Shown here: positions 1 to 64,000 of the stretch, piece after piece
Layout: each line of letters begins with the position of its first letter
Numbering within the stretch: position 1 is the first letter of the stretch
Made by a program: the position numbers and the translations under genes
Origin: Fulvimarina endophytica
GTDB taxonomy: Bacteria; Pseudomonadota; Alphaproteobacteria; Rhizobiales; Rhizobiaceae
Assembly: GCF_003403015.1 (NCBI RefSeq)
Contig: NZ_QURL01000004.1
Coordinates: forward strand, 496,001 to 560,000
Direction of reading: 5' to 3'
DNA length: 64,000 nucleotides
The notes under the pieces: generated by a model
The model's input: the letters and a program-made list of their open reading frames with translations, nothing else
Told to the model about the DNA's origin: nothing
Database searches by the model: none

Positions 1-458
1 CGCACGGCATCGGCATCGAGCAGCGCCGAATCCACCCCGTGCAGACGCATGGAATTGGCCCGTCTCGCATAGGCGTCGCGCTGGGCATCGGAATGGAAGA
101 GGTTGAGGACGCCGCGCTGGCTGACCATCGCATTGTAGTTGAGGTCCTGCTCCAGACCCTCCCACAATTTCATGGACAGCTCGTAGAAGGCCTCGTTGCC
201 CGGCAGGAGATAGTTCGAGCGGATGATCGTGGTGTTGCGCCCGATATTGCCCGAGCCGAGCCAGCCCTTCTCGACGACCGCGATATTGGTGAGGCCGTGT
301 TCCTTGGCAAGATAGTAGGCCGTCGCCAGGCCGTGGCCGCCGCCGCCGATGATGATCACGTCGTAGGAGGATTTCGGCGCCGCATCGCGCCAGGTGGGCG
401 TCCAGCCGCGATGCTTTCGCAGCGCCTCGCGGAAGAGGGAGAAGGCGGAATAGCGCAT
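1..458 (-). CDS. soxB: Sarcosine oxidase beta subunit-like FAD enzyme (N-terminal part)
   Basis: The gene runs off the left edge; about 152 N-terminal codons are visible. The protein opens MRYSAFSLFREALRKHRGW and has a dinucleotide-binding motif YDVIIIGGGGHGLATAYYLA near residues 33-52, followed by the GSGNIGRNTTIIRSNYLLPG stretch typical of SoxB, where FAD/FMN is bound. SoxB oxidatively demethylates sarcosine and passes the methyl group to tetrahydrofolate. N-methylglutamate dehydrogenase subunits are close relatives of sarcosine oxidase subunits, and with an N-methylglutamate synthase-like operon 6-10 kb away this could equally be that subunit (mgdA). The ATG at 458 is chosen because homology starts there; the ribosome site (GAGG) is weak. 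The rest of a soxBDAG/mgd operon probably lies to the left. Confidence 0.85.
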   Translation of the reverse strand, partial: MRYSAFSLFREALRKHRGWTPTWRDAAPKSSYDVIIIGGGGHGLATAYYLAKEHGLTNIAVVEKGWLGSGNIGRNTTIIRSNYLLPGNEAFYELSMKLWEGLEQDLNYNAMVSQRGVLNLFHSDAQRDAYARRANSMRLHGVDSALLDADAV

Positions 459-657
459 GGCCTCGCAACGTCGTTCATGGCGTGGAGAGGATCATCGGGA
501 AGACCCTCCATCCCCCGCATCATGCGCCTCTGCCGGAACGACACTTGACCGCGGGCGACGCCGACATGACCTTCAACGACATCCATGACAAAGTCGAGCG
601 GGCGCACCGGCCGGATGCGATGTCACTCGAAACCGGAAGGCACGGAGCGAAGCGAAG

Positions 658-1659
658 ATGCGAGGCAAGGACGAACGCGAACCGCAAAAGCTCGGCTTCC
701 TGCTGGTGCCCGGCTTTGCGACCATGTCTTATGCCTCGGCGATCGAACCGTTCCGGGCCGCCAACGTCCTGTCGGGCCGCGAGCTCTACGCCTGGCGTCA
801 TGTGGCCCTCGAAACCCCGATGGCGGAGGCTTCGACCGGCCTCCTCTTCAGGGCCGATACCGTGGTCGGCGAGGCCGAGGATTTCGACGGGCTCGTGGTG
901 TGCGCGGCCGGCAATCCCTCCAATTTCGATCACGAGCCGACCTTTGCGTGGCTGAGGCGGCTCGCCCGGCGCGGAACCTGGCTCGCGGGCGTTTCCGGCG
1001 GGCCGTTCGTGCTTGCCGCCGCCGGCCTGCTCGACGGCTATCGCTGCACGATCCACTGGGAGCACGCCGCAGCCTTCGCGGAGGCCTTCGCCGCACCGCG
1101 CCTCACCTCCTCGATCTACGAGATCGACGGCAAGCGCCTCACCTGCGCCGGCGGCATCTCCGCCCTCGACATGATGCATGCGGTCATCGCCGAGGATCAT
1201 GGCGCCGATCTTGCGACCGCCGTCAGCGAATGGTTCCTGCAGAGCCATGTGCGCACCGGGGCCACCGGACAGCTGATGACGCGCTTCGAGCGCTTCGGCC
1301 TGCCGAGCGTCGGCCTGTCGAACGTGATCGAGGCGATGGAGGAGAATGTGGAGGAGCCCTTGCCGCGCGAGCGCCTCGCAGCCCTCGCCGAGGTCTCGAT
1401 CCGCCAGCTCGAACGCTTGTTCGAGAAGCATATGCAGACGACCATCGACCAGCATTACCTGACCATCAGGCTCCGCCACGCCCAGCGGCTCCTGCACCAG
1501 ACCCGGCTTTCCGTCGGCGAGATCGGCATCGCCTCCGGATTTCGCAGCGCGAGCCATTTCTCGCGCACCTACAAGGCCCGCTACGGCCACGGCCCCCGAG
1601 ACGAAAGGTCGCTTCGTTTTCCTCAGGGGAAAACCGTCGCTCGCGCGCGGACCTTGTGA
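658..1659 (+). CDS. GATase1 (DJ-1/PfpI)-AraC family transcriptional regulator
   Basis: A 333-residue regulator. Residues about 10-180 form a class I glutamine-amidotransferase-like (DJ-1/PfpI) sensor domain, including GVSGGPFVLAAAGLLDG and the CTIHWEH segment. Residues about 225-320 form an AraC-type double helix-turn-helix (SIRQLERLFEKH, then SVGEIGIASGFRSASHFSRT). This is the architecture of GbdR, SouR, CdhR and ArgR, which sense glycine betaine, sarcosine, carnitine or arginine and activate catabolic genes. It is transcribed away from the soxB-like gene across a 199-bp spacer, so control of that operon is the natural guess. The ligand cannot be read from the sequence. Confidence 0.88.
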   Translation: MRGKDEREPQKLGFLLVPGFATMSYASAIEPFRAANVLSGRELYAWRHVALETPMAEASTGLLFRADTVVGEAEDFDGLVVCAAGNPSNFDHEPTFAWLRRLARRGTWLAGVSGGPFVLAAAGLLDGYRCTIHWEHAAAFAEAFAAPRLTSSIYEIDGKRLTCAGGISALDMMHAVIAEDHGADLATAVSEWFLQSHVRTGATGQLMTRFERFGLPSVGLSNVIEAMEENVEEPLPRERLAALAEVSIRQLERLFEKHMQTTIDQHYLTIRLRHAQRLLHQTRLSVGEIGIASGFRSASHFSRTYKARYGHGPRDERSLRFPQGKTVARARTL

Positions 1660-1733
1660 TACCTGCTGAACGGGAGGCGGGCGCCGTTGCGGCATCCGCA
1701 GAACCGAACGCGACGAGTCCTCCGGAGGCGGAA

Positions 1734-2459
1734 ATGCCCAAGAAAAAGACGATCGACGTCGAGACCGGCACCGGCACCGGGATCGCGACGTCGGGCCCGG
1801 AGACGCGCGGCGAGACCGGCACGGGGCCGGCCAAGCTCCGGCAGGATCCCCATGCGGTGAAGCCCGTCACCGAGAAGCGGCTGGAAAGCGCAATCGGACG
1901 CGAGGTCCGCAATCATCGGCGCCAGCACAATCTGACGATCGGCGATCTCGCCTCCGCCACCGGCATGTCCCTGGGCATGCTGTCCAAGATCGAGCGCGGC
2001 AACATCTCGCCCTCGCTCGCAACCCTCCAGTCGCTGTCGCAGGCGCTCGGCGTGCCGATCACGAGCTTCTTCAAGGGGTTCGAGCAGGAGCGCAGCGCCG
2101 TCTTCGTGAAGGCCGGCGAGGGCGTGGAGATGGAGCGGCGCGGAACGCGCGCGGGTCACCAGTACAATCTTCTCGGCCATATCGGGAACAATCTGAGCGG
2201 CGTGACGGTGGAGCCCTACCTCATCACGCTGTCGAAGGAATCGGACGTGTTTCCGACCTTCCAGCACGACGGGCTCGAATTCCTCTACATGCTCGAAGGC
2301 GAATTCATCTATCGCCATTCCGAGACGCGGGTGCATATGCGGCCCGGCGACAGCTTCTTCTTCGATGCGGACGCACCGCACGGGCCGGACGACTTCATCA
2401 AGCTGCCCTGCATCTATCTCTCGATCATCTGCTATCCGCAGGACCGGACCGAGCGCTAG
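1734..2459 (+). CDS. XRE family regulator with C-terminal cupin sensor
   Basis: A 241-residue protein with an XRE helix-turn-helix at about residues 54-113 (LASATGMSLGMLSKIERG) and a cupin domain at about 158-236 (FQHDGLEFLYMLEGEF, MRPGDSFFFDADAPHG). Such proteins usually repress or activate amine, amino-acid or polyamine genes in response to a small ligand bound in the cupin. The ATG at 1734 is preceded by GGAGG at a good distance; the frame stays open far upstream, but that part overlaps the AraC gene and looks non-coding. The first 50 residues are low-complexity (Thr/Gly-rich). Transcription with the upstream AraC-type gene is likely, since only 74 bp separate them. Confidence 0.85.
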   Translation: MPKKKTIDVETGTGTGIATSGPETRGETGTGPAKLRQDPHAVKPVTEKRLESAIGREVRNHRRQHNLTIGDLASATGMSLGMLSKIERGNISPSLATLQSLSQALGVPITSFFKGFEQERSAVFVKAGEGVEMERRGTRAGHQYNLLGHIGNNLSGVTVEPYLITLSKESDVFPTFQHDGLEFLYMLEGEFIYRHSETRVHMRPGDSFFFDADAPHGPDDFIKLPCIYLSIICYPQDRTER

Positions 2460-2524
2460 GACGCCGAAGGTCCGGGCAATCGGCCCGTGCAGCGATGCCG
2501 AAGGCCCCTCGCCTCTCGCCCGGC

Positions 2525-2806
2525 CTATGAACGCCCATGGTCGTGAACCGTCTTGCGGATGCGGGCCGTCTTGTAGGCGTCGAAGATCGACATGGCGTAG
2601 ACGAAGAGCCCGCCTGCGAGCTTGCCGACGATCGACACGTTCTCGGCCGCCGTCTGGAGCGTGTAGGCGCCCAGGAGGAGCATGAAGAACAGAAAGACGA
2701 GGCCGCGGACGCTCTGTCCGTTGAGCACCTGTCCCGTGCCCGGCAGGAGGATGGCGGCAGCAAGGACGAGAAACGGATGGTTCGGTTCACAGGCCCTGGC
2801 TCTCAT
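2525..2806 (-). CDS. Small membrane protein, last gene of permease operon
   Basis: A 93-residue protein with hydrophobic segments around residues 10-25, 32-50 and 60-75, so probably two or three membrane helices, and a basic C-terminus. It starts inside the stop of the preceding gene (ATGA overlap at 2803-2806), which indicates translational coupling. I do not recognise a specific family; the fold pattern resembles small TM2-like or DUF5683-like proteins. It ends a six-gene co-directional run that includes the APC permease. Function unknown. Confidence 0.65.
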   Translation of the reverse strand: MRARACEPNHPFLVLAAAILLPGTGQVLNGQSVRGLVFLFFMLLLGAYTLQTAAENVSIVGKLAGGLFVYAMSIFDAYKTARIRKTVHDHGRS

Positions 2807-3504
2807 GCCGCGTCTCTCCTTCGCATTTCCGCCCCTTCGAGCTCGTGGATATCATCGGCGATCGCGGTTAGGCGTCGAAGCACGCGTTCGAGGCGCACGG
2901 CGCCGAGGGGAACCATGCCCATCTCCGCATCGCGATAGATCAGATAGCGACCGCGATCGGCCTCTTCGGCAAGGAACACGATCCTTAAGCCCTTCGGCGA
3001 GAAGATCACCTCCTTCACGCTTGCGTCCTCGAAGAGATCGAGGTGGCGGCGCATGACGGTTTCGCCCGCCGGATCGCCCGGATCGTCGCTGCGGATCGTG
3101 CACTCTTCGGGATAGCCCGCCGGAATGGGGATCTGATGGGACAGGGTGTGGAAGGCGGAAAAGGTCTCGGTGCCGCCCGGGCGCACCATCAGGTCGAACC
3201 GCGCTTTCAGGGGCATCTCTTCGATCAGCGAGACGAGAACCCACAGAGCGGGAAGCTTGCGGACCGTCAGCGTGTCGGGAACCACCTGCACATCGAAGGC
3301 CCGGCCCCTATAGCGCCCTGCGATCCGGGGAAAGCCGGTGGCGGCGATCTGCATTCGGTGTTCGTCGAAAAGGGCGAGGCAATCGTCGAGGTAACGAGCC
3401 CGAGCGGCCGATCTTGCGGCTCTCGCCCGCGCGAGCTGCCATGAGAGGGCCGCCAGCGCGAGGCCGAGCCCGATTGCGGCAACTCCCATCCATGGATCGG
3501 TCAT
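2803..3504 (-). CDS. Membrane-anchored hypothetical protein
   Basis: A 233-residue protein with one N-terminal hydrophobic helix (about residues 6-26) followed by a long soluble part with no motif I recognise. The soluble part is mixed alpha/beta-like and has no conserved Cys or His cluster. It lies 58 bp downstream of the permease stop and overlaps the next gene by ATGA, so it belongs to the permease operon. It could be an accessory or regulatory subunit of the transporter, but this is inference from position only. Confidence 0.65.
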   Translation of the reverse strand: MTDPWMGVAAIGLGLALAALSWQLARARAARSAARARYLDDCLALFDEHRMQIAATGFPRIAGRYRGRAFDVQVVPDTLTVRKLPALWVLVSLIEEMPLKARFDLMVRPGGTETFSAFHTLSHQIPIPAGYPEECTIRSDDPGDPAGETVMRRHLDLFEDASVKEVIFSPKGLRIVFLAEEADRGRYLIYRDAEMGMVPLGAVRLERVLRRLTAIADDIHELEGAEMRRRDAA

Positions 3505-3562
3505 GGGGCCTCACGATCGTCCTGCGACCCATCCCTGCCGGACGGGCCGCAGGCGCTTTCCA

Positions 3563-4984
3563 TCAATAGCCCCGGGGCTTCGGCCAGGGCATGGTGAACT
3601 GCGCGGCGCGGTGGACGTAGCGGTATCGCCGGAAATGAAACCACAGCGAGACGACGATGTAGAAGGACAACATCGCGACGAGCTGCGAGCCGTATCCGAG
3701 GAATATCGCGAAGAAGGCGACGGCGCACAGGCACAGGAGAGCCAGCGCAGGCAGGGGATGGAACGGGTGCACATAGCCCCGCTTGATCGTGTCGAGCGGC
3801 CATTTGCGGCGGAACAGGATGATGTTCAGCGGCATGAAGGTATAGGTCAGTAGGCCCGACAGGATGGAGAAGGTGATGACCTGGTCCAGCGGCGCGCCGA
3901 GCGCGAAGATCAGCGCGATCGGAACGAGGAAGATGATCGAGCGATAGGGCGTGCGATAGACGGGATGGACCGCGCCGAACCATGCCGGCAGGTAGTGGTC
4001 CCGCCCCATGGCGAACCAGGCGCGCGAGGCGTCGTTGATGCAGCCATTGGCCGAGGCGAGCGTCGCGAACATGGTGCCGATGCCCAGGAGCACCATCAGC
4101 CCCATCGAACCGGACAGACGCGCGGCATCGAAGAGCGGCACGCCCGACTGTCCGAGATATTCCCAGGGCATCAGCCCGACGCAGACATACCAGGTCAGGG
4201 TCGCCGCGATCAGGAGCGTCATGATGCCGGCGAGCGTGCCGAACGGCAGGGCTCTGGCCGGAGAGCGAACCTCTTCGGCCGCCTGGGTCGTGCCCTCGAT
4301 GCCGAGATAGAACCAGAGCCCGAAATGCATCGCCGCCAGAACGCCGAGCCAGCCATAGGGCAGGTCCGTGACGAGGTCTGCATGGCGCCACGGGCTGTCG
4401 CCGAAGACCGGAGACGTCGCGACGAACAGGACGAGGATCGCGGAGAAGGCGACCGCGGTGATCACCAGGCTGAAGGTCAGGGTGGCGAGAACGCCGCGAT
4501 AGTTCAGCCAGGCGAGGAACATGATCGCCAGGATGATGAAGGGCCGCTGGTCGAGGCCCTCATGGCCCGTCATGGCGGCGACGGTATCGATCAGGAAGCC
4601 CACCGTGATGGCGTTCGCGGCCTCGAGCATGGTGTAGGCGAAGACGAGGTAGAGGCCGACATTGAACGCCATCAGGGGGCCGATGATGTGCTTAGCCTGG
4701 GTATACTGGCCGCCGGCCGCGGCGACGGTCGAGGTCACCTCGCTGTCGATCATGGCGACGCAGGTATAGAGGAGGCCCGCGAACCAGCACGCGATCAGAG
4801 CCGCATAGGCCCCGCCTTTTCCCACGGCGAAGTTCCAGCCCATATATTCGCCGACGAGAACGATGCCGACGCCGAGCGCCCACACATGGGCTGGTCCCAG
4901 AACCCGCAGCAGCCCGACCTTCTCGCTGGCCGTGACGGCGGCATCGACCTTCGCACCGATCGCAGTGTCGTTGAGTTGGCTCAT
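3563..4984 (-). CDS. APC-superfamily amino acid/amine permease
   Basis: A 473-residue integral membrane protein with about 12 hydrophobic segments and the APC signature near the N-terminus (VWALGVGIVLVGEYMGWNFA), close in style to ethanolamine permeases. It also carries the loop EGTTQAAEEVRSPARALP seen in this group. It should import an amine or amino acid across the inner membrane by cation coupling. Placed next to a methylamine/sarcosine-type module, its substrate may be an N-methylated amine or amino acid, but ethanolamine is possible too: a second similar permease sits at 15537. Three tiny membrane protein genes precede it and two follow it in the same operon, unusual for a normally single-subunit carrier. 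Confidence 0.88.
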   Translation of the reverse strand: MSQLNDTAIGAKVDAAVTASEKVGLLRVLGPAHVWALGVGIVLVGEYMGWNFAVGKGGAYAALIACWFAGLLYTCVAMIDSEVTSTVAAAGGQYTQAKHIIGPLMAFNVGLYLVFAYTMLEAANAITVGFLIDTVAAMTGHEGLDQRPFIILAIMFLAWLNYRGVLATLTFSLVITAVAFSAILVLFVATSPVFGDSPWRHADLVTDLPYGWLGVLAAMHFGLWFYLGIEGTTQAAEEVRSPARALPFGTLAGIMTLLIAATLTWYVCVGLMPWEYLGQSGVPLFDAARLSGSMGLMVLLGIGTMFATLASANGCINDASRAWFAMGRDHYLPAWFGAVHPVYRTPYRSIIFLVPIALIFALGAPLDQVITFSILSGLLTYTFMPLNIILFRRKWPLDTIKRGYVHPFHPLPALALLCLCAVAFFAIFLGYGSQLVAMLSFYIVVSLWFHFRRYRYVHRAAQFTMPWPKPRGY

Positions 4985-4997
4985 GATCCGCCTCCCT

Positions 4998-5165
4998 TCA
5001 GAGCCTGTGCTCTTCGGTCATCGCTTCGATCTCGCCCTCCCGCGAGGATGTCAGCACCTCCGAGCTGTAGGTCGTATCGATCCTGATCCAGTCGAGGACG
5101 ATGATGATCGCAAGAATGCCGGAGACGGCCCAGGCCGCGTATTCCGCAAAATTCCAGATATCCAT
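4998..5165 (-). CDS. 55-residue single-helix membrane protein
   Basis: A short open frame, MDIWNFAEYAAWAVSGILAI then charged residues, encoding one membrane helix (about residues 8-26) and an acidic cytoplasmic-like tail ending in TEEHRL. It fills the space between the 126-residue gene (10 bp upstream) and the permease (13 bp downstream) exactly, with no slack, which is the best argument that it is real. No family recognised. It may be a small subunit that stabilises or regulates the permease. Confidence 0.6.
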   Translation of the reverse strand: MDIWNFAEYAAWAVSGILAIIIVLDWIRIDTTYSSEVLTSSREGEIEAMTEEHRL

Positions 5166-5175
5166 GGCATCGCCC

Positions 5176-5556
5176 TCACTGTCCGTTGAATTTCTCGTCG
5201 ATGACGTCGCGATATTCCTTCTCGGAGAAGCGGAGGATCAGTGCGTAGTATCCGATGACGACGACGATCATCACCAGAAGCTCGATCACGGAGAAGGAAT
5301 AGTTGAAGCGCGACGAGATGATCTCGGACGCGGCGGATGCGTCGGTAAAGCCGAGGCCGTTCCATTGCTCGACCATGACCGGGTTCTGGCCGAGGCTTTC
5401 CCAGGTGGGGTTCTGCGGGCTTTCGCCGACGAGCGTACTGCCGGCGAAGCCGAGCCAGAGAGGAATGTAGAGTGCGCCGATGGTCAGAAGGAGCAGGATG
5501 GCGACATCGAGGATCTGGCCGAACCGGCTCTGTTTGGGGGGAACGTATCGTGTCAT
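5176..5556 (-). CDS. Two-helix membrane protein upstream of permease
   Basis: A 126-residue protein with hydrophobic helices at about residues 16-38 and 87-108 and a polar loop of about 50 residues between them, probably periplasmic. The C-terminal tail is charged (SEKEYRDVIDEKFNGQ). The start ATG at 5556 overlaps the stop of the preceding gene (ATGA), so the two are translationally coupled. I do not recognise the family. Position suggests a partner of the permease at 3563-4984. Confidence 0.65.
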   Translation of the reverse strand: MTRYVPPKQSRFGQILDVAILLLLTIGALYIPLWLGFAGSTLVGESPQNPTWESLGQNPVMVEQWNGLGFTDASAASEIISSRFNYSFSVIELLVMIVVVIGYYALILRFSEKEYRDVIDEKFNGQ

Positions 5557-5855
5557 TTCAGCCTCCCTGCCGCGCGCTGCGCGCGGGCGGCATCCAGGAA
5601 CTTGATGTCCAGCGCGTACATGAAGTCCCGGTCTTCCCGGTAATGGCGCAGCATCGCCAGGATCGCGGCGGTGTTGAAGACGAGGACGATCGCGCCGCCC
5701 GCCATGAGAACGATCCGGGCCGTCGGGCTCGGCGCAAGATCCCATGTCGCCCAGGCGACGAAGGACATCGCGCACCACAGCCCGGCAACGAAAGTGACGG
5801 CGACGACCACGTCCCGTCTGTGCATGGCTGAAATTCTTCGGTTCAGATCGGACAA
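5553..5855 (-). CDS. Two-helix membrane protein, first gene of permease operon (TTG start)
   Basis: A 100-residue protein with two hydrophobic helices at about residues 16-38 and 47-68 and a charged C-terminal tail (HYREDRDFMYALDIKFLDAARAQ broken over residues 71-94). The TTG at 5855 is preceded by GGGAGAGG six bases upstream, a better site than that of the in-frame ATG ten codons later, so TTG is preferred; both are possible. It leads the co-directional operon that runs to 2525. Function unknown. Confidence 0.6.
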   Translation of the reverse strand: MSDLNRRISAMHRRDVVVAVTFVAGLWCAMSFVAWATWDLAPSPTARIVLMAGGAIVLVFNTAAILAMLRHYREDRDFMYALDIKFLDAARAQRAAGRLK

Positions 5856-5975
5856 GGCACCTCTCCCGTCGTCCGGCTGCTGCCGGACGTCCTCCTCGGA
5901 TTCATCTTGCCGTAGCGGGACATTGCGAACGAGTTCTGCGACCCGTCTTTCGCAACTTCACGATGTCATGCACAC

Positions 5976-6012
5976 GGAATTTTCTTCAGCGGAACAAATT
6001 TTGCCTGAGAGG
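5976..6012 (-). promoter_or_regulatory. AT-rich element shared with the mgs/glx promoter
   Basis: On the + strand the block GGAATTTTCTTCAG is followed by AAATTTTGCC and CTGAGAGG. The same pieces occur upstream of the GlxB-like gene (10764-10803): the first block matches at 12 of 14 bases and the second at 8 of 10, with a 4-base difference in spacing. Both copies lie 100-150 bp or less upstream of minus-strand operons in an otherwise GC-rich sequence. A binding site for a shared regulator, perhaps one of the two encoded at 658-2459, is the simplest reading. Confidence 0.5.
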
Positions 6013-6078
6013 TATTGAGGCGCAATTCATTGGCGTTTGCAAGTGGTGCCGCCGAGATTTTTCCGATCAACAGTCCCG

Positions 6079-6148
6079 GATGCAGTGCAACAACGTCGCG
6101 AACATTCGCCTAATCAAGCATTTGCATGGCGTTGTTGTGCACTGCATC
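6079..6148. repeat. Long inverted repeat, operator pair or RNA hairpin
   Basis: The left arm GATGCAGTGCAACAACG (6079-6095) is repeated in inverted form at 6130-6148, perfect except for two extra bases (TG) in the right arm. The arms are 34 bp apart. Each arm contains the short palindrome TGCA-N-TGCA. This could be two operators placed about five helical turns apart (loop repression) or a strong stem in the transcript; no T-run follows, so a simple terminator is unlikely. Confidence 0.55.
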
Positions 6149-6335
6149 AAAGAACATCTACGCCGCGTCCCGTCTTTGCTCCGATCCCCTCCCCGGATCG
6201 GTGGCGGGCGAAGGCCGCATCGAAACACGACCTCGCACGACATCCGCCCGATCGCTTCGCGACCAGGGATGCGAAAACGCTCGCGCACCGCTTGCGCGGC
6301 CCGACCGTTCCCGGCCAGCTCGGCCGGATACGGTG

Positions 6336-7643
6336 TCAGACGTCGAGCGTGTTGTCGCGCTCCCACTGGGTGATGGCGCTGGCGTAGCTCGTCCACTCCT
6401 CGCGCTTCTTCTTGAGGTAGGCGGAGACGAATTCGGGCCCGATCGCCGCGCAGAACGCCTCGTCGCGTTCGAGCGCCCTCAGCGCGTCGAGGAGGTTCAG
6501 GGGCAGGCGCGGGGTATCCGTCGCGCGGTGCCCGTCCACATACATGTTGAGATCGCTGTGGGGACCCGGATCGGCATTGGTCTCCATGCCGCTGAGGCCC
6601 GCCGCGATGATGACGGCCTGGAGGAGATAGGGGTTTGCCGCACCGTCCGGCAGGCGCAGTTCGAAACGGCCCGGCCCCGGCACGCGGACCATGTGGGTGC
6701 GGTTGTTGCCGGTCCAGGTGATGGCGTTCGGCGCCCATGTGGCCCCGGAGGTGGTGCGCGGCGCGTTGATGCGCTTGTAGGAGTTCACCGTGGGATTGGT
6801 GATTGCGGCGAGCGCGGGCCCGTGCCGCATGATGCCGCCGAGGAAGGTCTTGCCCTTGTCCGAAAGCCCGAAGGGAGCTTGCTTGTCGGCGAAGGCGTTC
6901 TGCGAGCCGTCCGTGTTCCAGACCGAGACGTGGCAGTGGCAGCCGTTTCCGGTGAGATCGGTGAAGGGTTTGGGCATGAAGGTCGCACGCAGCCCGTGCT
7001 TCTCGGCGATCGAGCGGACCATGAACTTGAAGAAGGAATGCTTGTCGGCGGTCGCCAGCGCGTCGTCATACTCCCAGTTCATCTCGAACTGGCCGTTCGC
7101 GTCCTCGTGGTCGTTCTGGTAGGGCTTCCAGCCGAGCGCCAGCATATGGTCGCAGATCTCGGCGATGACGTCGTAGCGCCGCATCACCGCCTGCTGGTCG
7201 TAGCAGGGTTTGACGGCGGTATCGAAGTCGTCGGAGATCCGCTTCCCATCGGGCGTCACGAGGAAGAACTCCGCCTCGACGCCGGTCTTGACCCTGAGCC
7301 CCTTGGCCGAGGCCTGGTCAATCAACGTCTTCAGGACGACACGCGGCGCCTGGGCGACCGGCTTGTCCTCCATCACGCAGTCCGCCGGGACCCAAGCGAC
7401 CTCGGGCTTCCAGGGAAGCTGAATGGCCGCATCGCCGTCCGGCATGGCAAAGAGATCCGGATGGGCCGGGGTGAGGTCCAGCCACGTCGCAAACCCGGCA
7501 AAACCCGCACCGTTCTCCTGCATGTCCGCGATCGCCTCGGCCGGAACCAGCTTCGCGCGCTGGGCGCCGAAGAGGTCCGTGAAGCTGATCATGAAGTATT
7601 TGACACCCCGTTCCTGGGCAAATGCAGACAGACTGGTGGTCAT
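6336..7643 (-). CDS. gmaS: Gamma-glutamylmethylamide synthetase / type III glutamine synthetase-like
   Basis: A 435-residue member of the glutamine synthetase superfamily. Metal and substrate motifs are present: GVEAEFFL at 121-128, EDANGQFEMNW at 180-190, the histidine motif NGCHCHVSVW at 233-242, and the ATP/glutamate motif RVPGPGRFELRLPDGAANPY at about 320-339. Family members ligate ammonia or methylamine to glutamate using ATP. The gene is the last of an operon with the three N-methylglutamate synthase subunits, the arrangement of the N-methylglutamate pathway, in which GmaS makes gamma-glutamylmethylamide from methylamine. A plain glutamine synthetase role (GlnT) cannot be excluded by eye. 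Confidence 0.82.
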   Translation of the reverse strand: MTTSLSAFAQERGVKYFMISFTDLFGAQRAKLVPAEAIADMQENGAGFAGFATWLDLTPAHPDLFAMPDGDAAIQLPWKPEVAWVPADCVMEDKPVAQAPRVVLKTLIDQASAKGLRVKTGVEAEFFLVTPDGKRISDDFDTAVKPCYDQQAVMRRYDVIAEICDHMLALGWKPYQNDHEDANGQFEMNWEYDDALATADKHSFFKFMVRSIAEKHGLRATFMPKPFTDLTGNGCHCHVSVWNTDGSQNAFADKQAPFGLSDKGKTFLGGIMRHGPALAAITNPTVNSYKRINAPRTTSGATWAPNAITWTGNNRTHMVRVPGPGRFELRLPDGAANPYLLQAVIIAAGLSGMETNADPGPHSDLNMYVDGHRATDTPRLPLNLLDALRALERDEAFCAAIGPEFVSAYLKKKREEWTSYASAITQWERDNTLDV

Positions 7644-7719
7644 GGGGTCTCCTGGTCTCGAAGCGTTGGAGGTTCGGCCGCCTCGGGCCGAACCATCCGG
7701 CCCGAAACGGAGGGCGGTG

Positions 7720-9048
7720 CTAGAAGCGGGTCTTGCCGGGGATCCACTCGGTGCCGGCGAGCGGGACCTGCGCCATCGCGGCGGCCTCGATCGTCAGGGC
7801 GCACAGATCCTCGGGCTCGAGATTGTGCAGATCGTTGTGGCCGCAGGCGCGTGCGATCGTCTGCGCCTCGAGGGTCATGACCTTCAGGTAGTTCGCGAGC
7901 CGCCGGCCGGCCGCGACCGGATCGAGGCGGGCGGCGAGTTCCGGGTCCTGGGTCGTGATGCCGGCCGGATCCTTGCCCTCGTGCCAGTCGTCATAGGCGC
8001 CGGCCGTGGTGCCGAGGCGGTTGTATTCCTCTTCGTATTGCGGGTCGTTGTCGCCGAGGGCGACCATCGCCGCACTGCCGATCGAGACGGCGTCCGCCCC
8101 GAGCGCCATGGCCTTGGCGACGTCGGCGCCCGAGCGGATGCCGCCCGAGACGATCAGCTGCACCTTGCGGTGCATTCCGAGATCCTGCAGCGCCTGGACC
8201 GCGGGACGAATGCAGGCGAGCGTCGGCTGGCCCACATTCTCGATGAAGACGTCCTGGGTCGCGGCGGTGCCGCCCTGCATGCCGTCGAGGACGACCACGT
8301 CGGCCCCGGCCTTCACCGCGAGCGCGGTGTCGTAATAGGGCCGCGCGCCGCCCACCTTGATGTAGATCGGCTTCTCCCAGTCGGTGATCTCGCGGATCTC
8401 CATGATCTTGATCTCGAGATCGTCGGGTCCCGTCCAGTCGGGATGGCGGCAGGCCGAGCGCTGGTCGATGCCCTTGGGCAGGTTGCGCATCTGCGCCACG
8501 CGATCGGAGATCTTCTGGCCGAGCAGCATGCCGCCGCCGCCGGGCTTGGCGCCCTGGCCGACGACGATCTCGATCGCGTCCGCACGGCGCAGATCGGTCG
8601 GGTTCATGCCGTAGCGCGAGGGCAGATACTGGTAGACCAGCGTCTGCGAATGGTCGCGCTCCTCGTTTGTCATGCCGCCGTCGCCGGTGGTGGTCGAGGT
8701 CCCGGCCGCGCTCGCGCCGCGACCGAGCGCTTCCTTGGCCGTGCCGGACAGGGCGCCGAAGCTCATGCCCGCGATGGTGATCGGGATCTTCAGATGGATC
8801 GGCTTCTTGGCAAAGCGCGTGCCGAGATCGACCGAGGTGTCGCAGCGCTCGCGATATCCCTCGAGAGGGTAACGGGACATCGAGGCCCCGAGAAAGAGCA
8901 GGTCGTCGAAATGGGGAAGCTTGCGCTTGGCGCCGGCTCCGCGAATGTCGTAGATGCCGGTCGCAGCGGCGCGCCGGATTTCCGCCAGGGTCTGGTCGTC
9001 GAACGTCCAGGACTTGCGGGGCGGCGTGCGAGGATTGTGATAGGTCAT
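7720..9048 (-). CDS. mgsC: N-methylglutamate synthase subunit C / GlxD, FMN glutamate synthase domain
   Basis: A 442-residue protein equal to the central FMN/FeS domain of glutamate synthase. Visible are the glycine-rich barrel segments MSFGALSGTAKEALGRGA, KPGGGGMLLGQKI and VVLDGMQGGTAATQD, and the Cys-containing segment near the C-terminus. In the N-methylglutamate pathway MgsABC splits the three glutamate synthase domains into subunits and transfers methylamine from glutamylmethylamide or glutamine to give N-methylglutamate. The ATG at 9048 is chosen since family homology (MTYHNPRTPPRKS) begins there. The same protein family is annotated as GlxD in rhizobia. Confidence 0.85.
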   Translation of the reverse strand: MTYHNPRTPPRKSWTFDDQTLAEIRRAAATGIYDIRGAGAKRKLPHFDDLLFLGASMSRYPLEGYRERCDTSVDLGTRFAKKPIHLKIPITIAGMSFGALSGTAKEALGRGASAAGTSTTTGDGGMTNEERDHSQTLVYQYLPSRYGMNPTDLRRADAIEIVVGQGAKPGGGGMLLGQKISDRVAQMRNLPKGIDQRSACRHPDWTGPDDLEIKIMEIREITDWEKPIYIKVGGARPYYDTALAVKAGADVVVLDGMQGGTAATQDVFIENVGQPTLACIRPAVQALQDLGMHRKVQLIVSGGIRSGADVAKAMALGADAVSIGSAAMVALGDNDPQYEEEYNRLGTTAGAYDDWHEGKDPAGITTQDPELAARLDPVAAGRRLANYLKVMTLEAQTIARACGHNDLHNLEPEDLCALTIEAAAMAQVPLAGTEWIPGKTRF

Positions 9049-9059
9049 CGTGAAAGTCC

Positions 9060-9746
9060 TCAATACGCGTCGGCGTTGTCGATATTGAAGTTGTAGAGGG
9101 TGCGGGCCGAGCCGTAGCGCTTGAACTCGCTGGTCTCGACGCCGGTCACGCCGGCCTTTTCGAGAAGGCGGGCAAGGGTTTCGTGATGCTCGGGCCGCAT
9201 CTCCTTCTCGATGCAGTCGGCCCCGAGGCTCTTGACCGTGCCGCGTACGAAGAGCTTGGCCTCGTAGAGGGAGTCGCCGAGGGCCTCGCCCGCATCGCCC
9301 AGCACCACGAGATGGCCGGACTGGCCCATGAAGGCCGACATGTGGCCGATATTGCCCTCGACGACGATGTCGATGCCCTTCATGGAGATGCCGCAGCGCG
9401 AGGCGGCGTTGCCGCGAATGACGAGCATCCCGCCCCGTCCGGTGGCGCCCGCATATTGCGAGGCGTCCCCTTCGATCACGACCATGCCGGACATCATGTT
9501 CTCGGCGACGCCCGGCCCCGCCGATCCCTTGACGGTGATGGTCGCCTCCGCGTTCATCCCGCCGCAATAATAGCCGACCGGACCCTTGACGCTGATGTTC
9601 AGCGGATCGCTGCAGCCGACGGCGACGGCATGGCTGCCGCGCGGATTGAGGATCTCGTAGTCGAGATCGTTGGTGCCCGCTGGAATGGTGTGAAGGGCCT
9701 TGTTGAGGTCCCGCAGGTCCTGCGTCGCGAGATCGAAAGTCGGCAT
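9060..9746 (-). CDS. mgsB: N-methylglutamate synthase subunit B / GlxC, GXGXG domain
   Basis: A 228-residue protein matching the C-terminal GXGXG beta-helix domain of glutamate synthase: repeated glycine motifs GYYCGGMNAEATITVKGSAG, GGMLVIRGNAASRCG and GNIGHMSAFMGQSGHLVVLG. This domain is structural and links the amidotransferase and synthase parts. It lies 11 bp upstream of mgsC and 28 bp downstream of mgsA in one operon. Annotated as GlxC in rhizobia. Confidence 0.85.
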   Translation of the reverse strand: MPTFDLATQDLRDLNKALHTIPAGTNDLDYEILNPRGSHAVAVGCSDPLNISVKGPVGYYCGGMNAEATITVKGSAGPGVAENMMSGMVVIEGDASQYAGATGRGGMLVIRGNAASRCGISMKGIDIVVEGNIGHMSAFMGQSGHLVVLGDAGEALGDSLYEAKLFVRGTVKSLGADCIEKEMRPEHHETLARLLEKAGVTGVETSEFKRYGSARTLYNFNIDNADAY

Positions 9747-9774
9747 GGTCCGGCTCCGGAGCTAGAAGAAGGGA

Positions 9775-10701
9775 TCAGGCGGCGAGGGTCCGGGAGGCGC
9801 TGGCTTCGCGATCCCAGAAGTAGACGGAGGACGGCTCGGGCTCCCAGACCCTCGCATTGTCGATGTTCGGCAGCCCGACGAGGGCGCGGAACTCCGAGCC
9901 GAAGGCGACGTACTGGTCGGTTTCGGCCATCACCGCCGGCTTGCAGGCGATCGGGTCGCGCAGCACGCCGAAGCCGGTCTTGGTTCCGACGACGAAGGTG
10001 AAGAAGCCGTCGAGATCGTCGAGCGCGCTGGTCAGCGCCTCGCCGAGATCGAGACCGTCCTTCATGCGGGCGGTGAGATAGGCGGCGGCGACTTCGGAAT
10101 CGTTCTGGGTCTCGAACCGCATGCCGAGGCGCTTCAGCTCGCGCCGGAGATTGTTGTGGTTCGAGAGCGACCCGTTGTGGACGAGGCACTGGTCGGCCCC
10201 GGTCGAGAACGGATGGGCGCCGAGCGTCGTCACCGCGGATTCGGTCGCCATGCGGGTGTGGCCGATGCCGTGGGTCCCGGACATCGAGCGGATGTCGAAG
10301 CGCGAGACCACGTCCTTGGGAAGACCGACTTCCTTGTAGATCTCCATGGTCTCGCCGACGCTCATCACGCGAACGGCGCCGTCCAGACCGTCGATCATCG
10401 CCCGCACATCGGCGACGCGGCCGGTCGGCACCTCGGCCACCGCATGGGTGTCCTTGATGCGGAGGGACGAGCCCTTGCCGACGAGATCGCCGAGGCGCCG
10501 CTCGAAATCGGCGAAGGTCACGTCCGGCGTATCGGACTGGATGGTCACCTTGCTGCGACCGGCCGTCTCCTCGCCGTAGATCGCGATGCCGGCCGAGTCC
10601 GGGCCTCGATCGGTCATGGTCACCAGCATATCGGACAGGAGTTGCCCGAGATTCGTGTCGAGTGACCGGTCCTTCAGAAACAATCCGACGATTCCGCACA
10701 T
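9775..10701 (-). CDS. mgsA: N-methylglutamate synthase subunit A / GlxB, class II glutamine amidotransferase
   Basis: A 308-residue class II (Ntn) amidotransferase. The start at 10701 gives MCGIVGLF, placing the catalytic Cys directly after Met as the family requires; an ATG three codons upstream would bury it. Further motifs are GTHGIGHTRMATES and VHNGSLSNHNNLRREL, which bind glutamine. It supplies the amidotransferase step of the MgsABC complex. First gene of the mgsA-mgsB-mgsC-gmaS operon, with the shared AT-rich element upstream. Annotated as GlxB in rhizobia. Confidence 0.86.
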   Translation of the reverse strand: MCGIVGLFLKDRSLDTNLGQLLSDMLVTMTDRGPDSAGIAIYGEETAGRSKVTIQSDTPDVTFADFERRLGDLVGKGSSLRIKDTHAVAEVPTGRVADVRAMIDGLDGAVRVMSVGETMEIYKEVGLPKDVVSRFDIRSMSGTHGIGHTRMATESAVTTLGAHPFSTGADQCLVHNGSLSNHNNLRRELKRLGMRFETQNDSEVAAAYLTARMKDGLDLGEALTSALDDLDGFFTFVVGTKTGFGVLRDPIACKPAVMAETDQYVAFGSEFRALVGLPNIDNARVWEPEPSSVYFWDREASASRTLAA

Positions 10702-11081
10702 GTCATGCACCTTCCGAACTTGCCGTTTGACGAAACCATTCCACAGACGATCGTCGAAGGCAACTGAGAGGAAAGAAATTTTCTTTAGGAGATTTTTGCC
10801 TTGTCCCGATCACGGCTCGGGAGCTAATCTCCGCCCCGCGCAGGACGGAGCGAACATCGCAAACCGGGGCGCGCCTTCGCCCCGGCGGGATGACCCGGCG
10901 GGCATAGGGTCCGGGCTTTCGCGAGGGGCGTGATGCGTCTCGTCCGGGCACATCGGTGCGAACCGGATCGAAAAGCCCGTTTCGCGCCGCCCGTGGTTCC
11001 GCTAGGGGCGGATACGTCCCTCCCATCGGCGCATTCGTCGCCGCGTCATCCCAAACTCGAAATCGTCACGAAACGGCTGCC
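10702..11081. other. 380-bp divergent promoter region between mgsA and purU
   Basis: No gene is supported here. The mgsA side is AT-rich (10764-10803) and holds the element listed separately; the purU side is GC-rich. GCGAACATCGC at 10850-10860 resembles GCGAACATTCGC at 6098-6109 in the permease promoter region, a further possible shared half-site pair. Confidence 0.6.
10764..10803 (-). promoter_or_regulatory. AT-rich element upstream of mgsA, with perfect 15-bp palindrome
   Basis: Contains CTGAGAGG, then the perfect odd palindrome AAAGAAATTTTCTTT (10772-10786), then GATTTTTGCC. The pieces match those at 5976-6012 in front of the permease operon, although CTGAGAGG stands on the other side there. 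It sits about 65-100 bp upstream of the mgsA start, a normal place for an operator or activator site. Confidence 0.5.
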
Positions 11082-11966
11082 ATGAACATCTGCACCCTCA
11101 CGGTCTTCTGTCCCTCAACGCGCGGGATCGTCGCGGCGATCTCCGGTCATCTGGCCGAAAGAGGCTGCAACATCGTCGATTCCGCCCAGTTCGACGATCT
11201 CAGCACGGGTCGCTTCTTCATGCGGATCGGGTTCATTTCGGAGGAGGGCCGCACGCTCGGCGAGATCGAGGACGGTTTCGGCACCATCGCGGCCCCCTTC
11301 GACATGACCTTCGCCTTCCACGACGGACGCGAGCGCATGAAGGTGCTGCTGATGGTCTCGCGCTTCGGCCACTGTCTCAACGACATCCTCTATCGCTGGC
11401 GCATCGGCGCCCTGCCGATCGACATCGTCGGCGTCGTCTCCAACCATCTTGATTACCAGAAGCTGGTGGTGAACCACGACCTGCCCTTCCATCACATCCC
11501 GGTCACGAAGGATAACAAGGCGGCGGCCGAGGCGCGCATCATGGAGATCGTGGACGGGACGAAGACCGATCTCGTCGTCCTTGCCCGATACATGCAGGTT
11601 CTGTCCGACGAGATGTGCCGGACGATGGCGGGCCGCATCATCAACATCCACCATTCCTTCCTCCCGAGCTTCAAGGGGGCCAATCCCTACAAGCAGGCCT
11701 TCGAGAGAGGGGTGAAGCTCATCGGCGCGACGGCCCATTACGTGACGGCCGAGCTCGACGAGGGCCCGATCATCGAGCAGGACGTCGCCCGCGTCACCCA
11801 TGCCCAGTCGGCGGCGGACTACGTGTCGGTGGGCCGCGACGTCGAGGCCCAGGTCCTCTCGCGCGCGATCCACGCGCATATCCACCACCGGGTCTTCCTC
11901 AACGGATCGAGCACGGTGGTCTTCCCCGCCTCCCCTGGAAGCTACGCCTCCGAGCGGCTCGGCTGA
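11082..11966 (+). CDS. purU: Formyltetrahydrofolate deformylase
   Basis: A 294-residue protein with an N-terminal ACT domain (about 1-80) and a formyltransferase-fold domain containing the catalytic Asn188 and His190 in NIHHSFLPSFKGANPY and Asp226 in LDEGP. PurU hydrolyses 10-formyl-THF to formate and THF. The family start MNICTLTVF fixes the ATG at 11082; an open upstream stretch in this frame is non-coding. PurU often accompanies sarcosine oxidase or N-methylglutamate dehydrogenase genes, since these load methyl groups onto THF and PurU releases the carbon as formate. That fits its divergent position to mgsA. Confidence 0.92.
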   Translation: MNICTLTVFCPSTRGIVAAISGHLAERGCNIVDSAQFDDLSTGRFFMRIGFISEEGRTLGEIEDGFGTIAAPFDMTFAFHDGRERMKVLLMVSRFGHCLNDILYRWRIGALPIDIVGVVSNHLDYQKLVVNHDLPFHHIPVTKDNKAAAEARIMEIVDGTKTDLVVLARYMQVLSDEMCRTMAGRIINIHHSFLPSFKGANPYKQAFERGVKLIGATAHYVTAELDEGPIIEQDVARVTHAQSAADYVSVGRDVEAQVLSRAIHAHIHHRVFLNGSSTVVFPASPGSYASERLG

Positions 11967-11995
11967 GACCGGTCCGCAAGATCGCGCACAGCCGG

Positions 11996-12017
11996 CCCCG
12001 GACGTCATCCTCCGGGG
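11996..12017 (+). terminator. Hairpin after purU, possible terminator
   Basis: CCCCGGA and TCCGGGG form a 7-bp stem around an 8-base loop, 30 bp after the purU stop, extended by GG/CC with a bulge. There is no T-run, so an intrinsic terminator is only possible. Confidence 0.35.
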
Positions 12018-12154
12018 GCCGCTTCGCTTTGCCGTGATCGCATTCGCGATTATGGCAGGTCTCGCCGCCATCGAGGGCGCGAATATCAACCAGTCCGGTC
12101 CCGGCAGCACCCGGCCGAAACCATCGCGGCCGGGCCGTGCGAGAGGCGTATCTC

Positions 12155-12988
12155 ATGATTTCAGGCAAGACCCGTCTCATCGCCCATCTCGGATACCCGA
12201 CCGGCTCCTTCCGGGCGCCGATGATCTACAATCCGTATTTCGAGAAGCACGGCATCGATGCCGTCGTCGTGCCGATGGGCTGCAAGCCCGAGGACTATCC
12301 CGACTTCCTGCGACTGGTCTTCAAGCTCTCCAATATCCACGGCGCGCTGGTCACGATGCCGCACAAGGTCACGACGATGGCGCTGCTCGACGAGGCCACC
12401 ACGACGGCCCGTGTCGCGGGCGCCTGCAATGCCGTTCGCCTCGGCCCCGGCGGTGAGCTGGTGGGCGACCAGTTCGATGGAGAGGGCTTCGTGCGCGGCG
12501 CCTTGCGCAAGGGCGCGGTTCTTTCGGGCGCGCGGGTCCTCGTGGTGGGAGCCGGCGGGGTCGGCTCGGCCATCGCCGCCTCGCTCGCGGCCGCAGGCGT
12601 GGGCGAGATCGCCCTCTTCGACAATCACGCCGCCACGATGGAGGCGCTCGCCGCCCGCCTGCGCCGCCACTATCCGGCTCTCATCATCCAGACCGGCTCG
12701 AAGGACCCGGATGGCTTCGACGTCGTGGTGAACGCGACGCCCCTCGGAATGGCCGAGGGCGATCCGCTGCCAGTGGACGTCTCGCGGATCGCAGCATCGA
12801 CATTCGTCGGCGAGGTGGTGATGACGCAGGAGATCACCCTCTTCCTCCACGCCGTGCGCGAGCGCGGATGCGCCTTTCAGGTGGGCACGGACATGCTGTT
12901 CGAGCAGATCCCCGCCTATCTGGAGTTCTTCGGCCTGCGCACGGCGAGCGCCGAGGAACTGCGCGAGGTGGCCAAGATCGCCTATTGA
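12155..12988 (+). CDS. Shikimate dehydrogenase-like (AroE family) oxidoreductase of unknown substrate
   Basis: A 277-residue AroE-family protein. Catalytic Lys71 (TMPHK) and Asp108 (FDGEGF) are kept, as are the nucleotide-binding motif VGAGGVGSAIA (131-141) and NATPLGM. However, the two serines that bind the shikimate carboxylate in AroE (SxS in the motif GNPxxxSxSP) are replaced by Phe19 and Ala21 in GYPTGSFRAP. So it is probably not the biosynthetic enzyme but an AroE paralogue acting on another acid or polyol. The ATG at 12155 has GAGAGG 8 bases upstream; a GTG six codons earlier lacks one. It lies between purU and eutB on the same strand. Confidence 0.8.
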   Translation: MISGKTRLIAHLGYPTGSFRAPMIYNPYFEKHGIDAVVVPMGCKPEDYPDFLRLVFKLSNIHGALVTMPHKVTTMALLDEATTTARVAGACNAVRLGPGGELVGDQFDGEGFVRGALRKGAVLSGARVLVVGAGGVGSAIAASLAAAGVGEIALFDNHAATMEALAARLRRHYPALIIQTGSKDPDGFDVVVNATPLGMAEGDPLPVDVSRIAASTFVGEVVMTQEITLFLHAVRERGCAFQVGTDMLFEQIPAYLEFFGLRTASAEELREVAKIAY

Positions 12989-13194
12989 CGCGGCGCGAGA
13001 CGACGATTCGCGTCCTGCCGTCCTTTCGGGGCGGAAGAGAGGAACGGACGATCGAAGCGCGGCCGGTCCGTGGCACGCGCGCGCAGGCAGAGCGGGCGAG
13101 CAAGCCGTCGGTGCGAGGGCATGGCTTGCCAACCTCCTGATAAACTGCATCTATAGTGGGCAGTTGCGTCGAATGCCTAGCCAGGAGGCCGATG

Positions 13195-14598
13195 ATGACC
13201 GGCGCCTTTCGCAATGTGGTCGGGGACAAGACCTATCGCTTCGACGACCTGCGCACATTGATGGCGAAGGCGACGCCGGCCCGCTCGGGCGACCGCCTCG
13301 CCGGCCTCTCCGCCGAAAATGCCGAGGAACGCGCCGTCGCGCAGATCACGCTCGCCGACGTGCCCCTGAAACGGTTTCTCGAAGACCTGCTGATTCCCTA
13401 CGAGGACGACGAGGTCACGCGGCTGATCGTCGATGGCCACGACCCTGACGCCTTCGCGCCCGTCGCCTCGAAGACGGTCGGAGAGTTCCGCGAATGGCTG
13501 CTCTCGGACGCCGCCGACGAGGCCGCGCTCGCGAGGTTGCGCCCGGGCCTGACGCCGGAAATGGTCGCGGCGGTCAGCAAGATCATGCGCAATCAGGATC
13601 TCATCCTCGTCGCGCGCAAATGCCGTGTGGTCACGAAATTCCGCAACACGATCGGCCTCGAGGGCCGCTTTTCCACCCGCATCCAGCCGAACCACCCGAC
13701 CGACGACGTCAACGGCATCGCCGCCTCCATTCTCGACGGGCTCCTCTACGGGGCGGGCGACGCCGTCATCGGTATCAATCCGGCGACCGACAACGTGCAG
13801 CAGGCCGGCCGGCTCTCGCGCATGATGGCCGAGATCATCGACCGCTACGAGATCCCGACCCAGTCCTGCGTCCTCACCCATGTCACGAACACGCTGGAAT
13901 GCATCGAGGCCGGCGCCCCGGTCGATCTCGTCTTCCAGTCGGTCGGCGGTACCGAGGCGACCAATTCCTCCTTCGGCTTCACCCTCGCCGATCTCGCCGA
14001 GGCCCGCGATGCGGCGCTCTCGCTGAAGCGCGGCACGGTCGGCGACAACGTGATGTATTTCGAGACCGGCCAGGGCTCCTCGCTTTCGGCCGAAGCCCAT
14101 CACGGCGTCGACCAGCAGACCTGCGAAGCCCGGGCCTATGCGGTCGCCCGCCATTTCGATCCGCTTCTCGTCAACACGGTGGTCGGCTTCATCGGCCCGG
14201 AATATCTGTTCGACGGCCATCAGATCATCCGCGCGGGGCTGGAGGATCATTTCTGCGGCAAGCTCCTCGGCGTGCCCATGGGCTGCGACGTCTGCTACAC
14301 CAACCACGCCGAAGCCGACCAGAACGACATGGACAACCTGATGACCCTTCTCGGGGCGGCCGGTTGCACCTTCATGATGGGCATTCCGGGCTCGGACGAC
14401 ATCATGCTCAACTACCAGACCACCTCGTTTCATGACGCCCTCTATCTGCGCAAGATCCTCGGCCTGAAGCCGGCGCCCGAATTCGACGACTGGTTGCGCC
14501 GCATGGCGATCTTCAGGAGCGGCTCGGGGTTCAGCCTGTTCGAAGGCCTGCCGGACGGTTTCTCGCGCAGCCTCGAAGCCGTGCCGGAGGAGGCCTGA
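13195..14598 (+). CDS. eutB: Ethanolamine ammonia-lyase large subunit
   Basis: A 467-residue EutB, close to the usual 450-465. Recognisable stretches are KIMRNQDLI, FRNTIGLEGRFSTRIQPNHP, SVGGTEATNSSFGF, MYFETGQGSSLSAEAHHGVDQ and NHAEADQNDMDNL. With EutC it forms the adenosylcobalamin-dependent enzyme that splits ethanolamine into acetaldehyde and ammonia. AGGAGG at 13183-13188 is 6 bases from the ATG at 13195 and only 3 from the adjacent ATG at 13192, so the second is preferred. No cobalamin riboswitch is visible upstream. Confidence 0.95.
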   Translation: MTGAFRNVVGDKTYRFDDLRTLMAKATPARSGDRLAGLSAENAEERAVAQITLADVPLKRFLEDLLIPYEDDEVTRLIVDGHDPDAFAPVASKTVGEFREWLLSDAADEAALARLRPGLTPEMVAAVSKIMRNQDLILVARKCRVVTKFRNTIGLEGRFSTRIQPNHPTDDVNGIAASILDGLLYGAGDAVIGINPATDNVQQAGRLSRMMAEIIDRYEIPTQSCVLTHVTNTLECIEAGAPVDLVFQSVGGTEATNSSFGFTLADLAEARDAALSLKRGTVGDNVMYFETGQGSSLSAEAHHGVDQQTCEARAYAVARHFDPLLVNTVVGFIGPEYLFDGHQIIRAGLEDHFCGKLLGVPMGCDVCYTNHAEADQNDMDNLMTLLGAAGCTFMMGIPGSDDIMLNYQTTSFHDALYLRKILGLKPAPEFDDWLRRMAIFRSGSGFSLFEGLPDGFSRSLEAVPEEA

Positions 14599-14599
14599 C

Positions 14600-15511
14600 A
14601 TGGACCAGGAAGGCAAGAACGGGGCAGGCAAGAACGGGGCGGGCGAGGACGGGACGATCACCGTGAGGGCAGCGAGCGGCGAGGCGGCGCGCACTGGCAG
14701 CGTCGTCGAGAACCCGTGGCGACGCCTGCGCCGCTTCACCGATGCCCGGATCGGGCTCGGACGCGCGGGAACCAGCCTTCCCACGCGCGAACACCTCGAA
14801 TTCCAGCTCGCCCATGCGAGGGCGCGGGACGCCGTCCATCTGCCCCTCGACATTGACCGGCTGACGGCCGCGATGGCGAAGGCGCCGCGGATCGGTGAAC
14901 TCGGAGACCCGGTCCGCCTGCGCAGCGCCGTCGCCGATCGCAGCGAATATCTGCGCCGTCCCGATCTCGGCGAGAGGCTCGACGAGGCTTCGAAGACGGC
15001 GCTCGGCACGATATCTGCCGAGGGAGGGATCGCCATCGTCATCGCGGACGGCCTGTCCTCCTTCGCCATCCAGGAGAACGCCGTTCCCTTCCTCTCGGCC
15101 TTCCTCGATCTGTGGGACCGGGAGGGGCTCGATCTCGCCATCGCTCCACCGGTCGTCGTCGAACAGGCACGGGTCGCGATCGGCGATGCGGTCGGCGAGG
15201 CCCTCAAGGCGAAGGCGAGCATCGTCCTCATCGGCGAGCGGCCGGGCCTCTCCTCCCCCGACAGTCTCGGCATCTACTTCACCTGGGCACCGGCGAGCGG
15301 GCTGACCGACAGCCGCCGCAACTGCATCTCCAATATCCGCCCCGCCGGCCTCTCCTTCGAGGAGGCCGCGCGGCGCACGCTCTACCTCCTGAAGGAAGCC
15401 GCGAAGATCGAGACGTCGGGCGTCAAACTGAAGGATCGCTCCGTCGCGCCCGAGATCGGCAGCGACGAGCGCGAACAGAGCTTCCTGACCGGTGGGCGGT
15501 CGGACGAGTAA
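14600..15511 (+). CDS. eutC: Ethanolamine ammonia-lyase small subunit
   Basis: A 303-residue EutC that binds adenosylcobalamin together with EutB. Conserved segments include ARIGLGRAGTSLPTREHLEF, IVIADGLSSFAIQENA, VLIGERPGLSSPDSLGIYFTW and DSRRNCISNIRPAGL. The ATG lies one base after the eutB stop, behind GGAGGAGG, so the two are coupled. The first 20 residues are a Gly/Lys/Asn-rich tail made by a 15-bp tandem repeat, absent from typical EutC. Confidence 0.95.
   Translation: MDQEGKNGAGKNGAGEDGTITVRAASGEAARTGSVVENPWRRLRRFTDARIGLGRAGTSLPTREHLEFQLAHARARDAVHLPLDIDRLTAAMAKAPRIGELGDPVRLRSAVADRSEYLRRPDLGERLDEASKTALGTISAEGGIAIVIADGLSSFAIQENAVPFLSAFLDLWDREGLDLAIAPPVVVEQARVAIGDAVGEALKAKASIVLIGERPGLSSPDSLGIYFTWAPASGLTDSRRNCISNIRPAGLSFEEAARRTLYLLKEAAKIETSGVKLKDRSVAPEIGSDEREQSFLTGGRSDE
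14611..14655 (+). repeat. 15-bp tandem repeat inside eutC 5' end
   Basis: Two identical units AGGCAAGAACGGGGC (14611-14625, 14626-14640) and a third degenerate unit (14641-14655, 11 of 15 matching). They encode GKNGA-GKNGA-GEDGT. The length keeps the frame, so copy-number change would only lengthen or shorten the tail. Confidence 0.8.
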
Positions 15512-15536
15512 AGCAACGAGACAACGGAGACAGGGC

Positions 15537-16973
15537 ATGGCGGACGCGCAGATCGGCAGAACCGGAACTTCCCGCAGCGCAGCCGCCGTCGACGCGGATT
15601 ATCTCGCGAGGCGCCAGCTCCAGAGCGGCACGGCCGGATGGATCCTCCTCGCCGGTCTCGGCGTCTCCTACGTCATTTCCGGCAATTTCGCGGGCTGGAA
15701 CTTCGGCATCGCCCAGGCCGGCTGGGGCGGTTTCGTCATCGCCGCGATCCTGATGGGCGTGATGTATTTCGCCCTCGTCCTCGCGCTCGCCGAAATGAGC
15801 GCGGCGATCCCGGCCGCCGGCGGCGGCTACTCCTTCGCCCGCCAGGCCATGGGGCCGACGGGCGGCTTTCTCACGGGGCTTGCCGTCCTCATCGAATACG
15901 CGCTTGCCCCCGCCGCCATCGTCATCTTCATCGGCTCGGCGGTCGAGGAACTCTTGGGTCTCGACGGACCGCTGGTCTATGCGGCCTTCTATCTCGTCTT
16001 CGTCGGCATCCACCTGACCGGCGTCGGCGAGGCGCTGAAGGTGATGATGGTCATCACCGTCCTCGCCGTCCTCGCCATTCTCGCGACGGCCGTCGCCCTC
16101 GCAGGTTCGTTCGATGCCTCGCGGCTCTTCGACATCGCGCCGACCGATGCCGTCGGCGCCTCCACCTTCCTGCCGTTCGGCCTCTTCGGCATCTGGGCCG
16201 CCCTCCCCTTCGCCATGTGGCTGTTTCTGGCGGTCGAGGGCGTTCCGCTCGCGGCGGAGGAGGCGCGCGACCCGGCCCGGGACATGCCGAAGGGCATCAT
16301 CGGGGCGATGAGCTTTCTCGTTCTCACCGCGATCCTCGTCGTGGTCTTTCTTGCGGGCGTTGCCGGCGCGGCGGCGATGGGCGACAGCGCCGTTCCGCTG
16401 GTCGACGCGCTGCGGGCCGGCGGCAGCCCGACGCTCGCGACCATCGTCAACGCGCTCGGGCTCGCGGGGCTGATCGCCTCCTTCTTCTCGATCATCTACG
16501 GCTATTCGCGCCTCGTCTTCGCGCTCTCGCGCGCCGGCTATCTTCCGCGCTGGCTGTCGGTGACGACCGGGAACAAGATCCCGGCAAGGGCCCTGATCGT
16601 TCCGGGCGTCCTGGGCTTCTTCGCCTCGCTCACCGGCGAGGGCGACCTGATGCTCGCAATGGCCGTCGTCGGCGCGACGATCTCCTACGCCCTGATGGCC
16701 TGGAGCCATATCAAGCTGCGGCGCGAACAGCCCGGTCTGAAACGCCCCTATCTGACGCCCGGCGGAACCGTCACCTCCGGCATCGCCCTCGTTCTCTCCC
16801 TGATCGCGCTGACCGGGGTCTTCGCTTTCGATCCGCGCGCCTTTCTCCTGACCCTCGTCCTCTTCGCTATCGGGGCCGCCTATTACTGGTTCTATTCCAG
16901 GAACCACCTCGTCGCGGCGACCGCCGAAGAGGAGTTCGCCCTGCTTCAGGCCGCCCAGCGCAAGGATCTCTGA
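15537..16973 (+). CDS. eat: Ethanolamine permease (APC superfamily)
   Basis: A 478-residue membrane protein with about 12 hydrophobic helices and the APC motif GVSYVISGNFAGWNFGIAQA near the N-terminus, followed by AEMSAAIPAAGGGYSFARQA. It lies 25 bp after eutC, so import of ethanolamine for EutBC is the obvious role. The ATG at 15537 has GGAG 7 bases upstream; homology does not extend into the upstream open frame. Confidence 0.9.
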   Translation: MADAQIGRTGTSRSAAAVDADYLARRQLQSGTAGWILLAGLGVSYVISGNFAGWNFGIAQAGWGGFVIAAILMGVMYFALVLALAEMSAAIPAAGGGYSFARQAMGPTGGFLTGLAVLIEYALAPAAIVIFIGSAVEELLGLDGPLVYAAFYLVFVGIHLTGVGEALKVMMVITVLAVLAILATAVALAGSFDASRLFDIAPTDAVGASTFLPFGLFGIWAALPFAMWLFLAVEGVPLAAEEARDPARDMPKGIIGAMSFLVLTAILVVVFLAGVAGAAAMGDSAVPLVDALRAGGSPTLATIVNALGLAGLIASFFSIIYGYSRLVFALSRAGYLPRWLSVTTGNKIPARALIVPGVLGFFASLTGEGDLMLAMAVVGATISYALMAWSHIKLRREQPGLKRPYLTPGGTVTSGIALVLSLIALTGVFAFDPRAFLLTLVLFAIGAAYYWFYSRNHLVAATAEEEFALLQAAQRKDL

Positions 16974-17233
16974 TCCGCTCAAGCGCGGATGTCAGGAAGG
17001 CGGAAGGCCAGTCGCCCCGAGAGGAAGACGTATCCGCGTCCGGATCGCGATCGATCCGGACGCTCCCGAAAGAGATGGCTCCCGAAGGCCCCCTCTTCCA
17101 CGGCGCGCGAAAACCCGCTCTCGCACGCGTTGCAATCTGCCATTTTACCCTGTCCAATGGCATCCGGAGCGGAAGACCGATGCGGCGAATCAGGATCGGG
17201 TTGATCCGCTCTTCACGGGGAGAATCACCGCCT

Positions 17234-17722
17234 ATGAAACGCATTCACCTGTTCGCGCTCGCACTGCCCGTGGCGGGCCTCGTGGCGACGGCGGCCTGCA
17301 CGAGCATGCTGCAGGGCGGCTCCGGGAACGGGGACGTCATCGCCCTCGTCAACCAGTACCGTGCGAGCGGCGCGACCTGTTCGGGCACCGGAACCTCGTG
17401 GGGAGCGACCAGCCGCCTGGAGCCGTCGGCGAGCCTCACGGCGGTCGCGAGAGACTGGACGAGCCGCATGTCCAGCGCCGGCCGGCTGTCCCATGGCGAT
17501 CCGAAGGGACGCATCAACGCCGCCTGTCCGAAGCCCGGCTATGTGGGCGAGAACATCGCCTGCAACCCGTCGGCCGCCGGCGCCGTGCGCCGCTGGATGG
17601 CGAGCAGCAAGGGCCATTGCGAGGTGCTGATGGATCCTCGCTTCAACGTCGCAGGTGTCGGCTACGTGCCGGGCGGTGTCTGCGGCGGCTACTGGACGAT
17701 CGATCTCGCCGGTCAGTGCTGA
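17234..17722 (+). CDS. CAP/SCP-domain lipoprotein
   Basis: A 162-residue protein with a lipoprotein signal peptide ending VATAAC (lipid-modified Cys at about residue 22) and a CAP (CRISP/antigen 5/PR-1) domain: VNQYRA, LSHGD and YVGENIAC carry the typical His and Glu, with WxxS..H and YWTIDLA later. The domain has several cysteines. Bacterial CAP proteins are secreted and of uncertain role. Single gene, 260 bp after the permease, with its own likely promoter in between. Confidence 0.82.
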   Translation: MKRIHLFALALPVAGLVATAACTSMLQGGSGNGDVIALVNQYRASGATCSGTGTSWGATSRLEPSASLTAVARDWTSRMSSAGRLSHGDPKGRINAACPKPGYVGENIACNPSAAGAVRRWMASSKGHCEVLMDPRFNVAGVGYVPGGVCGGYWTIDLAGQC

Positions 17723-17758
17723 CGGGCGGCGGGCCGGGTCTTTCCAGCCGCGCCGGTC

Positions 17759-18274
17759 TCACCCCTCCACCGGCCCGTCGAACAGGGCAAGGGTGATCCA
17801 TTCGGCCGCGAGGGCAGGCTTGGTCGCGCCTTCGATGGCGACCTCGGCATTCCAGGAGGTCTGGAGACTGACCGCCCGCTCCTTGAGGCCGATCATCCGG
17901 AAGCTGCCCCGAACCCGGGCGCCCGACTTCACCGGGCTCAGGAAGCGCACTTTGTCGAAGCCGAAATTGACGCCCATCTTGGTGCCCGTCACGCCGGGCA
18001 GCGCGTCATAGGCAAGGGTCGAGAGCAGGGAGAGGGTCAGGAAGCCGTGGGCGATGGTGCCGCCGAACGGCGTCTCGGCCTTCGCCCGCTCAGGGTCCAC
18101 ATGGATGAACTGATAGTCCCGCGTCGCACCGGCGAAGGCGTCGATCATCGCCTGGTCGACGGTCACCCAGTCGGAGGTGAAGGCCTCGCCGTCCAAATAG
18201 GAGCGGTAGGTCTCGAAGGGTACGAGACGCGCCTTGAGGCGTGCCTCCATCTCCTCGCGGAACGCCTCGTCCAT
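17759..18274 (-). CDS. MaoC-like (hot-dog) dehydratase
   Basis: A 171-residue MaoC/R-specific enoyl-CoA hydratase-like protein. The active-site motif is DYQFIHVDPERA followed by PFGGTIAHGFLTLSLLS. Such enzymes hydrate enoyl-CoA thioesters. The ATG at 18274 has GGGAGA upstream and starts at a helix common to the family (MDEAFREEM). Convergent with the CAP gene; stands divergent to the oxidoreductase at 18439. Confidence 0.85.
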   Translation of the reverse strand: MDEAFREEMEARLKARLVPFETYRSYLDGEAFTSDWVTVDQAMIDAFAGATRDYQFIHVDPERAKAETPFGGTIAHGFLTLSLLSTLAYDALPGVTGTKMGVNFGFDKVRFLSPVKSGARVRGSFRMIGLKERAVSLQTSWNAEVAIEGATKPALAAEWITLALFDGPVEG

Positions 18275-18438
18275 CTGTCGTCTCCCGAAGATCCCATCGA
18301 TGAGGACATGACGGGCGACCGATCGCCGGCCCTTGTCCTCGGGTGCCGGTTGCCACGAGCCCGGCCGCATTGCAACGAATTTCCGGCTCCCGCCCTTTCC
18401 GTTCGATCAGTTGCAAGAACGATTCGAAAGGCTCCGCC

Positions 18439-19479
18439 ATGTCCGATCTGCCGAACACCATGAAGGCTCTCGTCCTCAAGAACGAGGGCTATGCCGAGAC
18501 GATGGAGGGCCCGAGCCTCGACGACCTTTCGCGCTGGGCGAGCCTCGAGGAGATCGAGGTACCCTCGCCCGGCGAGCGGCAGGTCGTGGTGAGGATGGCG
18601 CTCGCCAACGTCAATCCGTCGGATCTCCATTACATCAAGGGCGAATACGGCAAGCCGCGGGAAAAGGGCCGGCCGGCCGGCTTCGAGGGCTGCGGCACCG
18701 TGGTCGCCGCCGGCGAGAAGGCCAGGGGACTGGTGGGCAAGCGGGTGACGGTTTCCACCAGCCAGGGCGGCTCGGGCACCTGGGCCGAATACGCCATGAC
18801 CGACATGGCGGCGGTGATCCCGGCCCCGGACGGGCTGAAGGACGAGGATGCCGCCGCCCTCCTCGTCAATCCCATGACCGCATGGGCCATGGTGGATCTC
18901 GTGGCCGAGGCCGGCGCCAAAAGCTTCGTGATGACGGCGGGCTCGAGCCAGCTCGGCAAGCTGATCGCCTCGCTGGCAAAGGAGCGCGGGCTCCATTCGA
19001 TCGCGACCGTCAGGCGCGAGGAGCATCGCTCGATGCTGGAAGGGCTCGGCGTCGGCACCGTCCTCAATGTCGAACGGGACGATTTCGGCGCCATGCTGAA
19101 GGAGGCCATGAAGCAGCACGGGCCGACCGTGATGCTGGACGCGGTCGGCGACAAGGCGTCCGCGCGCATCTTCGAGGCGATGCCGGCGGGCGCGCGCTGG
19201 GTGCTCTACGGCAAGCTCAGCCCGGAGGTGCCGGCCCTCCCCAATCTCGGCCAGCTGGTCTTCATGAAGAAGAAGATCGAAGGCTTCTGGCTGACCGAAT
19301 GGATGGAGGATGCGAGCGCGGAGAAGAAGCAGGATGCCGTGCGTCAGGTCCAGCAGCGCTTCATCGAGGGCCGCTGGACCACCGATGTCGCGGCCAAGCT
19401 GACGCTTTCGCAGGCGCCCGAAAAGCTCGCCTCCGCGCTCGAAGGCATGAACAGGGGCAAGGTGCTTCTTTCCTGCTGA
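18439..19479 (+). CDS. MDR-family NAD(P)H-dependent oxidoreductase
   Basis: A 346-residue medium-chain dehydrogenase/reductase of the quinone-oxidoreductase or enoyl-reductase type. An N-terminal GroES-like part includes ANVNPSDLHYIKGEYG and FEGCGTVVAAG, and the nucleotide-binding part includes TAGSSQLGKLIASLAKERG. The structural and catalytic zinc cysteines are absent, so it is a zinc-free reductase. Substrate unknown. Divergent to the MaoC gene, possibly in the same fatty-acid-like metabolism. Confidence 0.82.
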   Translation: MSDLPNTMKALVLKNEGYAETMEGPSLDDLSRWASLEEIEVPSPGERQVVVRMALANVNPSDLHYIKGEYGKPREKGRPAGFEGCGTVVAAGEKARGLVGKRVTVSTSQGGSGTWAEYAMTDMAAVIPAPDGLKDEDAAALLVNPMTAWAMVDLVAEAGAKSFVMTAGSSQLGKLIASLAKERGLHSIATVRREEHRSMLEGLGVGTVLNVERDDFGAMLKEAMKQHGPTVMLDAVGDKASARIFEAMPAGARWVLYGKLSPEVPALPNLGQLVFMKKKIEGFWLTEWMEDASAEKKQDAVRQVQQRFIEGRWTTDVAAKLTLSQAPEKLASALEGMNRGKVLLSC

Positions 19480-19507
19480 AGCCCCGCATCCGTCTTCGGG
19501 CCCAGCC

Positions 19508-20959
19508 TCACCCCGCTCGTTTCCCGGTCCGCACCTTTCCATAGGTGCGGGCCGTTCCCTTGAGGCTGCGCTTGGCCGCATAGAGCGCGGCATCGGCCTG
19601 GTGTAGGAGGGTCGCGCGGTCTTCACCGGCTTCCCGCGACCAGGCGATGCCGACCGAGGCCGTCACGCGTCCGATCCGGCCGCCCTCGCTGATGACGATG
19701 TCGAGATTGCGCAGCAGGCGATCCACCTGGGGGGCGAGATCCGCCGCGCTGGTGCAGGTCGGGACCACGACCGCAAATTCGTCGCCGCCGAGACGCGCCG
19801 GAAACCAGCCCTCCCGGCAGGTCTTGCGCAACTGGTCGGCGACCTTGCGCAGGATCTCGTCGCCCGATGCATGACCGAGGGCGTCGTTGATCTCCTTGAA
19901 GCCGTCGAGATCGATGAGCAGCACGGCGAATTCGCCGCCGTCATTCCTCAGATCGCCCAGCCGCGCGTCGAGGACGCGGTTGAATTCAGCCCGGTTCGAG
20001 AGCTGGGTCAGATCGTCGGTTCGGGCCAGGCGGAGAAGACGGCTTTCCAGTTCGTGCCGCGCGGTCACGTCCTGAAGCATGCCGATCAGGGCGACCGGAC
20101 GGCCTTTGGAGAGTTCGACCTCGCACGAGCAGCGCACCCGGCGTCGGTTGCCCTTGGCCGTGGTGAGTTCCGCATCGATCTGCAGGGGCGCGCCCGTGGC
20201 GAGCGTCACCTTCACCTGTTCGATGAAGGTGTGTCGGTCGGGTTCGGCGAAGAAGGCGAGGATCTCGTCGTTCGGCACCCCGCCACTCACCGGCAGTTCG
20301 TGAATGGCGAAGACGCCGTCCGACCAGGACGTCTTCTTCGATGCGAGATCGTAGCGCCATGAACCGATCTCGGCCATGCGCTCGGCCTGCTTGAGGAGGC
20401 GGCGCTCGCGCTCGAGGAGTTCGTTGGCGATGCGGTGATCCTCGGCCGCCCGCGTCGCGCGCACTGCGGCCGCCCGGGCATCTACCAGGGCCTCGGCGAC
20501 GCAGGCGAGTTCACTCAGGGCATCGAGTTCGGCGGCAACAGGCTCGCGCGGGCTGCGGTCGAGAACGCAGAGCGTACCGATCGTCACCTGCGAACCGTCG
20601 GAGTGACTGAGGCGAATCGGGACACCCGCATAATAGCGGACATAGGGGTAACCGGTGACGAACGGCGCATCGGCAAACCGCGGGTCGAGCGTGGCGTCGG
20701 GGACGACGAGGGCTTCCTCCGCCTCGAAGACGGTCGTGCAGAATGTCTGGTTGCGAGGGATCGCAGGGTAGTCCAGCCCGCAACGCGCCTTGAACCAGAG
20801 CCGGTCGTCATTGACCAGCGACATGGACGACATGCCGGTCGAGAGCAATCGCTGCGCCGATCGCACGAGTGCGTCGAACTCGCGTTCGGGCGCCGTATCC
20901 AGGAGTTCGATCTCGGCGAGTGCCTTCTGGCGGAGCGCTTCGCGCTGGCAGTCGGACAT
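19508..20959 (-). CDS. Diguanylate cyclase with GAF and PAS sensor domains
   Basis: A 483-residue soluble protein: GAF domain at about 25-165 (FCTTVFEAEEALVVPDATLD, GVPIRLSHSDGS, IGTLCVLD), PAS at about 195-305 and GGDEF at about 315-475 with an intact active-site motif RLGGDEFAVV. It should make cyclic di-GMP from GTP in response to a ligand bound by GAF or PAS. No membrane helix. Convergent with the MDR gene. Confidence 0.9.
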   Translation of the reverse strand: MSDCQREALRQKALAEIELLDTAPEREFDALVRSAQRLLSTGMSSMSLVNDDRLWFKARCGLDYPAIPRNQTFCTTVFEAEEALVVPDATLDPRFADAPFVTGYPYVRYYAGVPIRLSHSDGSQVTIGTLCVLDRSPREPVAAELDALSELACVAEALVDARAAAVRATRAAEDHRIANELLERERRLLKQAERMAEIGSWRYDLASKKTSWSDGVFAIHELPVSGGVPNDEILAFFAEPDRHTFIEQVKVTLATGAPLQIDAELTTAKGNRRRVRCSCEVELSKGRPVALIGMLQDVTARHELESRLLRLARTDDLTQLSNRAEFNRVLDARLGDLRNDGGEFAVLLIDLDGFKEINDALGHASGDEILRKVADQLRKTCREGWFPARLGGDEFAVVVPTCTSAADLAPQVDRLLRNLDIVISEGGRIGRVTASVGIAWSREAGEDRATLLHQADAALYAAKRSLKGTARTYGKVRTGKRAG

Positions 20960-21228
20960 ACACCCATCTCCACATCATGACGGCCTGCTCGCTCCCCTTA
21001 CGGTCGGCAGGGCGCAGGAATTAGATATCGCGGAAAGTCTTTAATCCTCGATAACCGCGGACCCGACCGGAAGGCCCCGCATCTTCGATGACCGGGCCTG
21101 TGATGCCCCCGGGCTTGCGGCTTCCCACTCCCGCATCGACCCTCGCGACCATGGTTTGGTCATGTTCGCACCCGAGAACGAACGAAGCATCGCAGGTGGG
21201 CGCTGCGATCGCAGCGAGAATCCGGACC

Positions 21229-21567
21229 ATGGAAACGACGGGGCGCGCCGAGGTGAAAGACCTCGCACTGATCGCATTCATCCTTTTCATCGCATTGGGG
21301 TGGACATCCGGTGCGTTCGCCATCGAGGCCCCCCATCCGGCGGAACATTCGCATTCAGCCCAGGCAGACGACTGTTCCGATGCCCTCAGCATCTGCGGCG
21401 ACTGCCGAATGAATCTCTGCCATCCGGCCATCGGTCCCGATGACGTCCCCGACGCGTCGAGAGATCTGCGGGGCGAGCGTTTCGTCCCGCCCATGCAGCG
21501 GCGCGCCGGCATCGAGCCTGCGATCCTCGACCCGCCTCCCCGACCTCCTCTTCTTCGAAGCAGTTGA
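21229..21567 (+). CDS. Exported Cys/His-containing small protein, possible metal-related
   Basis: A 112-residue protein with an N-terminal hydrophobic helix (about 12-30, ALIAFILFIALGWTSGAFA) acting as signal or anchor, then a stretch with HPAEHSHSAQADDC and CSDALSICGDCRMNLCHP, a cluster of five Cys and several His. It resembles DUF2946-type proteins, often found near copper genes. It lies 28 bp before a DUF305 protein, which supports a metal role. The ATG at 21229 is chosen because the helix begins shortly after; earlier in-frame starts are poorly supported. Confidence 0.6.
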   Translation: METTGRAEVKDLALIAFILFIALGWTSGAFAIEAPHPAEHSHSAQADDCSDALSICGDCRMNLCHPAIGPDDVPDASRDLRGERFVPPMQRRAGIEPAILDPPPRPPLLRSS

Positions 21568-21595
21568 CGCAAAACCGTTCAGAAGAGAGACGAGA

Positions 21596-22117
21596 ATGAA
21601 GACCCCTATCCTGTTCGCATCCGGCCTTGCCGCTTTGATAGCCATGCAGGGCGCAGCCGCCGCACAAAGCCGGGACGGCGATTTCCAGTTGCCGCAGTCA
21701 TGCCTGTCCAATTCCGCCGGAGCGCCGATGGCCATGGACCATTCGGCCATGGGTCACGGGCAGATGCATGGCGGCGATGGCTCGATGCCGGCCACGGCGG
21801 AGACCGGGACGGCCGGTCATGCCGGTCACGCCGATAGCGGCACCGCACAGCCCGAAGCCCCCGAGCATGTTCGCGAGAACATGCGCCTGATGGCGATCAC
21901 CATGTCCGCCATGGAACAGGGCATGGCGAACGAGAACGCCGATATCGCCTTCGCCTGTGGAATGATCGCCCATCATCAGGCCGCCATCGACATGGCCGAG
22001 GTGCAGCTTCGATACGGAACCGACGGGAAGATGAGAGACCTCGCCCAGGAGATCATCGAGGCCCAGACCGGCGAGATCGAGACGATGAAGGCCTGGCTCC
22101 AGAGCCGGACCGACTGA
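21596..22117 (+). CDS. DUF305 exported protein with Met/His-rich linker
   Basis: A 173-residue protein with a signal peptide cleaved near AAAAQ-S (about residue 24), a Met/His/Gly-rich segment at about 42-80 (MAMDHSAMGHGQMHGGDG) and a C-terminal DUF305 (ferritin-like) helix pair with CGMIAHHQAAIDMAEVQL. DUF305 proteins are periplasmic and are often linked to copper or other metal resistance; Met/His segments bind copper. No metal pump or regulator is visible next to it. Confidence 0.82.
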   Translation: MKTPILFASGLAALIAMQGAAAAQSRDGDFQLPQSCLSNSAGAPMAMDHSAMGHGQMHGGDGSMPATAETGTAGHAGHADSGTAQPEAPEHVRENMRLMAITMSAMEQGMANENADIAFACGMIAHHQAAIDMAEVQLRYGTDGKMRDLAQEIIEAQTGEIETMKAWLQSRTD

Positions 22118-22145
22118 AGCCCAAGGGCGATCGAGCCCTGATCGA

Positions 22146-22171
22146 CGCGCCGCCGTCCCGACGGCGGCGCG
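22146..22171. terminator. 12-bp GC hairpin between convergent genes
   Basis: CGCGCCGCCGTC and GACGGCGGCGCG form a perfect 12-bp inverted repeat with a 2-base centre, placed between the DUF305 stop and the end of the opposite-strand cyclase gene. No T-run follows on either strand; a bidirectional terminator is plausible but unproven. Confidence 0.45.
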
Positions 22172-22228
22172 ATGCCCCGGTGCGCTGCGCGGACGCTCGC
22201 CGTGACGGCGGCGGCACGGGACGAGGCT

Positions 22229-24025
22229 TCAGGCCGCCACCCGCGAGAGATTTCGGCCATCGGCCTTCGCCCGGTAAAGGGCGCGGTCGGCGCGCCGCAG
22301 GAGGCTCGCCCCGTCCTCCTCACCGTCGAACACCGCAAGCCCGATGCTGATCGTCACCGGCGGACATTCCTGCGCCCCGCCATCGCCGGTCTCGATCATG
22401 GTGCGCATCCGCTCGGCGATGGCGAGCGCGACGGCGCGATCGGCGCCGGGAATGATCACGACGAATTCCTCGCCTCCCAGACGCCCGACGAGATCGCCTC
22501 GCCTGACGGCAGCCGTCGCCGTGGACGCCACACGGCGCAGGACGGCATCTCCCGTCTCGTGCCCGAAGGTGTCGTTCACACGCTTGAAGTGGTCGATATC
22601 GAAGATGGCGAGAGCGCAGGGCGCGCCCGAAGTCCGCGCGGTTCCGACAGCTTCCGCGATCTCGTCGAGGACCCGTCTGCGGTTGGCGAGCCCCGTCAGG
22701 ACGTCCGTCTCGGCGAGACGGGTCGCCTCGGAGGCGAGCGTCAATGCCTGTTGGCGAGACTCCTCGAGGCCCTGCTCGATCTCCACCTGATTTGTCACGT
22801 CCTGAACGACGCCGAACAGCGCGCGCACGATGCCGTTGACGAGGATGGTTTCGCCGGAGATGTCCACATGGCGAATCTGCCCGTCCGCCCGCAGGATGCG
22901 CGCCCGCATCTGGAAATCGCCGCCGGCGCGGATCGCCGCATCGATTTCGGCCGTCAGCCCCTCGCGATCGTCCTCGTGATAGGCGGCGAGCCCGGATTCG
23001 AGATCGGGTTCATGGTCTTCGCTGAGCCCGTGAAGGCGATAGACTTCCTTCGACCAGGTCACCGCCCCGTTCGACAGGTCGAGGTGCCAATGGCCGATCT
23101 TGGCGACGCGCTCGGCCATGAAGAGGAGCCGGGTCCGCTCCGTCAGATCGGCGACGAGTCTCTCCTGCGCCGTCTGCAGAGCGGCGATCGAAAGGCTGCA
23201 GGCCATCAGGACAACCAGATAGAACTGGAAGAAATAGGCCTGATTGTCGGAACCGTCCTCCATCAGCGTCGTCGGACCATGACCATTGGTGATGGTCACC
23301 GAGCCGACGAGAGCGACGATCATCGTCCCGGTGGCAGCTCCGAGCGGTCCCGTCGCGTAGGCCGCAAGGATCAGCGCGGCCACGGGAACGAACATCAACG
23401 GCAGGGTGGACTGCGCGAAGACCGCCAGCGACACGACCGCGACGCCCGCCATCGTCAGCGCGAACCGCTTCGGTTTCCACTGATCGGACGGCATCGGATT
23501 TTGGCCGCTCATCCGGTCGAGGACCATGAAGGCGAGAGGTGCCGTGATGAGGATGCCGAGAAGATCGGTCGTGAACCAGGCGAGCGCGAAGCGCCAGTCG
23601 CTCCAGCCGAAGGCCGCGCTCGCGATCGACGTGCTCGCCAGCGTCGAAAGCCCCGCGATCGCGCAGAAGCAGGCGACCTGCCGAACATGGATGAAGGACG
23701 GCCTGCCATAGGGACAACGCGACAGGAGCAGGACTGCGACGAGACATTCGGTAAGGTTCGCCGCCGTGAAGACGACGCTCGTCGCGAGCGGTGTTCCGCA
23801 GGCCGCATTGGCCGCCATGCTGGCAAAGGCGACGGCGATGGCATGGCGCGAGCGATGGGCGGGATCGACCGAGGCGAGAACCGCGACGGCCAGGCCGCCC
23901 GCCGGCCACATGGTCGCGATCGCCTCGCCCGAGCGTGTGGCGAGGAGCGCGGCGACGGCGAGGACGAAATAGCCGGTCGCGGTCAGGATCGGCCCGAGGG
24001 ATGATTGCGCTCGCCCGTTCTCCAT
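22229..24025 (-). CDS. Membrane diguanylate cyclase with MASE1 and PAS domains
   Basis: A 598-residue protein. The first about 285 residues hold eight or so hydrophobic helices of MASE1 type (WPAGGLAVAVLAS, STSIASAAFGWSDWRFALAWF). A PAS domain follows (about 300-420), then a GGDEF domain with motif RLGGEEFVVI, an active variant. It synthesises cyclic di-GMP in response to a membrane or PAS signal. The ATG at 24025 starts just before the first helix. Confidence 0.9.
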   Translation of the reverse strand: MENGRAQSSLGPILTATGYFVLAVAALLATRSGEAIATMWPAGGLAVAVLASVDPAHRSRHAIAVAFASMAANAACGTPLATSVVFTAANLTECLVAVLLLSRCPYGRPSFIHVRQVACFCAIAGLSTLASTSIASAAFGWSDWRFALAWFTTDLLGILITAPLAFMVLDRMSGQNPMPSDQWKPKRFALTMAGVAVVSLAVFAQSTLPLMFVPVAALILAAYATGPLGAATGTMIVALVGSVTITNGHGPTTLMEDGSDNQAYFFQFYLVVLMACSLSIAALQTAQERLVADLTERTRLLFMAERVAKIGHWHLDLSNGAVTWSKEVYRLHGLSEDHEPDLESGLAAYHEDDREGLTAEIDAAIRAGGDFQMRARILRADGQIRHVDISGETILVNGIVRALFGVVQDVTNQVEIEQGLEESRQQALTLASEATRLAETDVLTGLANRRRVLDEIAEAVGTARTSGAPCALAIFDIDHFKRVNDTFGHETGDAVLRRVASTATAAVRRGDLVGRLGGEEFVVIIPGADRAVALAIAERMRTMIETGDGGAQECPPVTISIGLAVFDGEEDGASLLRRADRALYRAKADGRNLSRVAA

Positions 24026-24394
24026 CGATCCCGCCCCTCGCCCCTGTGTCACATCCGAATGCCCGTCAGCCGGCCAAACCGATTCCCCATGCGATGAAAC
24101 TTTAAGCAGCCGGGATTTCGAATTGACTAAAGTCCGACTTGTTGACGAACTGGTCGGCCGCCGCGAGGCGAAGCGAAAGGTCGCAGCGACAACGATCGCA
24201 TGAGAGGCGGTCGCGGCACCGGGGCCGAGGTGCCCACAGCAAAACACCTGAACGGCAGGCTCGGCGGCCCATCTGCTGCCCCGATGCCTTTTTGCAGTGC
24301 AGAAAACCCGGTTCAACGGGGTTTATGCGACCCGGCTGCCCTCTATATCGGCCGTTCGAAGGCATTTTTCGAACGAAACGAGTGGGGAGCAGCC
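24026..24394. other. 369-bp non-coding region before the NAGGN operon
   Basis: No gene seen. The region must hold the promoters of the opposite-strand cyclase and of the NAGGN operon. Near the NAGGN side it contains two neighbouring palindromes (24291-24324), listed separately. Confidence 0.65.
24291..24324 (+). promoter_or_regulatory. Two adjacent palindromes upstream of the NAGGN operon
   Basis: The first centres at 24297 and has TTTTTGCA and TGCAGAAAA arms around one G (one internal mismatch). The second spans 24304-24324, a 21-bp odd palindrome with 9 of 10 pairs (arms AAACCCGGTT and AACGGGGTTT). The centres are 17 bp apart and lie about 70-100 bp before the first gene. They look like operators or an activator site for the osmotic-stress operon. 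The first shares TGCA-N-TGCA with the arms of the repeat at 6079-6148. Confidence 0.5.
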
Positions 24395-26170
24395 ATGTGC
24401 GGCATTTGCGGTGAGATCCGGTTCGATGGAACGAACGCCTCGCCGGAGCGGGTGCAGCGCATGGGCGACTGCCTGGCACGGCGCGGACCCGACGGGGCCG
24501 GGCAGGTCATGCGCGGCCGTGTCGGGCTCGGCCATCGGCGCCTGAAGATCATCGATCTTTCGGAGAAGGCCGAACAGCCGATGGTCGATCCGCAACTCGG
24601 GCTCACCATCGCCTTCAACGGCTGCATCTACAACTATCCCGAACTGCGCGAGGAACTGGAGGCGAAGGGCTATTCCTTCTTCTCCACCGGCGACACGGAA
24701 GTCATCATCAAGGCCTATCACGCCTGGGGCCGCGACTGCGTGAAGCGCTTCCACGGCATGTTCGCCTTCGCCATCCACGAGCGCGAAAGCGGCCGCGTGA
24801 TGCTGGCGCGCGACCGGTTCGGCATCAAGCCGCTCTATCTCTCCCAGAACGAGAAGCGGCTCTATATCGGCTCCTCGCTGCAGTCGATCCTGAAGACCGG
24901 CGACGTGGATACCGGGATCGATAAGATCGCCCTCCACCATTACATGACGTTCCATGCCGTGGTTCCGCCGCCGCACACCATCGTCAAGGGCGTGCGCAAG
25001 CTGCCGCCGGCGACGACGCGCCTGATCGAGGCGGACGGCTCCTTCACCGACGAGGTCTACTGGGCGCCGGACTTCCGGCCCCTGGAAGGCGACGAGAAGC
25101 TCGGGCCCGACGACTGGCGCGACAGGGTGATGGACGCCATGAAGACCGCCGTCGCCCGGCGCATGGTCGCAGACGTTCCCGTGGGCGTTCTTCTGTCGGG
25201 CGGCGTCGATTCCTCGCTCATCGTCGGGCTTCTCGCCGAGGCCGGCCAGAAGGGCCTCAACACCTTCTCGATCGGCTTCGAGGACGCCAATGGCGAGGTC
25301 GGCAACGAGTTCGAATATTCCGATCTCATCGCCCGCCATTACGGCACCGAGCATCACAAGCTGTTCGTGCCCGGCGACGAATTGATCAAGGAGCTTCCGA
25401 ACGCCATCGAGGTGATGTCCGAGCCGATGGTCTCCTACGACAATATCGGATTCTACCTCCTGTCGCGCGAGGTCGCCAAGCACATCAAGGTGGTCCAGTC
25501 GGGCCAGGGGGCCGACGAGATCTTCGCGGGCTATCACTGGTATCCGAAGGTCGCCGGCGCGAACGATCCGCTTGCCGCCTATAGTCGCGCCTTCTTCGAT
25601 CGCAGCCACGAAAAGCTCGCCCGCCATCTCAGCCCCGAATGGATGACGGACAGCGACGTCTCGAAGGATTTCGTCGCCCGCCATTTCGCCATGGAGGGCG
25701 CGCACGAGGCCGTGGACAAGGCGCTCCGGATCGACGCGCACGTGATGCTGGTCGACGATCCGGTCAAGCGCGTCGACAACATGACCATGGCCTGGGGACT
25801 GGAGGCCCGCGTGCCATTCCTCGACCACGAACTGGTGGAACTCGCCGCCCGCGTTCCGGCATCGGAGAAGCTGAAGCAGGACGGCAAGGGGGTCCTGAAA
25901 GAGGTCGCGCGCCAGGTGATCCCCTCCGAGGTGATCGACCGCAAGAAGGGCTATTTCCCGGTCCCGCAGCTGAAATACCTGTCCGGCCCGACGCTGGATT
26001 TCGTGAAGGACGCCCTCCATTCGGACGCCGCGCGCTCCCGCGGGCTCTTCCAGGAGAGCTATGTGAACGACCTCTTTGCGAACCCGACCGATCACATCAC
26101 GCCGCTGCGCGGCTCGGAACTCTGGCAGGTCGCGCTTCTGGAGATGTGGCTGCAGTCCCAAGACATCTGA
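24395..26170 (+). CDS. asnO: N-acetylglutaminylglutamine amidotransferase (asparagine synthetase-like)
   Basis: A 591-residue asparagine-synthetase-type protein. It starts MCGICGE with the catalytic Cys2 of the glutaminase domain, followed by RRGPDGAG and FNGCIYNYPELREEL; the C-terminal AMP-forming domain has the PP-loop SGGVDSSLI and GQGADEIFAGYHWYP. In the osmoprotectant NAGGN system this enzyme amidates the N-acetylated dipeptide to N-acetylglutaminylglutamine amide. GGGGAG precedes the ATG. First gene of a three- or four-gene operon. Confidence 0.92.
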   Translation: MCGICGEIRFDGTNASPERVQRMGDCLARRGPDGAGQVMRGRVGLGHRRLKIIDLSEKAEQPMVDPQLGLTIAFNGCIYNYPELREELEAKGYSFFSTGDTEVIIKAYHAWGRDCVKRFHGMFAFAIHERESGRVMLARDRFGIKPLYLSQNEKRLYIGSSLQSILKTGDVDTGIDKIALHHYMTFHAVVPPPHTIVKGVRKLPPATTRLIEADGSFTDEVYWAPDFRPLEGDEKLGPDDWRDRVMDAMKTAVARRMVADVPVGVLLSGGVDSSLIVGLLAEAGQKGLNTFSIGFEDANGEVGNEFEYSDLIARHYGTEHHKLFVPGDELIKELPNAIEVMSEPMVSYDNIGFYLLSREVAKHIKVVQSGQGADEIFAGYHWYPKVAGANDPLAAYSRAFFDRSHEKLARHLSPEWMTDSDVSKDFVARHFAMEGAHEAVDKALRIDAHVMLVDDPVKRVDNMTMAWGLEARVPFLDHELVELAARVPASEKLKQDGKGVLKEVARQVIPSEVIDRKKGYFPVPQLKYLSGPTLDFVKDALHSDAARSRGLFQESYVNDLFANPTDHITPLRGSELWQVALLEMWLQSQDI

Positions 26171-26188
26171 CGATCAGGACAAACCATC

Positions 26189-27982
26189 ATGGACAGACGT
26201 GCCAAATCCGGCGCCGAACTGCGGCTTCGCAAGAAGCGCGAGGCGAGCCTGACCGCGCCCGCCTCCCAGATCGGCAAACACCTCAAGGACGTGCGGCCCG
26301 ACGCCTATCTCGATTGCGGCTGGGGCCGGCTGATCTTCGCCCAGACCTTCGTCGACACGGGCAATCTCGTCGCGAACCTGCGCGAGGAGGGTCCGGACCA
26401 GCGTGATATCGCGGTCTATGTCTCCGACCCGCACGTGCTGCTCGCCTATGCCCCCCAGGAGCTCTTCCTCGATCCTTCCCACACCTACCGTCTGGATCTC
26501 GCCACCTACCGGCCGAGTTCGCGGCGCCCGCGCGGCTATTTCATCCGCCGCATGTCGAGCGATCAGGACGGCACCCAGATCAACCGCATCTACCAGACGC
26601 GGGGCATGGTGCAGGTGCATCCCGCCTTCTTCAGCGCCAATCACGACAATCGCGCCCTCACCTATTTCGTCGCCGAGGACGAGACCACCGGCGACATTCT
26701 CGGCACCGTGACCGGCGTCCACCACGGGCGCGCCTTCGACGACACCCAGAACGGATCCTCGCTCTGGTGCCTCGCGGTCGATCCCCAGGCGGTCCATCCC
26801 GGAATCGGCGAGAGCCTCGTGCGGCGCCTGTCCGAGCACTATCAGGCGCGCGGATGCTCCTACATGGACCTCTCGGTGATGCACGACAACGAGAAGGCGA
26901 TCGCGCTCTACGACAAGCTCGGCTTCCACCGGGTTCCCTTCTTCGCCGTCAAGCGCCGCAACCAGATCAACGAGCGGCTGTTCACCGGGCCCGACGATTT
27001 TGACGAACTGAACCCCTATGCCAAGATCATCGTCAACGAGGCGCGGCGCCGGGGTATCCATGTGGAGATCACCGACGGACCGGGCGGCTTCTTCCGCCTG
27101 ACCCAGGGCGGGCGCACGATCCACTGCCGCGAGAGCCTGTCGGAGCTGACCTCCGCGGTCGCCATGTCGATCTGCGACGACAAGACGGTGACCCGCCGCA
27201 TCGTCGAGGCGGCAGGCGTCAGGGTGCCCGAGCAGATCGCCGGCGAGGAGGCCGGGGACGCCGAGATCGCGGCATTCATCGAGACCCACGGCTCCATCGT
27301 CGTCAAGCCGGCGCGCGGCGAACAGGGACGCGGCATCGCCGTCGGCATCGACAATCTGGAGGATGCGAAGGTCGCGATCAAGGCGGCCGCCGAGGTCAGC
27401 GAACGGGTTCTCCTCGAAGCCTGTTTCGAGGGAGACGATCTGCGCCTCATCGTCATCGACTACAAGGTGGTCGCGGCCGCCGTGCGCCGCCCGCCCGAAA
27501 TCGTCGGCGACGGGCGGAGCACGATCCGCGACCTCATCGAGGCCCTGTCGCGCAGGCGCTCCGGGGCGACCGGCGGCGAGAGCCGCATTCCCATGGACGC
27601 CGAAACCGAACGCTGCGTGCGCCATGCCGGGCACGGCATGGAGGACGTGCTCGAGGAAGGCGCGTCGATCGCCGTGCGCAAGACCGCCAATCTCCACACC
27701 GGCGGCACGATCCACGACGTGACTGGCAAGCTTGACCCCGTTTTGATAGAGGCTGCGGTCAACGCGGCGCGGGCCATCGAAATCCCGGTGACCGGGATCG
27801 ACCTGATGATCAAGGATCCGCGGAACGCGGACTACGTGTTCATCGAGGCGAACGAGAGGCCGGGGCTTGCCAATCACGAGCCCCAGCCGACGGCCGAGCG
27901 GTTCGTCGATCTTCTCTTTCCGCTGTCGATGCCCTACGCGATGCGCAGCGCCCGCAACAGGCAACGGAAAGCAAAGGAATAA
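26189..27982 (+). CDS. ngg: N-acetylglutaminylglutamine synthetase (GNAT/ATP-grasp fusion)
   Basis: A 597-residue fusion. The N-terminal half contains a GNAT acetyltransferase (about 120-290, WCLAVDPQAVHPGIGESLVRR, then SVMHDNEKAIALYDKLGFHRVPF). The C-terminal half is an ATP-grasp ligase (about 310-590, VKPARGEQGRGIAVGI, FIEANERPGLANHEPQPTAER). The fusion acetylates and links glutamine units to make the osmolyte precursor. It lies 18 bp after asnO. The length is typical of the family. Confidence 0.92.
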   Translation: MDRRAKSGAELRLRKKREASLTAPASQIGKHLKDVRPDAYLDCGWGRLIFAQTFVDTGNLVANLREEGPDQRDIAVYVSDPHVLLAYAPQELFLDPSHTYRLDLATYRPSSRRPRGYFIRRMSSDQDGTQINRIYQTRGMVQVHPAFFSANHDNRALTYFVAEDETTGDILGTVTGVHHGRAFDDTQNGSSLWCLAVDPQAVHPGIGESLVRRLSEHYQARGCSYMDLSVMHDNEKAIALYDKLGFHRVPFFAVKRRNQINERLFTGPDDFDELNPYAKIIVNEARRRGIHVEITDGPGGFFRLTQGGRTIHCRESLSELTSAVAMSICDDKTVTRRIVEAAGVRVPEQIAGEEAGDAEIAAFIETHGSIVVKPARGEQGRGIAVGIDNLEDAKVAIKAAAEVSERVLLEACFEGDDLRLIVIDYKVVAAAVRRPPEIVGDGRSTIRDLIEALSRRRSGATGGESRIPMDAETERCVRHAGHGMEDVLEEGASIAVRKTANLHTGGTIHDVTGKLDPVLIEAAVNAARAIEIPVTGIDLMIKDPRNADYVFIEANERPGLANHEPQPTAERFVDLLFPLSMPYAMRSARNRQRKAKE

Positions 27983-27987
27983 CCCTC

Positions 27988-29142
27988 GTGCCACGTCTCG
28001 CCGTCGACACCCATTACCTGACGGAGCAGCTGAAGGCCCTTCTGGCGATCCCGAGCCCCACCGGATACACCGATACGGTGGTCCGCTACGTGGCCGGCGA
28101 ACTGGAACGTCTGGGGCTCAAGGTGGAGCTGACCCGGCGCGGCGCGATCTCGGCCCTGCGCCAGGGCTCGCGGCGCGCCTCCGCGCGCGCCATCGTCAGC
28201 CATGTCGACACGCTCGGCGCGCAGGTGAAGCGGCTGAAGGAGAACGGCCGCCTGGAGCTCGTTCCCGTGGGCAACTGGTCGGCCCGGTTCGCCGAAGGCG
28301 CACGAGCCCAGATCTTCTCGGACAAGGGCATCTATCGCGGCACGATCCTGCCGCTGAAGGCCAGCGGCCACACCTTCAACGACGAGATCGACACCCAGCC
28401 CGTGGGCTGGAGCCATGTGGAGCTGCGCGTCGACGCCCTGTCGCGCGATCTGACGGAACTCGAGAAGCTCGGCGTCCATGTGGGCGACATGATCGCGATC
28501 GATCCCCAGCCCGAATTCCTCGAAAACGGCTACATCGTCTCGCGCCATCTCGACAACAAGGCGGGCGTCGCGGTGATGCTCGCCGCCATCGAGACCATGG
28601 AGCGCGAGGGCGCCGCAACGCCGGTGGACATCCACTGGCTGTTCACCATCGCGGAGGAAGTGGGGGTCGGCGCCTCCTCGATCCTGACGCCGGACATCGC
28701 CTCCATGATCGCGATCGACAACGGCACGTCGGCGCCCGGCCAGAACTCCGCCGAATTCGGCGTGACGGTCGCGATGGCCGACCAGACCGGCCCCTTCGAC
28801 TACCATCTGACGAAGAAGCTCATCAATCTGTGCGAGAGCGAGGAGATCAAGTATCAGCGGGACGTCTTCCGCTATTACCGCTCCGATTCCGCCTCGGCGA
28901 TCGAGGCGGGCCACGACGTGCGTACGGCCCTCATCACCTTCGGCGTCGACGCCTCGCACGGCTATGAGCGCATCCATGTCCATGCGCTGAGATCGCTCGC
29001 CGAACTCGTTACCGCCTATGTGACCTCGCCGGTCGAGATCGAGCGCGACCGCAACCTCCATGCCGGCCTCAAGGGGTTCACGCGCCAGCCGAACGACGAG
29101 GCCACGCAGGAGCTCGCCGAGAACTCGGACCCGGCGGAATAG
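27988..29142 (+). CDS. NAGGN-system M42-family peptidase
   Basis: A 384-residue M42 (glutamyl aminopeptidase/endoglucanase-like) dinuclear metallopeptidase. Metal ligands appear in IVSHVDTLGAQVK, SRHLDNKAGVAVML and IAEEVGVGASS. The family member found in NAGGN operons probably breaks down or processes the osmolyte. The GTG at 27988 is chosen: it follows AAAGGAA at a normal distance and lies 5 bases after the previous stop. Confidence 0.88.
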   Translation: MPRLAVDTHYLTEQLKALLAIPSPTGYTDTVVRYVAGELERLGLKVELTRRGAISALRQGSRRASARAIVSHVDTLGAQVKRLKENGRLELVPVGNWSARFAEGARAQIFSDKGIYRGTILPLKASGHTFNDEIDTQPVGWSHVELRVDALSRDLTELEKLGVHVGDMIAIDPQPEFLENGYIVSRHLDNKAGVAVMLAAIETMEREGAATPVDIHWLFTIAEEVGVGASSILTPDIASMIAIDNGTSAPGQNSAEFGVTVAMADQTGPFDYHLTKKLINLCESEEIKYQRDVFRYYRSDSASAIEAGHDVRTALITFGVDASHGYERIHVHALRSLAELVTAYVTSPVEIERDRNLHAGLKGFTRQPNDEATQELAENSDPAE

Positions 29143-29149
29143 GCTCCGC

Positions 29150-29422
29150 ATGGACGGGCTTCTCGCGGCAGGCCTTTCCGCCCTTGCCGAACGGGCCTCG
29201 GCCCATCCCCTTCTGACAATGGGGGCGGGCCTGATGCTCGGCCTCGCCTTCGTGGTGACGCGCAGCCTCCTCGTCCTTTCGGCGGTGTCCTTCCTCGCCA
29301 TCGCGGCGATCGCCGGCACGCAGCCGGTTCTCGATCCCCTCGCCCGCCAGGTCTTTCCGATCGGGGTCTTCCTGTCGATCGGCGCGATTCTCGCGGCCTT
29401 CGTTCGGGAGCGCCGGCGATAG
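29150..29422 (+). CDS. Small membrane protein at the end of the NAGGN operon
   Basis: A 90-residue protein, mainly hydrophobic, with probably three membrane helices (about 20-40, 42-57 and 65-85) and a basic end (RERRR). It starts 7 bp after the peptidase stop and so likely belongs to the operon. It is not one of the three established NAGGN genes and I do not recognise its family. A membrane part linked to osmolyte handling is possible. Confidence 0.6.
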   Translation: MDGLLAAGLSALAERASAHPLLTMGAGLMLGLAFVVTRSLLVLSAVSFLAIAAIAGTQPVLDPLARQVFPIGVFLSIGAILAAFVRERRR

Positions 29423-29456
29423 GCGGACCGGGCGCCGGCCCTCTCGACGCGTGGCC

Positions 29457-30305
29457 TCAGCGCGAGGCGAGACGGACCTCGTCCGCAGGCTTGAGATCGA
29501 CCACCTTGAAGCCCAGCCGATCGAGTTCCTTCAGAAAGTCCGGCAGGAGCGCCGCGGTCCGGGCCTGGATGTCGTGGAAGAGGATGATCCCCTTCCGCTT
29601 TGCCTGCAGCACACCGAGCGTGCGGGCCATCACCGTATCCGGCGCATCGCGAAAATAGTCCTTGGAATCGATGTCGACGTCCAGCGGAACCATGGCCTCA
29701 GTCGCAAGCCTTGCTCGCAGGGCCTTCGTATCGGCGAGATAGGGAAAGCGGAAGAAGGGTGCGGGCGGCTCCCCGAGCGCCTTTGCGACGGATGCCTCGC
29801 CGCGCCGGATCTCGGCGAGGGCGGCCTCGAAGCTCATGGTGCGCAGATTGGGATGGCGTTCGGTATGGGTTCCGACCGTGTGACCGCCGGCGGCGACCTG
29901 GCGGGCGATCTCGGGATGGGCACTCGCCATCTGGCCGACCATCAGGAATGTCGCGCCGACGCCGGCTTCGGCCAGCGCATCGAGGATCTTCGGCGTCTTC
30001 TCGGGCATCGGCCCGTCGTCGAAGGTGATGACGACCTCTCCATCGGCCAGATCGATATCCTCGATGCTGGCGACCGAAAGCGTCCTGCCTGCCAGCGAGG
30101 ACCGTCTTGCCGGAAGGAAGGAGTGCGACAGGGGGAACAGGGAGCGCTCGTCGTCGGAAGACGCGGCGAAGGCGAGCGTCTCGGCCTCGCTGCGCGGCGC
30201 GTCCGCAACGGGAACCGCCGCACCGGAAAGACCGGGCGCGCGGGTGGCGCAGGCGGGCAGCGCCGCCACGCAGAGGAGAAGGCAGACGGAGCGAAAGAGG
30301 CGCAT
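29457..30305 (-). CDS. Polysaccharide deacetylase-family lipoprotein
   Basis: A 282-residue protein with a lipobox LPAC (Cys about residue 19) and a NodB-type deacetylase domain: catalytic TFDDGP, metal-binding HTERH (in GTHTERHPNL), and FRFPYLAD. Such enzymes remove acetyl or other groups from cell-wall or exopolysaccharide sugars; the lipoprotein signal places it in the envelope. Single gene convergent with the NAGGN operon. Confidence 0.88.
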   Translation of the reverse strand: MRLFRSVCLLLCVAALPACATRAPGLSGAAVPVADAPRSEAETLAFAASSDDERSLFPLSHSFLPARRSSLAGRTLSVASIEDIDLADGEVVITFDDGPMPEKTPKILDALAEAGVGATFLMVGQMASAHPEIARQVAAGGHTVGTHTERHPNLRTMSFEAALAEIRRGEASVAKALGEPPAPFFRFPYLADTKALRARLATEAMVPLDVDIDSKDYFRDAPDTVMARTLGVLQAKRKGIILFHDIQARTAALLPDFLKELDRLGFKVVDLKPADEVRLASR

Positions 30306-30374
30306 GGGAAACCGAAACCATTGGAAACGGCTCGGACCATCGCCTGTTAAGGTTAACGGGCCGTTCGCGTGCCC

Positions 30375-31703
30375 TTAGGACGCCGCATGCGCGCCCTCGT
30401 CTTCACCTCTGACTTCCGGGGCGAGGCTCTCGGCATGGACCTCCTCGATCGAGAGCCCGTCGACGGAGCGGACCTCAAGGCGCAGGCCATCGGTCTCGAT
30501 GCTGTCGCCCACCTCCGGCACCTTGCGCGACCGCTCGATGATGAGCCCGGCGATCGTGCGCGCGGAGCGGCTTTCGAGCGTCCAGCCATAGGTCTCGCGC
30601 AGCCGGGAGAGCGGCGTGGTGCCGGGGATCGTCCACATGCGCGCCTTCAGGCTTTCGGCGTCCGGAATGTCCAGCTCGAAGCCGCTATGGACCTCGCCGA
30701 CCACCTCCTCGATCGCATCCTCGAAGGCGACGACGCCCAGCACGCTGCCATGCTCGTCGCCGACGAGAGCCATATGGGTGCCGTGGCGGCGCATATTGTC
30801 GAGAAGGCTCGCCGTATCGACGCTCGCCATGGTTCGCGGCAGGGGACGCAGCAGTCGTTCGAGGCTTTGGGCGTCGAGCGCGGTTCCGGTCTCGGTCCGG
30901 TGCCGGATGACGTCCTTGACGTGAACGACGCCGAGGGCGTGATCGAGCCCGCCTCTCGTCACCGGCAGGCGGCTCGGGCCTGCATCGAGGATGATGCGGG
31001 AATAGTCCTCGGCCTTCGTGCGATCGAGATCGAGAGCGATGACGTGGCGGCGCGGGGTCATCAGCTCTTCCGCCCGCCGCCCCTGCATGCGCACGATGTT
31101 CTGGATGAACTCGGCCTGCTCCTCGGCGATCGATCCGCCGGCCGAGGAATCCTCTGCGATCGCCGCCAGTTCGCGCGGCGAGTAGTACCGCGCCTCGGCC
31201 CGGTCGAGACCGAACAGGGACAGGAGCGCCTGGCTGATGACGTTGAGGCTGTAGACGAAGGGCCTGAACAGAAGCTCGAAGAAGCGCAGGATCGGCCACA
31301 TCGCGAGAAGCAGCGTCTCGGCGCTCTTCAGCGCCATCGCCTTCGGGATCATCTCGCCGAAGACCACGTGGAAATAGGTGAGGATGGCGACCGACAGGAT
31401 GAGCGCGACGAGGTGGACGAGCTCGCCGTCGATGCCGATCGCGGCCATCGGCTCCTCCAGCCAGAGGGCGATCTGGTGCTCGCCATACATTCCGAGCCCG
31501 ATCGATGCGAGGGTGATGCCGAGCTGGGCGACGGCGACGTAGCGGTCCTGGGCCTTCGGGCCTTCGAGGAGATGGGCGATGCGCGCGCCCCTCGGCGACA
31601 TCGCCTCGAGCCGCGACAGACGGCTGCCGACTATGATGAACTCCATCGCGACGAAGAGGCCGTTAATGGCGATGAGGAGAAGGATGATGGCGATCGCGAT
31701 CAT
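30375..31703 (-). CDS. CNNM/CorC-type protein with CBS domains (second of pair)
   Basis: A 442-residue protein with an N-terminal DUF21 membrane part (about four helices, 1-190), two CBS repeats (about 210-330) and a C-terminal CorC/HlyC transporter-associated domain. Family members are linked to magnesium or cobalt export or homeostasis; older annotation calls them hemolysins. Starts in the stop of the upstream paralogue (ATGA overlap at 31700-31703). Confidence 0.88.
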   Translation of the reverse strand: MIAIAIILLLIAINGLFVAMEFIIVGSRLSRLEAMSPRGARIAHLLEGPKAQDRYVAVAQLGITLASIGLGMYGEHQIALWLEEPMAAIGIDGELVHLVALILSVAILTYFHVVFGEMIPKAMALKSAETLLLAMWPILRFFELLFRPFVYSLNVISQALLSLFGLDRAEARYYSPRELAAIAEDSSAGGSIAEEQAEFIQNIVRMQGRRAEELMTPRRHVIALDLDRTKAEDYSRIILDAGPSRLPVTRGGLDHALGVVHVKDVIRHRTETGTALDAQSLERLLRPLPRTMASVDTASLLDNMRRHGTHMALVGDEHGSVLGVVAFEDAIEEVVGEVHSGFELDIPDAESLKARMWTIPGTTPLSRLRETYGWTLESRSARTIAGLIIERSRKVPEVGDSIETDGLRLEVRSVDGLSIEEVHAESLAPEVRGEDEGAHAAS

Positions 31704-33022
31704 GCCTCGATCTCCTTCCGGCTCGCCGCCTTCGGCATGGACAGGAGGCGCGGCAGGCCGTTCTCTACGCTTTCGACCGTGAAGGCGACGCCGTCGATCT
31801 CGACCGTCGAGCCGGTCCTCACATCCTCAACGCCGAGCCGCAGGGCGACGAGGCCGGATATGCTGTCGGCCTGATCCTCGGGAAGGTCGAGGCCGAACTT
31901 GTGGTTGACCTCGGGCGTCAGGAGATCGCCGCGCAGGACGATGCGCTCGCCGGCCACCTCCATCCGGGGCTGCTCCTTGTCGAACTCGTCGACGACCTCG
32001 CCGATGATTTCCTCGACGAGATCCTCCACCGTGACGAGGCCTGAGACGATGCCGTATTCGTTGAAGACGACCGCGATCGATTCACGGCTTTCCTCCAGCC
32101 GCTGCCAGGCCTCGGACAATGGGAGACTGTCCGGGAGAAGCTGCACGGGGCGCACGATCGTGTCGAGCGAGGCCTCTGGATCGCGTTCGGCAAGGTCGTA
32201 GACGTCGCGCAGATGGACATAGCCGTCCGGCTTCTCGGTCTCGCTCCCCTCGATGACCGGAAACCGGGTGAAGGGGGTTGCGAGCATCTGGCGAAGGGCC
32301 TCGCCCGCCTTGGGCCGGCGCGAGAGGAATTTCATCCGGGCGCGCGGCGCCATCACCTCGCCCACCGTCCTGTCCTGGAAGGAGAGGACCTGGCGCAGCA
32401 TCTCGTGGGCGTCGCGCTTGATGACGCCGCCCTCCAGGCTGTCCTCGATGAGCTGGCGCAGCTCGTCGTGGCTGTGCTCGTCGCCGGTCTCCTTCGGCTT
32501 GTCGAGGCCGATGCGGCGCATGACGAAGAGGGCCGATCCGTTGAGGAGCGAGATGAACGGACCGAGGACGAAGAGCGACCAGCGCATCGGCCGCGCCGTG
32601 CCGGTGGCGACGCGCTCGGGCGCTCGCACCGCGATCGATTTCGGAAACAGCTCGCCGAAGATCACCTGGAGCGATGTCAGGACGATGAGAATGATCGGCG
32701 CGCCCAGCACCGCGCTCGACCAGCCTTCGGGCAGCACGCTGTCGAGGGGCGGGCCCACATAGGGAAGAAGCGCGCGCTGGGCGTAGACGCCGATGACGAG
32801 GCTCGAAAGCGTAATGCCGATCTGGGCGCAGGCGATATAACGGTCCATCCGATATTCGTCGGTGACCGTCTTGGTCAGATAGGCCGCGTTGGCATTGCCA
32901 TCCTCGGCCTTGGCTTCGAGCTTGGGCTTGCTGGCGGAGACCGCCGCGAACTCCGCCGCCACATAGAAGGCGTTGGCAAGGAGCATCGCCAGAATGACGA
33001 GGATGATGACGATGAGGGCCAT
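31700..33022 (-). CDS. CNNM/CorC-type protein with CBS domains (first of pair)
   Basis: A 440-residue paralogue of the next gene, same order of domains: DUF21 helices including LANAFYVAAEFAAVSASKPK, two CBS repeats (VMAPRARMKFLSRR and AVVFNEYGIVSGLVTVEDLVEEIIGEVVDEFD) and the CorC/HlyC domain. The tandem, overlapping pair suggests a heteromeric transporter or a duplication with diverged substrate or regulation. Confidence 0.88.
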   Translation of the reverse strand: MALIVIILVILAMLLANAFYVAAEFAAVSASKPKLEAKAEDGNANAAYLTKTVTDEYRMDRYIACAQIGITLSSLVIGVYAQRALLPYVGPPLDSVLPEGWSSAVLGAPIILIVLTSLQVIFGELFPKSIAVRAPERVATGTARPMRWSLFVLGPFISLLNGSALFVMRRIGLDKPKETGDEHSHDELRQLIEDSLEGGVIKRDAHEMLRQVLSFQDRTVGEVMAPRARMKFLSRRPKAGEALRQMLATPFTRFPVIEGSETEKPDGYVHLRDVYDLAERDPEASLDTIVRPVQLLPDSLPLSEAWQRLEESRESIAVVFNEYGIVSGLVTVEDLVEEIIGEVVDEFDKEQPRMEVAGERIVLRGDLLTPEVNHKFGLDLPEDQADSISGLVALRLGVEDVRTGSTVEIDGVAFTVESVENGLPRLLSMPKAASRKEIEA

Positions 33023-33211
33023 GCGGCCGCATTCTCCCGCGCAAGAGGGAGCCGCCCCGGGTCGTCGTCCGTGAAACCGGAAGACCCCATGGCGGCTCGA
33101 TCAGATTGCGCAGACACATAGGGCGGCGGCACGAATGCGCACGGGCCGGCCTTCGGGGAACGGCCGCACGGGCGCATCCTCGCGCAGATTTGCTCGATTT
33201 TCGTCGGAAGC

Positions 33212-33231
33212 GGCCGGGACGAAGCCCGGCC
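33212..33231 (-). terminator. Hairpin just after fdsD, possible end of the fds operon
   Basis: GGCCGGG and CCCGGCC form a 7-bp stem with a 6-base loop, starting nine bases beyond the fdsD stop on the minus strand. No T-run follows. Confidence 0.4.
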
Positions 33232-33239
33232 CCGCGCTC

Positions 33240-33491
33240 TCAGTGCTGCTTCGTCGCGCGTTCTTCCAGCGGCTTCTCGGGCCGGCGGATATCCGCCATG
33301 GCTTCGAGGACGAGGGGATGCAGATCGTCCGTCGCGCCCGAATCGACGCGCTCGAAGAGCTGGGTGCGCATGCGCGGCTCCCAGAACTTGTTGATATGGT
33401 CGGCAACGCCTGCCGAGCGCGCGCCCTCGGGCGTCGACTGGAAGAACGTGGCGATCTGGTTCGCCATGTGAACGAGTTTGTCGCGTTCCAT
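33240..33491 (-). CDS. fdsD: Formate dehydrogenase delta subunit
   Basis: An 83-residue FdsD: DKLVHMANQIATFFQSTP, then INKFWEPRMRTQL are typical. The delta subunit is small, has no cofactor and is needed for assembly or stability of the NAD-dependent soluble formate dehydrogenase. Last gene of the operon, 32 bp after fdhD. Confidence 0.9.
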   Translation of the reverse strand: MERDKLVHMANQIATFFQSTPEGARSAGVADHINKFWEPRMRTQLFERVDSGATDDLHPLVLEAMADIRRPEKPLEERATKQH

Positions 33492-33523
33492 GCGAGCTAT
33501 CCCCCCTTATGCGATCTGACTGG

Positions 33524-34366
33524 TCATGCCCTGGCCATGGCGAGGGTCGCGGCCGCATCGACCGCCCCTTCCATGCGCTCGGGCACCGTGAAGAGTTCGA
33601 ATTCCTCGCCGCGAACGACCGCGATGAGCGTGACATTGGCGGCGACCGCCTCCGCGATCGCAAGTTCCGTCGGCGCCGAGATCGCGGCGATGAGGCCGGT
33701 TCCCATCATCGCCGCCTTCTGGATCAGTTCCACCGAAACCCGGCTCGTGATGGTGATGAAGCCTTTGGCCGGATCCACGCCTTGGCGCGCGAGATGCCCC
33801 GCCACCTTGTCCAGCGCATTGTGCCGTCCGACATCCTCGCGCAGGACGACCATGCCACCATCCGTCAGGTGAAAGGCGGCGGCATGGACCGCGCGGGTGA
33901 GGCGCGAAAGATCCTGCGCGCCGGCCATCTCCTCGATCGCCCGCACCAGCCGGCTTGGTGCGATCGTCTCCACCGCGTTGACGCGGGGCAGGACCGGACC
34001 TGCGAGTTCGAGGGATTCCACGCCGCAGAGGCCGCAGCCGACCGGCCCGGTCATCTGCCGGCGGCGCGCCACATAGGTCGCCGCCTTTTCCGGAACGAGC
34101 CGGATCTGACAATCGAGGCCGGCCTCGGTCTCGACGATCTCGATCGCCTCGATCTCGGACACCGTCTCGACGATCCGCTCGTTGAGGGCGAGCCCGATGC
34201 CGAGATCCTCGAGATGCGAGGGCGTCGCCATCATCACGGCATGGGTCGAGCCCCCGACCGAGATCGCGACCGCCTGTTCGGCCGGGACGCTGCGTGCCGT
34301 TCGAACGAATGCGCCGCCCCGAAAGGCGAGGCAGTCGACCGAACGGCTCTCTCTCGATTCTGTCAC
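33524..34366 (-). CDS. fdhD: Formate dehydrogenase accessory sulfurtransferase FdhD
   Basis: A 280-residue FdhD/FdsC. The CxxC motif lies in VGCGLCGVESLE, and the nucleotide-recognition stretch is VLREDVGRHNALDKV. FdhD delivers sulfur to the molybdenum cofactor of formate dehydrogenase, needed for activity. Its place in the fds operon fits. Starts 85 bp after the fdsA stop, with a strong hairpin between. Confidence 0.93.
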   Translation of the reverse strand: MTESRESRSVDCLAFRGGAFVRTARSVPAEQAVAISVGGSTHAVMMATPSHLEDLGIGLALNERIVETVSEIEAIEIVETEAGLDCQIRLVPEKAATYVARRRQMTGPVGCGLCGVESLELAGPVLPRVNAVETIAPSRLVRAIEEMAGAQDLSRLTRAVHAAAFHLTDGGMVVLREDVGRHNALDKVAGHLARQGVDPAKGFITITSRVSVELIQKAAMMGTGLIAAISAPTELAIAEAVAANVTLIAVVRGEEFELFTVPERMEGAVDAAATLAMARA

Positions 34367-34399
34367 ACCGCAACCCTGCGAGACGCTGCTTCAACGTGA

Positions 34400-34427
34400 A
34401 CGAAGCCGCGCCCATGCGCGGCTTCGT
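34400..34427. repeat. Perfect 12-bp hairpin between fdsA and fdhD
   Basis: ACGAAGCCGCGC and GCGCGGCTTCGT form a perfect 12-bp stem with the loop CCAT. It lies in the 85-bp gap inside the operon. There is no T-run, so rather than a full terminator it may protect the upstream fdsA transcript or reduce fdhD/fdsD expression. Confidence 0.7.
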
Positions 34428-34451
34428 CTGATGCCCACGAACGGGGTTCGA

Positions 34452-37298
34452 CTATTCGGCAGCTTCCAGCGGACGGACCTCGCGGCTCTTCTCGGAGAAC
34501 TCGCGATAATCCTCCTGCCATTCCGTCGGCCCGTTCGACGGCGAGACCTGGACGGCGGTCACCTTGTATTCCGGACAGTTGGTCGCCCAGTCCGAGAAGT
34601 CCGTGGTGATGACGTTGATCTGGGTCGAGGGGTGATGGAACGTCGTATGGACGACGCCCGGCGCGATCCTGTCGGTGATCGAGGCGCGCAGCGAGGTATC
34701 GCCCACGCGGCTCTGCAGCTTGACGTAGTCGCCGTCGCGAACGCCCCGCTCCTCGGCATCGTGGGGATGCATTTCGAGAACATCCTCCTGATGCCAGGTG
34801 ATGTTCGCGGTGCGCCGGGTCTGCGCGCCCACATTGTACTGGGACAGGATGCGGCCGGTTGTCAGGAGCAGCGGGAAGCGCGGCCCCACCTTCTCGTCCG
34901 TGGCGACATATTCCGTGCGGATGAACTTGCCCCGGCCGCGCATGAAGCCGTCCACGTGCATGACCGGCGAGCCGACCGGATGGGCCTCGTTGCAGGGCCA
35001 CTGCACGGAGCCCTCGCGATCGAGCAGCTCGTAGCTGACATTGGCGAAGGACGGCGTCGTCGCCGCGATCTCCGCCATGATCTCGGACGGGTGGGCGTAG
35101 TTCATGTCCATGCCAATGGCGCGGGCCAGAAGCTGGGTGACCTCCCAGTCCGCATAGCCGTTCTTCGGCTCCATGACCTTGCGCACGCGGTTGATGCGCC
35201 GCTCGGCATTGGTGAAGGTGCCGTCCTTCTCGAGGAAGGTGGAGCCGGGCAGGAAGACGTTGGCGTAGTTCGCCGTCTCGTTGAGGAACAGGTCCTGGAC
35301 GATCAGGAGTTCGAGGGCGGCGAGCCCGGCCGAGACGTGCTTGGTGTCGGGATCGGACTGGAGGATGTCCTCGCCCTGGACGTAGAGCCCCTTGAACGAG
35401 CCTTCCACTGCGGCGTCGAACATGTTCGGAATGCGAAGGCCCGGCTCGCGGTCGATCTTCACGTTCCACAGGTCCTCGTAGACCTTGCGCACGTCGTCGT
35501 TCGAGATGTGGCGATAGCCGGGCATCTCGTGCGGGAACGAGCCCATGTCGCAGGAGCCCTGCACGTTGTTCTGGCCGCGCAGCGGGTTCACGCCGACGCC
35601 CTTGCGGCCGATATTGCCGGTCGCCATCGCGAGATTGGCGATGGCCATGACCGAGGTCGAGCCCTGGCTGTGCTCGGTGACGCCGAGGCCGTAATAGATC
35701 GCGCTGTTGCCGGGGCGGGCATAGAGCCGTGCGGCGCGGCGCACGAGATCGGCCGGAACGCCGGTGACGATCTCGACGGCCTCGGGCGAACGGTCCGGGC
35801 TCGACACGAATTCGCGCCAGTCCTCGAACTCGTCGATCTCGCAGCGCTCGCGCACGAAGTCCTCGTTGACGAGGCCCTCGGTGACGATCACGTGGGCGAG
35901 CGCCGTCAGGATGGCGACATTGGTGCCCGGGCGGGTCGGCAGATGGACGTCGGCCTTGATATGGGCGGACTTCACGAGGTCGATCCGGCGCGGATCGATG
36001 ACGATGAGCCTTGCGCCCTCGCGGATGCGCTTCTTCATGCGCGAGGCGAAGACCGGGTGGGCATCGGTCGGGTTGGCGCCGATGACGAGGATCGTATCGG
36101 TGTCCTCGACGGAATCGAAGTCCTGGGTGCCGGCCGAGGTGCCGAAGGTCGTCGCCAGACCATAGCCCGTCGGCGAGTGGCAGACGCGGGCGCAGGTGTC
36201 GATATTGTTGTTGCCGAAGCCGGCCCGGACCATCTTCTGGACCAGATAGACTTCCTCGTTGGTGCAGCGCGAGGAGGAGATGCCGCCGACGGCGCCGCGG
36301 CCGTATTTCGCCTGGATGTCCTTGATCTTGCCGGCCGCAAAGCCGAGCGCCTCGTTCCAGGAGACCACCCGCCAGGGGTCGTTATAGGTCTCGCGGATCA
36401 TCGGCTCGAGGACGCGCTCCTCGTGCTTGGCATATTCGGTGGCGAACCGGCCCTTGACGCAGGAATGGCCGCGATTGGCCTTGCCGTCCTTGTACGGCAC
36501 CATGCGGATGACCTCTTCACCCTGCATCTCGGCCTTGAAGGAGCAGCCGACGCCGCAATAGGCGCAGGTCGTGACCTTGGAGGAGGTGGGCAGGCCCTTG
36601 GCCTTCACCGTCTTTTCCTGCAGCGCCTCGGTCGGGCAGGCCTGCACGCAGGCCCCGCAGGACACGCATTCGGAGGTCAGGAAATCGTCGACCGGCGTTC
36701 CGGCGCGGATGCGGCTGTCGAAGCCACGGCCCTCGACCGAGAGGGCGAAGGTGCCCTGGACCTCGTTGCAGGCTCTGACGCAGCGCGAGCAGACGATGCA
36801 CTTGGAGGAGTCGAAGGTGAAATAGGGGTTCGACTCGTCGAGCTCGGCATCGAAGTGATTGCGCTCGGAGGCGTCGTAGCGGACCTTTTCGAGCCCGACC
36901 TTCTCGGCGACGTCGTGGAGATCGCAGTCTCCGCCGCCCTTGCGCTCGTCCCAGTTGCCCGGATGATCGGAGGCATAGAGCTCCATCACGCCCTTGCGGA
37001 TGCGGCTGAGCCGGTCGCTCTCGGTCCTGACGACCATGCCTTCGGCCACCGGCGTCGTGCAGGAGGCCGGCGTTCCGCCGCGACCCTCGACCTCGACGAC
37101 GCAGACCCGGCAGGAGCCGAAGGCGTCGAGCATGTCGGTGGCGCAGAGCTTGGGGACCTGAACCTCCACCTCGGCGGCGGCGCGCATGATCGAGGTGCCC
37201 TCGGGCACCGTGACCTCCTGGCCGTCGATGGTGAGGGTCACCAGCTTCTCGGCCTTGGACTTCGGCGTGCCGTAGTCTTTTTCGTGTACCAGGCTCAT
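34452..37298 (-). CDS. fdsA: Formate dehydrogenase alpha subunit, catalytic (Mo/W-bis-MGD)
   Basis: A 948-residue catalytic subunit. It begins with a 2Fe-2S ferredoxin-like domain (Cys52, Cys63, Cys66, Cys80 region), a Cys/His cluster motif (about 112-128), two 4Fe-4S motifs (CIVCSRCVRAC at 167-177, CVSCGACVQAC at 211-221), then a further 4Fe-4S (CAYCGVGC at 245-252) and the molybdopterin domain. The metal-ligand and catalytic pair is Cys373-His374 in ARVCHSPTG, so cysteine, not selenocysteine. It oxidises formate to CO2 and passes electrons to FdsB. Soluble, cytoplasmic. Confidence 0.96.
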   Translation of the reverse strand: MSLVHEKDYGTPKSKAEKLVTLTIDGQEVTVPEGTSIMRAAAEVEVQVPKLCATDMLDAFGSCRVCVVEVEGRGGTPASCTTPVAEGMVVRTESDRLSRIRKGVMELYASDHPGNWDERKGGGDCDLHDVAEKVGLEKVRYDASERNHFDAELDESNPYFTFDSSKCIVCSRCVRACNEVQGTFALSVEGRGFDSRIRAGTPVDDFLTSECVSCGACVQACPTEALQEKTVKAKGLPTSSKVTTCAYCGVGCSFKAEMQGEEVIRMVPYKDGKANRGHSCVKGRFATEYAKHEERVLEPMIRETYNDPWRVVSWNEALGFAAGKIKDIQAKYGRGAVGGISSSRCTNEEVYLVQKMVRAGFGNNNIDTCARVCHSPTGYGLATTFGTSAGTQDFDSVEDTDTILVIGANPTDAHPVFASRMKKRIREGARLIVIDPRRIDLVKSAHIKADVHLPTRPGTNVAILTALAHVIVTEGLVNEDFVRERCEIDEFEDWREFVSSPDRSPEAVEIVTGVPADLVRRAARLYARPGNSAIYYGLGVTEHSQGSTSVMAIANLAMATGNIGRKGVGVNPLRGQNNVQGSCDMGSFPHEMPGYRHISNDDVRKVYEDLWNVKIDREPGLRIPNMFDAAVEGSFKGLYVQGEDILQSDPDTKHVSAGLAALELLIVQDLFLNETANYANVFLPGSTFLEKDGTFTNAERRINRVRKVMEPKNGYADWEVTQLLARAIGMDMNYAHPSEIMAEIAATTPSFANVSYELLDREGSVQWPCNEAHPVGSPVMHVDGFMRGRGKFIRTEYVATDEKVGPRFPLLLTTGRILSQYNVGAQTRRTANITWHQEDVLEMHPHDAEERGVRDGDYVKLQSRVGDTSLRASITDRIAPGVVHTTFHHPSTQINVITTDFSDWATNCPEYKVTAVQVSPSNGPTEWQEDYREFSEKSREVRPLEAAE

Positions 37299-37334
37299 CT
37301 CGTTCTCCCAATCAATCCTGTCCGAGCGGGCGGC

Positions 37335-38888
37335 CTATTCGGCCGCCACACGCATCGGAGTACCGTTGAAGTCTTCGGGGAAGTGGCGGATCGCGCTCAT
37401 CACCGGATAGGGCGTGAACCCACCCAGAGCGCAGAGCGAGCCGAATTCCATCGTGTTGCAGAGATCCTCGACGAGTTCGAGGTTCTCGGCGGGCCGGTCG
37501 CCGGCGATCACCTTCTCGACCGTTTCGAGGCCGCGCACCGCGCCGATGCGGCAGGGCGTGCACTTGCCGCAGGATTCCACCGCGCAGAACTCGAAGGCGA
37601 AGCGCGCCTGCTTGGCCATGTCGACCGTCTCGTCGAAGATGACGATGCCGGCATGGCCGATCAGCCCCTTCTTGGCCGCGAAGGCCTCGTAGTCGAAGGG
37701 CGTATCGAAGAGCGAACGCGGGAAATAGGCCCCGAGCGGCCCGCCCACCTGGACGGCGCGCACGGGCCGGCCGGAATTCGTGCCGCCGGCGATGGTCTCG
37801 ACGATCTCGCCGAGGGTGAGGCCGAAGGCGACCTCGAAAAGCCCGCCATGCTTGACGTTGCCGGCGATCTGCAAGGGGATGGTGCCGCGCGAGCGGCCCA
37901 TGCCGAAATCCTTATAGTAGGCGGCACCCTTGGCGAGGATCTCCGGCGTCGAGGCCAGTGAGATGACGTTGTTGATCACCGTCGGGCGACCGAACAGGCC
38001 CTTGATGGCCGGCAGCGGCGGCTTGAAGCGCACCTGTCCGCGCTTGCCCTCGAGGCTGTCGAGAAGCGAGGTCTCCTCGCCGCAGACATAGGCCCCTGCC
38101 CCGACCCGGACCTCGATATCGAAGGCATGGCCGGAGCCGAGCACCGAGACGCCCAGCCAGCCGAAAGCCTCGGCCCGGCGGATCGCCTCGCGCATGACGC
38201 GGATGGCGACGGGATATTCGGAACGCAGATAGATGTAGCCCTTGCTCGCACCGGTGGCGAGCGCCGCTATCGTCATGCCCTCGATCAGGCAGAAGGGATC
38301 GCCCTCCATGATCATGCGGTCGGCGAAGGTGCCCGAGTCGCCCTCGTCGGCATTGGCGACGATGTATTTCTTATCGCCCTCGGCCTTGTGCACCGTCTCC
38401 CACTTGATGCCGGTCGGGAAACCGGCCCCGCCGCGCCCGCGAAGCCCGGACTCCTTGACCTCGGCGATGATCGCCTCGGCGCCGATCTCCAGCGCGCGGC
38501 GAAGGCCGAGGAGACCGCCATGGGCCTCGTAGTCCTCGAGGGACAGGGGATCGGTGATGCCGCAGCGCTTGAAGGTGAGGCGCGACTGTCCCTTCATGAA
38601 GGGATGATCGAGCGGATCGCCGATGCGCTTGTCGTGCGCGCCGCCTTCAAGGAAACCCGCATCGAGAAGCGCGGCGATCTCGCCGGGCTCGACCGGACCA
38701 TAGCCGATGCGGCCATTGCCGGTCTCGACCTCGACGAGGGGTTCGAGCCAGGCCATGCCGTGCGAGCCGTTGCGCACGATCTCGATCTCCAGGCCGCGAT
38801 CGAGCGCGAGCTTGGCGAGTTCCTGGGCGATCTCGTCGGCCCCGTTTGCGACGGCGAAGGAATCGAGCGGAATGTAGACGCGGGTCAT
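37335..38888 (-). CDS. fdsB: Formate dehydrogenase beta subunit, NADH/FMN
   Basis: A 517-residue NuoF-like subunit with a thioredoxin-like N-terminal part, the NADH and FMN motif GLRGRGGAGFPTGIKW and NADEGDSGTFADR, GAGAYVCGEETSLLDSLEG, and the 4Fe-4S motif ESCGKCTPCRIG. It transfers electrons from FdsA to NAD+. Its start overlaps the fdsG stop (ATGA), which shows tight coupling. Confidence 0.96.
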   Translation of the reverse strand: MTRVYIPLDSFAVANGADEIAQELAKLALDRGLEIEIVRNGSHGMAWLEPLVEVETGNGRIGYGPVEPGEIAALLDAGFLEGGAHDKRIGDPLDHPFMKGQSRLTFKRCGITDPLSLEDYEAHGGLLGLRRALEIGAEAIIAEVKESGLRGRGGAGFPTGIKWETVHKAEGDKKYIVANADEGDSGTFADRMIMEGDPFCLIEGMTIAALATGASKGYIYLRSEYPVAIRVMREAIRRAEAFGWLGVSVLGSGHAFDIEVRVGAGAYVCGEETSLLDSLEGKRGQVRFKPPLPAIKGLFGRPTVINNVISLASTPEILAKGAAYYKDFGMGRSRGTIPLQIAGNVKHGGLFEVAFGLTLGEIVETIAGGTNSGRPVRAVQVGGPLGAYFPRSLFDTPFDYEAFAAKKGLIGHAGIVIFDETVDMAKQARFAFEFCAVESCGKCTPCRIGAVRGLETVEKVIAGDRPAENLELVEDLCNTMEFGSLCALGGFTPYPVMSAIRHFPEDFNGTPMRVAAE

Positions 38889-39361
38889 AGGCGGGCCTCC
38901 GCGGTGAGCTTTTCGACGCGGGCCTCGTTGAGGCGCCCGACGATGCGGTCGTCGAGCATGGCCGAGGGAGCGGTGGCGCAGAGGCCGAGGCAGTAGACGG
39001 CCTCGAGGGTCACGGCGCCGTCGGGCGAGGTCTCGCCGAACGAGATGCCGAGGGCACGCTCGATCGAGGCGGCGACCGCGTCGCCCCCGGCCGCCTGGCA
39101 GGCTTCCGCCCGGCAGACCTTCAGGACGTGGCGTCCATGCGGCTCGCGCTTGAAGTCGTGATAGAAGGAGACGACGCCGTAGACTTCGGCGCGGCTGAGA
39201 TTGAGTTCGTGCGCGACGACCCGCACGGCCGCGTCGGTGATATAGCCGTAGCGGTGATTGAACGCATGCAGGATCGGCAGGAGCGGACCCTCGAGATGCT
39301 TATGCTCGCCAATGATGACGAGCGCGTCTTCTTCGTCGAATTCTACGTGGTATGCCACGCC
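38885..39361 (-). CDS. fdsG: Formate dehydrogenase gamma subunit, 2Fe-2S
   Basis: A 158-residue NuoE-like subunit with four Cys of the 2Fe-2S cluster in VCRAEACQ and CLGLCATAP. The GTG at 39361 is preferred: it follows GGGGAGG at 7 bases and gives an N-terminus of family length (VAYHVEFDEEDALVIIGEH); ATGs further upstream at 39376 and 39409 are possible. First gene of fdsGBA-fdhD-fdsD. Confidence 0.9.
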   Translation of the reverse strand, partial: GVAYHVEFDEEDALVIIGEHKHLEGPLLPILHAFNHRYGYITDAAVRVVAHELNLSRAEVYGVVSFYHDFKREPHGRHVLKVCRAEACQAAGGDAVAASIERALGISFGETSPDGAVTLEAVYCLGLCATAPSAMLDDRIVGRLNEARVEKLTAEARL

Positions 39362-39721
39362 GGTGCCTCCCCGCATGGAAATAGAGTCATTCCAGCAAAC
39401 ACCCTGCACAGTTTGTGATCAAGCGCTCCTTTCCGTGCTTTGATAGAACCTTTCTATCATAGAACCCTTCCAGACTGATGGCCCGGACCGTTTCGACCCC
39501 TATCGCGGAAGGGCTCGCGCGCATCGGTCGCAGATGATTGGGACACGCAATGCGAGCAGTCGCGCGCTCGGGCGGGCTCTTTCGATCGAACAAAGGCGCC
39601 CAAACGCGGACCCCGTCTCTGTTGCAGTGCCGCATTTCCAGTCAGGCGGCCGGACGAATGGATCGACCTCTCGGGTCGGAAGCGAACAGTCGAAAGCGAT
39701 GCTTTCATATGCCCGCCGCTA
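39362..39721. other. 360-bp region between LysR gene and fdsG
   Basis: No supported gene. It should hold the fds promoter; a nested palindrome (39441-39464) lies 80-100 bp upstream of fdsG. The rest shows nothing clear. Confidence 0.65.
39441..39464 (-). promoter_or_regulatory. Nested palindrome, probable LysR-type site for the fds operon
   Basis: TGATAGAA-CCT-TTCTATCA (39441-39459) is a perfect 8-bp inverted repeat, and its right half is reused in TTCTAT-C-ATAGAA (39452-39464). Three ATAGAA half-sites in a row are typical of a LysR recognition plus activation site. It is 80-100 bp before the fdsG start. AT-rich against a GC-rich background. Confidence 0.6.
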
Positions 39722-40618
39722 TCAGGCGGCGGAGCCCGACACCGCGAAGACCTCGGCCTCGCTCCAGAAGGCCGCGACGATGGGGGGCCTCAGGTCGCGT
39801 CTCGCCGTCACCAGCCCCACCGAATAGCTGACCTCCGGCTCGACGAGCGGAATGACGACCAAAGGCTCGACGAGGCCGAGCATCTGCGCCGCGTTGTAGG
39901 GGATGATCGTCGCAAGGTCGGCGAGGCGCACCTGGGCGAGGATCGCGGTGATGGAATTGGACTCCATGACCGTCTCGACCGGCCGGATCGAGCCGCCGAG
40001 ATGCCGGTTGAGGATCCGGCGGTTCTGCATCGAAGGGCTGAGGAGGCAGAGCGGCGCGCTCGCCGCTTCCTCCCAGGTGACGTGCTCCTTGGCCGAGAAC
40101 GGACTGCCGCGCGTCGTCACGAAGCTGTAGCGCTCCTCGTAGATCGGCTTGGCGTCGACGCGCGCGACCCGCTCGTCCTCCAGATAGGTGAGGCCCACAT
40201 CGATCTCGAAGTCCTCGACCGCCGTCAGGAGATCGGCGGATGAGAAGGAGGTGACGTCGAAGGTGACATCCGGGTGGCGCGCGCGAAACGGGGTCGTCAG
40301 GCGCGGCACGAGGGAGAGCGCCGTCGGAATGGCGCCAATGCGCAGGAAGCCGGTGAGCCCGCGCCGGACGCTGCGCACCTCCTCGCGCATGGTGCGGATG
40401 TCGTCGGTGATCTTGCGCGCCCAGGCGAGCACCCGCTCGCCTTCGGCCGTCATGCCCTTGTAGCGCGAACCGCGATTGACGAGCGTGACGCCGAGCCGCT
40501 CCTCGAGCTGGCGGATCCCCGCCGAAAGCGTCGGCTGCGTGATCCCGAGCTTGTCCGCCGCGCGCCCGAAATGGCGCTCGTGGCTGAGCATGATGAGATA
40601 TTCGAACTTGTCGATCAC
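39722..40618 (-). CDS. LysR-type regulator upstream of the formate dehydrogenase operon
   Basis: A 298-residue LysR protein: N-terminal winged helix-turn-helix (HFGRAADKLGITQPTLSAGIRQLEERLGVTL broken near 16-46) and a substrate-binding domain. Its position directly upstream and in the same direction as fdsGBA suggests it controls formate dehydrogenase, as FdsR-type regulators do. The inducer (formate or molybdate) is not known from sequence. Confidence 0.87.
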   Translation of the reverse strand: MIDKFEYLIMLSHERHFGRAADKLGITQPTLSAGIRQLEERLGVTLVNRGSRYKGMTAEGERVLAWARKITDDIRTMREEVRSVRRGLTGFLRIGAIPTALSLVPRLTTPFRARHPDVTFDVTSFSSADLLTAVEDFEIDVGLTYLEDERVARVDAKPIYEERYSFVTTRGSPFSAKEHVTWEEAASAPLCLLSPSMQNRRILNRHLGGSIRPVETVMESNSITAILAQVRLADLATIIPYNAAQMLGLVEPLVVIPLVEPEVSYSVGLVTARRDLRPPIVAAFWSEAEVFAVSGSAA

Positions 40619-40697
40619 GATCGGGGGTCTTCCTCACGCCCATAGTGCGCCGGCCCGTCCGATTCGGCAAAGGCCTTTCGGCGCGGGCCGGCTCGCC

Positions 40698-41207
40698 TCA
40701 GTTCCAGGCGGCGAGGAGACCGGTCCGCTCTTCACCGACCGGATCGCTTCCCGGCAGCGCCAGCGCCGCGATCCGTCGGCGCGCCACCTCGATCGCTATC
40801 GCCCCCTCGCGAGAGATCGCGCCGTTCTGGCCCGGCGGATAGGCGCCGACGACCTGAAAACCGCCCGTCGCCTCAAGGCGCCTGTGACCGACCCCGGCCG
40901 GCACGATCACCGTATCGCCGGGCGTCATCTCGACCACGAGACCGCCCTCCTTTTCCTCCCCGCCAAAGCCGATCCGCGCCCGGCCGCCGACGCAGGCCAG
41001 CACCTCGTGGCCTTCGAGATGGAAGTGCCAGTAATCGAAGACCGTGTATGTCCAGGTGCCCTGCCAGCCATTGCGCTCGAACAGGCGCTCGACCGTCGCC
41101 GATTGCGCTTTGCCCGCCGCAATCGCGCCGGGTGCGATGATGAGGGGCAAATCGCTGTTGGGAATGCCGCCGATGGGGCCGAACCGGTGCGTGCCGAGCT
41201 CGCTCAC
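40698..41207 (-). CDS. Cupin-domain protein coupled to aminotransferase
   Basis: A 169-residue cupin. The metal-binding His/Glu motif WHFHLEGHEVL and the second motif TPGDTVIVPAGVGH are present. The GTG at 41207 lies 5 bp after the aminotransferase stop and gives a sensible N-terminus (VSELGTHRFGPIGG); longer frames run antisense-like into the aminotransferase. Function unknown; small cupins of this type bind or convert small acids or sugars. Confidence 0.75.
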   Translation of the reverse strand: MSELGTHRFGPIGGIPNSDLPLIIAPGAIAAGKAQSATVERLFERNGWQGTWTYTVFDYWHFHLEGHEVLACVGGRARIGFGGEEKEGGLVVEMTPGDTVIVPAGVGHRRLEATGGFQVVGAYPPGQNGAISREGAIAIEVARRRIAALALPGSDPVGEERTGLLAAWN

Positions 41208-41211
41208 GGCC

Positions 41212-42591
41212 CTACCCCGCCATTCCCATCTCGCCGGCGAGCGCGTCGAGGCCGTCGCGCACGGTCGCGACCACGGTATCGATCTGATCGTCGGTGATGA
41301 TGAGGGGCGGGCAGAAGGCGAGCGTGTCGCCGATGGCGCGGGAGATGACGCCGCGCTCCTGAATGAGACCGAAGGCTTTTGCCGCAAGCGCACCCGGCGG
41401 CTGGACGGCGATCTTCTTCTCCTTGTCGGTGACGAGTTCGACACCGGCGATCAGCCCGATGCCGCGCACCTCGCCGACCAGGGGGTGACCCGACAGGGTC
41501 CGCAGGCCCGACTGGAGCCGTTCGCCGCGCTCGCGGGCATTGGCGACGAGGCCGCGCTCCTCGATGATGGCGAGGTTTTCGAGCGCGACGGCGGCCGCCA
41601 CGGGATGGCCGGAGGCCGTGAAGCCGTGGCCGAAGGTGCCGATGCGCGCGCTCTCTTCGGCGATCGGGCCGTAGACCTTCTCGTTCATGAGGACCGCCGA
41701 GATCGGCAGATAGGACGAGGAAAGCGCCTTGGAGACGGTCATGATGTCGGGTTCGAGACCGTAATAGGTCGAGCCGAACATCTCGCCCGTGCGGCCGAAG
41801 CCGCAGATGACCTCGTCGGCGACGAAGAGGATATCGGGATAGTCCGCGAGCACGGCCTTGATCTCGGCCCAGTAGGTGGGCGGAGGAACGACGACCCCGC
41901 CCGCGCCCATCACCGGCTCGGCGATGAAGGCGGCGATCGTCTCCGGCCCCCGGGCCTCGATCGTTGCGCGCAATTCGGCCGCACACCGCGCGGCGAACGC
42001 CTCCTCGCTCTCGCCCGCCTCGCCCTCGCGCCAGTAATGCGGGCACATGGTGTGGACGACGCCCTCGCCCGGCAGGTCGAAGGAGGCGTGATTGTTGGGC
42101 AGGCCCGTGAGGCTCGCCGAGGCGAGCGTGACGCCATGATAGCCGCGAAGGCGCGAAATGATCGTCTTGCGCGCAGGCTCGCCCAGCGCGTTCGAGCGAT
42201 AGCGCAGGAGCTTGACGATGAGATCGTTGGCTTCCGAGCCCGAATTGGTGAAGTGCACCTTGGACATCGGCACCGGGGCGAGCGCGATCAGCTTCTCGGC
42301 AAGGTCCACCACCGGGGCGTGGGTCTTGTGGGTGAAGGAATGATAATAGGGAAGCTGCGCCATCTGCCGGGCGGCGGCATCCACGAGCCGCTGTTCGGAA
42401 AAGCCGACGGCCACCGACCAGAGCCCCGCCATCGCCTCGATATAGCGCTTGCCGTCGATGTCCTCGACATAGACCCCGTCGCCCTTCGCCATCACGATCG
42501 GGCCGATCTCCTCGTGTCGCCGGGCATTGGTGTAGGGATGGAGGTGATGGGCGACGTCGCGGGCTTCGACGGAATTGGGACGTGGCGGCAT
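41212..42591 (-). CDS. Class III PLP aminotransferase (omega-aminotransferase type)
   Basis: A 459-residue fold-type I PLP enzyme. Family motifs: YIEAMAGLWSVAVGF, SGSEANDLIVKLLRY, FVADEVICGFGRTGEMF and the PLP-binding Lys in TVSKALSSSYLPISAV. It transfers amino groups from an omega-amine (for example putrescine, beta-alanine or taurine type) to pyruvate or 2-oxoglutarate. The exact substrate is not clear. Followed closely by a cupin gene. Confidence 0.88.
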   Translation of the reverse strand: MPPRPNSVEARDVAHHLHPYTNARRHEEIGPIVMAKGDGVYVEDIDGKRYIEAMAGLWSVAVGFSEQRLVDAAARQMAQLPYYHSFTHKTHAPVVDLAEKLIALAPVPMSKVHFTNSGSEANDLIVKLLRYRSNALGEPARKTIISRLRGYHGVTLASASLTGLPNNHASFDLPGEGVVHTMCPHYWREGEAGESEEAFAARCAAELRATIEARGPETIAAFIAEPVMGAGGVVVPPPTYWAEIKAVLADYPDILFVADEVICGFGRTGEMFGSTYYGLEPDIMTVSKALSSSYLPISAVLMNEKVYGPIAEESARIGTFGHGFTASGHPVAAAVALENLAIIEERGLVANARERGERLQSGLRTLSGHPLVGEVRGIGLIAGVELVTDKEKKIAVQPPGALAAKAFGLIQERGVISRAIGDTLAFCPPLIITDDQIDTVVATVRDGLDALAGEMGMAG

Positions 42592-42691
42592 GACGAGGCG
42601 CTTTCTGTGCGGGAGCCGTTCTGCGTCGATACGCAGCGCCCATGACTAGCCCATCGGGCAGCATGGTTCAAACGGCCGGGCAGCGTTCGCC

Positions 42692-42720
42692 GCCTTTCCT
42701 TGGCCTGCAGGAAAGGCTTT
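42692..42720. terminator. 9-bp hairpin after the MscS-like gene
   Basis: GCCTTTCCT and AGGAAAGGC enclose an 8-base loop; TTT follows on the + strand. It stands directly after the MscS-like stop (minus strand) and before the aminotransferase start. Confidence 0.45.
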
Positions 42721-42726
42721 CCCGGT

Positions 42727-43650
42727 TCAGGCCGCCTTCTGCTTTCCTGTGGGCGCCGCCGCGCTCTTCAGGCGGTTCTGAAGCTCGGCCCAGACCTGGC
42801 TGCCGCCGGCGCGATCGGCCTCGCTCGCCTTGCGCAGGACCGTGTCGAGGCCGTCGAAGACCCGGCAGGAAATCGCGTTCTGGAAGTGCGAGGCGTCCTG
42901 CACCAGACAGTAGATCGTGACCTGGAACTGGATCTTGCCGATCTCGCTGGTCAGTACCAGGACTTGAGTCTCGGGACCTGCGATCTCGGCCCCGGCCTTG
43001 CGGCGGGCGAACTGGTGGAAGCGGGCCGCAAGCTCGCGATCGGCATCGAGGGTCTCGCGCGCGGCGGCCTCGATCAGCGCCATGGTCTGCCCGACGGCGA
43101 CCTCCCGCTCCATGGTGAGGAGAAAGCGATGGGGCGCATAATGCCGGGGCTGAGCCTCGACCTTCACCGGCCCCGAAAGAAGCACCGAATTGGGCAGCAT
43201 CACCGTGCGGCCGGTGCCGCAGAAGCCGGCATGGGTGGGCGGCAGTTCCATGATCGTGGTGGAGAAGAGGCCGTGATCGACGACCTCGCCATGAATGCCG
43301 TTCAGCTCGATCCGGTCGCCGACCTTGAACAGGTGGCCACCGAAGCGGAGGATCGAGCCCGCCACGCACATGATGAGTTCCTTGGTCGCGACGACCAGGG
43401 CGACGAGGACGGCGGTCAGCGAGAACAGCGCGTTCTGGATCTCGGCGAGCCAGATGCCGAGAAGACCGATGGCGATCACCGCATTGGTGAGCGCGCGCAC
43501 GGTGAAGCGGCGCCGGCGCATGAGGATCGGATCGGCACCGGAGGCAAACAGCCATTCGGCCGCAAAGCGCACCAGAAGGCAGCAGGCGAAGAGCCCGAGG
43601 CTCCACTTGAGATTCGAGGCAACACCGGACGGAATGAAGAAGTCCTGCAT
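42727..43650 (-). CDS. MscS-family small-conductance channel-like protein
   Basis: A 307-residue protein with three N-terminal membrane helices (about 13-33, 55-75, 78-98) and an MscS-type beta domain (FKVGDRIELNGIHGEVVDHGLFSTTIMELP, VMLPNSVLLSGPV). It probably opens under hypo-osmotic membrane tension and releases solutes. The helix before the beta domain has the Ala/Gly-type MscS pore pattern weakly. Single gene. Confidence 0.82.
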   Translation of the reverse strand: MQDFFIPSGVASNLKWSLGLFACCLLVRFAAEWLFASGADPILMRRRRFTVRALTNAVIAIGLLGIWLAEIQNALFSLTAVLVALVVATKELIMCVAGSILRFGGHLFKVGDRIELNGIHGEVVDHGLFSTTIMELPPTHAGFCGTGRTVMLPNSVLLSGPVKVEAQPRHYAPHRFLLTMEREVAVGQTMALIEAAARETLDADRELAARFHQFARRKAGAEIAGPETQVLVLTSEIGKIQFQVTIYCLVQDASHFQNAISCRVFDGLDTVLRKASEADRAGGSQVWAELQNRLKSAAAPTGKQKAA

Positions 43651-43762
43651 CCTTCGCGATCCTTAGCATCGAGCCTGTCGGCATGACGTCCCGTTCGCCG
43701 GGAAGCGAGGGGATCGGGGCCGGTCTACCGCGCCAAGGTTACCGAAACCTTTATCTTCCCAA

Positions 43763-46216
43763 TCACTTGCTCCCGTTGCGGGCGATCGCCCGACCGGCCC
43801 GCGCGCTCGGCATGGAAAGATCGGCGGACCAGCGCGCGTCGATCTCTGCGACCACGCCTGCGATATCGGTTGCCGGGCGCGGCTTGGCGAAGAAGTAGCC
43901 CTGCATGTCGGTGCAGCCCTCGTTGATGAGGATGTCCATCTGCTCGCGCGTCTCGATGCCCTCGGCAAGGACGTTCATGTTGAGGGCGCGCGAGAGGCTG
44001 ATGATCGAGCGGACGATGGCGATGTTCTCCGGACGCCGCAGGTCGCGCACGAAGGACTGGTCGATCTTGATCTTGTCGAAGGGGAAGCGGGAGATGTAGC
44101 CGAGCGAGGAATATCCCGTGCCGAAATCGTCCATGGAAAGCGTCAGGCCGCGCTCGCGCATTGCGCGCAGCATGCCGATGGTCCTGTCGCCCTCGTGCAT
44201 GAGGACCGACTCCGTGACCTCGATCTGAAGCCTTTTGGGGTCGAGGCCGGATTCGGCGAGTGCCCGGTCGAGATCCTGCAGCAGGGTCGCGCTGCCGAAC
44301 TGGATCGGCGACATGTTCACCGAGACCGAGAGGTCGGACGACCATGAGGCGGCCTCCCGGCAGGCCGTCTGCAGCGTCCAGGCGCCCATCTCCTCGATGA
44401 TCCCGATCTCCTCGGCGAGCGGGATGAACACGCTGGGGGAGAGGAACCCCCTGGTCGGGTGCTCCCAGCGCATCAGGGCCTCGAATCCGCTGACGGCGCA
44501 GCGCCCAGCATCCACGAGGGGCTGGTAGTGGAGGACGAGTTCGCCGTTTCTCACCGCCTGGCGCAGGTCGAACTCCATCTCGCGGCGTTCGCGCTGGCGC
44601 TCGCGCAGGACAGGAGTGAAGATGAGGGCCGACTGGCCGGTGCGCTTGGCTTCGTCGATCGCGAGATCGCAGTTCTGCAGGAGGAAGTCGGCATCCTCCT
44701 TGCCATCGCGCCGTGCGATGCTCGAATGGGCGAGACCGAAGAGCGGCGCGACCGCAATCCGCCGGCCCTCGATGTCGAAGGGTTCGGAAAGCGCGCCGAT
44801 CAGCTGGTCCGATATCGTCCTCAGACGCATGGCATCCTGGGGACCGGGAAGCAGGAGGCCGAACTCGTCGCCGCCGAGACGCGCGACGAACGCCTTCTTT
44901 CCGGTCTCCGCGCGCAGCCGAGCGCCGACCGCGACGAGGATCCCGTCGCCGATGGCGTGGCCATAGGTGTCGTTGATCGACTTGAAATTGCGCAGGTCGA
45001 GGACGAAGAGCGTCACGTCGTCCGCCCGCTTGGACAGCGCACGGTCCACTTCCTCGACGAAACGATAGCGGTTGGGCAGATCGGTGAGGCCGTCGTGAGC
45101 CGCGATATGCTCCAGTTCGCGGGCGATCTTCTGGCGCTCCGTCACGTCGTCGAAGGTGACGAGAAGACCGCGATCGGACATGCCGTGGCGCCGGACCGCC
45201 ATCACCTCGCCCCGCTCCGTCTCGGTCTGCATGGCGGCCGTCTCGTTCGGCGCCAGCGGTGCGTAGATGCGCGGATCGCTCAGGAACTTGCGGGCCGGGG
45301 TGCCGATCGGCTGGTGGCCGAAATAGGAGGCGAAAACCTCGTTCGCCATCACGAGGTTCTTCTTCCCGTCGAGCATGCAGAGCCCTTGGGTCATGTTGTC
45401 GAGGGCGGCCGAGAGATGGTCCTGCTTGGCCTCCAGCTGACCGGCCAGGGAATTCGACCGATTCGAAAGGGTCGCCGCCATGGACACGACCTGCGCATTG
45501 ATGGCCGAGAAACACTGCAGCATGGCGCGCGTCTCCGAGGGCGCACCTTGCGTCTCCGGTTCGCTCCATTCGTCCGAGCCGATATTGGCGGCCACCTTCT
45601 CGGCGTCGGACAGCGCCTTCAAGATCGATCGCGCGAGAAGCAGCGTGGCGGCGGCGAAGGCGGCGAGACTGACGGCGACGAGAGTGCCGATCATCCAGAA
45701 GCCGGTCTGGGCCTTTTCCTGCGCCTGCGTCTTCAGCATGTGAAGACTGCTCTGGGTGGTTGCGATCGCGTCTTCGAGTTCCTTCGAGAGACTGGCGAGT
45801 TCCGAGCGCGCGAAGCGTTGGGATACCACGCCGTCGGTCTGCGCCAGCCGGCTCAGCTGATAGCGCAGGTTGCCCATAGCATTGGCCGTGGACTGGGGAA
45901 GCGGGACCATCTGGGCGATGTCGATATCGGCGCGGATGAATTCGATGGCCTGCCGCAGATCGCCGGCCTCGCTGTCGCTGAGGCGTCCGCCCGCTTCGGC
46001 CGGTGCAAGCTCCCGGATCGTCTGGAGTTTCGTCTCGAGGACGTTCACCCGCTCCCGGGCCGCGAGCAGCCGGTCGAGCGGCACCACGGCGCTGTCATGG
46101 GTCTGCACCGACAGGTCGAGTGCGGCGGTCTGGGTTCGCAGGGACAGAACGGCGACGGCGATCGTCAGCACCACGAAGATGCAGCACGTCAACACCAGTC
46201 GTAGGACAATCGACAT
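43763..46216 (-). CDS. Membrane GGDEF-EAL protein with PAS domain
   Basis: An 817-residue protein. An N-terminal helix (about 5-28) and a second one near residue 175 flank a periplasmic four-helix-type sensor; a HAMP-like region, a PAS domain (about 275-385), a GGDEF domain (RLGGDEFGLL) and an EAL domain (GFEALMRW, DDFGTGYSSLGYI, LAEGIET) follow. Both catalytic motifs look intact, so it may make or break cyclic di-GMP. The ATG at 46216 is chosen since it directly precedes the first helix; an ATG at 46327 would add 37 residues without a ribosome site. Confidence 0.9.
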   Translation of the reverse strand: MSIVLRLVLTCCIFVVLTIAVAVLSLRTQTAALDLSVQTHDSAVVPLDRLLAARERVNVLETKLQTIRELAPAEAGGRLSDSEAGDLRQAIEFIRADIDIAQMVPLPQSTANAMGNLRYQLSRLAQTDGVVSQRFARSELASLSKELEDAIATTQSSLHMLKTQAQEKAQTGFWMIGTLVAVSLAAFAAATLLLARSILKALSDAEKVAANIGSDEWSEPETQGAPSETRAMLQCFSAINAQVVSMAATLSNRSNSLAGQLEAKQDHLSAALDNMTQGLCMLDGKKNLVMANEVFASYFGHQPIGTPARKFLSDPRIYAPLAPNETAAMQTETERGEVMAVRRHGMSDRGLLVTFDDVTERQKIARELEHIAAHDGLTDLPNRYRFVEEVDRALSKRADDVTLFVLDLRNFKSINDTYGHAIGDGILVAVGARLRAETGKKAFVARLGGDEFGLLLPGPQDAMRLRTISDQLIGALSEPFDIEGRRIAVAPLFGLAHSSIARRDGKEDADFLLQNCDLAIDEAKRTGQSALIFTPVLRERQRERREMEFDLRQAVRNGELVLHYQPLVDAGRCAVSGFEALMRWEHPTRGFLSPSVFIPLAEEIGIIEEMGAWTLQTACREAASWSSDLSVSVNMSPIQFGSATLLQDLDRALAESGLDPKRLQIEVTESVLMHEGDRTIGMLRAMRERGLTLSMDDFGTGYSSLGYISRFPFDKIKIDQSFVRDLRRPENIAIVRSIISLSRALNMNVLAEGIETREQMDILINEGCTDMQGYFFAKPRPATDIAGVVAEIDARWSADLSMPSARAGRAIARNGSK

Positions 46217-46519
46217 TGCCTGCTTCAAACTCCGGGTTCGGTCCTGTTCGGCCCGGACACTGACACAAGCACAATGACGTTTACTTAACGCGCGGAACAA
46301 TCGATCGATCGCATATTCGATCGCCATACGGGCGTTTTACAGGCTTAAATCATTGCTGGCCAAGCGAAAGCGGGGCGATGCGGACGAATGCGGGACGATC
46401 TGGAGCGATGCAGGAATATCGCGGTCGGCGCGTGAATTGCATGGATCGAACGCTTCGGAAACGAAATCGAGGCGCCCCGCGATAGGCATGGCGGCCTTCC
46501 ACGGTTATAGGCCGGCGTC
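46217..46519. other. 303-bp divergent promoter region
   Basis: Separates the GGDEF-EAL gene and the ABC transporter gene. It has an AATCGATCGATCG run near 46298 and no clear gene or strong palindrome. Confidence 0.6.
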
Positions 46520-48355
46520 ATGGCAGATCCCGAACAGACCCCCCTTGCCCGCAAACCCCGCAAGCTGCGCCTGAAACAGCGTGAGGATCGCGGCGTGATG
46601 CTGCGGCTCATCCGGCGCATGTTCGAGGAAAACGCCCATCGCTTCGTCAAGCAGTATGCGATCGCGATCGTCTGCCTGATCCTCGTTGCGGGAACCACCG
46701 CCTTCCTCGCCTGGATCATGCGAGACGTGATCGACGAGATCTTCGTGGAGGGCAATCGCGCGGCGATCGTCACCCTGCCGCTCATCGTCTTCCTCACCTT
46801 CGTCGTGCGGGGCTTTGCCTCCTACGGCCAGGGCGTTCTTCTCGCGCGGATCGGCAACAACATCGTCGCGCGCTATCAGCGGCGGCTCTTCACCAAGCTG
46901 ACGGAGCTGTCGGTCGACTTCTTCGCCGACAACCGCTCCGCCCAGCTCGCCGCCCGCGTCAACCAGAACGTGACCGGCATCCGCGACACGCTGAACCTCA
47001 CCATCACCTCCCTTGCCCGCGACCTGCTCAGCCTCGTCTTCCTGGTGGGCGTGATGATCTACCAGGATCCGATCCTCTCCTTCATCGCGCTGCTCGCCGC
47101 GCCGCCCATCACCATCATGATCGCGGGGCTCGCCCGGAAACTGCGAACCGCGACACGCGAGGTGGTGGACGTCAACGCCCGCGTCCTCGCCTCCATGCAG
47201 GAGGCCGCCCAGGGCATCACCGTGGTCAAGGCGTTCACCATGGAGCGCCCCCTCACCGAGCGCCTCGAAGTCCTCGTGGAACGGGCCGAGGAGCGCTCCA
47301 ACCGCATCGCCTCGATCACCGAGCGCACGACGCCGGTCACCGAGGTCGTCGCGGGCCTCGCGATCGCCGGCGTCATCGCCTATTCGGGCTATCGCGCCAT
47401 CGTCTACGGCTATTCGCCGGGCGCCATGTTCGCCTTCATCACCGCCCTGCTTCTCGCCTACGATCCGGCACGGCGCCTCGCCAAACTCCAGGTCCAGCTC
47501 GAACGGGCTATGGTCAACGCCGCGATGATCTACGAGATCCTCGACATCGAGCCGCGCCAGGCCGATGCGGGCAATGCCCGCCCGCTCGCGATCGACAGGG
47601 GCGAGATCGTCTTCGACGACGTGACCTTCTCCTATCATCCGAGCGAGAAGGTGCTGAGGAATCTCAGCTTCACCGCGCCCGCGGCGAAGACCACCGCCGT
47701 CATCGGCGCCTCCGGCGGCGGCAAGTCGACCATCGTCTCCCTCATCCAGCGCTTCTACGACGTGGAAGGAGGCGCCATCCGCGTCGACGGGACCGATATC
47801 CGCGAGGTGACGAAGGCCTCGCTGCGCAGCCAGATCGCCTACGTGCCCCAGACGCCGTATCTGTTCGAGGGAACCATCGGCGAGAATATCCGCCTCGGAC
47901 GCCCCGACGCGAGCGACGAGGAGGTGCGGGACGCCGCGCGCAAGGCCCAGGCCGAAGAGTTCATCCTGCGCCAGCCGGAGGGCTACGACACGCCGCTCGG
48001 CGAGAACGGCGTGACCCTTTCCGGCGGCCAGAGACAGAGGCTCTCGATCGCCCGCGCGCTGGTGCGCAATGCGCCGATCCTGCTTCTCGACGAAGCGACG
48101 AGCGCCCTCGACACCCAGTCCGAGACCCTCGTCCAGGAGGCGCTGGAGGCGGCCATGCGCGACCGCACGACCATCGTCGTCGCCCATCGTCTGTCCACGA
48201 TCGTCAATGCCGACCAGATCCTCGTCATCGACAAGGGCGTGATCGCGGAAGCCGGCACCCACGAGGAGCTTGTCGACAGGCCCAATGGCCTCTATGCCCG
48301 TTTCTACGCCCTGCAGAACAGACGCCAGGGCGACGACATCGTGACGCTCGCCTGA
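46520..48355 (+). CDS. ABC exporter, MsbA-like half-transporter
   Basis: A 611-residue fusion of a six-helix ABC membrane domain (about 40-330) with an ATPase domain: Walker [11 protein letters not shown]-loop [15 protein letters not shown], Walker [13 protein letters not shown] and H-loop VVAHRLS. Works as a homodimer and probably flips lipids or exports hydrophobic compounds. A basic, cytoplasmic N-terminus of about 35 residues precedes the first helix. Upstream of dapB, though not obviously related. Confidence 0.92.
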
Positions 48356-48398
48356 TCGGGCGGGCGGGACCGCTCGGCAAGCGCGAAGGCGAGATGGC

Positions 48399-49232
48399 AT
48401 GGACGACACTCAGATCGTGGTTTTCGGTGCGGCGGGCCGCATGGGGCGGACGATCGTCAGGATCGTCGCCGAGGCCCGTGGCGCGAAACTCGTCGGCGCG
48501 CTCGAGCCGGCCAGTTCGTCGGCGCTCGGCGACGATGCGGGAATGCTCGCGGGCCTGAAGCCGCTCGGGGTCACCGTGACATCGGACATCGCGTCCGCGC
48601 TTTCGAAGGCCGATGCGGTGATCGACTTCTCAGCGCCCGGCGCGAGCGCGATGCTGGCCGAAGCGGCCGCGAAGGCCGGCGCTGCCCATATCATCGGAAC
48701 GACCGGGTTCTCGGCCGATCACGAGGCGGCGATCGCACGGGCCGCCGAGCGCTGCGCGATCGTCAAGTCCGGCAATATGAGCCTCGGCGTCAACCTGCTC
48801 GCCGGTCTCGTCGAACAGGCGGCCCGGGCCCTGCCCTCCGACCTCTTCGATATCGAGATCCTCGAAATGCATCACCGCCACAAGGTGGACGCGCCGTCCG
48901 GCACGGCGCTGCTTCTGGGCGAGGCGGCGGCGAAGGGCCGTCAGGTCGACCTCGCCGAGGAGAGCGTGCGGGTGCGCGACGGACAGACCGGCCCGCGCGA
49001 GGCCGGCACGATCGGCTTCGCCACGCTTCGCGGCGGCTCGGTGGTGGGCGAGCATTCGGTGATCTTCGCCGGCGAAGGCGAACGCATCGAGCTCACCCAT
49101 CTGGCCGGCGACCGGGAGATCTTCGCGCGCGGCGCGGTCTCGGCCGCCCTGTGGACCAAGGGCCGCGCGCCCGGCCTCTATTCCATGCGGGACGTTCTCG
49201 GCCTCGGCGCCGAAACGACCGGACGACCCTGA
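48399..49232 (+). CDS. dapB: 4-hydroxy-tetrahydrodipicolinate reductase
   Basis: A 277-residue DapB. The NAD(P) motif [10 protein letters not shown] (8-17) and the active-site segment [17 protein letters not shown] are present. It makes tetrahydrodipicolinate in lysine and peptidoglycan (diaminopimelate) synthesis. 43 bp after the ABC gene and 40 bp before gpmA; the dapB-gpmA order is common in rhizobia and Brucella-like genomes. Confidence 0.96.
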
Positions 49233-49272
49233 TTCCCTCTCCTAAACCTCCTCTCTCAAAGGACCCATCCCG

Positions 49273-49896
49273 ATGTCCGGCACCCTCGTCCTCGTCCGCC
49301 ACGGCCAGAGCGAATGGAACAAGAAGAACCTCTTCACCGGCTGGAAGGACCCCGACCTCACCGAGGCGGGCGTCGCGGAGGCGAAGGCTGCGGGCGAACG
49401 CCTGAAGGCCGCCGGCCACGCCTCCTTCGACAGGGGCTTCACCTCCAAGCTCGGCCGGGCCCAGCGCACCCTGAAGCTCATTCTCGAGACCATCGGCCAG
49501 ACCGATCTCGAGATCAGCGAGAACGTCGCCCTCAACGAGCGGGACTATGGCGACCTTGCGGGTCTGAACAAGGACGATGCGCGCGAGAAGTGGGGCGAGG
49601 ACCAGGTGCATGTCTGGCGCCGGTCCTACGACGTGCCGCCCCCGGGCGGGGAAAGCCTGAAGGACACGGGCGCGCGGACCTGGCCCTATTATCTCCACGT
49701 GATCCAGCCGACGGTCCTGCGCGGCAACACGGTCATCGTCTCGGCCCACGGCAATTCCCTGCGCGCGCTGGTGATGGCGCTCGAAGGCCTGACCCCGGAC
49801 GAGATCCTGAAATACGAGATCGCGACCGGCGTTCCCATCGTCTACAAGCTCAATGCGGATTCGACGATCGCCGAGAAGAGCGTCCTCGAAGCCTGA
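49273..49896 (+). CDS. gpmA: 2,3-bisphosphoglycerate-dependent phosphoglycerate mutase
   Basis: A 207-residue GpmA of the short alphaproteobacterial type. The phosphohistidine motif [10 protein letters not shown] opens the protein (His about 10) and [13 protein letters not shown] and [12 protein letters not shown] carry further active-site residues. Interconverts 3- and 2-phosphoglycerate in glycolysis. Confidence 0.95.
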
Positions 49897-49906
49897 GAGC
49901 CCGGCT

Positions 49907-50401
49907 ATGGACACGCAGCCCTCGATCCGTCCGGCCGAGCGTGAGGACCGCCCAGCCATCTGGGCGATCCTCGAACCGGTTCTGAGGGCCGGCGAGACCT
50001 ATGCCCTCGACCGCGACCTCACCGAGGACGCGGCCCTCGACTATTGGCTCGGCACCGATCGGACGAGCTTCGTCGCCCTCCTCGACGGCGAGATCCGGGG
50101 CACCTACTACCTGAAGCGCAACCAGGCCGGTGGCGGGTCTCATGTGGCCAATTGCGGCTATGCGGTCTCGGAGAAAGCGCGCGGACGCGGCCTTGCCCGG
50201 GCGATGGCGCTTCATTCCTTGAGCGAGGCCGGGCAGCGCGGCTTCCGGGCGATGCAGTTCAACTTCGTCGTGGAGGCGAACGCCGCAGCCGTCCATCTGT
50301 GGCGCTCGCTCGGCTTTGCCGAGGTCGGGCGCCTGCCGAAGGCCTTCGATCACCCCGTGGACGGCCCCGTCGACGCCCTCGTCTTCTGGCGCGATCTGTG
50401 A
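49907..50401 (+). CDS. GNAT-family N-acetyltransferase
   Basis: A 164-residue GNAT protein with the acetyl-CoA motif GYAVSEKARGRGLARAM and FVVEANAAAVHLWRSLGF near the end. Substrate unknown. 11 bp after gpmA, so probably co-transcribed. ATG at 49907 preferred over an open upstream frame that overlaps gpmA. Confidence 0.85.
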   Translation: MDTQPSIRPAEREDRPAIWAILEPVLRAGETYALDRDLTEDAALDYWLGTDRTSFVALLDGEIRGTYYLKRNQAGGGSHVANCGYAVSEKARGRGLARAMALHSLSEAGQRGFRAMQFNFVVEANAAAVHLWRSLGFAEVGRLPKAFDHPVDGPVDALVFWRDL

Positions 50402-50532
50402 CGCACAGGGCCGGCTGAGCGGCGCGAAACTTGACGCCTAGCCCGCGAAAACCGGGAAATCCTCGGCTTGCGGCGGCCCCTTGCGATCTGCTACCGGCGC
50501 CTGGGCACCGAAGCGAAAACTCTGGAGATCCC

Positions 50533-51081
50533 ATGTCCGACCGTATCGTCATGCGCACCGGCGAAGCTCTCGTCGCAGGCGGGCCTCCGGGCACCGCGGC
50601 CGAACCCGAGGTCGTCATCGGCGAGCTCGACGGCCCGGTCGGGACCGCGCTCGCGACGCTGACCGGCGATCAGGTCGCCGGACACAGCCGCGTCTTCGCG
50701 CTGCTGAACACCGACATCATGGTCCGCCCGGTCACGCTCTGCGTCTCGAAGGTGACCGTCGAGGACCTGCGCTATACCAACATCCTCATGGGAACCGTCC
50801 AGTTCGCCATCGCCAACGGTGTTCTCGACGCCGTGCGCGAGGGCATCCTGCCCAAGGACAAGGTCAACGATCTCGGCATCATCTGCTCGGTCTGGCTCGC
50901 CCCGGCGATCATCGAGCAGGAGACGATCGACCACAAGGCGCTGTTCGAGATCCATCGCAAGGGCATGACCAATGCCATCCGCAAGGCGATGACCAACGAG
51001 CCGTCCATCGACTGGCTCCTCGAGAACCAGGACAAGATCGTCCATAAATACTACCAGCAGGGTCTCGACGGAAAGATCTGA
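50533..51081 (+). CDS. Formaldehyde-activating enzyme (Fae) homologue, divergent
   Basis: A 182-residue protein clearly of the Fae family: RTGEALV near the start, TLCVSKVTVEDLRY, DAVREGILPKDKVNDLGIICSVWLAP and the helical C-terminal part ALFEIHRKGMTNAIRKAM. True Fae links formaldehyde to tetrahydromethanopterin. Here the segment aligning with VAHIDLIIG of Fae reads AAEPEVVIG, so the catalytic His seems replaced by Glu (about residue 24), and the glycine-rich QHGVAMAV part also differs. It may bind a related substrate or have another role (Fae2/Fae3-type). GGAG is 5 bases upstream of the ATG. No tetrahydromethanopterin genes are seen in the window. Confidence 0.82.
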   Translation: MSDRIVMRTGEALVAGGPPGTAAEPEVVIGELDGPVGTALATLTGDQVAGHSRVFALLNTDIMVRPVTLCVSKVTVEDLRYTNILMGTVQFAIANGVLDAVREGILPKDKVNDLGIICSVWLAPAIIEQETIDHKALFEIHRKGMTNAIRKAMTNEPSIDWLLENQDKIVHKYYQQGLDGKI

Positions 51082-51159
51082 CCGGATCGATCCCATCAAC
51101 GGGGAGCGTCTTCGTCCCGGCATGACCGGCAAGAGACGAGGACGCCACAAAGAGAACCA

Positions 51160-51194
51160 GCCGCCCGCAGCCTTCCGGCGCGGGCGGCTTTTTT
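51160..51194 (+). terminator. Rho-independent terminator after Fae-like gene
   Basis: GCCGCCCGC (51160-51168) and GCGGGCGGC (51180-51188) form a perfect 9-bp GC stem with an 11-base loop, followed by six T. A clear intrinsic terminator about 80 bp after the stop. Confidence 0.92.
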
Positions 51195-51290
51195 CGTTTC
51201 GCCGTTCATCATCGCGAATACGCAAGGGCGCCGACGAACGCGATGGCCCGGCCCCGGCATAACCCTTGGTCGCGGGCCATTGCCCTGGCG

Positions 51291-52256
51291 TTAGCGAGGG
51301 CTTTTCAACGCCGCGATCTGATCGGCGAGCGCGGCCCTGCGCTCGCCGGGCGCCCGCTCCCGGCCCACCGTCGTATCCTCCGCCGTCTGGTGCTCGAGCT
51401 GTGCGTTCACCTCGGCCCCGGCGAGGAGGACGATCATCATGATCCACGTCCACATCAGGAAGACGATGACCGAGGCCATCGACCCATAGGTCGCGTCGAA
51501 ATTCTTGATGTTGGAGGCGTAGAAGGAGAAGGCCACCGAGGCTGCGAGCCAGCCGAGGATCGTCAGCACCGCGCCGGGCGTCAGCCATTTCACCTTCGCG
51601 CCGCGCCGGTCGGGTCCGAGCCGGAACAGGGCACCGACCCAGAGGACCGCGATCACGGCGAGGACGATCGGCGGCACCACGGCGACCACCCAGGCGAGAC
51701 TGGACGGAATCGGCAGGACCGAGAACACCGAAGGCAGGACCACGATCGTTCCGAGCGCCAGGATCACGAGAACGATGCTGGCGAGGACGAAGCCCATGGA
51801 CAGAAGATTGGTCTTCAGGAAGCCCCGATCGTCCGTCTCCTCATAGGCGATGTTCATCGCCTTGAAGAGGGCCTTCACGCCTTTCGTCGAGGAATAGATC
51901 GACAGGAGAAGAGAGCCGGCGAAGGCGAAGGACAGGGACGAACTCGACTGGCTGGTCAGGCGCTGGAGCTGGCCCTCCAGAACTTGGAGCGCACTCTGGG
52001 GAACGATGCCTTCGAGATTTGCGACGTGGGACTGGATCGTCTGCGGGTCTGCGACGAGACCATAGATCGAAACGAGCGCGGTGATCGCCGGAAACAAGGC
52101 GAGAAGGACATAGAAGGTGATGCCGGCCGCAATCAGCGTCACACTGTGCTCGTCGAAGCGGTCCTTGACGCGGGACAGGACCGCGCCCCACCCCTTCGCG
52201 GGCATCTGCGTCGGCGAATGGGCATGGCGTCCCGCGCTGGTCTCGCTGATGGTCAT
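51291..52256 (-). CDS. YihY/BrkB family inner-membrane protein
   Basis: A 321-residue membrane protein with about six helices. Family marks include SVTLIAAGITFYVLLALFPAIT and NFDATYGSMASVIVFLMWTW. Often annotated as ribonuclease BN by mistake; it is a membrane protein of unclear role, possibly in envelope integrity. Single gene. Confidence 0.87.
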   Translation of the reverse strand: MTISETSAGRHAHSPTQMPAKGWGAVLSRVKDRFDEHSVTLIAAGITFYVLLALFPAITALVSIYGLVADPQTIQSHVANLEGIVPQSALQVLEGQLQRLTSQSSSSLSFAFAGSLLLSIYSSTKGVKALFKAMNIAYEETDDRGFLKTNLLSMGFVLASIVLVILALGTIVVLPSVFSVLPIPSSLAWVVAVVPPIVLAVIAVLWVGALFRLGPDRRGAKVKWLTPGAVLTILGWLAASVAFSFYASNIKNFDATYGSMASVIVFLMWTWIMMIVLLAGAEVNAQLEHQTAEDTTVGRERAPGERRAALADQIAALKSPR

Positions 52257-52540
52257 GGATATCCGTCCCCCGAGGTGATCCGTTGCGTTGGCCGCCTCGC
52301 TTCAGGATCGCGATCGCGCGGCTTCTCCGTTGCGGAAGTTCCCGGCGCGAGCGAAGTTCCCGACATTGCCGCATTTTCGACATTTTATGGCCGGGTCCCT
52401 CGGGACTTGTTGGGAGTTTGCACCCGTCCGGCGATGCGAAGACCGGAGCCTGAACCGGTGGTGAACGCCCTCGACGGAGAGGGTTCAGAGACGGGATGCG
52501 AGACTGGAACCATCGAAACCGATCGCGAAAGAGCCCTCCG

Positions 52541-52927
52541 ATGACCTTCTCCACGATGATCCGCAATGCCTGTCTCGCCGCAGCCGTCGCCGCCGCGACA
52601 CTCGGTGCGAGCCTTGCTCCGGCAGCGGCCGACAGCGTCCGCTTCGGCGTCACCATCGGCAATGGTCCGGTGGTCGTGGATTCGCGCCATGGAGGCTGGG
52701 AGCGCGGGGATCGCGGCCGCCATCATCGGCGCGATGCGCGCCGGGACCGGGGTTGCAGCCCGCGCGAGGCGGTTCACAAGGCCGCCCGCATCGGAGTTCG
52801 CCATGCCCGCGTCGTGCGCGCCAATGGTCGCTCCATCGCCGTCGCCGGCCGCCTCGGCGGCGAGCGCACGGTCGTCCGCTTCGCCGACCGGCGCGGCTGC
52901 CCCGTCGAGCGCGTGCGCTCGCGCTGA
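52541..52927 (+). CDS. Secreted basic hypothetical protein
   Basis: A 128-residue protein with a signal peptide cleaved near APAAA-D (about residue 30) and an Arg/His/Gly-rich mature part (GDRGRHHRRDARRDRG), followed by a compact segment with two Cys. I do not recognise a family, but such short exported basic proteins are common in rhizobial genomes. The ATG at 52541 fits the signal peptide. Confidence 0.65.
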   Translation: MTFSTMIRNACLAAAVAAATLGASLAPAAADSVRFGVTIGNGPVVVDSRHGGWERGDRGRHHRRDARRDRGCSPREAVHKAARIGVRHARVVRANGRSIAVAGRLGGERTVVRFADRRGCPVERVRSR

Positions 52928-53023
52928 GGCTGGTTCGAACGAAGAGCGGCCCCGCCGGGCATAACCAGCGAGGCCGTGGCTCGAGCCACTTCAGTCTTTA
53001 ACCGTCGGGTCCGCCGGCCCGCC

Positions 53024-53815
53024 TCAGCGCCCCAGACTGAACACCATCTCGATCGCGGCGGAGCGCGTGAGTTCGCCCGCCTCGATCGGCACGCCCGCAT
53101 CCGCGCTCTCGGCCGCCATGCGCATCATCGGCGCCTCCACCGGACGGTAGCCGGACGAGGGCTCGGAGATCGAGACGAGATCGCCGAGCGGCACCCCCGC
53201 CGCCTCGGCATAGAGCGCGGCCTTGGCCTTGCCGTCCGCCACCGCATTGCGGCGCGCCTCCGACAGGAGCGCTTCGTCGTCCGAGATCTGGAAGCGGACA
53301 TCGCCGCCCTCGTTGACCCCTTCGGCGACGGCTTTGTCGAGGAACTCGCCCACCTTCGCGATGTCGCGGACCGTGACGACCAGCGTGTTGCTCGCATCGT
53401 AGCCGACGATCTCCATGGACTGGCCAGCGTCCTGCCGCGTCGGATCGGGCTGTCGATATCGCGGCCGGATCTGGATGGTCGCGGTCTGAAGATCCCTGTC
53501 GCCGGCGCCGAGTTCGCGCATGGCGGAAATCACGCCGCGCATGCTCTCGCTCGCCGCGTCGACGGCGGCCTTGGCGCTGTCGCCCTGCGCCAGGACGGAA
53601 AAGGTCAGCACCGCCTCGTCCGGCCGTGCCCTCGCCTCGCCATGGCCGGAAACGGAAATGGTGCGCTCGCGCGCCTCTCGCGCCGCCGGTTCCTGGGCGA
53701 GCGCCGTCTGCGGCAGCGCGGTCGCGGGAAGCGACAGAGCGAGCGCCATCGCGACCGTGAGGGCCTTCGAACGGTTCGTCCTGATCGGGTCTGGCATGGG
53801 TCTCGTTCCTTGCAT
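53024..53815 (-). CDS. SIMPL-domain (DUF541) periplasmic protein
   Basis: A 263-residue protein with a signal peptide (cleavage near ALAQE, about residue 41) and a SIMPL domain: RTISVSGHGEARARPDEAVL, then GYDASNTLVVTVRDIAKVG and ARRNAVADGKAKAALYAEAAGV. The family includes YggE-like proteins linked to oxidative stress tolerance. Start could be the ATG at 53815 or the one six codons later; both have acceptable sites. Confidence 0.85.
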   Translation of the reverse strand: MQGTRPMPDPIRTNRSKALTVAMALALSLPATALPQTALAQEPAAREARERTISVSGHGEARARPDEAVLTFSVLAQGDSAKAAVDAASESMRGVISAMRELGAGDRDLQTATIQIRPRYRQPDPTRQDAGQSMEIVGYDASNTLVVTVRDIAKVGEFLDKAVAEGVNEGGDVRFQISDDEALLSEARRNAVADGKAKAALYAEAAGVPLGDLVSISEPSSGYRPVEAPMMRMAAESADAGVPIEAGELTRSAAIEMVFSLGR

Positions 53816-53983
53816 GCGGGTTCCTGCGGATCATCGCCGGGCGAGCGGCCCGGCGGCGCCAGAGCGGGCGGCAACCATGGCGATTTGAGGACGCCGGCGA
53901 ACTTTCCCCGAGACAGGCCGCAGGGCGCGTCCCCGACGCAAGACGGATTGCCGTCCGTCACGGTTCGGCTTATTCAAATCCTC

Positions 53984-54502
53984 ATGGCCACGAAGTCTCC
54001 CCGTCTTTTCGTCCTCAGACACGCCCACTCCTCCTGGGCGCTGCCGGGACAGCGCGACCACCAGCGGGTTCTGGACGAGCGGGGACGGCGCGACGCCGAA
54101 CGGCTGGCCGACGAATTGAAGGACGAGGCGATCGAGATCGACAGCGTCCTGTGCTCGACCGCGGCGCGGGCGCGCGAAACCTTCGAGATCGCAAAGCCCG
54201 CTTTCGCCCGGATCGGCAAGACGACGTTCACCGACGATCTCTACGCCTTCGGCCCCGAGGCCTATGTCGCCGCCATCGAGGCGGAAACGGATGCCAGCAC
54301 CATTCTTGTCGTCGGCCACAATCCGATGATCGAGGATTTCGCGCTCTCGCTCGTCGGTACGGACAGCAAGGCCTACCAGAAGCTGCGCGAAGGACTGCCG
54401 ACCTGCGGTTTCGCGGAATTTGCCTGCGAGGACGGCTTTGCGACCATGGCGAAAGGCGGGGCGAGCCTCAGCCGCCTGCTTCTGCCGCGAGAGATGGCTT
54501 AA
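53984..54502 (+). CDS. Histidine phosphatase, SixA-like
   Basis: A 172-residue histidine-phosphatase-superfamily protein with the RH motif VLRHAHSSW (His about 15), ARARETFEIA and VVGHNPMIEDF. SixA removes phosphate from histidine on phosphotransfer proteins. ATG at 53984 is fixed by the motif distance. Unrelated neighbours. Confidence 0.82.
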   Translation: MATKSPRLFVLRHAHSSWALPGQRDHQRVLDERGRRDAERLADELKDEAIEIDSVLCSTAARARETFEIAKPAFARIGKTTFTDDLYAFGPEAYVAAIEAETDASTILVVGHNPMIEDFALSLVGTDSKAYQKLREGLPTCGFAEFACEDGFATMAKGGASLSRLLLPREMA

Positions 54503-54613
54503 GGCTTCCCGGCACGGGTGCGAGGCACGGGTGTGAGGCTCCAGGGCGTCGCAGCGGCGGGTCCTGCCCCCTATATGATCCTCGCGACCTGAACCCATGC
54601 CGAGCCTTGCCCC

Positions 54614-56071
54614 ATGACATCATTTGCCGACGAGGCGCGTATCGCGTTCGACAACCTCGCCGACAGGACCTCCGATCTCATCAACCCGACCGTGAGGCTC
54701 GGCGTGACGGGCCTGTCGCGGGCCGGCAAGACCGTGTTCATCTCGGCCCTCGTCCACAATCTCCTGCATGGCGGACGGCTGCCGCTGTTCTCGCCCGCCG
54801 CCGGAGACCGGATCGCGCGCACCTATCTGGAGGAACAGCCGGACGACGCGGTGCCGCGCTTCCAGTACGAGGATCACATCGCTCGCCTCCTCGACGAGCG
54901 GGACTGGCCGAACTCCACCCGCGCGATCTCCGAATTGCGGCTGACCATCGAATACGAGTCGGCGTCGGGCTGGTCCCGTCTCTTCTCGCGCGGCAAGCTC
55001 TCCATCGACATCGTCGACTATCCGGGTGAATGGCTCCTCGACCTGCCGCTGATCGACAAGAGTTTCGCGACCTTCTCGGCCGAATCCATCGAGAGGGCGC
55101 GCCTGCCGGGTCGCCGGCAGATCGCCGGCGAGTTCCTCGCCGCGCTGGACGCCGTGGACCCCGCCGCCCCGATGGACGAGCCGACGGCCCAGCGCCTGTC
55201 GCGCGCCTTCTCGGCCTATCTGACCGCTGCGCGCTCCGATAACACGGCCCTCTCGACGCTTCCGCCGGGGCGCTTCCTGATGCCCGGCGACCTCGAAGGC
55301 TCGCCCGCCCTGACCTTCGCGCCGATCCCCGCTGCGAAAGACGGCAGCTATCCGAAATCCTCCCTCGGCGCGGTCCTCGAACGGCGCTACGAGGCCTATA
55401 AGACGGTCGTCGTCAAACCCTTCTTTCGCGATCACTTCGCACGGCTCGACCGGCAAATCCTCCTCGTCGACGCGCTCCAGGCGATCAATGCGGGACCGGA
55501 GGCCGTCCGCGACCTCGAGATCGCGCTCGCCGACATCCTCAGATGCTTCCGGCCGGGCCGGTCGAGCTGGCTGAGCTCTCTCCTTTCGCGCCGGATCGAC
55601 CGGATCCTCGTCGCCGCAACCAAGGCCGACCACCTCCACCGCGAAAGCCACAGGCGGCTCGAGGCGGTCGTGCGCCGCCTCGTCGACGGAGCGGTGAAGC
55701 GGGCCGATTTTTCCGGTGCCGAGACGCAGGTCATCGCCATGGCGGCGATCCGGGCGACCCGCGAGGCGCGGATCGAGGATCGTGGCGAAGATCTGCCGGT
55801 GATCGTCGGCGTGCCCCAGGCAGGCGAGCGGATCGGCGAGGAGACCTTCGACGGCCGGCGCGAGACCGCGATCTTCCCCGGCGACCTGCCGAAGGACCCG
55901 GGCGTTCTCTTCACCGATGCGGACGGCAAGGCGGAACGGGCCGATCCCATCCGCTTCGTCCGCTTCAGGCCGCCCCGGCTCGAACGCACGGATGAGGGCC
56001 TCACCCTTTCCCTTCCCCATATCCGCCTCGACCGGGCGCTCGAATTCCTCGTCGGGGACCGGCTGAAATGA
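54614..56071 (+). CDS. YcjX-family ATP/GTP-binding protein
   Basis: A 485-residue YcjX-like P-loop protein: Walker A GLSRAGKTVFISAL (about 35-48) and Walker B-like DIVDYPGEWLLDLPL. In many bacteria it is paired with YcjF, as here, and is tied to envelope stress (phage-shock-type) responses. Overlaps the next gene by ATGA. Confidence 0.9.
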   Translation: MTSFADEARIAFDNLADRTSDLINPTVRLGVTGLSRAGKTVFISALVHNLLHGGRLPLFSPAAGDRIARTYLEEQPDDAVPRFQYEDHIARLLDERDWPNSTRAISELRLTIEYESASGWSRLFSRGKLSIDIVDYPGEWLLDLPLIDKSFATFSAESIERARLPGRRQIAGEFLAALDAVDPAAPMDEPTAQRLSRAFSAYLTAARSDNTALSTLPPGRFLMPGDLEGSPALTFAPIPAAKDGSYPKSSLGAVLERRYEAYKTVVVKPFFRDHFARLDRQILLVDALQAINAGPEAVRDLEIALADILRCFRPGRSSWLSSLLSRRIDRILVAATKADHLHRESHRRLEAVVRRLVDGAVKRADFSGAETQVIAMAAIRATREARIEDRGEDLPVIVGVPQAGERIGEETFDGRRETAIFPGDLPKDPGVLFTDADGKAERADPIRFVRFRPPRLERTDEGLTLSLPHIRLDRALEFLVGDRLK

Positions 56072-57141
56072 GCGAGACCGATCCCCACCGCCGTCGCCCC
56101 CAAGCCTTCCGGGTCCCGGGCGAGGGCGAGACGCACGAAGCGGCAACCGATCCCATGATCGACCGCGCCCCGCGCAGTCCGCGCGCGATCGCTACGATCG
56201 AAGCCCTCGAATTCGAACCGGACGAGGCGATCGACGACGATCTGAAGAATCTGCCGGCCACGGCAGCGCCCCGGCGCAGGCGCTTCTCCTTCGCGAAGAT
56301 CGCCCTTGCGGCCCTCGGAACGCTGATCTCCCTCGGCATCGGCCTCTGGGTGGACGCACTGGTGCGCGATCTCTTTTCCCGGTCGGACTGGCTCGGCTGG
56401 GCCGCCCTGTCGGTGGCGGGCCTGCTGCTCTTCGCGGTTCTCGGCATCGTTGCGCGCGAGATCCTCGGCCTCATGCGTCTGTCCGCGGTGGAGAAGGACC
56501 GGCGGGCCTCCGAGGCCGCGTTCCATGCCAACAGCCGCGAGGAGGCGAACCGCGCCGTCGCGCGGCTCGACGCGATCGTCTCGAGCCGGCCGGAGACCGC
56601 GGCCGGACGCGCCAGGCTGCGCGATCTTCGCGACGAGGTGATCGACGGCGCCGACCTCATCCGCATCGCCGAGCGCGACGTTCTCGGCCCGCTCGACGCG
56701 CAGGCCCTCGCCCTCGTTCTCGCCACCGCCAAGCGCACATCGGTCGTCACCGCCGTCAGCCCGCGCGCGATCGTCGACGTCTCCTATGTCCTGTTCGAGA
56801 GCGTGAAGCTGATCCGGCGCATGTCCGAACTCTACGGCGCACGTCCGGGCACCCTCGGCCTCATCCGCCTCACCCGCGACGTGGTGGCGCATCTCGCCGT
56901 CACCGGATCGATCGCGATCGGCGACGATCTCGTCGCCCAGCTCCTTGGACACGGCGTTGCCGCCAAGGTTTCGGCGCGGCTCGGAGAGGGCATCGTGAAC
57001 GGGCTTCTGACCGCCCGCATCGGCATCGCGGCGATGGATCTGTGCCGCCCCTTCCCCTTCATGACGCGGGAGCGGCCCAAGCTCCGCGACGTCCTTTCGG
57101 AGCTGACGAGCTTTGCTTCCCGGCAGGGCCGCAAGGTGTGA
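56068..57141 (+). CDS. YcjF-like (TIGR01620) membrane protein
   Basis: A 357-residue protein with two membrane helices at about residues 75-95 and 110-130 after a polar N-terminus, followed by a DUF697-like C-terminal domain (GARPGTLGLIRLTRDVVAHLAVTG). Partner of YcjX; the ATGA overlap indicates coupling. Likely membrane-associated with YcjX. Function in the cell not clear. Confidence 0.88.
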   Translation: MSETDPHRRRPQAFRVPGEGETHEAATDPMIDRAPRSPRAIATIEALEFEPDEAIDDDLKNLPATAAPRRRRFSFAKIALAALGTLISLGIGLWVDALVRDLFSRSDWLGWAALSVAGLLLFAVLGIVAREILGLMRLSAVEKDRRASEAAFHANSREEANRAVARLDAIVSSRPETAAGRARLRDLRDEVIDGADLIRIAERDVLGPLDAQALALVLATAKRTSVVTAVSPRAIVDVSYVLFESVKLIRRMSELYGARPGTLGLIRLTRDVVAHLAVTGSIAIGDDLVAQLLGHGVAAKVSARLGEGIVNGLLTARIGIAAMDLCRPFPFMTRERPKLRDVLSELTSFASRQGRKV

Positions 57142-57264
57142 TCATTTGAGCGAAGCGACTGACTCCTTTTTGCAATTGTCGCTTTGCCAAGGCTCGGTTA
57201 ACCATTCGGGCGGATAGTTCGAGCAATGTTCGGAAGCCTTGCTTCAAGCCCGGAAGGTTCATCC

Positions 57265-57801
57265 ATGTCGCGTCTGAAGACCCTCGGTCTCGCCACCCTC
57301 GTCGCCTTCGGCGCGCTCGCCTCCGGCCCGGCTGCGGCCAATGGCGACAAGACCTTCTTCCGTCAGGCGGTCGGCAAATGGGCCGGTCCCGGCGAGATCG
57401 TCGCGGGCAAGTACAAGGGCACCAAGTTCACCTGCACCTTCGATGGATTGCAGCATTCCCAGAAGCTCGGAATGGTGCTCGACGGCTCCTGCCGCGTCGG
57501 CCTCTTCGCCCAGCCCATGCGAGCCGAGGTGGTCCAGGCCGGCAAGTCCTATCGCGGCGCGTTCCAGGACGGCGCCAAGGGCAAGGGCCTCGACATCGTC
57601 TCGGGCGAGATCCAGGGCAACAAGATGGTGGTCGGCCTCGACCGCGCTCAGCTGAAGGGTGCGATGGTCGCGCGCCTCTCCGATCCCGACTCCATGGCGA
57701 TCACGGTGTCCGTGCGGGTCGCCGATCAGCTCGTCCCGGTCATCGGCATGAACCTGAAGCGCTCGGGCGCGAGCCGCCAGTCCAGCCTCGAACAGCGCTG
57801 A
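57265..57801 (+). CDS. Secreted hypothetical protein conserved in rhizobia-like genomes
   Basis: A 178-residue protein with a signal peptide (cleavage near PAAAN, about residue 26) and a mature domain of about 150 residues with FRQAVGKWAGPGEIVAGKYKG and two Cys. I recognise the pattern as a conserved exported protein without known function. ATG at 57265 has GGAAGG upstream. Confidence 0.72.
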   Translation: MSRLKTLGLATLVAFGALASGPAAANGDKTFFRQAVGKWAGPGEIVAGKYKGTKFTCTFDGLQHSQKLGMVLDGSCRVGLFAQPMRAEVVQAGKSYRGAFQDGAKGKGLDIVSGEIQGNKMVVGLDRAQLKGAMVARLSDPDSMAITVSVRVADQLVPVIGMNLKRSGASRQSSLEQR

Positions 57802-57870
57802 TCTCGGCCATCTCGATATCGGGCTCGTGACGCCCGGTAGCCGAGTTCCTCGATCCCGATTCCACGAGAA

Positions 57871-57908
57871 AGCCGTGGCCTCCAGCCTGGAGACCACGGC
57901 TCTTTTCA
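57871..57908. terminator. Rho-independent terminator, stem with symmetric flanks
   Basis: AGCCGTGG (57871-57878) and CCACGGCT (57894-57901) pair, and CTCCAG/CTGGAG extends the stem inside; CTTTTC follows and GAAA precedes, so it could work in both directions between the convergent genes at 57265 and 57979. Confidence 0.82.
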
Positions 57909-57978
57909 TTCCGGTGCTGCGGGTCGGACCTTGTCGCTCGTCCGCTACCTGCTGCTGATCGATCAATCCCGGATCCGA

Positions 57979-58311
57979 TCAGTCCGACGTCTTGCCGGGA
58001 ACGAGTTCCTCGTCGCCGTCCGCCATATCGTTGTCCTCATCCGTGGACTGGGCGGCGACCGGACGCTCCTCGGAGCTCTCCATTCCGGCATCCGTGGTGG
58101 GCGTTGCGACCGCTGCGCCGTCCGCCTCGCCCATATCGGTATCGGTGTCCTCGCCCTGAACCTGCTCGCCGCCGACGCCGTTCGCCTCGTCGGACGTGCC
58201 GAGGCTCTCGGAGCCCGGAACGATCTCCTCCGCGTTCTGGGCCGAGGCCGGAATGGCGAAGGTGGAGGCCGAGAGAAGTGCGGCGGAGAAGAGTGCAGCT
58301 GCTTTTTTCAT
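57979..58311 (-). CDS. Small acidic exported protein
   Basis: A 110-residue protein with a signal peptide (cleavage near IPASA-Q, about residue 25) and a highly acidic, Glu/Asp/Thr-rich mature part with no cysteines, likely disordered. Motif EEIVPGSESLG near the N-terminus and EELVPGKTSD at the end are similar, a possible internal repeat. No known family recognised. Confidence 0.62.
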   Translation of the reverse strand: MKKAAALFSAALLSASTFAIPASAQNAEEIVPGSESLGTSDEANGVGGEQVQGEDTDTDMGEADGAAVATPTTDAGMESSEERPVAAQSTDEDNDMADGDEELVPGKTSD

Positions 58312-58457
58312 GACTGATCCCGTTCGTTCTCAAGGTGCGCGGTGGGCACCGTTCCTATCGGATGCCAGCGCCAGGCCCCGGACGGGCCGACGCGGTTTCG
58401 CATCCGTCATCCTTGAGGCAACACGCGGGAGGAGCGATCGTTCAGCACGAAACCGTT

Positions 58458-58479
58458 AGCCGGCCACGATCCGCCGGCT
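58458..58479 (-). terminator. Hairpin after mutS
   Basis: AGCCGGC and GCCGGCT form a 7-bp stem with an 8-base loop, starting about 28 bases beyond the mutS stop. No T-run on the transcribed strand, so only possible. Confidence 0.35.
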
Positions 58480-58506
58480 TGCAAGGCCCGGTCGGGGGGT
58501 CGCGTC

Positions 58507-61197
58507 TCAACGTTCGGCAAGCGCCGATTTCAGCGCGTAGAGGGCGTCCAGCGCCTCGCGCGGCGTCAACCGGTCAGGGTCGATCCCGCGCAGGAGTTCG
58601 GCCACCGGATCGGGCTCGGCGCGCGTCTCGGCTTCCTCGGCACGTCTGACGGCCGCCGAGAACAGCGGCAGGTCGTCGAGGAACATGCCCCGGCTGTCGC
58701 GCTGGTCATGGCGCTCCAGTTCGGCGAGCACCGCCTTGGCGCGCATGACGACGGATTTCGGCAGGCCCGCGAGCTTGGCGACCTGGATCCCGTAGGACCG
58801 GTCGGCCGCGCCCGGGCCGACCTCGTGCAGGAAGACCACGTCGCCGCGCCATTCCTTCACGCGCATGGTCACGTTCGACAGGCGTTCGAGCCGGTCGGAC
58901 AGCGCCGTCATCTCGTGGAAATGGGTGGCGAAGAGCGAGCGGCAGCGATTGACCTCGTGCAGGTGCTCGACCGCCGCGAACGCGATCGACAACCCGTCAT
59001 AGGTCGCCGTACCCCGCCCGATCTCGTCAAGGACGACGAGGGCCCGTTCGCCGGACTGGTTGAGGATGGCGGCCGTCTCGACCATTTCGACCATGAAGGT
59101 GGATCGGCCCTCGGCGAGCTCGTCCGAGGCGCCGACGCGCGAGAACAGCCGGTCGACCACGCCGATATGGGCCGAGCGCGCCGGCACATAGGCGCCGATC
59201 TGGGCGAGGATCGCGATCAGCGCGTTCTGGCGCAGGAATGTGGACTTGCCGCCCATGTTCGGGCCGGTGACGAGCCAGATCGCCCCGGCATCCGCCTGGC
59301 GTCCGGGCGGGGAGAGGTCGCAGTCATTGGCCACGAAGCTGTGCCCCTGGGCCTCCGCGAGGGCCGCCTCCACCACTGGATGGCGCCCTCCATCGATGCG
59401 GAAGGCGAGGCTGTCGTCGACGCGCGGGCGGCTCCAGTCCTGCGAAACCGCGAGTTCGGCGAGGGATGCGGCGACGTCGATCGCACCCAGCGCGCTCGAC
59501 GCCGCCTGGAGCGCTTCGGCCTGCCGGACGGCGGCCGCCGACAGTTCGTCGAAGACCCGCAATTCGATGCGCAGCGCATCCTCGCCGGAATTGACGATGC
59601 GCTCCTGAAGCTCGGCGAGTTCGCGCGTCGTGAAGCGCATGGCCGAGGCGAGCGTCTGGCGATGGATGAACTGGTGGCTCCCCTCGCCCGCCATCAGCGC
59701 CTTGCCATGGGTCTCGTTCATCTCGACGAAGAAACCGAGGACGTTGTTGTGCTTGATCTTCAGCGCCCGGATGCCGGTCTCCTCGACGAGACGGCCCTGA
59801 AGCTCGGCGACGAAGCGGCGGGCGTCCTCGCGCAGGGTGCGGGCCTCGTCGAGCTCGCGGATCGCGCCTTCGCGCACGAAGCCGCCGTCGCGTTTCAAAA
59901 GCGGCGCCTCCTCGCCGAGCATCATGCGCAGCGTTTCGGTCAGCTCACCGGGAAGCGCCCTCAGGGCGTCGGTGCATCCGGCAAGTTCGGCAGGCAGGTC
60001 CGCGCCGAGGATCCCGGCGATCTCCGCCGCGCCTTCGAGGCCCGCTCGGATCGCCAGGAGATCGCGCGGGCCGCCGCGATCGAGCGCGAGACGCGAGAGC
60101 GCGCGCTCGATATCGGGCACCGCGCCGAGGCGGCGGCGGATCTCCTCGCGCAGGCCCGCCGCCTCGACGAAATGGGAGACCGAGGCCTGGCGCTCGCCGA
60201 TCGCGCGCGGATCGGTGAGCGGGCTCGACAGGCGGCTCGCCAGAAGCCGGCCGCCGACGCCGCTGCGCGTGCGGTCGATCACCGAGAGGAGGCTTCCCTT
60301 GCGCCCGCCATGGACCGAACGCTGAAGTTCGAGGGAGGCGCGGGTCGCCGGGTCGATCTCCATGGTCTCGCCGGCAAGGCGCCGCTCGGGTCGGCGCAGG
60401 GCCGGGCGCGCGGCGAGCTGCGTCTTGCCGAGATAGGCGATGAGGGCAGCGGCGGCGGAGAGTTCGGCCCGCGAGAAATCGCCGAACCCGTCGAGGGCGC
60501 CAACCTCGAAGAAGGCCGCGATCCGGCTTGCTGCCGTCGCCGCATCGAAGAGCGGCTGGGGCTCGGGCCGGGCGCGCCGCCCGAGCCGGCGGAAGAGCGG
60601 CGCGAAGGCTTCGTCCCGGTAGAGCGGATCGGCGACGATCACCTCGGAGGGCTCGATCGCGGCGAGATCGGCCTCCATACGCTCCGCCGTGGTGGCCGAA
60701 AGAAGGAAGGTGCCGGTTGACAGATCCGTCCAGGCGAGCGCGAATTCGGCGTTGCGCCCCTTGCCGCCGAGCCGCGTCAGGGCGGCCAGGTGATTGCCCC
60801 GGCCCGGCTGGAGCAGCGCTTCCTCGGTGATGGTGCCGGGCGTGACGAGGCGAACGACATCGCGGCGCACCACCGATTTCGATCCGCGCTTCCTCGCCTC
60901 GGCCGGGTCTTCCAGCTGTTCGCACACGGCGATGCGATGGCCGAGCGCGATCAGCTTCTGGAGATAGTCGTCGGCCGCGTGGATAGGCACGCCGCACATG
61001 GGGATGTCCTCGCCCAGATGCTTGCCGCGCTTGGTGAGCGTGATGCCGAGGGCGCGGGAGGCTTCCTCGGCATCGTCGAAGAAGAGTTCGTAGAAATCGC
61101 CCATCCGATAGAACAGGAGGCAATCGGGATTGGCCGCCTTGATCTCGATATATTGCGCCATCATCGGCGTGGGGGCGGACTGGGGCGCAGCTGACAT
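58507..61197 (-). CDS. mutS: DNA mismatch repair protein MutS
   Basis: An 896-residue MutS, typical length. The mismatch-recognition Phe-X-Glu motif is in [14 protein letters not shown] near the N-terminus, and the ATPase has Walker [17 protein letters not shown], and [12 protein letters not shown]. It recognises base mismatches and starts repair. No mutL neighbour is seen. Confidence 0.97.
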
Positions 61198-61511
61198 CTT
61201 CGCTCGCTCGCGGACGGACGGTTCTCGGAAGGGCTCGAAGGCGAAAGCGCCGATCGGTCACGGGTTTAAAGAAAGCTCGGGTCCGGCGAAAGGGACGGGA
61301 CCGGTCTATCAACGGTTTCGAGCCCGCAGGCCCGCGCAGACGTGAGCTGCGCAGGCATCGCCCGTCACCTGCGCCGTTGCAAATCTGCACCGCTTCGCAC
61401 GAAGGCGCGGGGCCCGGCCGGAACCGCTCAGCGTCTATTCATCTTCCCAAGGTCAGAACGTATATTCGGGAGCCAAGCGGCGTTCCAGCCCGAATGCTTC
61501 AGGAGTTTCGC
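61198..61511. other. 314-bp region between mutS and a small exported protein gene
   Basis: Shared upstream region of mutS (minus) and the gene at 61512 (plus). A TATATT at 61461-61466, 45 bp upstream of the latter, could be a -10 box; the -35 is poor. A short hairpin GCGCAGacgtgaGCTGCGC lies near 61334. No gene seen. Confidence 0.5.
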
Positions 61512-61790
61512 ATGAACCGTTTCACGATCGCACTTGCCGCATTGCTCGCTTCCGCCGTCGTCGCGGTGCCGGCGAACGCCCAGTCGAGCGTCAGCGTCGT
61601 TCAGTTCGCGACGAGCAATCCGGTTCCCGATGCCAATATGCAGAACGAGCCCTCGCTCGGCGCGTCGGTTCCCTCCTCGGTGTCTCTGACCCAGGTCGAT
61701 GGCGCGCCGAACTTCGGCTATTTCTATTATCGCGGCATGCCGGTGATCGTCGACCTGCGCACCCGCGCGATCGTCAAGATCGGCAACTGA
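61512..61790 (+). CDS. Small exported protein, DUF1236-like
   Basis: A 92-residue protein with a signal peptide (cleavage near ANAQS, about residue 24) and a short mature part ending in GYFYYRGMPVIVDLRTRAIVKIGN, which resembles the DUF1236 fold seen in many rhizobial periplasmic proteins. AGGAG is 6 bases before the ATG. Function unknown. Confidence 0.72.
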   Translation: MNRFTIALAALLASAVVAVPANAQSSVSVVQFATSNPVPDANMQNEPSLGASVPSSVSLTQVDGAPNFGYFYYRGMPVIVDLRTRAIVKIGN

Positions 61791-61804
61791 TCCAAGCGCC
61801 CGCG

Positions 61805-62326
61805 TCAGAGGTCGAGGACGAGCACCCGACCGGGATCGGCCGGACGCGGCAGGACGATCCGCCCGGCCTCGACCGGGCGGTAGCCGAGAGGCGCGTAATA
61901 GGAGCGGTCGCCGACGAGATAGATCGCGGAAAACCCCTCGCGGCGCGCGGCATCGGCCGCATTGCGCATCAGGAGCTTGCCGATCCCCCTGCCCTTCAGG
62001 TGCGGGCGAACGGCGAGCGGTCCGAGCATCAGGGCCAGTCCGCCATCGTTCGGAAGGCGCGTCAGGCGCACCGAGCCGACGATCGCGCCCGGAAGGACGG
62101 CCACGGCACAGAGGCTCTCGACGACCGGATGAAGCTCGCGCACCCGCTCGGCGGCACGCGCGAACCGCCCCGGCCCGAACGCCTCGCTGGACAGGGCCTC
62201 GACATCCGCGGCATCGCCCGGCTCCTCCCTTCGGATCACGAGATCGGCGAGAGGCGGCACGGGAGCCGGTCCGCGAGAGGGCGTCGCATCGGCAGGATGT
62301 CCGGCCTCGGTTCTGAAAGCTGTCAT
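61805..62326 (-). CDS. GNAT-family N-acetyltransferase
   Basis: A 173-residue GNAT protein of the YhbS type: LGPLAVRPHLKGRGIGKLLMRNA is the acetyl-CoA motif and IYLVGDRSYYAPLGYRPV follows. Substrate unknown. Convergent with the small exported protein gene. Confidence 0.85.
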   Translation of the reverse strand: MTAFRTEAGHPADATPSRGPAPVPPLADLVIRREEPGDAADVEALSSEAFGPGRFARAAERVRELHPVVESLCAVAVLPGAIVGSVRLTRLPNDGGLALMLGPLAVRPHLKGRGIGKLLMRNAADAARREGFSAIYLVGDRSYYAPLGYRPVEAGRIVLPRPADPGRVLVLDL

Positions 62327-62718
62327 GGGTCGTCATTCGGATCGGGGGGATCGCCTCTCGGCGATCGCGACCGCCATGCCGGCGGCAGGCGAAGGGCTGC
62401 GAACAAGGGGAGATCCTTGCCTCAGGCCTGTCGTCGTCGCTGCCCGCCCCGTCTCATGAAGATCTCCGGCCGTTTTCCGCAAGGACCGAAGGCCCCGCCA
62501 CCGCACCGGCATGCCCGCTGCCGGGCTCCGATGGTCCGCTCCAAGCTTTAGCAGCCGGCCTAAGGGTCGTCCACCGGGTTCCCGCCGACCTTCCGGAGGC
62601 CCCTCGCCGGTGCGATGAACCGAAACGCACGGTTTCTTCATGGAACGGCCGGCTTCGCCGCGCGGTTGCCCCTCGTCAGGAACACGAACGGGCCGCATGG
62701 CGGCCGAAGGAGACGTCC
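62327..62718. other. 392-bp non-coding region
   Basis: Divergent spacer between the GNAT gene and the hydroquinone reductase gene. A 121-codon open frame on the minus strand (62333-62698) has no signal peptide, domain or ribosome site that supports it. No clear promoter or palindrome seen. Confidence 0.55.
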
Positions 62719-63720
62719 ATGGGCCTTCTCGTCGACGGGACTTGGCAGGACAAGTGGTACGATACCGAATCGAATGGCGGAAAGTTCGAACGCCCCACGA
62801 CCGATTTTCGCGACTGGGTGACGCCGGACGGTTCGCCCGGGCCGGACGGTCGAACAGCCTATCCCGCGGAGGCCGGGCGCTATCACCTCTATGTCTCGCT
62901 CGCCTGCCCCTGGGCCCACCGGGCGCTGATCGCCCGCAAGCTGAAGAAGCTCGAAGACGTCATCTCGGTGTCGGTGGTCGACTACCATATGGGCGAGAAC
63001 GGCTGGGAATTCTCGGACCGTGCGGGCGCGGTGCCCGATACGGTTCTCGGCAAGGACAAGCTCTACGAGGTCTATCAGGAGGCCGACCCGTCCTATACGG
63101 GCCGGGTCACCGTGCCGGTCCTGTGGGACAAGAAGCGCGGGACGATCGTCAACAACGAGTCGGCTGATCTCATCCGCATCCTGAACACGGGTTTCGCACC
63201 CTTCGCCGACAATTCGGTGGATCTCCTGCCCGAGCATCTTCGAGCCGAGATCGATGCGATCAACGAAGAGGTCTACGACAACGTCAACAACGGCGTCTAC
63301 AAGGCCGGCTTCGCCACGACGCAGGACGCCTATGAGGAGGCCTTCGACAACCTCTTCCGGACGCTCGACGGACTGGAGGAACGCCTGTCCGGCCAGCGCT
63401 ATCTCACCAACTCGAACGAGCCGACCGAGGCCGACTGGCGCCTGTTCACCACGCTCGTCCGGTTCGATCCGGTCTATCACGGCCACTTCAAGTGCAATGC
63501 CCGCCAGATCGCCGACTATCCCAATCTCTTCGGCTATCTTCTCGAGCTCTATCAGTGGCCGGGCGTTGCCGAGACGGTGAACTTCCATCACATCAAGGGC
63601 CACTATTACACGAGCCACGGCACCATCAATCCGACGCGGATCGTGCCGAAGGGCCCGTTCCAGGATCTGACCGTGCCGCACAACCGCCACCGGCTCGAAG
63701 CCCGCGAGGCGGCCGCCTGA
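62719..63720 (+). CDS. Glutathionyl-hydroquinone reductase (YqjG/Xi-class GST)
   Basis: A 333-residue Xi-class glutathione transferase. The active-site Cys is in YVSLACPWAHR near residue 60, and the family marks TPDGSPGPDGRTAYPAEAGRYHLY and IINNESADLIRIL-like and YLTNSNEPTEADWRLFTTL follow. It reduces glutathionyl-hydroquinones to hydroquinones with glutathione. Starts MGLLVDGTWQDKWYDT, the usual N-terminus. Confidence 0.93.
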   Translation: MGLLVDGTWQDKWYDTESNGGKFERPTTDFRDWVTPDGSPGPDGRTAYPAEAGRYHLYVSLACPWAHRALIARKLKKLEDVISVSVVDYHMGENGWEFSDRAGAVPDTVLGKDKLYEVYQEADPSYTGRVTVPVLWDKKRGTIVNNESADLIRILNTGFAPFADNSVDLLPEHLRAEIDAINEEVYDNVNNGVYKAGFATTQDAYEEAFDNLFRTLDGLEERLSGQRYLTNSNEPTEADWRLFTTLVRFDPVYHGHFKCNARQIADYPNLFGYLLELYQWPGVAETVNFHHIKGHYYTSHGTINPTRIVPKGPFQDLTVPHNRHRLEAREAAA

Positions 63721-63721
63721 C

Positions 63722-64000
63722 CTACCAGCGCGGATCGGGCACAGCGACGCCGACAAGTTCGTCGAGGCGCCGCCGGGTGGCTCGGCTCGTTCCCTCCGGC
63801 AGGGCGCCCGCCGCGAAGAAGCCGGTCTCGGCGATCTCGCGATCGGGTGCCCTCGGCCCTGTTTGGGTCACGCCGCGCGCCTCGTAGAAGAGAACGTGAT
63901 CGCGCCGCGAATAGGCGGGGTTGAAGTGGACGGAGCGCAAGGCGAGGCCGTTCGGCGCTTCGAGATTGCCCTCCTCGGCCATCTCGCGCAGAGCCGCCTC
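63722..64000 (-). CDS. Nudix hydrolase (partial, 5' end outside window)
   Basis: The visible 92 codons are the C-terminal part of a Nudix protein; the Nudix-box end EAALREMAEEGN is cut by the right edge. Then comes the Nudix-type end with RDHVLFYEARGV. It hydrolyses nucleoside diphosphate-linked compounds; substrate unknown. The frame is open at 64000, so the gene continues to the right. It ends one base after the reductase stop, convergent. Confidence 0.82.
   Translation of the reverse strand, partial: EAALREMAEEGNLEAPNGLALRSVHFNPAYSRRDHVLFYEARGVTQTGPRAPDREIAETGFFAAGALPEGTSRATRRRLDELVGVAVPDPRW

Follow-up and report, generated by a model that had tools for sequence, protein, structure and literature searches.

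A conserved six-gene operon built around an APC permease, mostly found beside methylamine catabolism genes, is a candidate methylamine importer

Why is a permease of the APC superfamily encoded among five small genes, next to genes for using a methylated amine? We analyzed a 64,000-nucleotide stretch of DNA from Fulvimarina endophytica (the window), in which six genes occupy positions 5855–2525 of the minus strand. We name the small proteins by their lengths:

5553..5855, minus strand: S100, 100 amino acids, with two transmembrane (TM) helices and a charged tail (HYREDRDFMYxLDIKFLD); based on the open reading frame, homologue alignment, hydropathy, and dN/dS
5176..5556, minus strand: S126, 126 amino acids, with two TM helices, a loop of about 55 residues between them, and a conserved C-terminal tail (SEKEYRxVIxEKF)
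4998..5165, minus strand: S55, 55 amino acids, probably with a single TM helix; its tail is acidic and conserved (LTSSREGExEA)
3563..4984, minus strand: APC permease, 473 amino acids, with an ethanolamine-permease-like TM1 (VGEYMGWN), from an isolated subfamily
2803..3504, minus strand: S233, 233 amino acids, with one N-terminal TM helix and a folded domain predicted to be TtfA/CCDC47-like
2525..2806, minus strand: S93, 93 amino acids, with two or three TM helices and a weak resemblance to DUF5683

This layout had been predicted from the DNA alone, and it was borne out: all six reading frames (100, 126, 55, 473, 233, and 93 residues) are present and co-directional, and the predicted ATGA overlaps or gaps of 10–60 bp are 4-base ATGA overlaps at S100/S126 and S233/S93 and gaps of 10, 13, and 58 bases elsewhere. 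S100 starts with TTG, which is supported because most aligned homologues have ATG at the same place. Median dN/dS values range from 0.05 to 0.19 across the six genes (0.11 for S100); as judged from these sequence comparisons, all six are under purifying selection.

The original prediction also described every product as a membrane or membrane-anchored protein. By hydropathy, the small proteins of the window do have TM segments (two in S100, two in S126, one in S55, three in S93, and one N-terminal segment in S233), but the counts for S55, S233, and S93 are marginal because the same simple rule is inconsistent among homologues: it gives no TM segment in 38 of 96 S55 and 9 of 87 S233 homologues, and one to three in S93. 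The charged tail of S100 is probably cytosolic.

The permease was thought to be the only member of a known family. Among the six proteins, it alone passes a curated cut-off, and in Pfam only (AA_permease, 100.6 bits versus a gathering score of 24.6; AA_permease_2, 99.8 versus 27), which places it among the amino acid permeases of the APC superfamily. The claim needs softening for S233, given its predicted fold, and for S93. S93 of the window scores 17.5 bits against DUF5683, below the Pfam gathering score of 26.7; 17 of 20 S93 members match this family (best E = 4.9e-5). When 19–20 members of each of the S100, S126, S55, and S233 families were scanned against Pfam, all matches were weak and inconsistent; those of S100 to Rv2743c (16/20, best 0.0034) and FA_desaturase (7/20, best 0.0005) were treated as chance similarity of membrane segments. 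Profiles of S126 and S100 matched nothing under E = 0.9 among PDB sequences, and the predicted model of S126 has pLDDT 80 with a low pTM of 0.36.

The complete block, with identical order and strand, was found at 105 distinct loci, which come from alpha- and betaproteobacteria, along with one further lineage that is not in the window's class. In Paracoccus aminophilus JCM 7686, the six genes lie on pAMI6 (JCM7686_RS21935, RS21940, RS24840, RS21950, RS21955, and RS21960). In 100 records (99 loci plus the window), 84 have homologues of all six genes with order and strand kept; the other 16 are contig ends, pieces with flanks of about 1.5 kb, or one false match. Similarly, 21 of 24 larger loci are complete, and the remaining three are contig ends. 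The idea of a system would have been refuted if the small genes were absent, unlinked, or non-coding in genomes that keep the permease. Instead, the permease is never split from them, no untruncated exception turned up among the loci examined, and the dN/dS medians are those of coding genes. At an E threshold of 1, the small genes had no homologues in control APC loci (six taken with flanks of 3 kb and one with 0.3 kb) or in positions 10701–64000 of the window, which hold a second APC gene. We gave no weight to an apparent S55-permease fusion in one Sinorhizobium meliloti strain (L009, where the S55 stop is lost and the open frame is shared), because loci L107, L108, and L109 are unfused. We also discarded a clustering of neighbors by longest open reading frames, which was spoiled by antisense frames in GC-rich DNA. 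The system is patchily distributed: S126 had no match in any of 36 near relatives (2 genomes from the same genus and 34 others from the same family).

As predicted, enzymes that use a methylated amine are encoded next door:

6336..7643, minus strand: gmaS, gamma-glutamylmethylamide synthetase type, above the TIGR03105 cut-off
7720..9048, minus strand: mgsC-like, glutamate synthase domain
9060..9746, minus strand: mgsB-like, GXGXG domain
9775..10710, minus strand: mgsA-like, glutamine amidotransferase domain
1..458, minus strand: 5' part of an mgdA homologue (contig 495211–496458), 74% to S. meliloti mgdA

GmaS scores 666.8 bits against TIGR03105 (cut-off 469.6); the model's own name is type III glutamate-ammonia ligase, and the assignment to GmaS is by context. 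The rest of the mgdA homologue lies to the left of the window, which starts at contig position 496001. (Among mgdABCD, our search of this genome covered only mgdA.) With gmaS above its cut-off and mgsABC and mgdA linked, the annotated sequence identifies an N-methylglutamate pathway locus. Another neighboring gene, at first labeled folD-like, is shikimate-dehydrogenase-like instead. The neighboring mgsABC-gmaS operon of P. aminophilus has been described; the six genes are not mentioned in the portion of that paper available (PMC4543880).

This linkage recurs. Within the available stretch, mgsA is present at 60 of 101 loci and gmaS at 54 (including the window and L009), with the block in at least four orientations relative to the pathway genes. 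Neither gene was nearby at 40 of 100 loci, partly due to truncation; of 23 genomes tested from these 40, 22 encode MgsC elsewhere, as compared to a baseline of 57 of 197 genomes in our family sample. In that sample, MgsC was found in 5 of 6 genomes with the permease or S126 and in 52 of 191 others (p = 0.008); in a sample of the class, in 4 of 5 (all four from one genus) and in 45 of 379 others (p = 0.001). The pathway itself does not require the six-gene system: in the class sample, 45 of 50 genomes with MgsC have no match to S126. No MgsC match was found at L029, in G488, or in G131 (82% complete), despite the system's presence. Outside the window's class, genome G944 has a permease that is 65% identical and a GmaS that is merely 42% identical, and its mgd, gmaS, and mgs genes lie in the same run as the block, all on one strand.

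We propose that these six genes specify a dedicated importer, probably of several components, for a small methylated amine; the likeliest substrate is monomethylamine, taken up as methylammonium. We consider this likely but far from settled: the co-conservation and the pathway linkage are observed, the substrate is inferred, and the proposal has no data on uptake, expression, or interaction behind it. The substrate of the same multi-component importer could instead be di- or trimethylamine (or trimethylamine N-oxide), which we think is unlikely. This would fit with tmm at 26 of 101 loci and dmmD at 11, with the divergent dmmDABC genes that adjoin the block at L138–L143, and with matches to DmmA in 35 of 43 genomes with the system. 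However, DmmA was not matched in the other 8, nor in the window's own genome, which does have methylamine genes; and at the G944 locus (L144), N-methylglutamate genes were the only ones found among the genes sought.

We also considered that the permease might be a lone carrier of methylamine or another amine, with the five small proteins forming a separate membrane module (for assembly, stress, or the envelope) that is merely co-regulated. Known bacterial APC carriers generally function without dedicated subunits. But the permease and the small genes are unseparated across all the complete loci, in alpha- and betaproteobacteria and beyond the window's class, while control APC loci lack the small genes. 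We consider this alternative unlikely as well. Nor do APC carriers always act alone, as the original prediction had supposed: SLC7 transporters can be heterodimers. Among other secondary carriers with small subunits, MetPS requires a single-TM subunit of about 60 residues; unlike the operon permease, it belongs to the NSS family, and no small-subunit family of the MetPS type came up when 19 S55 members were scanned against Pfam. The closest solved relative of our permease by sequence is GkApcT, whose crystal (5OQT) contains MgtS, a single-TM protein packed on TM5, according to the available parts of PMC5803215. This too pairs a bacterial APC permease with a small single-TM protein, but MgtS, the only small partner, derives from E. 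coli, the expression host; without it, GkApcT had a similar initial rate but moved less total substrate (same portion of PMC5803215). Co-conservation and pathway linkage support our multi-component proposal, but co-conservation is no proof that the proteins form a complex; a physical association of the small proteins with the permease, as its subunits, is inferred and unproven.

What might the permease bind? The relatives that we found are at least 64% identical to it and the next among the matches listed are at about 32%, so by sequence it forms an isolated subfamily. Its best NCBIfam match is the ethanolamine permease TIGR00908 (Eat), and the two share similar TM1 and TM6 regions; Eat also carries a small cationic amine without a carboxylate. 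We rejected the operon permease as a TIGR00908 member: it is only about 30% identical to Eat and scores 185.2 bits against an equivalog cut-off of 381.75. Also, all five small genes are absent from annotated Eat loci (three with 3-kb flanks and one with 0.3 kb). In our alignment (with no curated rule, and leaving out a wrong-frame row from Embleya), the operon permease and four annotated Eat proteins share G-[ED]-[YF]-x-G-W in TM1. As far as the alignment can tell, the acidic residue does not establish the substrate: N stands in its place in the TIGR00908 member that the window itself encodes, and a similar stretch occurs in a Phyllobacterium permease whose annotation is for amino acids. More doubtful still is another cargo, such as N-methylglutamate, gamma-glutamylmethylamide, glutamate, or ethanolamine. 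Amino acids are the general cargo of APC carriers, and both GkApcT and TIGR00908 are the nearest references, but the TM1 stretch differs from that of an aligned haloarchaeal APC of the amino acid type, the score falls far under the ethanolamine cut-off, and the second APC of the window, which adjoins eutBC, meets that cut-off (484.5 bits).

S233 has a high-confidence predicted structure, with a single TM helix and a domain folded like TtfA and CCDC47. It aligns to TtfA (6T84) with Z = 11.5 over 154 residues (rmsd 3.9 Å) and to chain 7 of 6W6L, which we take to be CCDC47 (the tool does not identify it), with Z = 10.0 over 175 residues. Foldseek against the PDB gave nothing below E = 0.2, and only a second look with VIA-align was informative. 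In these models, S233 shares the fold and the single N-terminal TM anchor of TtfA, which is an accessory to a membrane transporter, MmpL3. However, no sequence similarity to TtfA was detected (the S233 profile matched no PDB sequence up to E = 10), binding to MmpL/RND proteins is undemonstrated, and MmpL3 belongs to a different transporter superfamily with mycolate lipid cargo. CCDC47 of the ER multipass translocon similarly has a single TM helix and a globular cytosolic domain, but it is part of a eukaryotic ribosome-bound insertion machinery (PMC7505659, in the part available).

If methylammonium is the substrate, it would pass through the APC protein; there, the acidic residue of TM1, a broken helix (G-E-Y-M-G-W-N), would lie near the place that holds the carboxylate in amino acid APCs. 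S55, S100, and S126 may pack against the permease as small subunits. S233, whose TM helix is followed by an arginine-rich stretch, would extend from the membrane into the cytosol and might serve in assembly, stabilization, or gating, by analogy to TtfA with MmpL3; S93 may aid assembly or sit alongside the permease in the membrane. These accessory roles are inferred. Imported methylammonium would pass to GmaS and MgsABC. In its most specific form, our proposal is of a six-component APC complex whose fixed, dedicated subunits include a cytosolic factor of the TtfA/CCDC47 type. This complex would import methylammonium with high affinity, perhaps also sensing its substrate, and would be regulated together with methylamine catabolism. 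Such a complex is possible, but we hold it only tentatively.

Two features may be involved in regulation:

5977..6002, no strand assigned: A+T-rich inverted repeat upstream of S100, a putative operator or promoter element, common to homologous loci
1830..2459, plus strand: XRE-cupin regulator (HTH_3 and Cupin_2), start codon not settled

The repeat has the best score in positions 1–16000 of the window (24.4), using a matrix from 49 other loci that excluded the window; six shuffles of locus L139 score 3.9–10.6. The XRE-cupin family is found at 48–49 of 101 loci (including the window and L009) and probably controls import and catabolism jointly.

Methylamine is a small, common nitrogen compound. 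The N-methylglutamate pathway is well studied, but in the literature that we found, methylamine uptake for it is unsettled. The six-gene permease operon is not named in the sources searched, so far as these were available. In PMC5023235, the table of section 11 has no such permease, and the abstract states that amino acid permeases respond to methylamine without identifying them; a figure legend of PMC5520151 lists the ammonium channel AmtB in the context of methylamine (both papers available in part). As far as our literature search reached, the proposed importer is of a previously undescribed kind. If our proposal is correct, a bacterial APC carrier would come with its own fixed set of accessory proteins, an arrangement of which we found no description in that literature, and the TtfA/CCDC47-like fold would extend to an importer of small molecules. 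Methylated amines are important to marine nitrogen and atmospheric chemistry, and this operon is a concrete candidate for how bacteria take up methylamine.

The six genes, named by length with APC as the permease, form an unbroken run:

5855 to 2525, minus strand: S100-S126-S55-APC-S233-S93

Two junctions are 4-base ATGA overlaps, and the remaining ones are gaps of 10, 13, and 58 bases. The permease is the only member that scores above a curated cut-off (Pfam AA_permease). Its top NCBIfam model is TIGR00908 (ethanolamine permease), whose cut-off it misses (185 vs. 381.75 bits). The small families, with 19–20 members each, had only weak matches in Pfam. The most consistent was DUF5683 for S93 (17 of 20 members, best E = 4.9e-5); the window's own S93 is under the cut-off for this family.

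Using HMM searches, we found all six genes, in a single order and on a single strand, in 84 of 100 locus records. The 16 incomplete records are pieces with flanks of about 1.5 kb, contig ends, and one false match. Among additional larger loci, 21 of 24 were complete and the other three stop at the contig end, for a total of 105 distinct loci with the complete set. No untruncated locus that we examined lacked one of the six genes (the permease's frame is broken or split in L033, L088, and L110). Between close pairs, most changes are at third codon positions, and the median dN/dS is 0.11 for S100, 0.10 for S126, 0.15 for S55, 0.05 for APC, 0.19 for S233, and 0.125 for S93. At E ≤ 1, the small genes have no homologue in the control APC loci, six of which had 3-kb flanks and one 0.3 kb, or in positions 10701-64000 of the window, which include a second APC gene. 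The original suggestion, that the small genes and the permease may form one system, would have been refuted if the small genes were non-coding, or were absent or unlinked in related genomes with the permease. Because the block is intact in untruncated loci, dN/dS is low, and the small genes are missing from control APC loci, this refuting condition does not hold. The block's existence, its invariance, and the selection on its genes are observed.

The permease is sharply separated from its relatives. In tblastn against plasmids, 22 records fell in the 60–90% identity class (minimum 68%), and among the matches listed, the next were at most 32% identical. A scan of GTDB species genomes gave 398 matching stretches, of which the best 80 were retained. 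In a sample of 398 genomes from the phylum, 14 genomes (including its own) have the permease, each at 65% identity or above, with no match between E = 1e-196 and 1e-70. The system is also patchy: of 61 genomes sampled among relatives, 3 had an S126 match, and neither the 2 same-genus genomes nor the 34 other genomes from the family had one.

Upstream of the block and on the same strand, the window encodes gmaS and mgsC-, mgsB-, and mgsA-like genes of the N-methylglutamate pathway; a homologue of mgdA (74%) spans the window's left edge. In the available stretches of 101 loci, we found mgsA in 60, mgsB in 58, mgsC in 56, gmaS in 54, mgdA in 35, tmm in 26, and dmmD in 11. (These counts include the query sources, the window and L009, and many stretches are truncated.) The block's orientation to mgsA/gmaS is divergent in 43 loci (and in 6 more that show mgsA alone), tandem behind in 5 (including the window), convergent in 3, and tandem in front in 2; L042 was scored inconsistently. 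Given these several orientations, the link must have re-formed several times. In six loci from one genus (L138–L143), mgsA directly follows the block in the same direction, and dmmDABC lies divergently on the block's other flank. And in L144, from another class, where the permease is 65% and gmaS 42% identical, one strand carries the whole block together with the mgd, gmaS, and mgs genes and a gene for a universal stress protein.

Neither mgsA nor gmaS was found in the available stretches of 40 of 100 loci, and MgsC is encoded elsewhere in 22 of 23 tested genomes from these loci (the L029 genome is the exception). The background in our family sample is 57 of 197 genomes. In that sample, MgsC was present in 5 of 6 genomes with the permease and 52 of 191 without (p = 0.008); in the class sample, it was present in 4 of 5 genomes with S126, those 4 being from one genus, and 45 of 379 without (p = 0.001). 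These tests do not account for phylogeny. The linkage to methylamine catabolism is likewise observed.

In L144, the universal stress protein gene, identified by eye, lies within the block, between the permease and S233; in Paracoccus sp. MA (L005), such a gene is just upstream of the block (10403-10816). These neighbours hint that a nucleotide-binding protein regulates the transporter. We also noticed a shikimate-dehydrogenase-like gene in the window's C1 neighbourhood (12137-12988, between purU and eutB), which is under the NCBIfam cut-offs shown.

CTTGACAG was found upstream of S100 in 55 of 89 loci. In 42 of 54 forward matches it lies 103–126 bases before the start of S100 and is followed by an A+T-rich inverted repeat. 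A matrix for this repeat, built from 49 loci without the window, has its best match in the window's first 16 kb at a putative element:

5977-6002: inverted repeat upstream of S100, score 24.4

Six shuffles of L139 scored 3.9–10.6. Best scores were 12.5–16.2 in L138–L143, barely over the shuffles, and 11.4 in L004. Other good matches are near XRE-cupin, purU, or mgsA genes (L009, L107, L109, L100–L103), and 48–49 of 101 loci have an XRE-cupin gene of the type seen in the window. We infer, without regulation data, that the block is likely controlled jointly with the methylamine genes.

The substrate is also inferred. We considered ethanolamine, but the window has a separate ethanolamine cluster near the methylamine genes:

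13156-16973: eutB, eutC, and a second APC permease

This second permease adjoins eutBC and scores 484 bits on the ethanolamine permease model, above the cut-off, and it serves ethanolamine. As for methylated amines, DmmA matched in 35 of 43 genomes with the system, and a search of the window's own genome had no match; monomethylamine is the factor shared across loci. In an alignment, TM1 of the operon's permease reads VGEYMGWN, similar to annotated ethanolamine permeases (GEYFGW and GDFAGWN) and unlike a haloarchaeal APC (GAGIFVL). In GkApcT, the closest solved relative by sequence, backbone amides in the corresponding part of TM1 hold the substrate's carboxylate (PMC5803215), so the acidic residue would fit a cationic amine with no carboxylate. 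This inference is weakened by the window's own ethanolamine permease, which has N at the acidic position, and by a permease from Phyllobacterium, annotated as an amino-acid carrier, which has GDFSGWN.

A complex, and the roles of the individual small proteins, are inferred as well. S233 is predicted (pLDDT 94.6, pTM 0.90) to have a single helix at the N-terminus and a compact alpha/beta domain; an arginine-rich stretch after the helix suggests, by the positive-inside rule, that the domain is cytosolic. Its top structural match is TtfA, an accessory factor of the transporter MmpL3 (6t84, Z = 11.5 over 154 residues, 3.9 Å), followed by two translocon chains that we take to be CCDC47 (6w6l_7, Z = 10.0) and its fungal relative (9i78_4, Z = 9.6). 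The next unrelated match has Z = 6.9. We found no sequence similarity behind these matches, and Foldseek E-values were poor. TtfA has a predicted N-terminal transmembrane segment (residues 2–24), its essential part is residues 1–205, and truncations that no longer interact with MmpL3 do not function (PMC6593404); CCDC47, which belongs to a complex for multipass membrane proteins, is described as having a single transmembrane segment and a globular domain in the cytosol (PMC7505659). Given these likenesses, a natural guess is that S233 would act on the permease in assembly, stabilisation, or gating.

For S55, MgtS, which binds TM5 of GkApcT, is a precedent. Without MgtS, GkApcT has a similar initial rate but less total uptake of substrate (PMC5803215). 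Small partners may also occur with other APC carriers. In Phyllobacterium (L117, 2610-2960), two small hypothetical genes that are not related to the operon's sit in front of another APC permease. In S. meliloti Ak57 (L009, 11782-13401), the stop codon of S55 is lost and S55 and the permease share one frame; they are unfused in L107, L108, and L109. S126 is modeled as two long helices and a loop with two short helices (pLDDT 80, pTM 0.36). In L100–L103, which belong to one genus, the profile match to S126 is split into two overlapping pieces, as though the loop had an insertion.

The six-gene system is new, sharply bounded, and co-inherited, and our best interpretation is that it imports methylammonium as a multi-component transporter. 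In the class sample, S126 was unmatched in 45 of 50 genomes with MgsC, and therefore the importer is optional, not needed. The block looks like an accessory module that is gained and lost as one unit.
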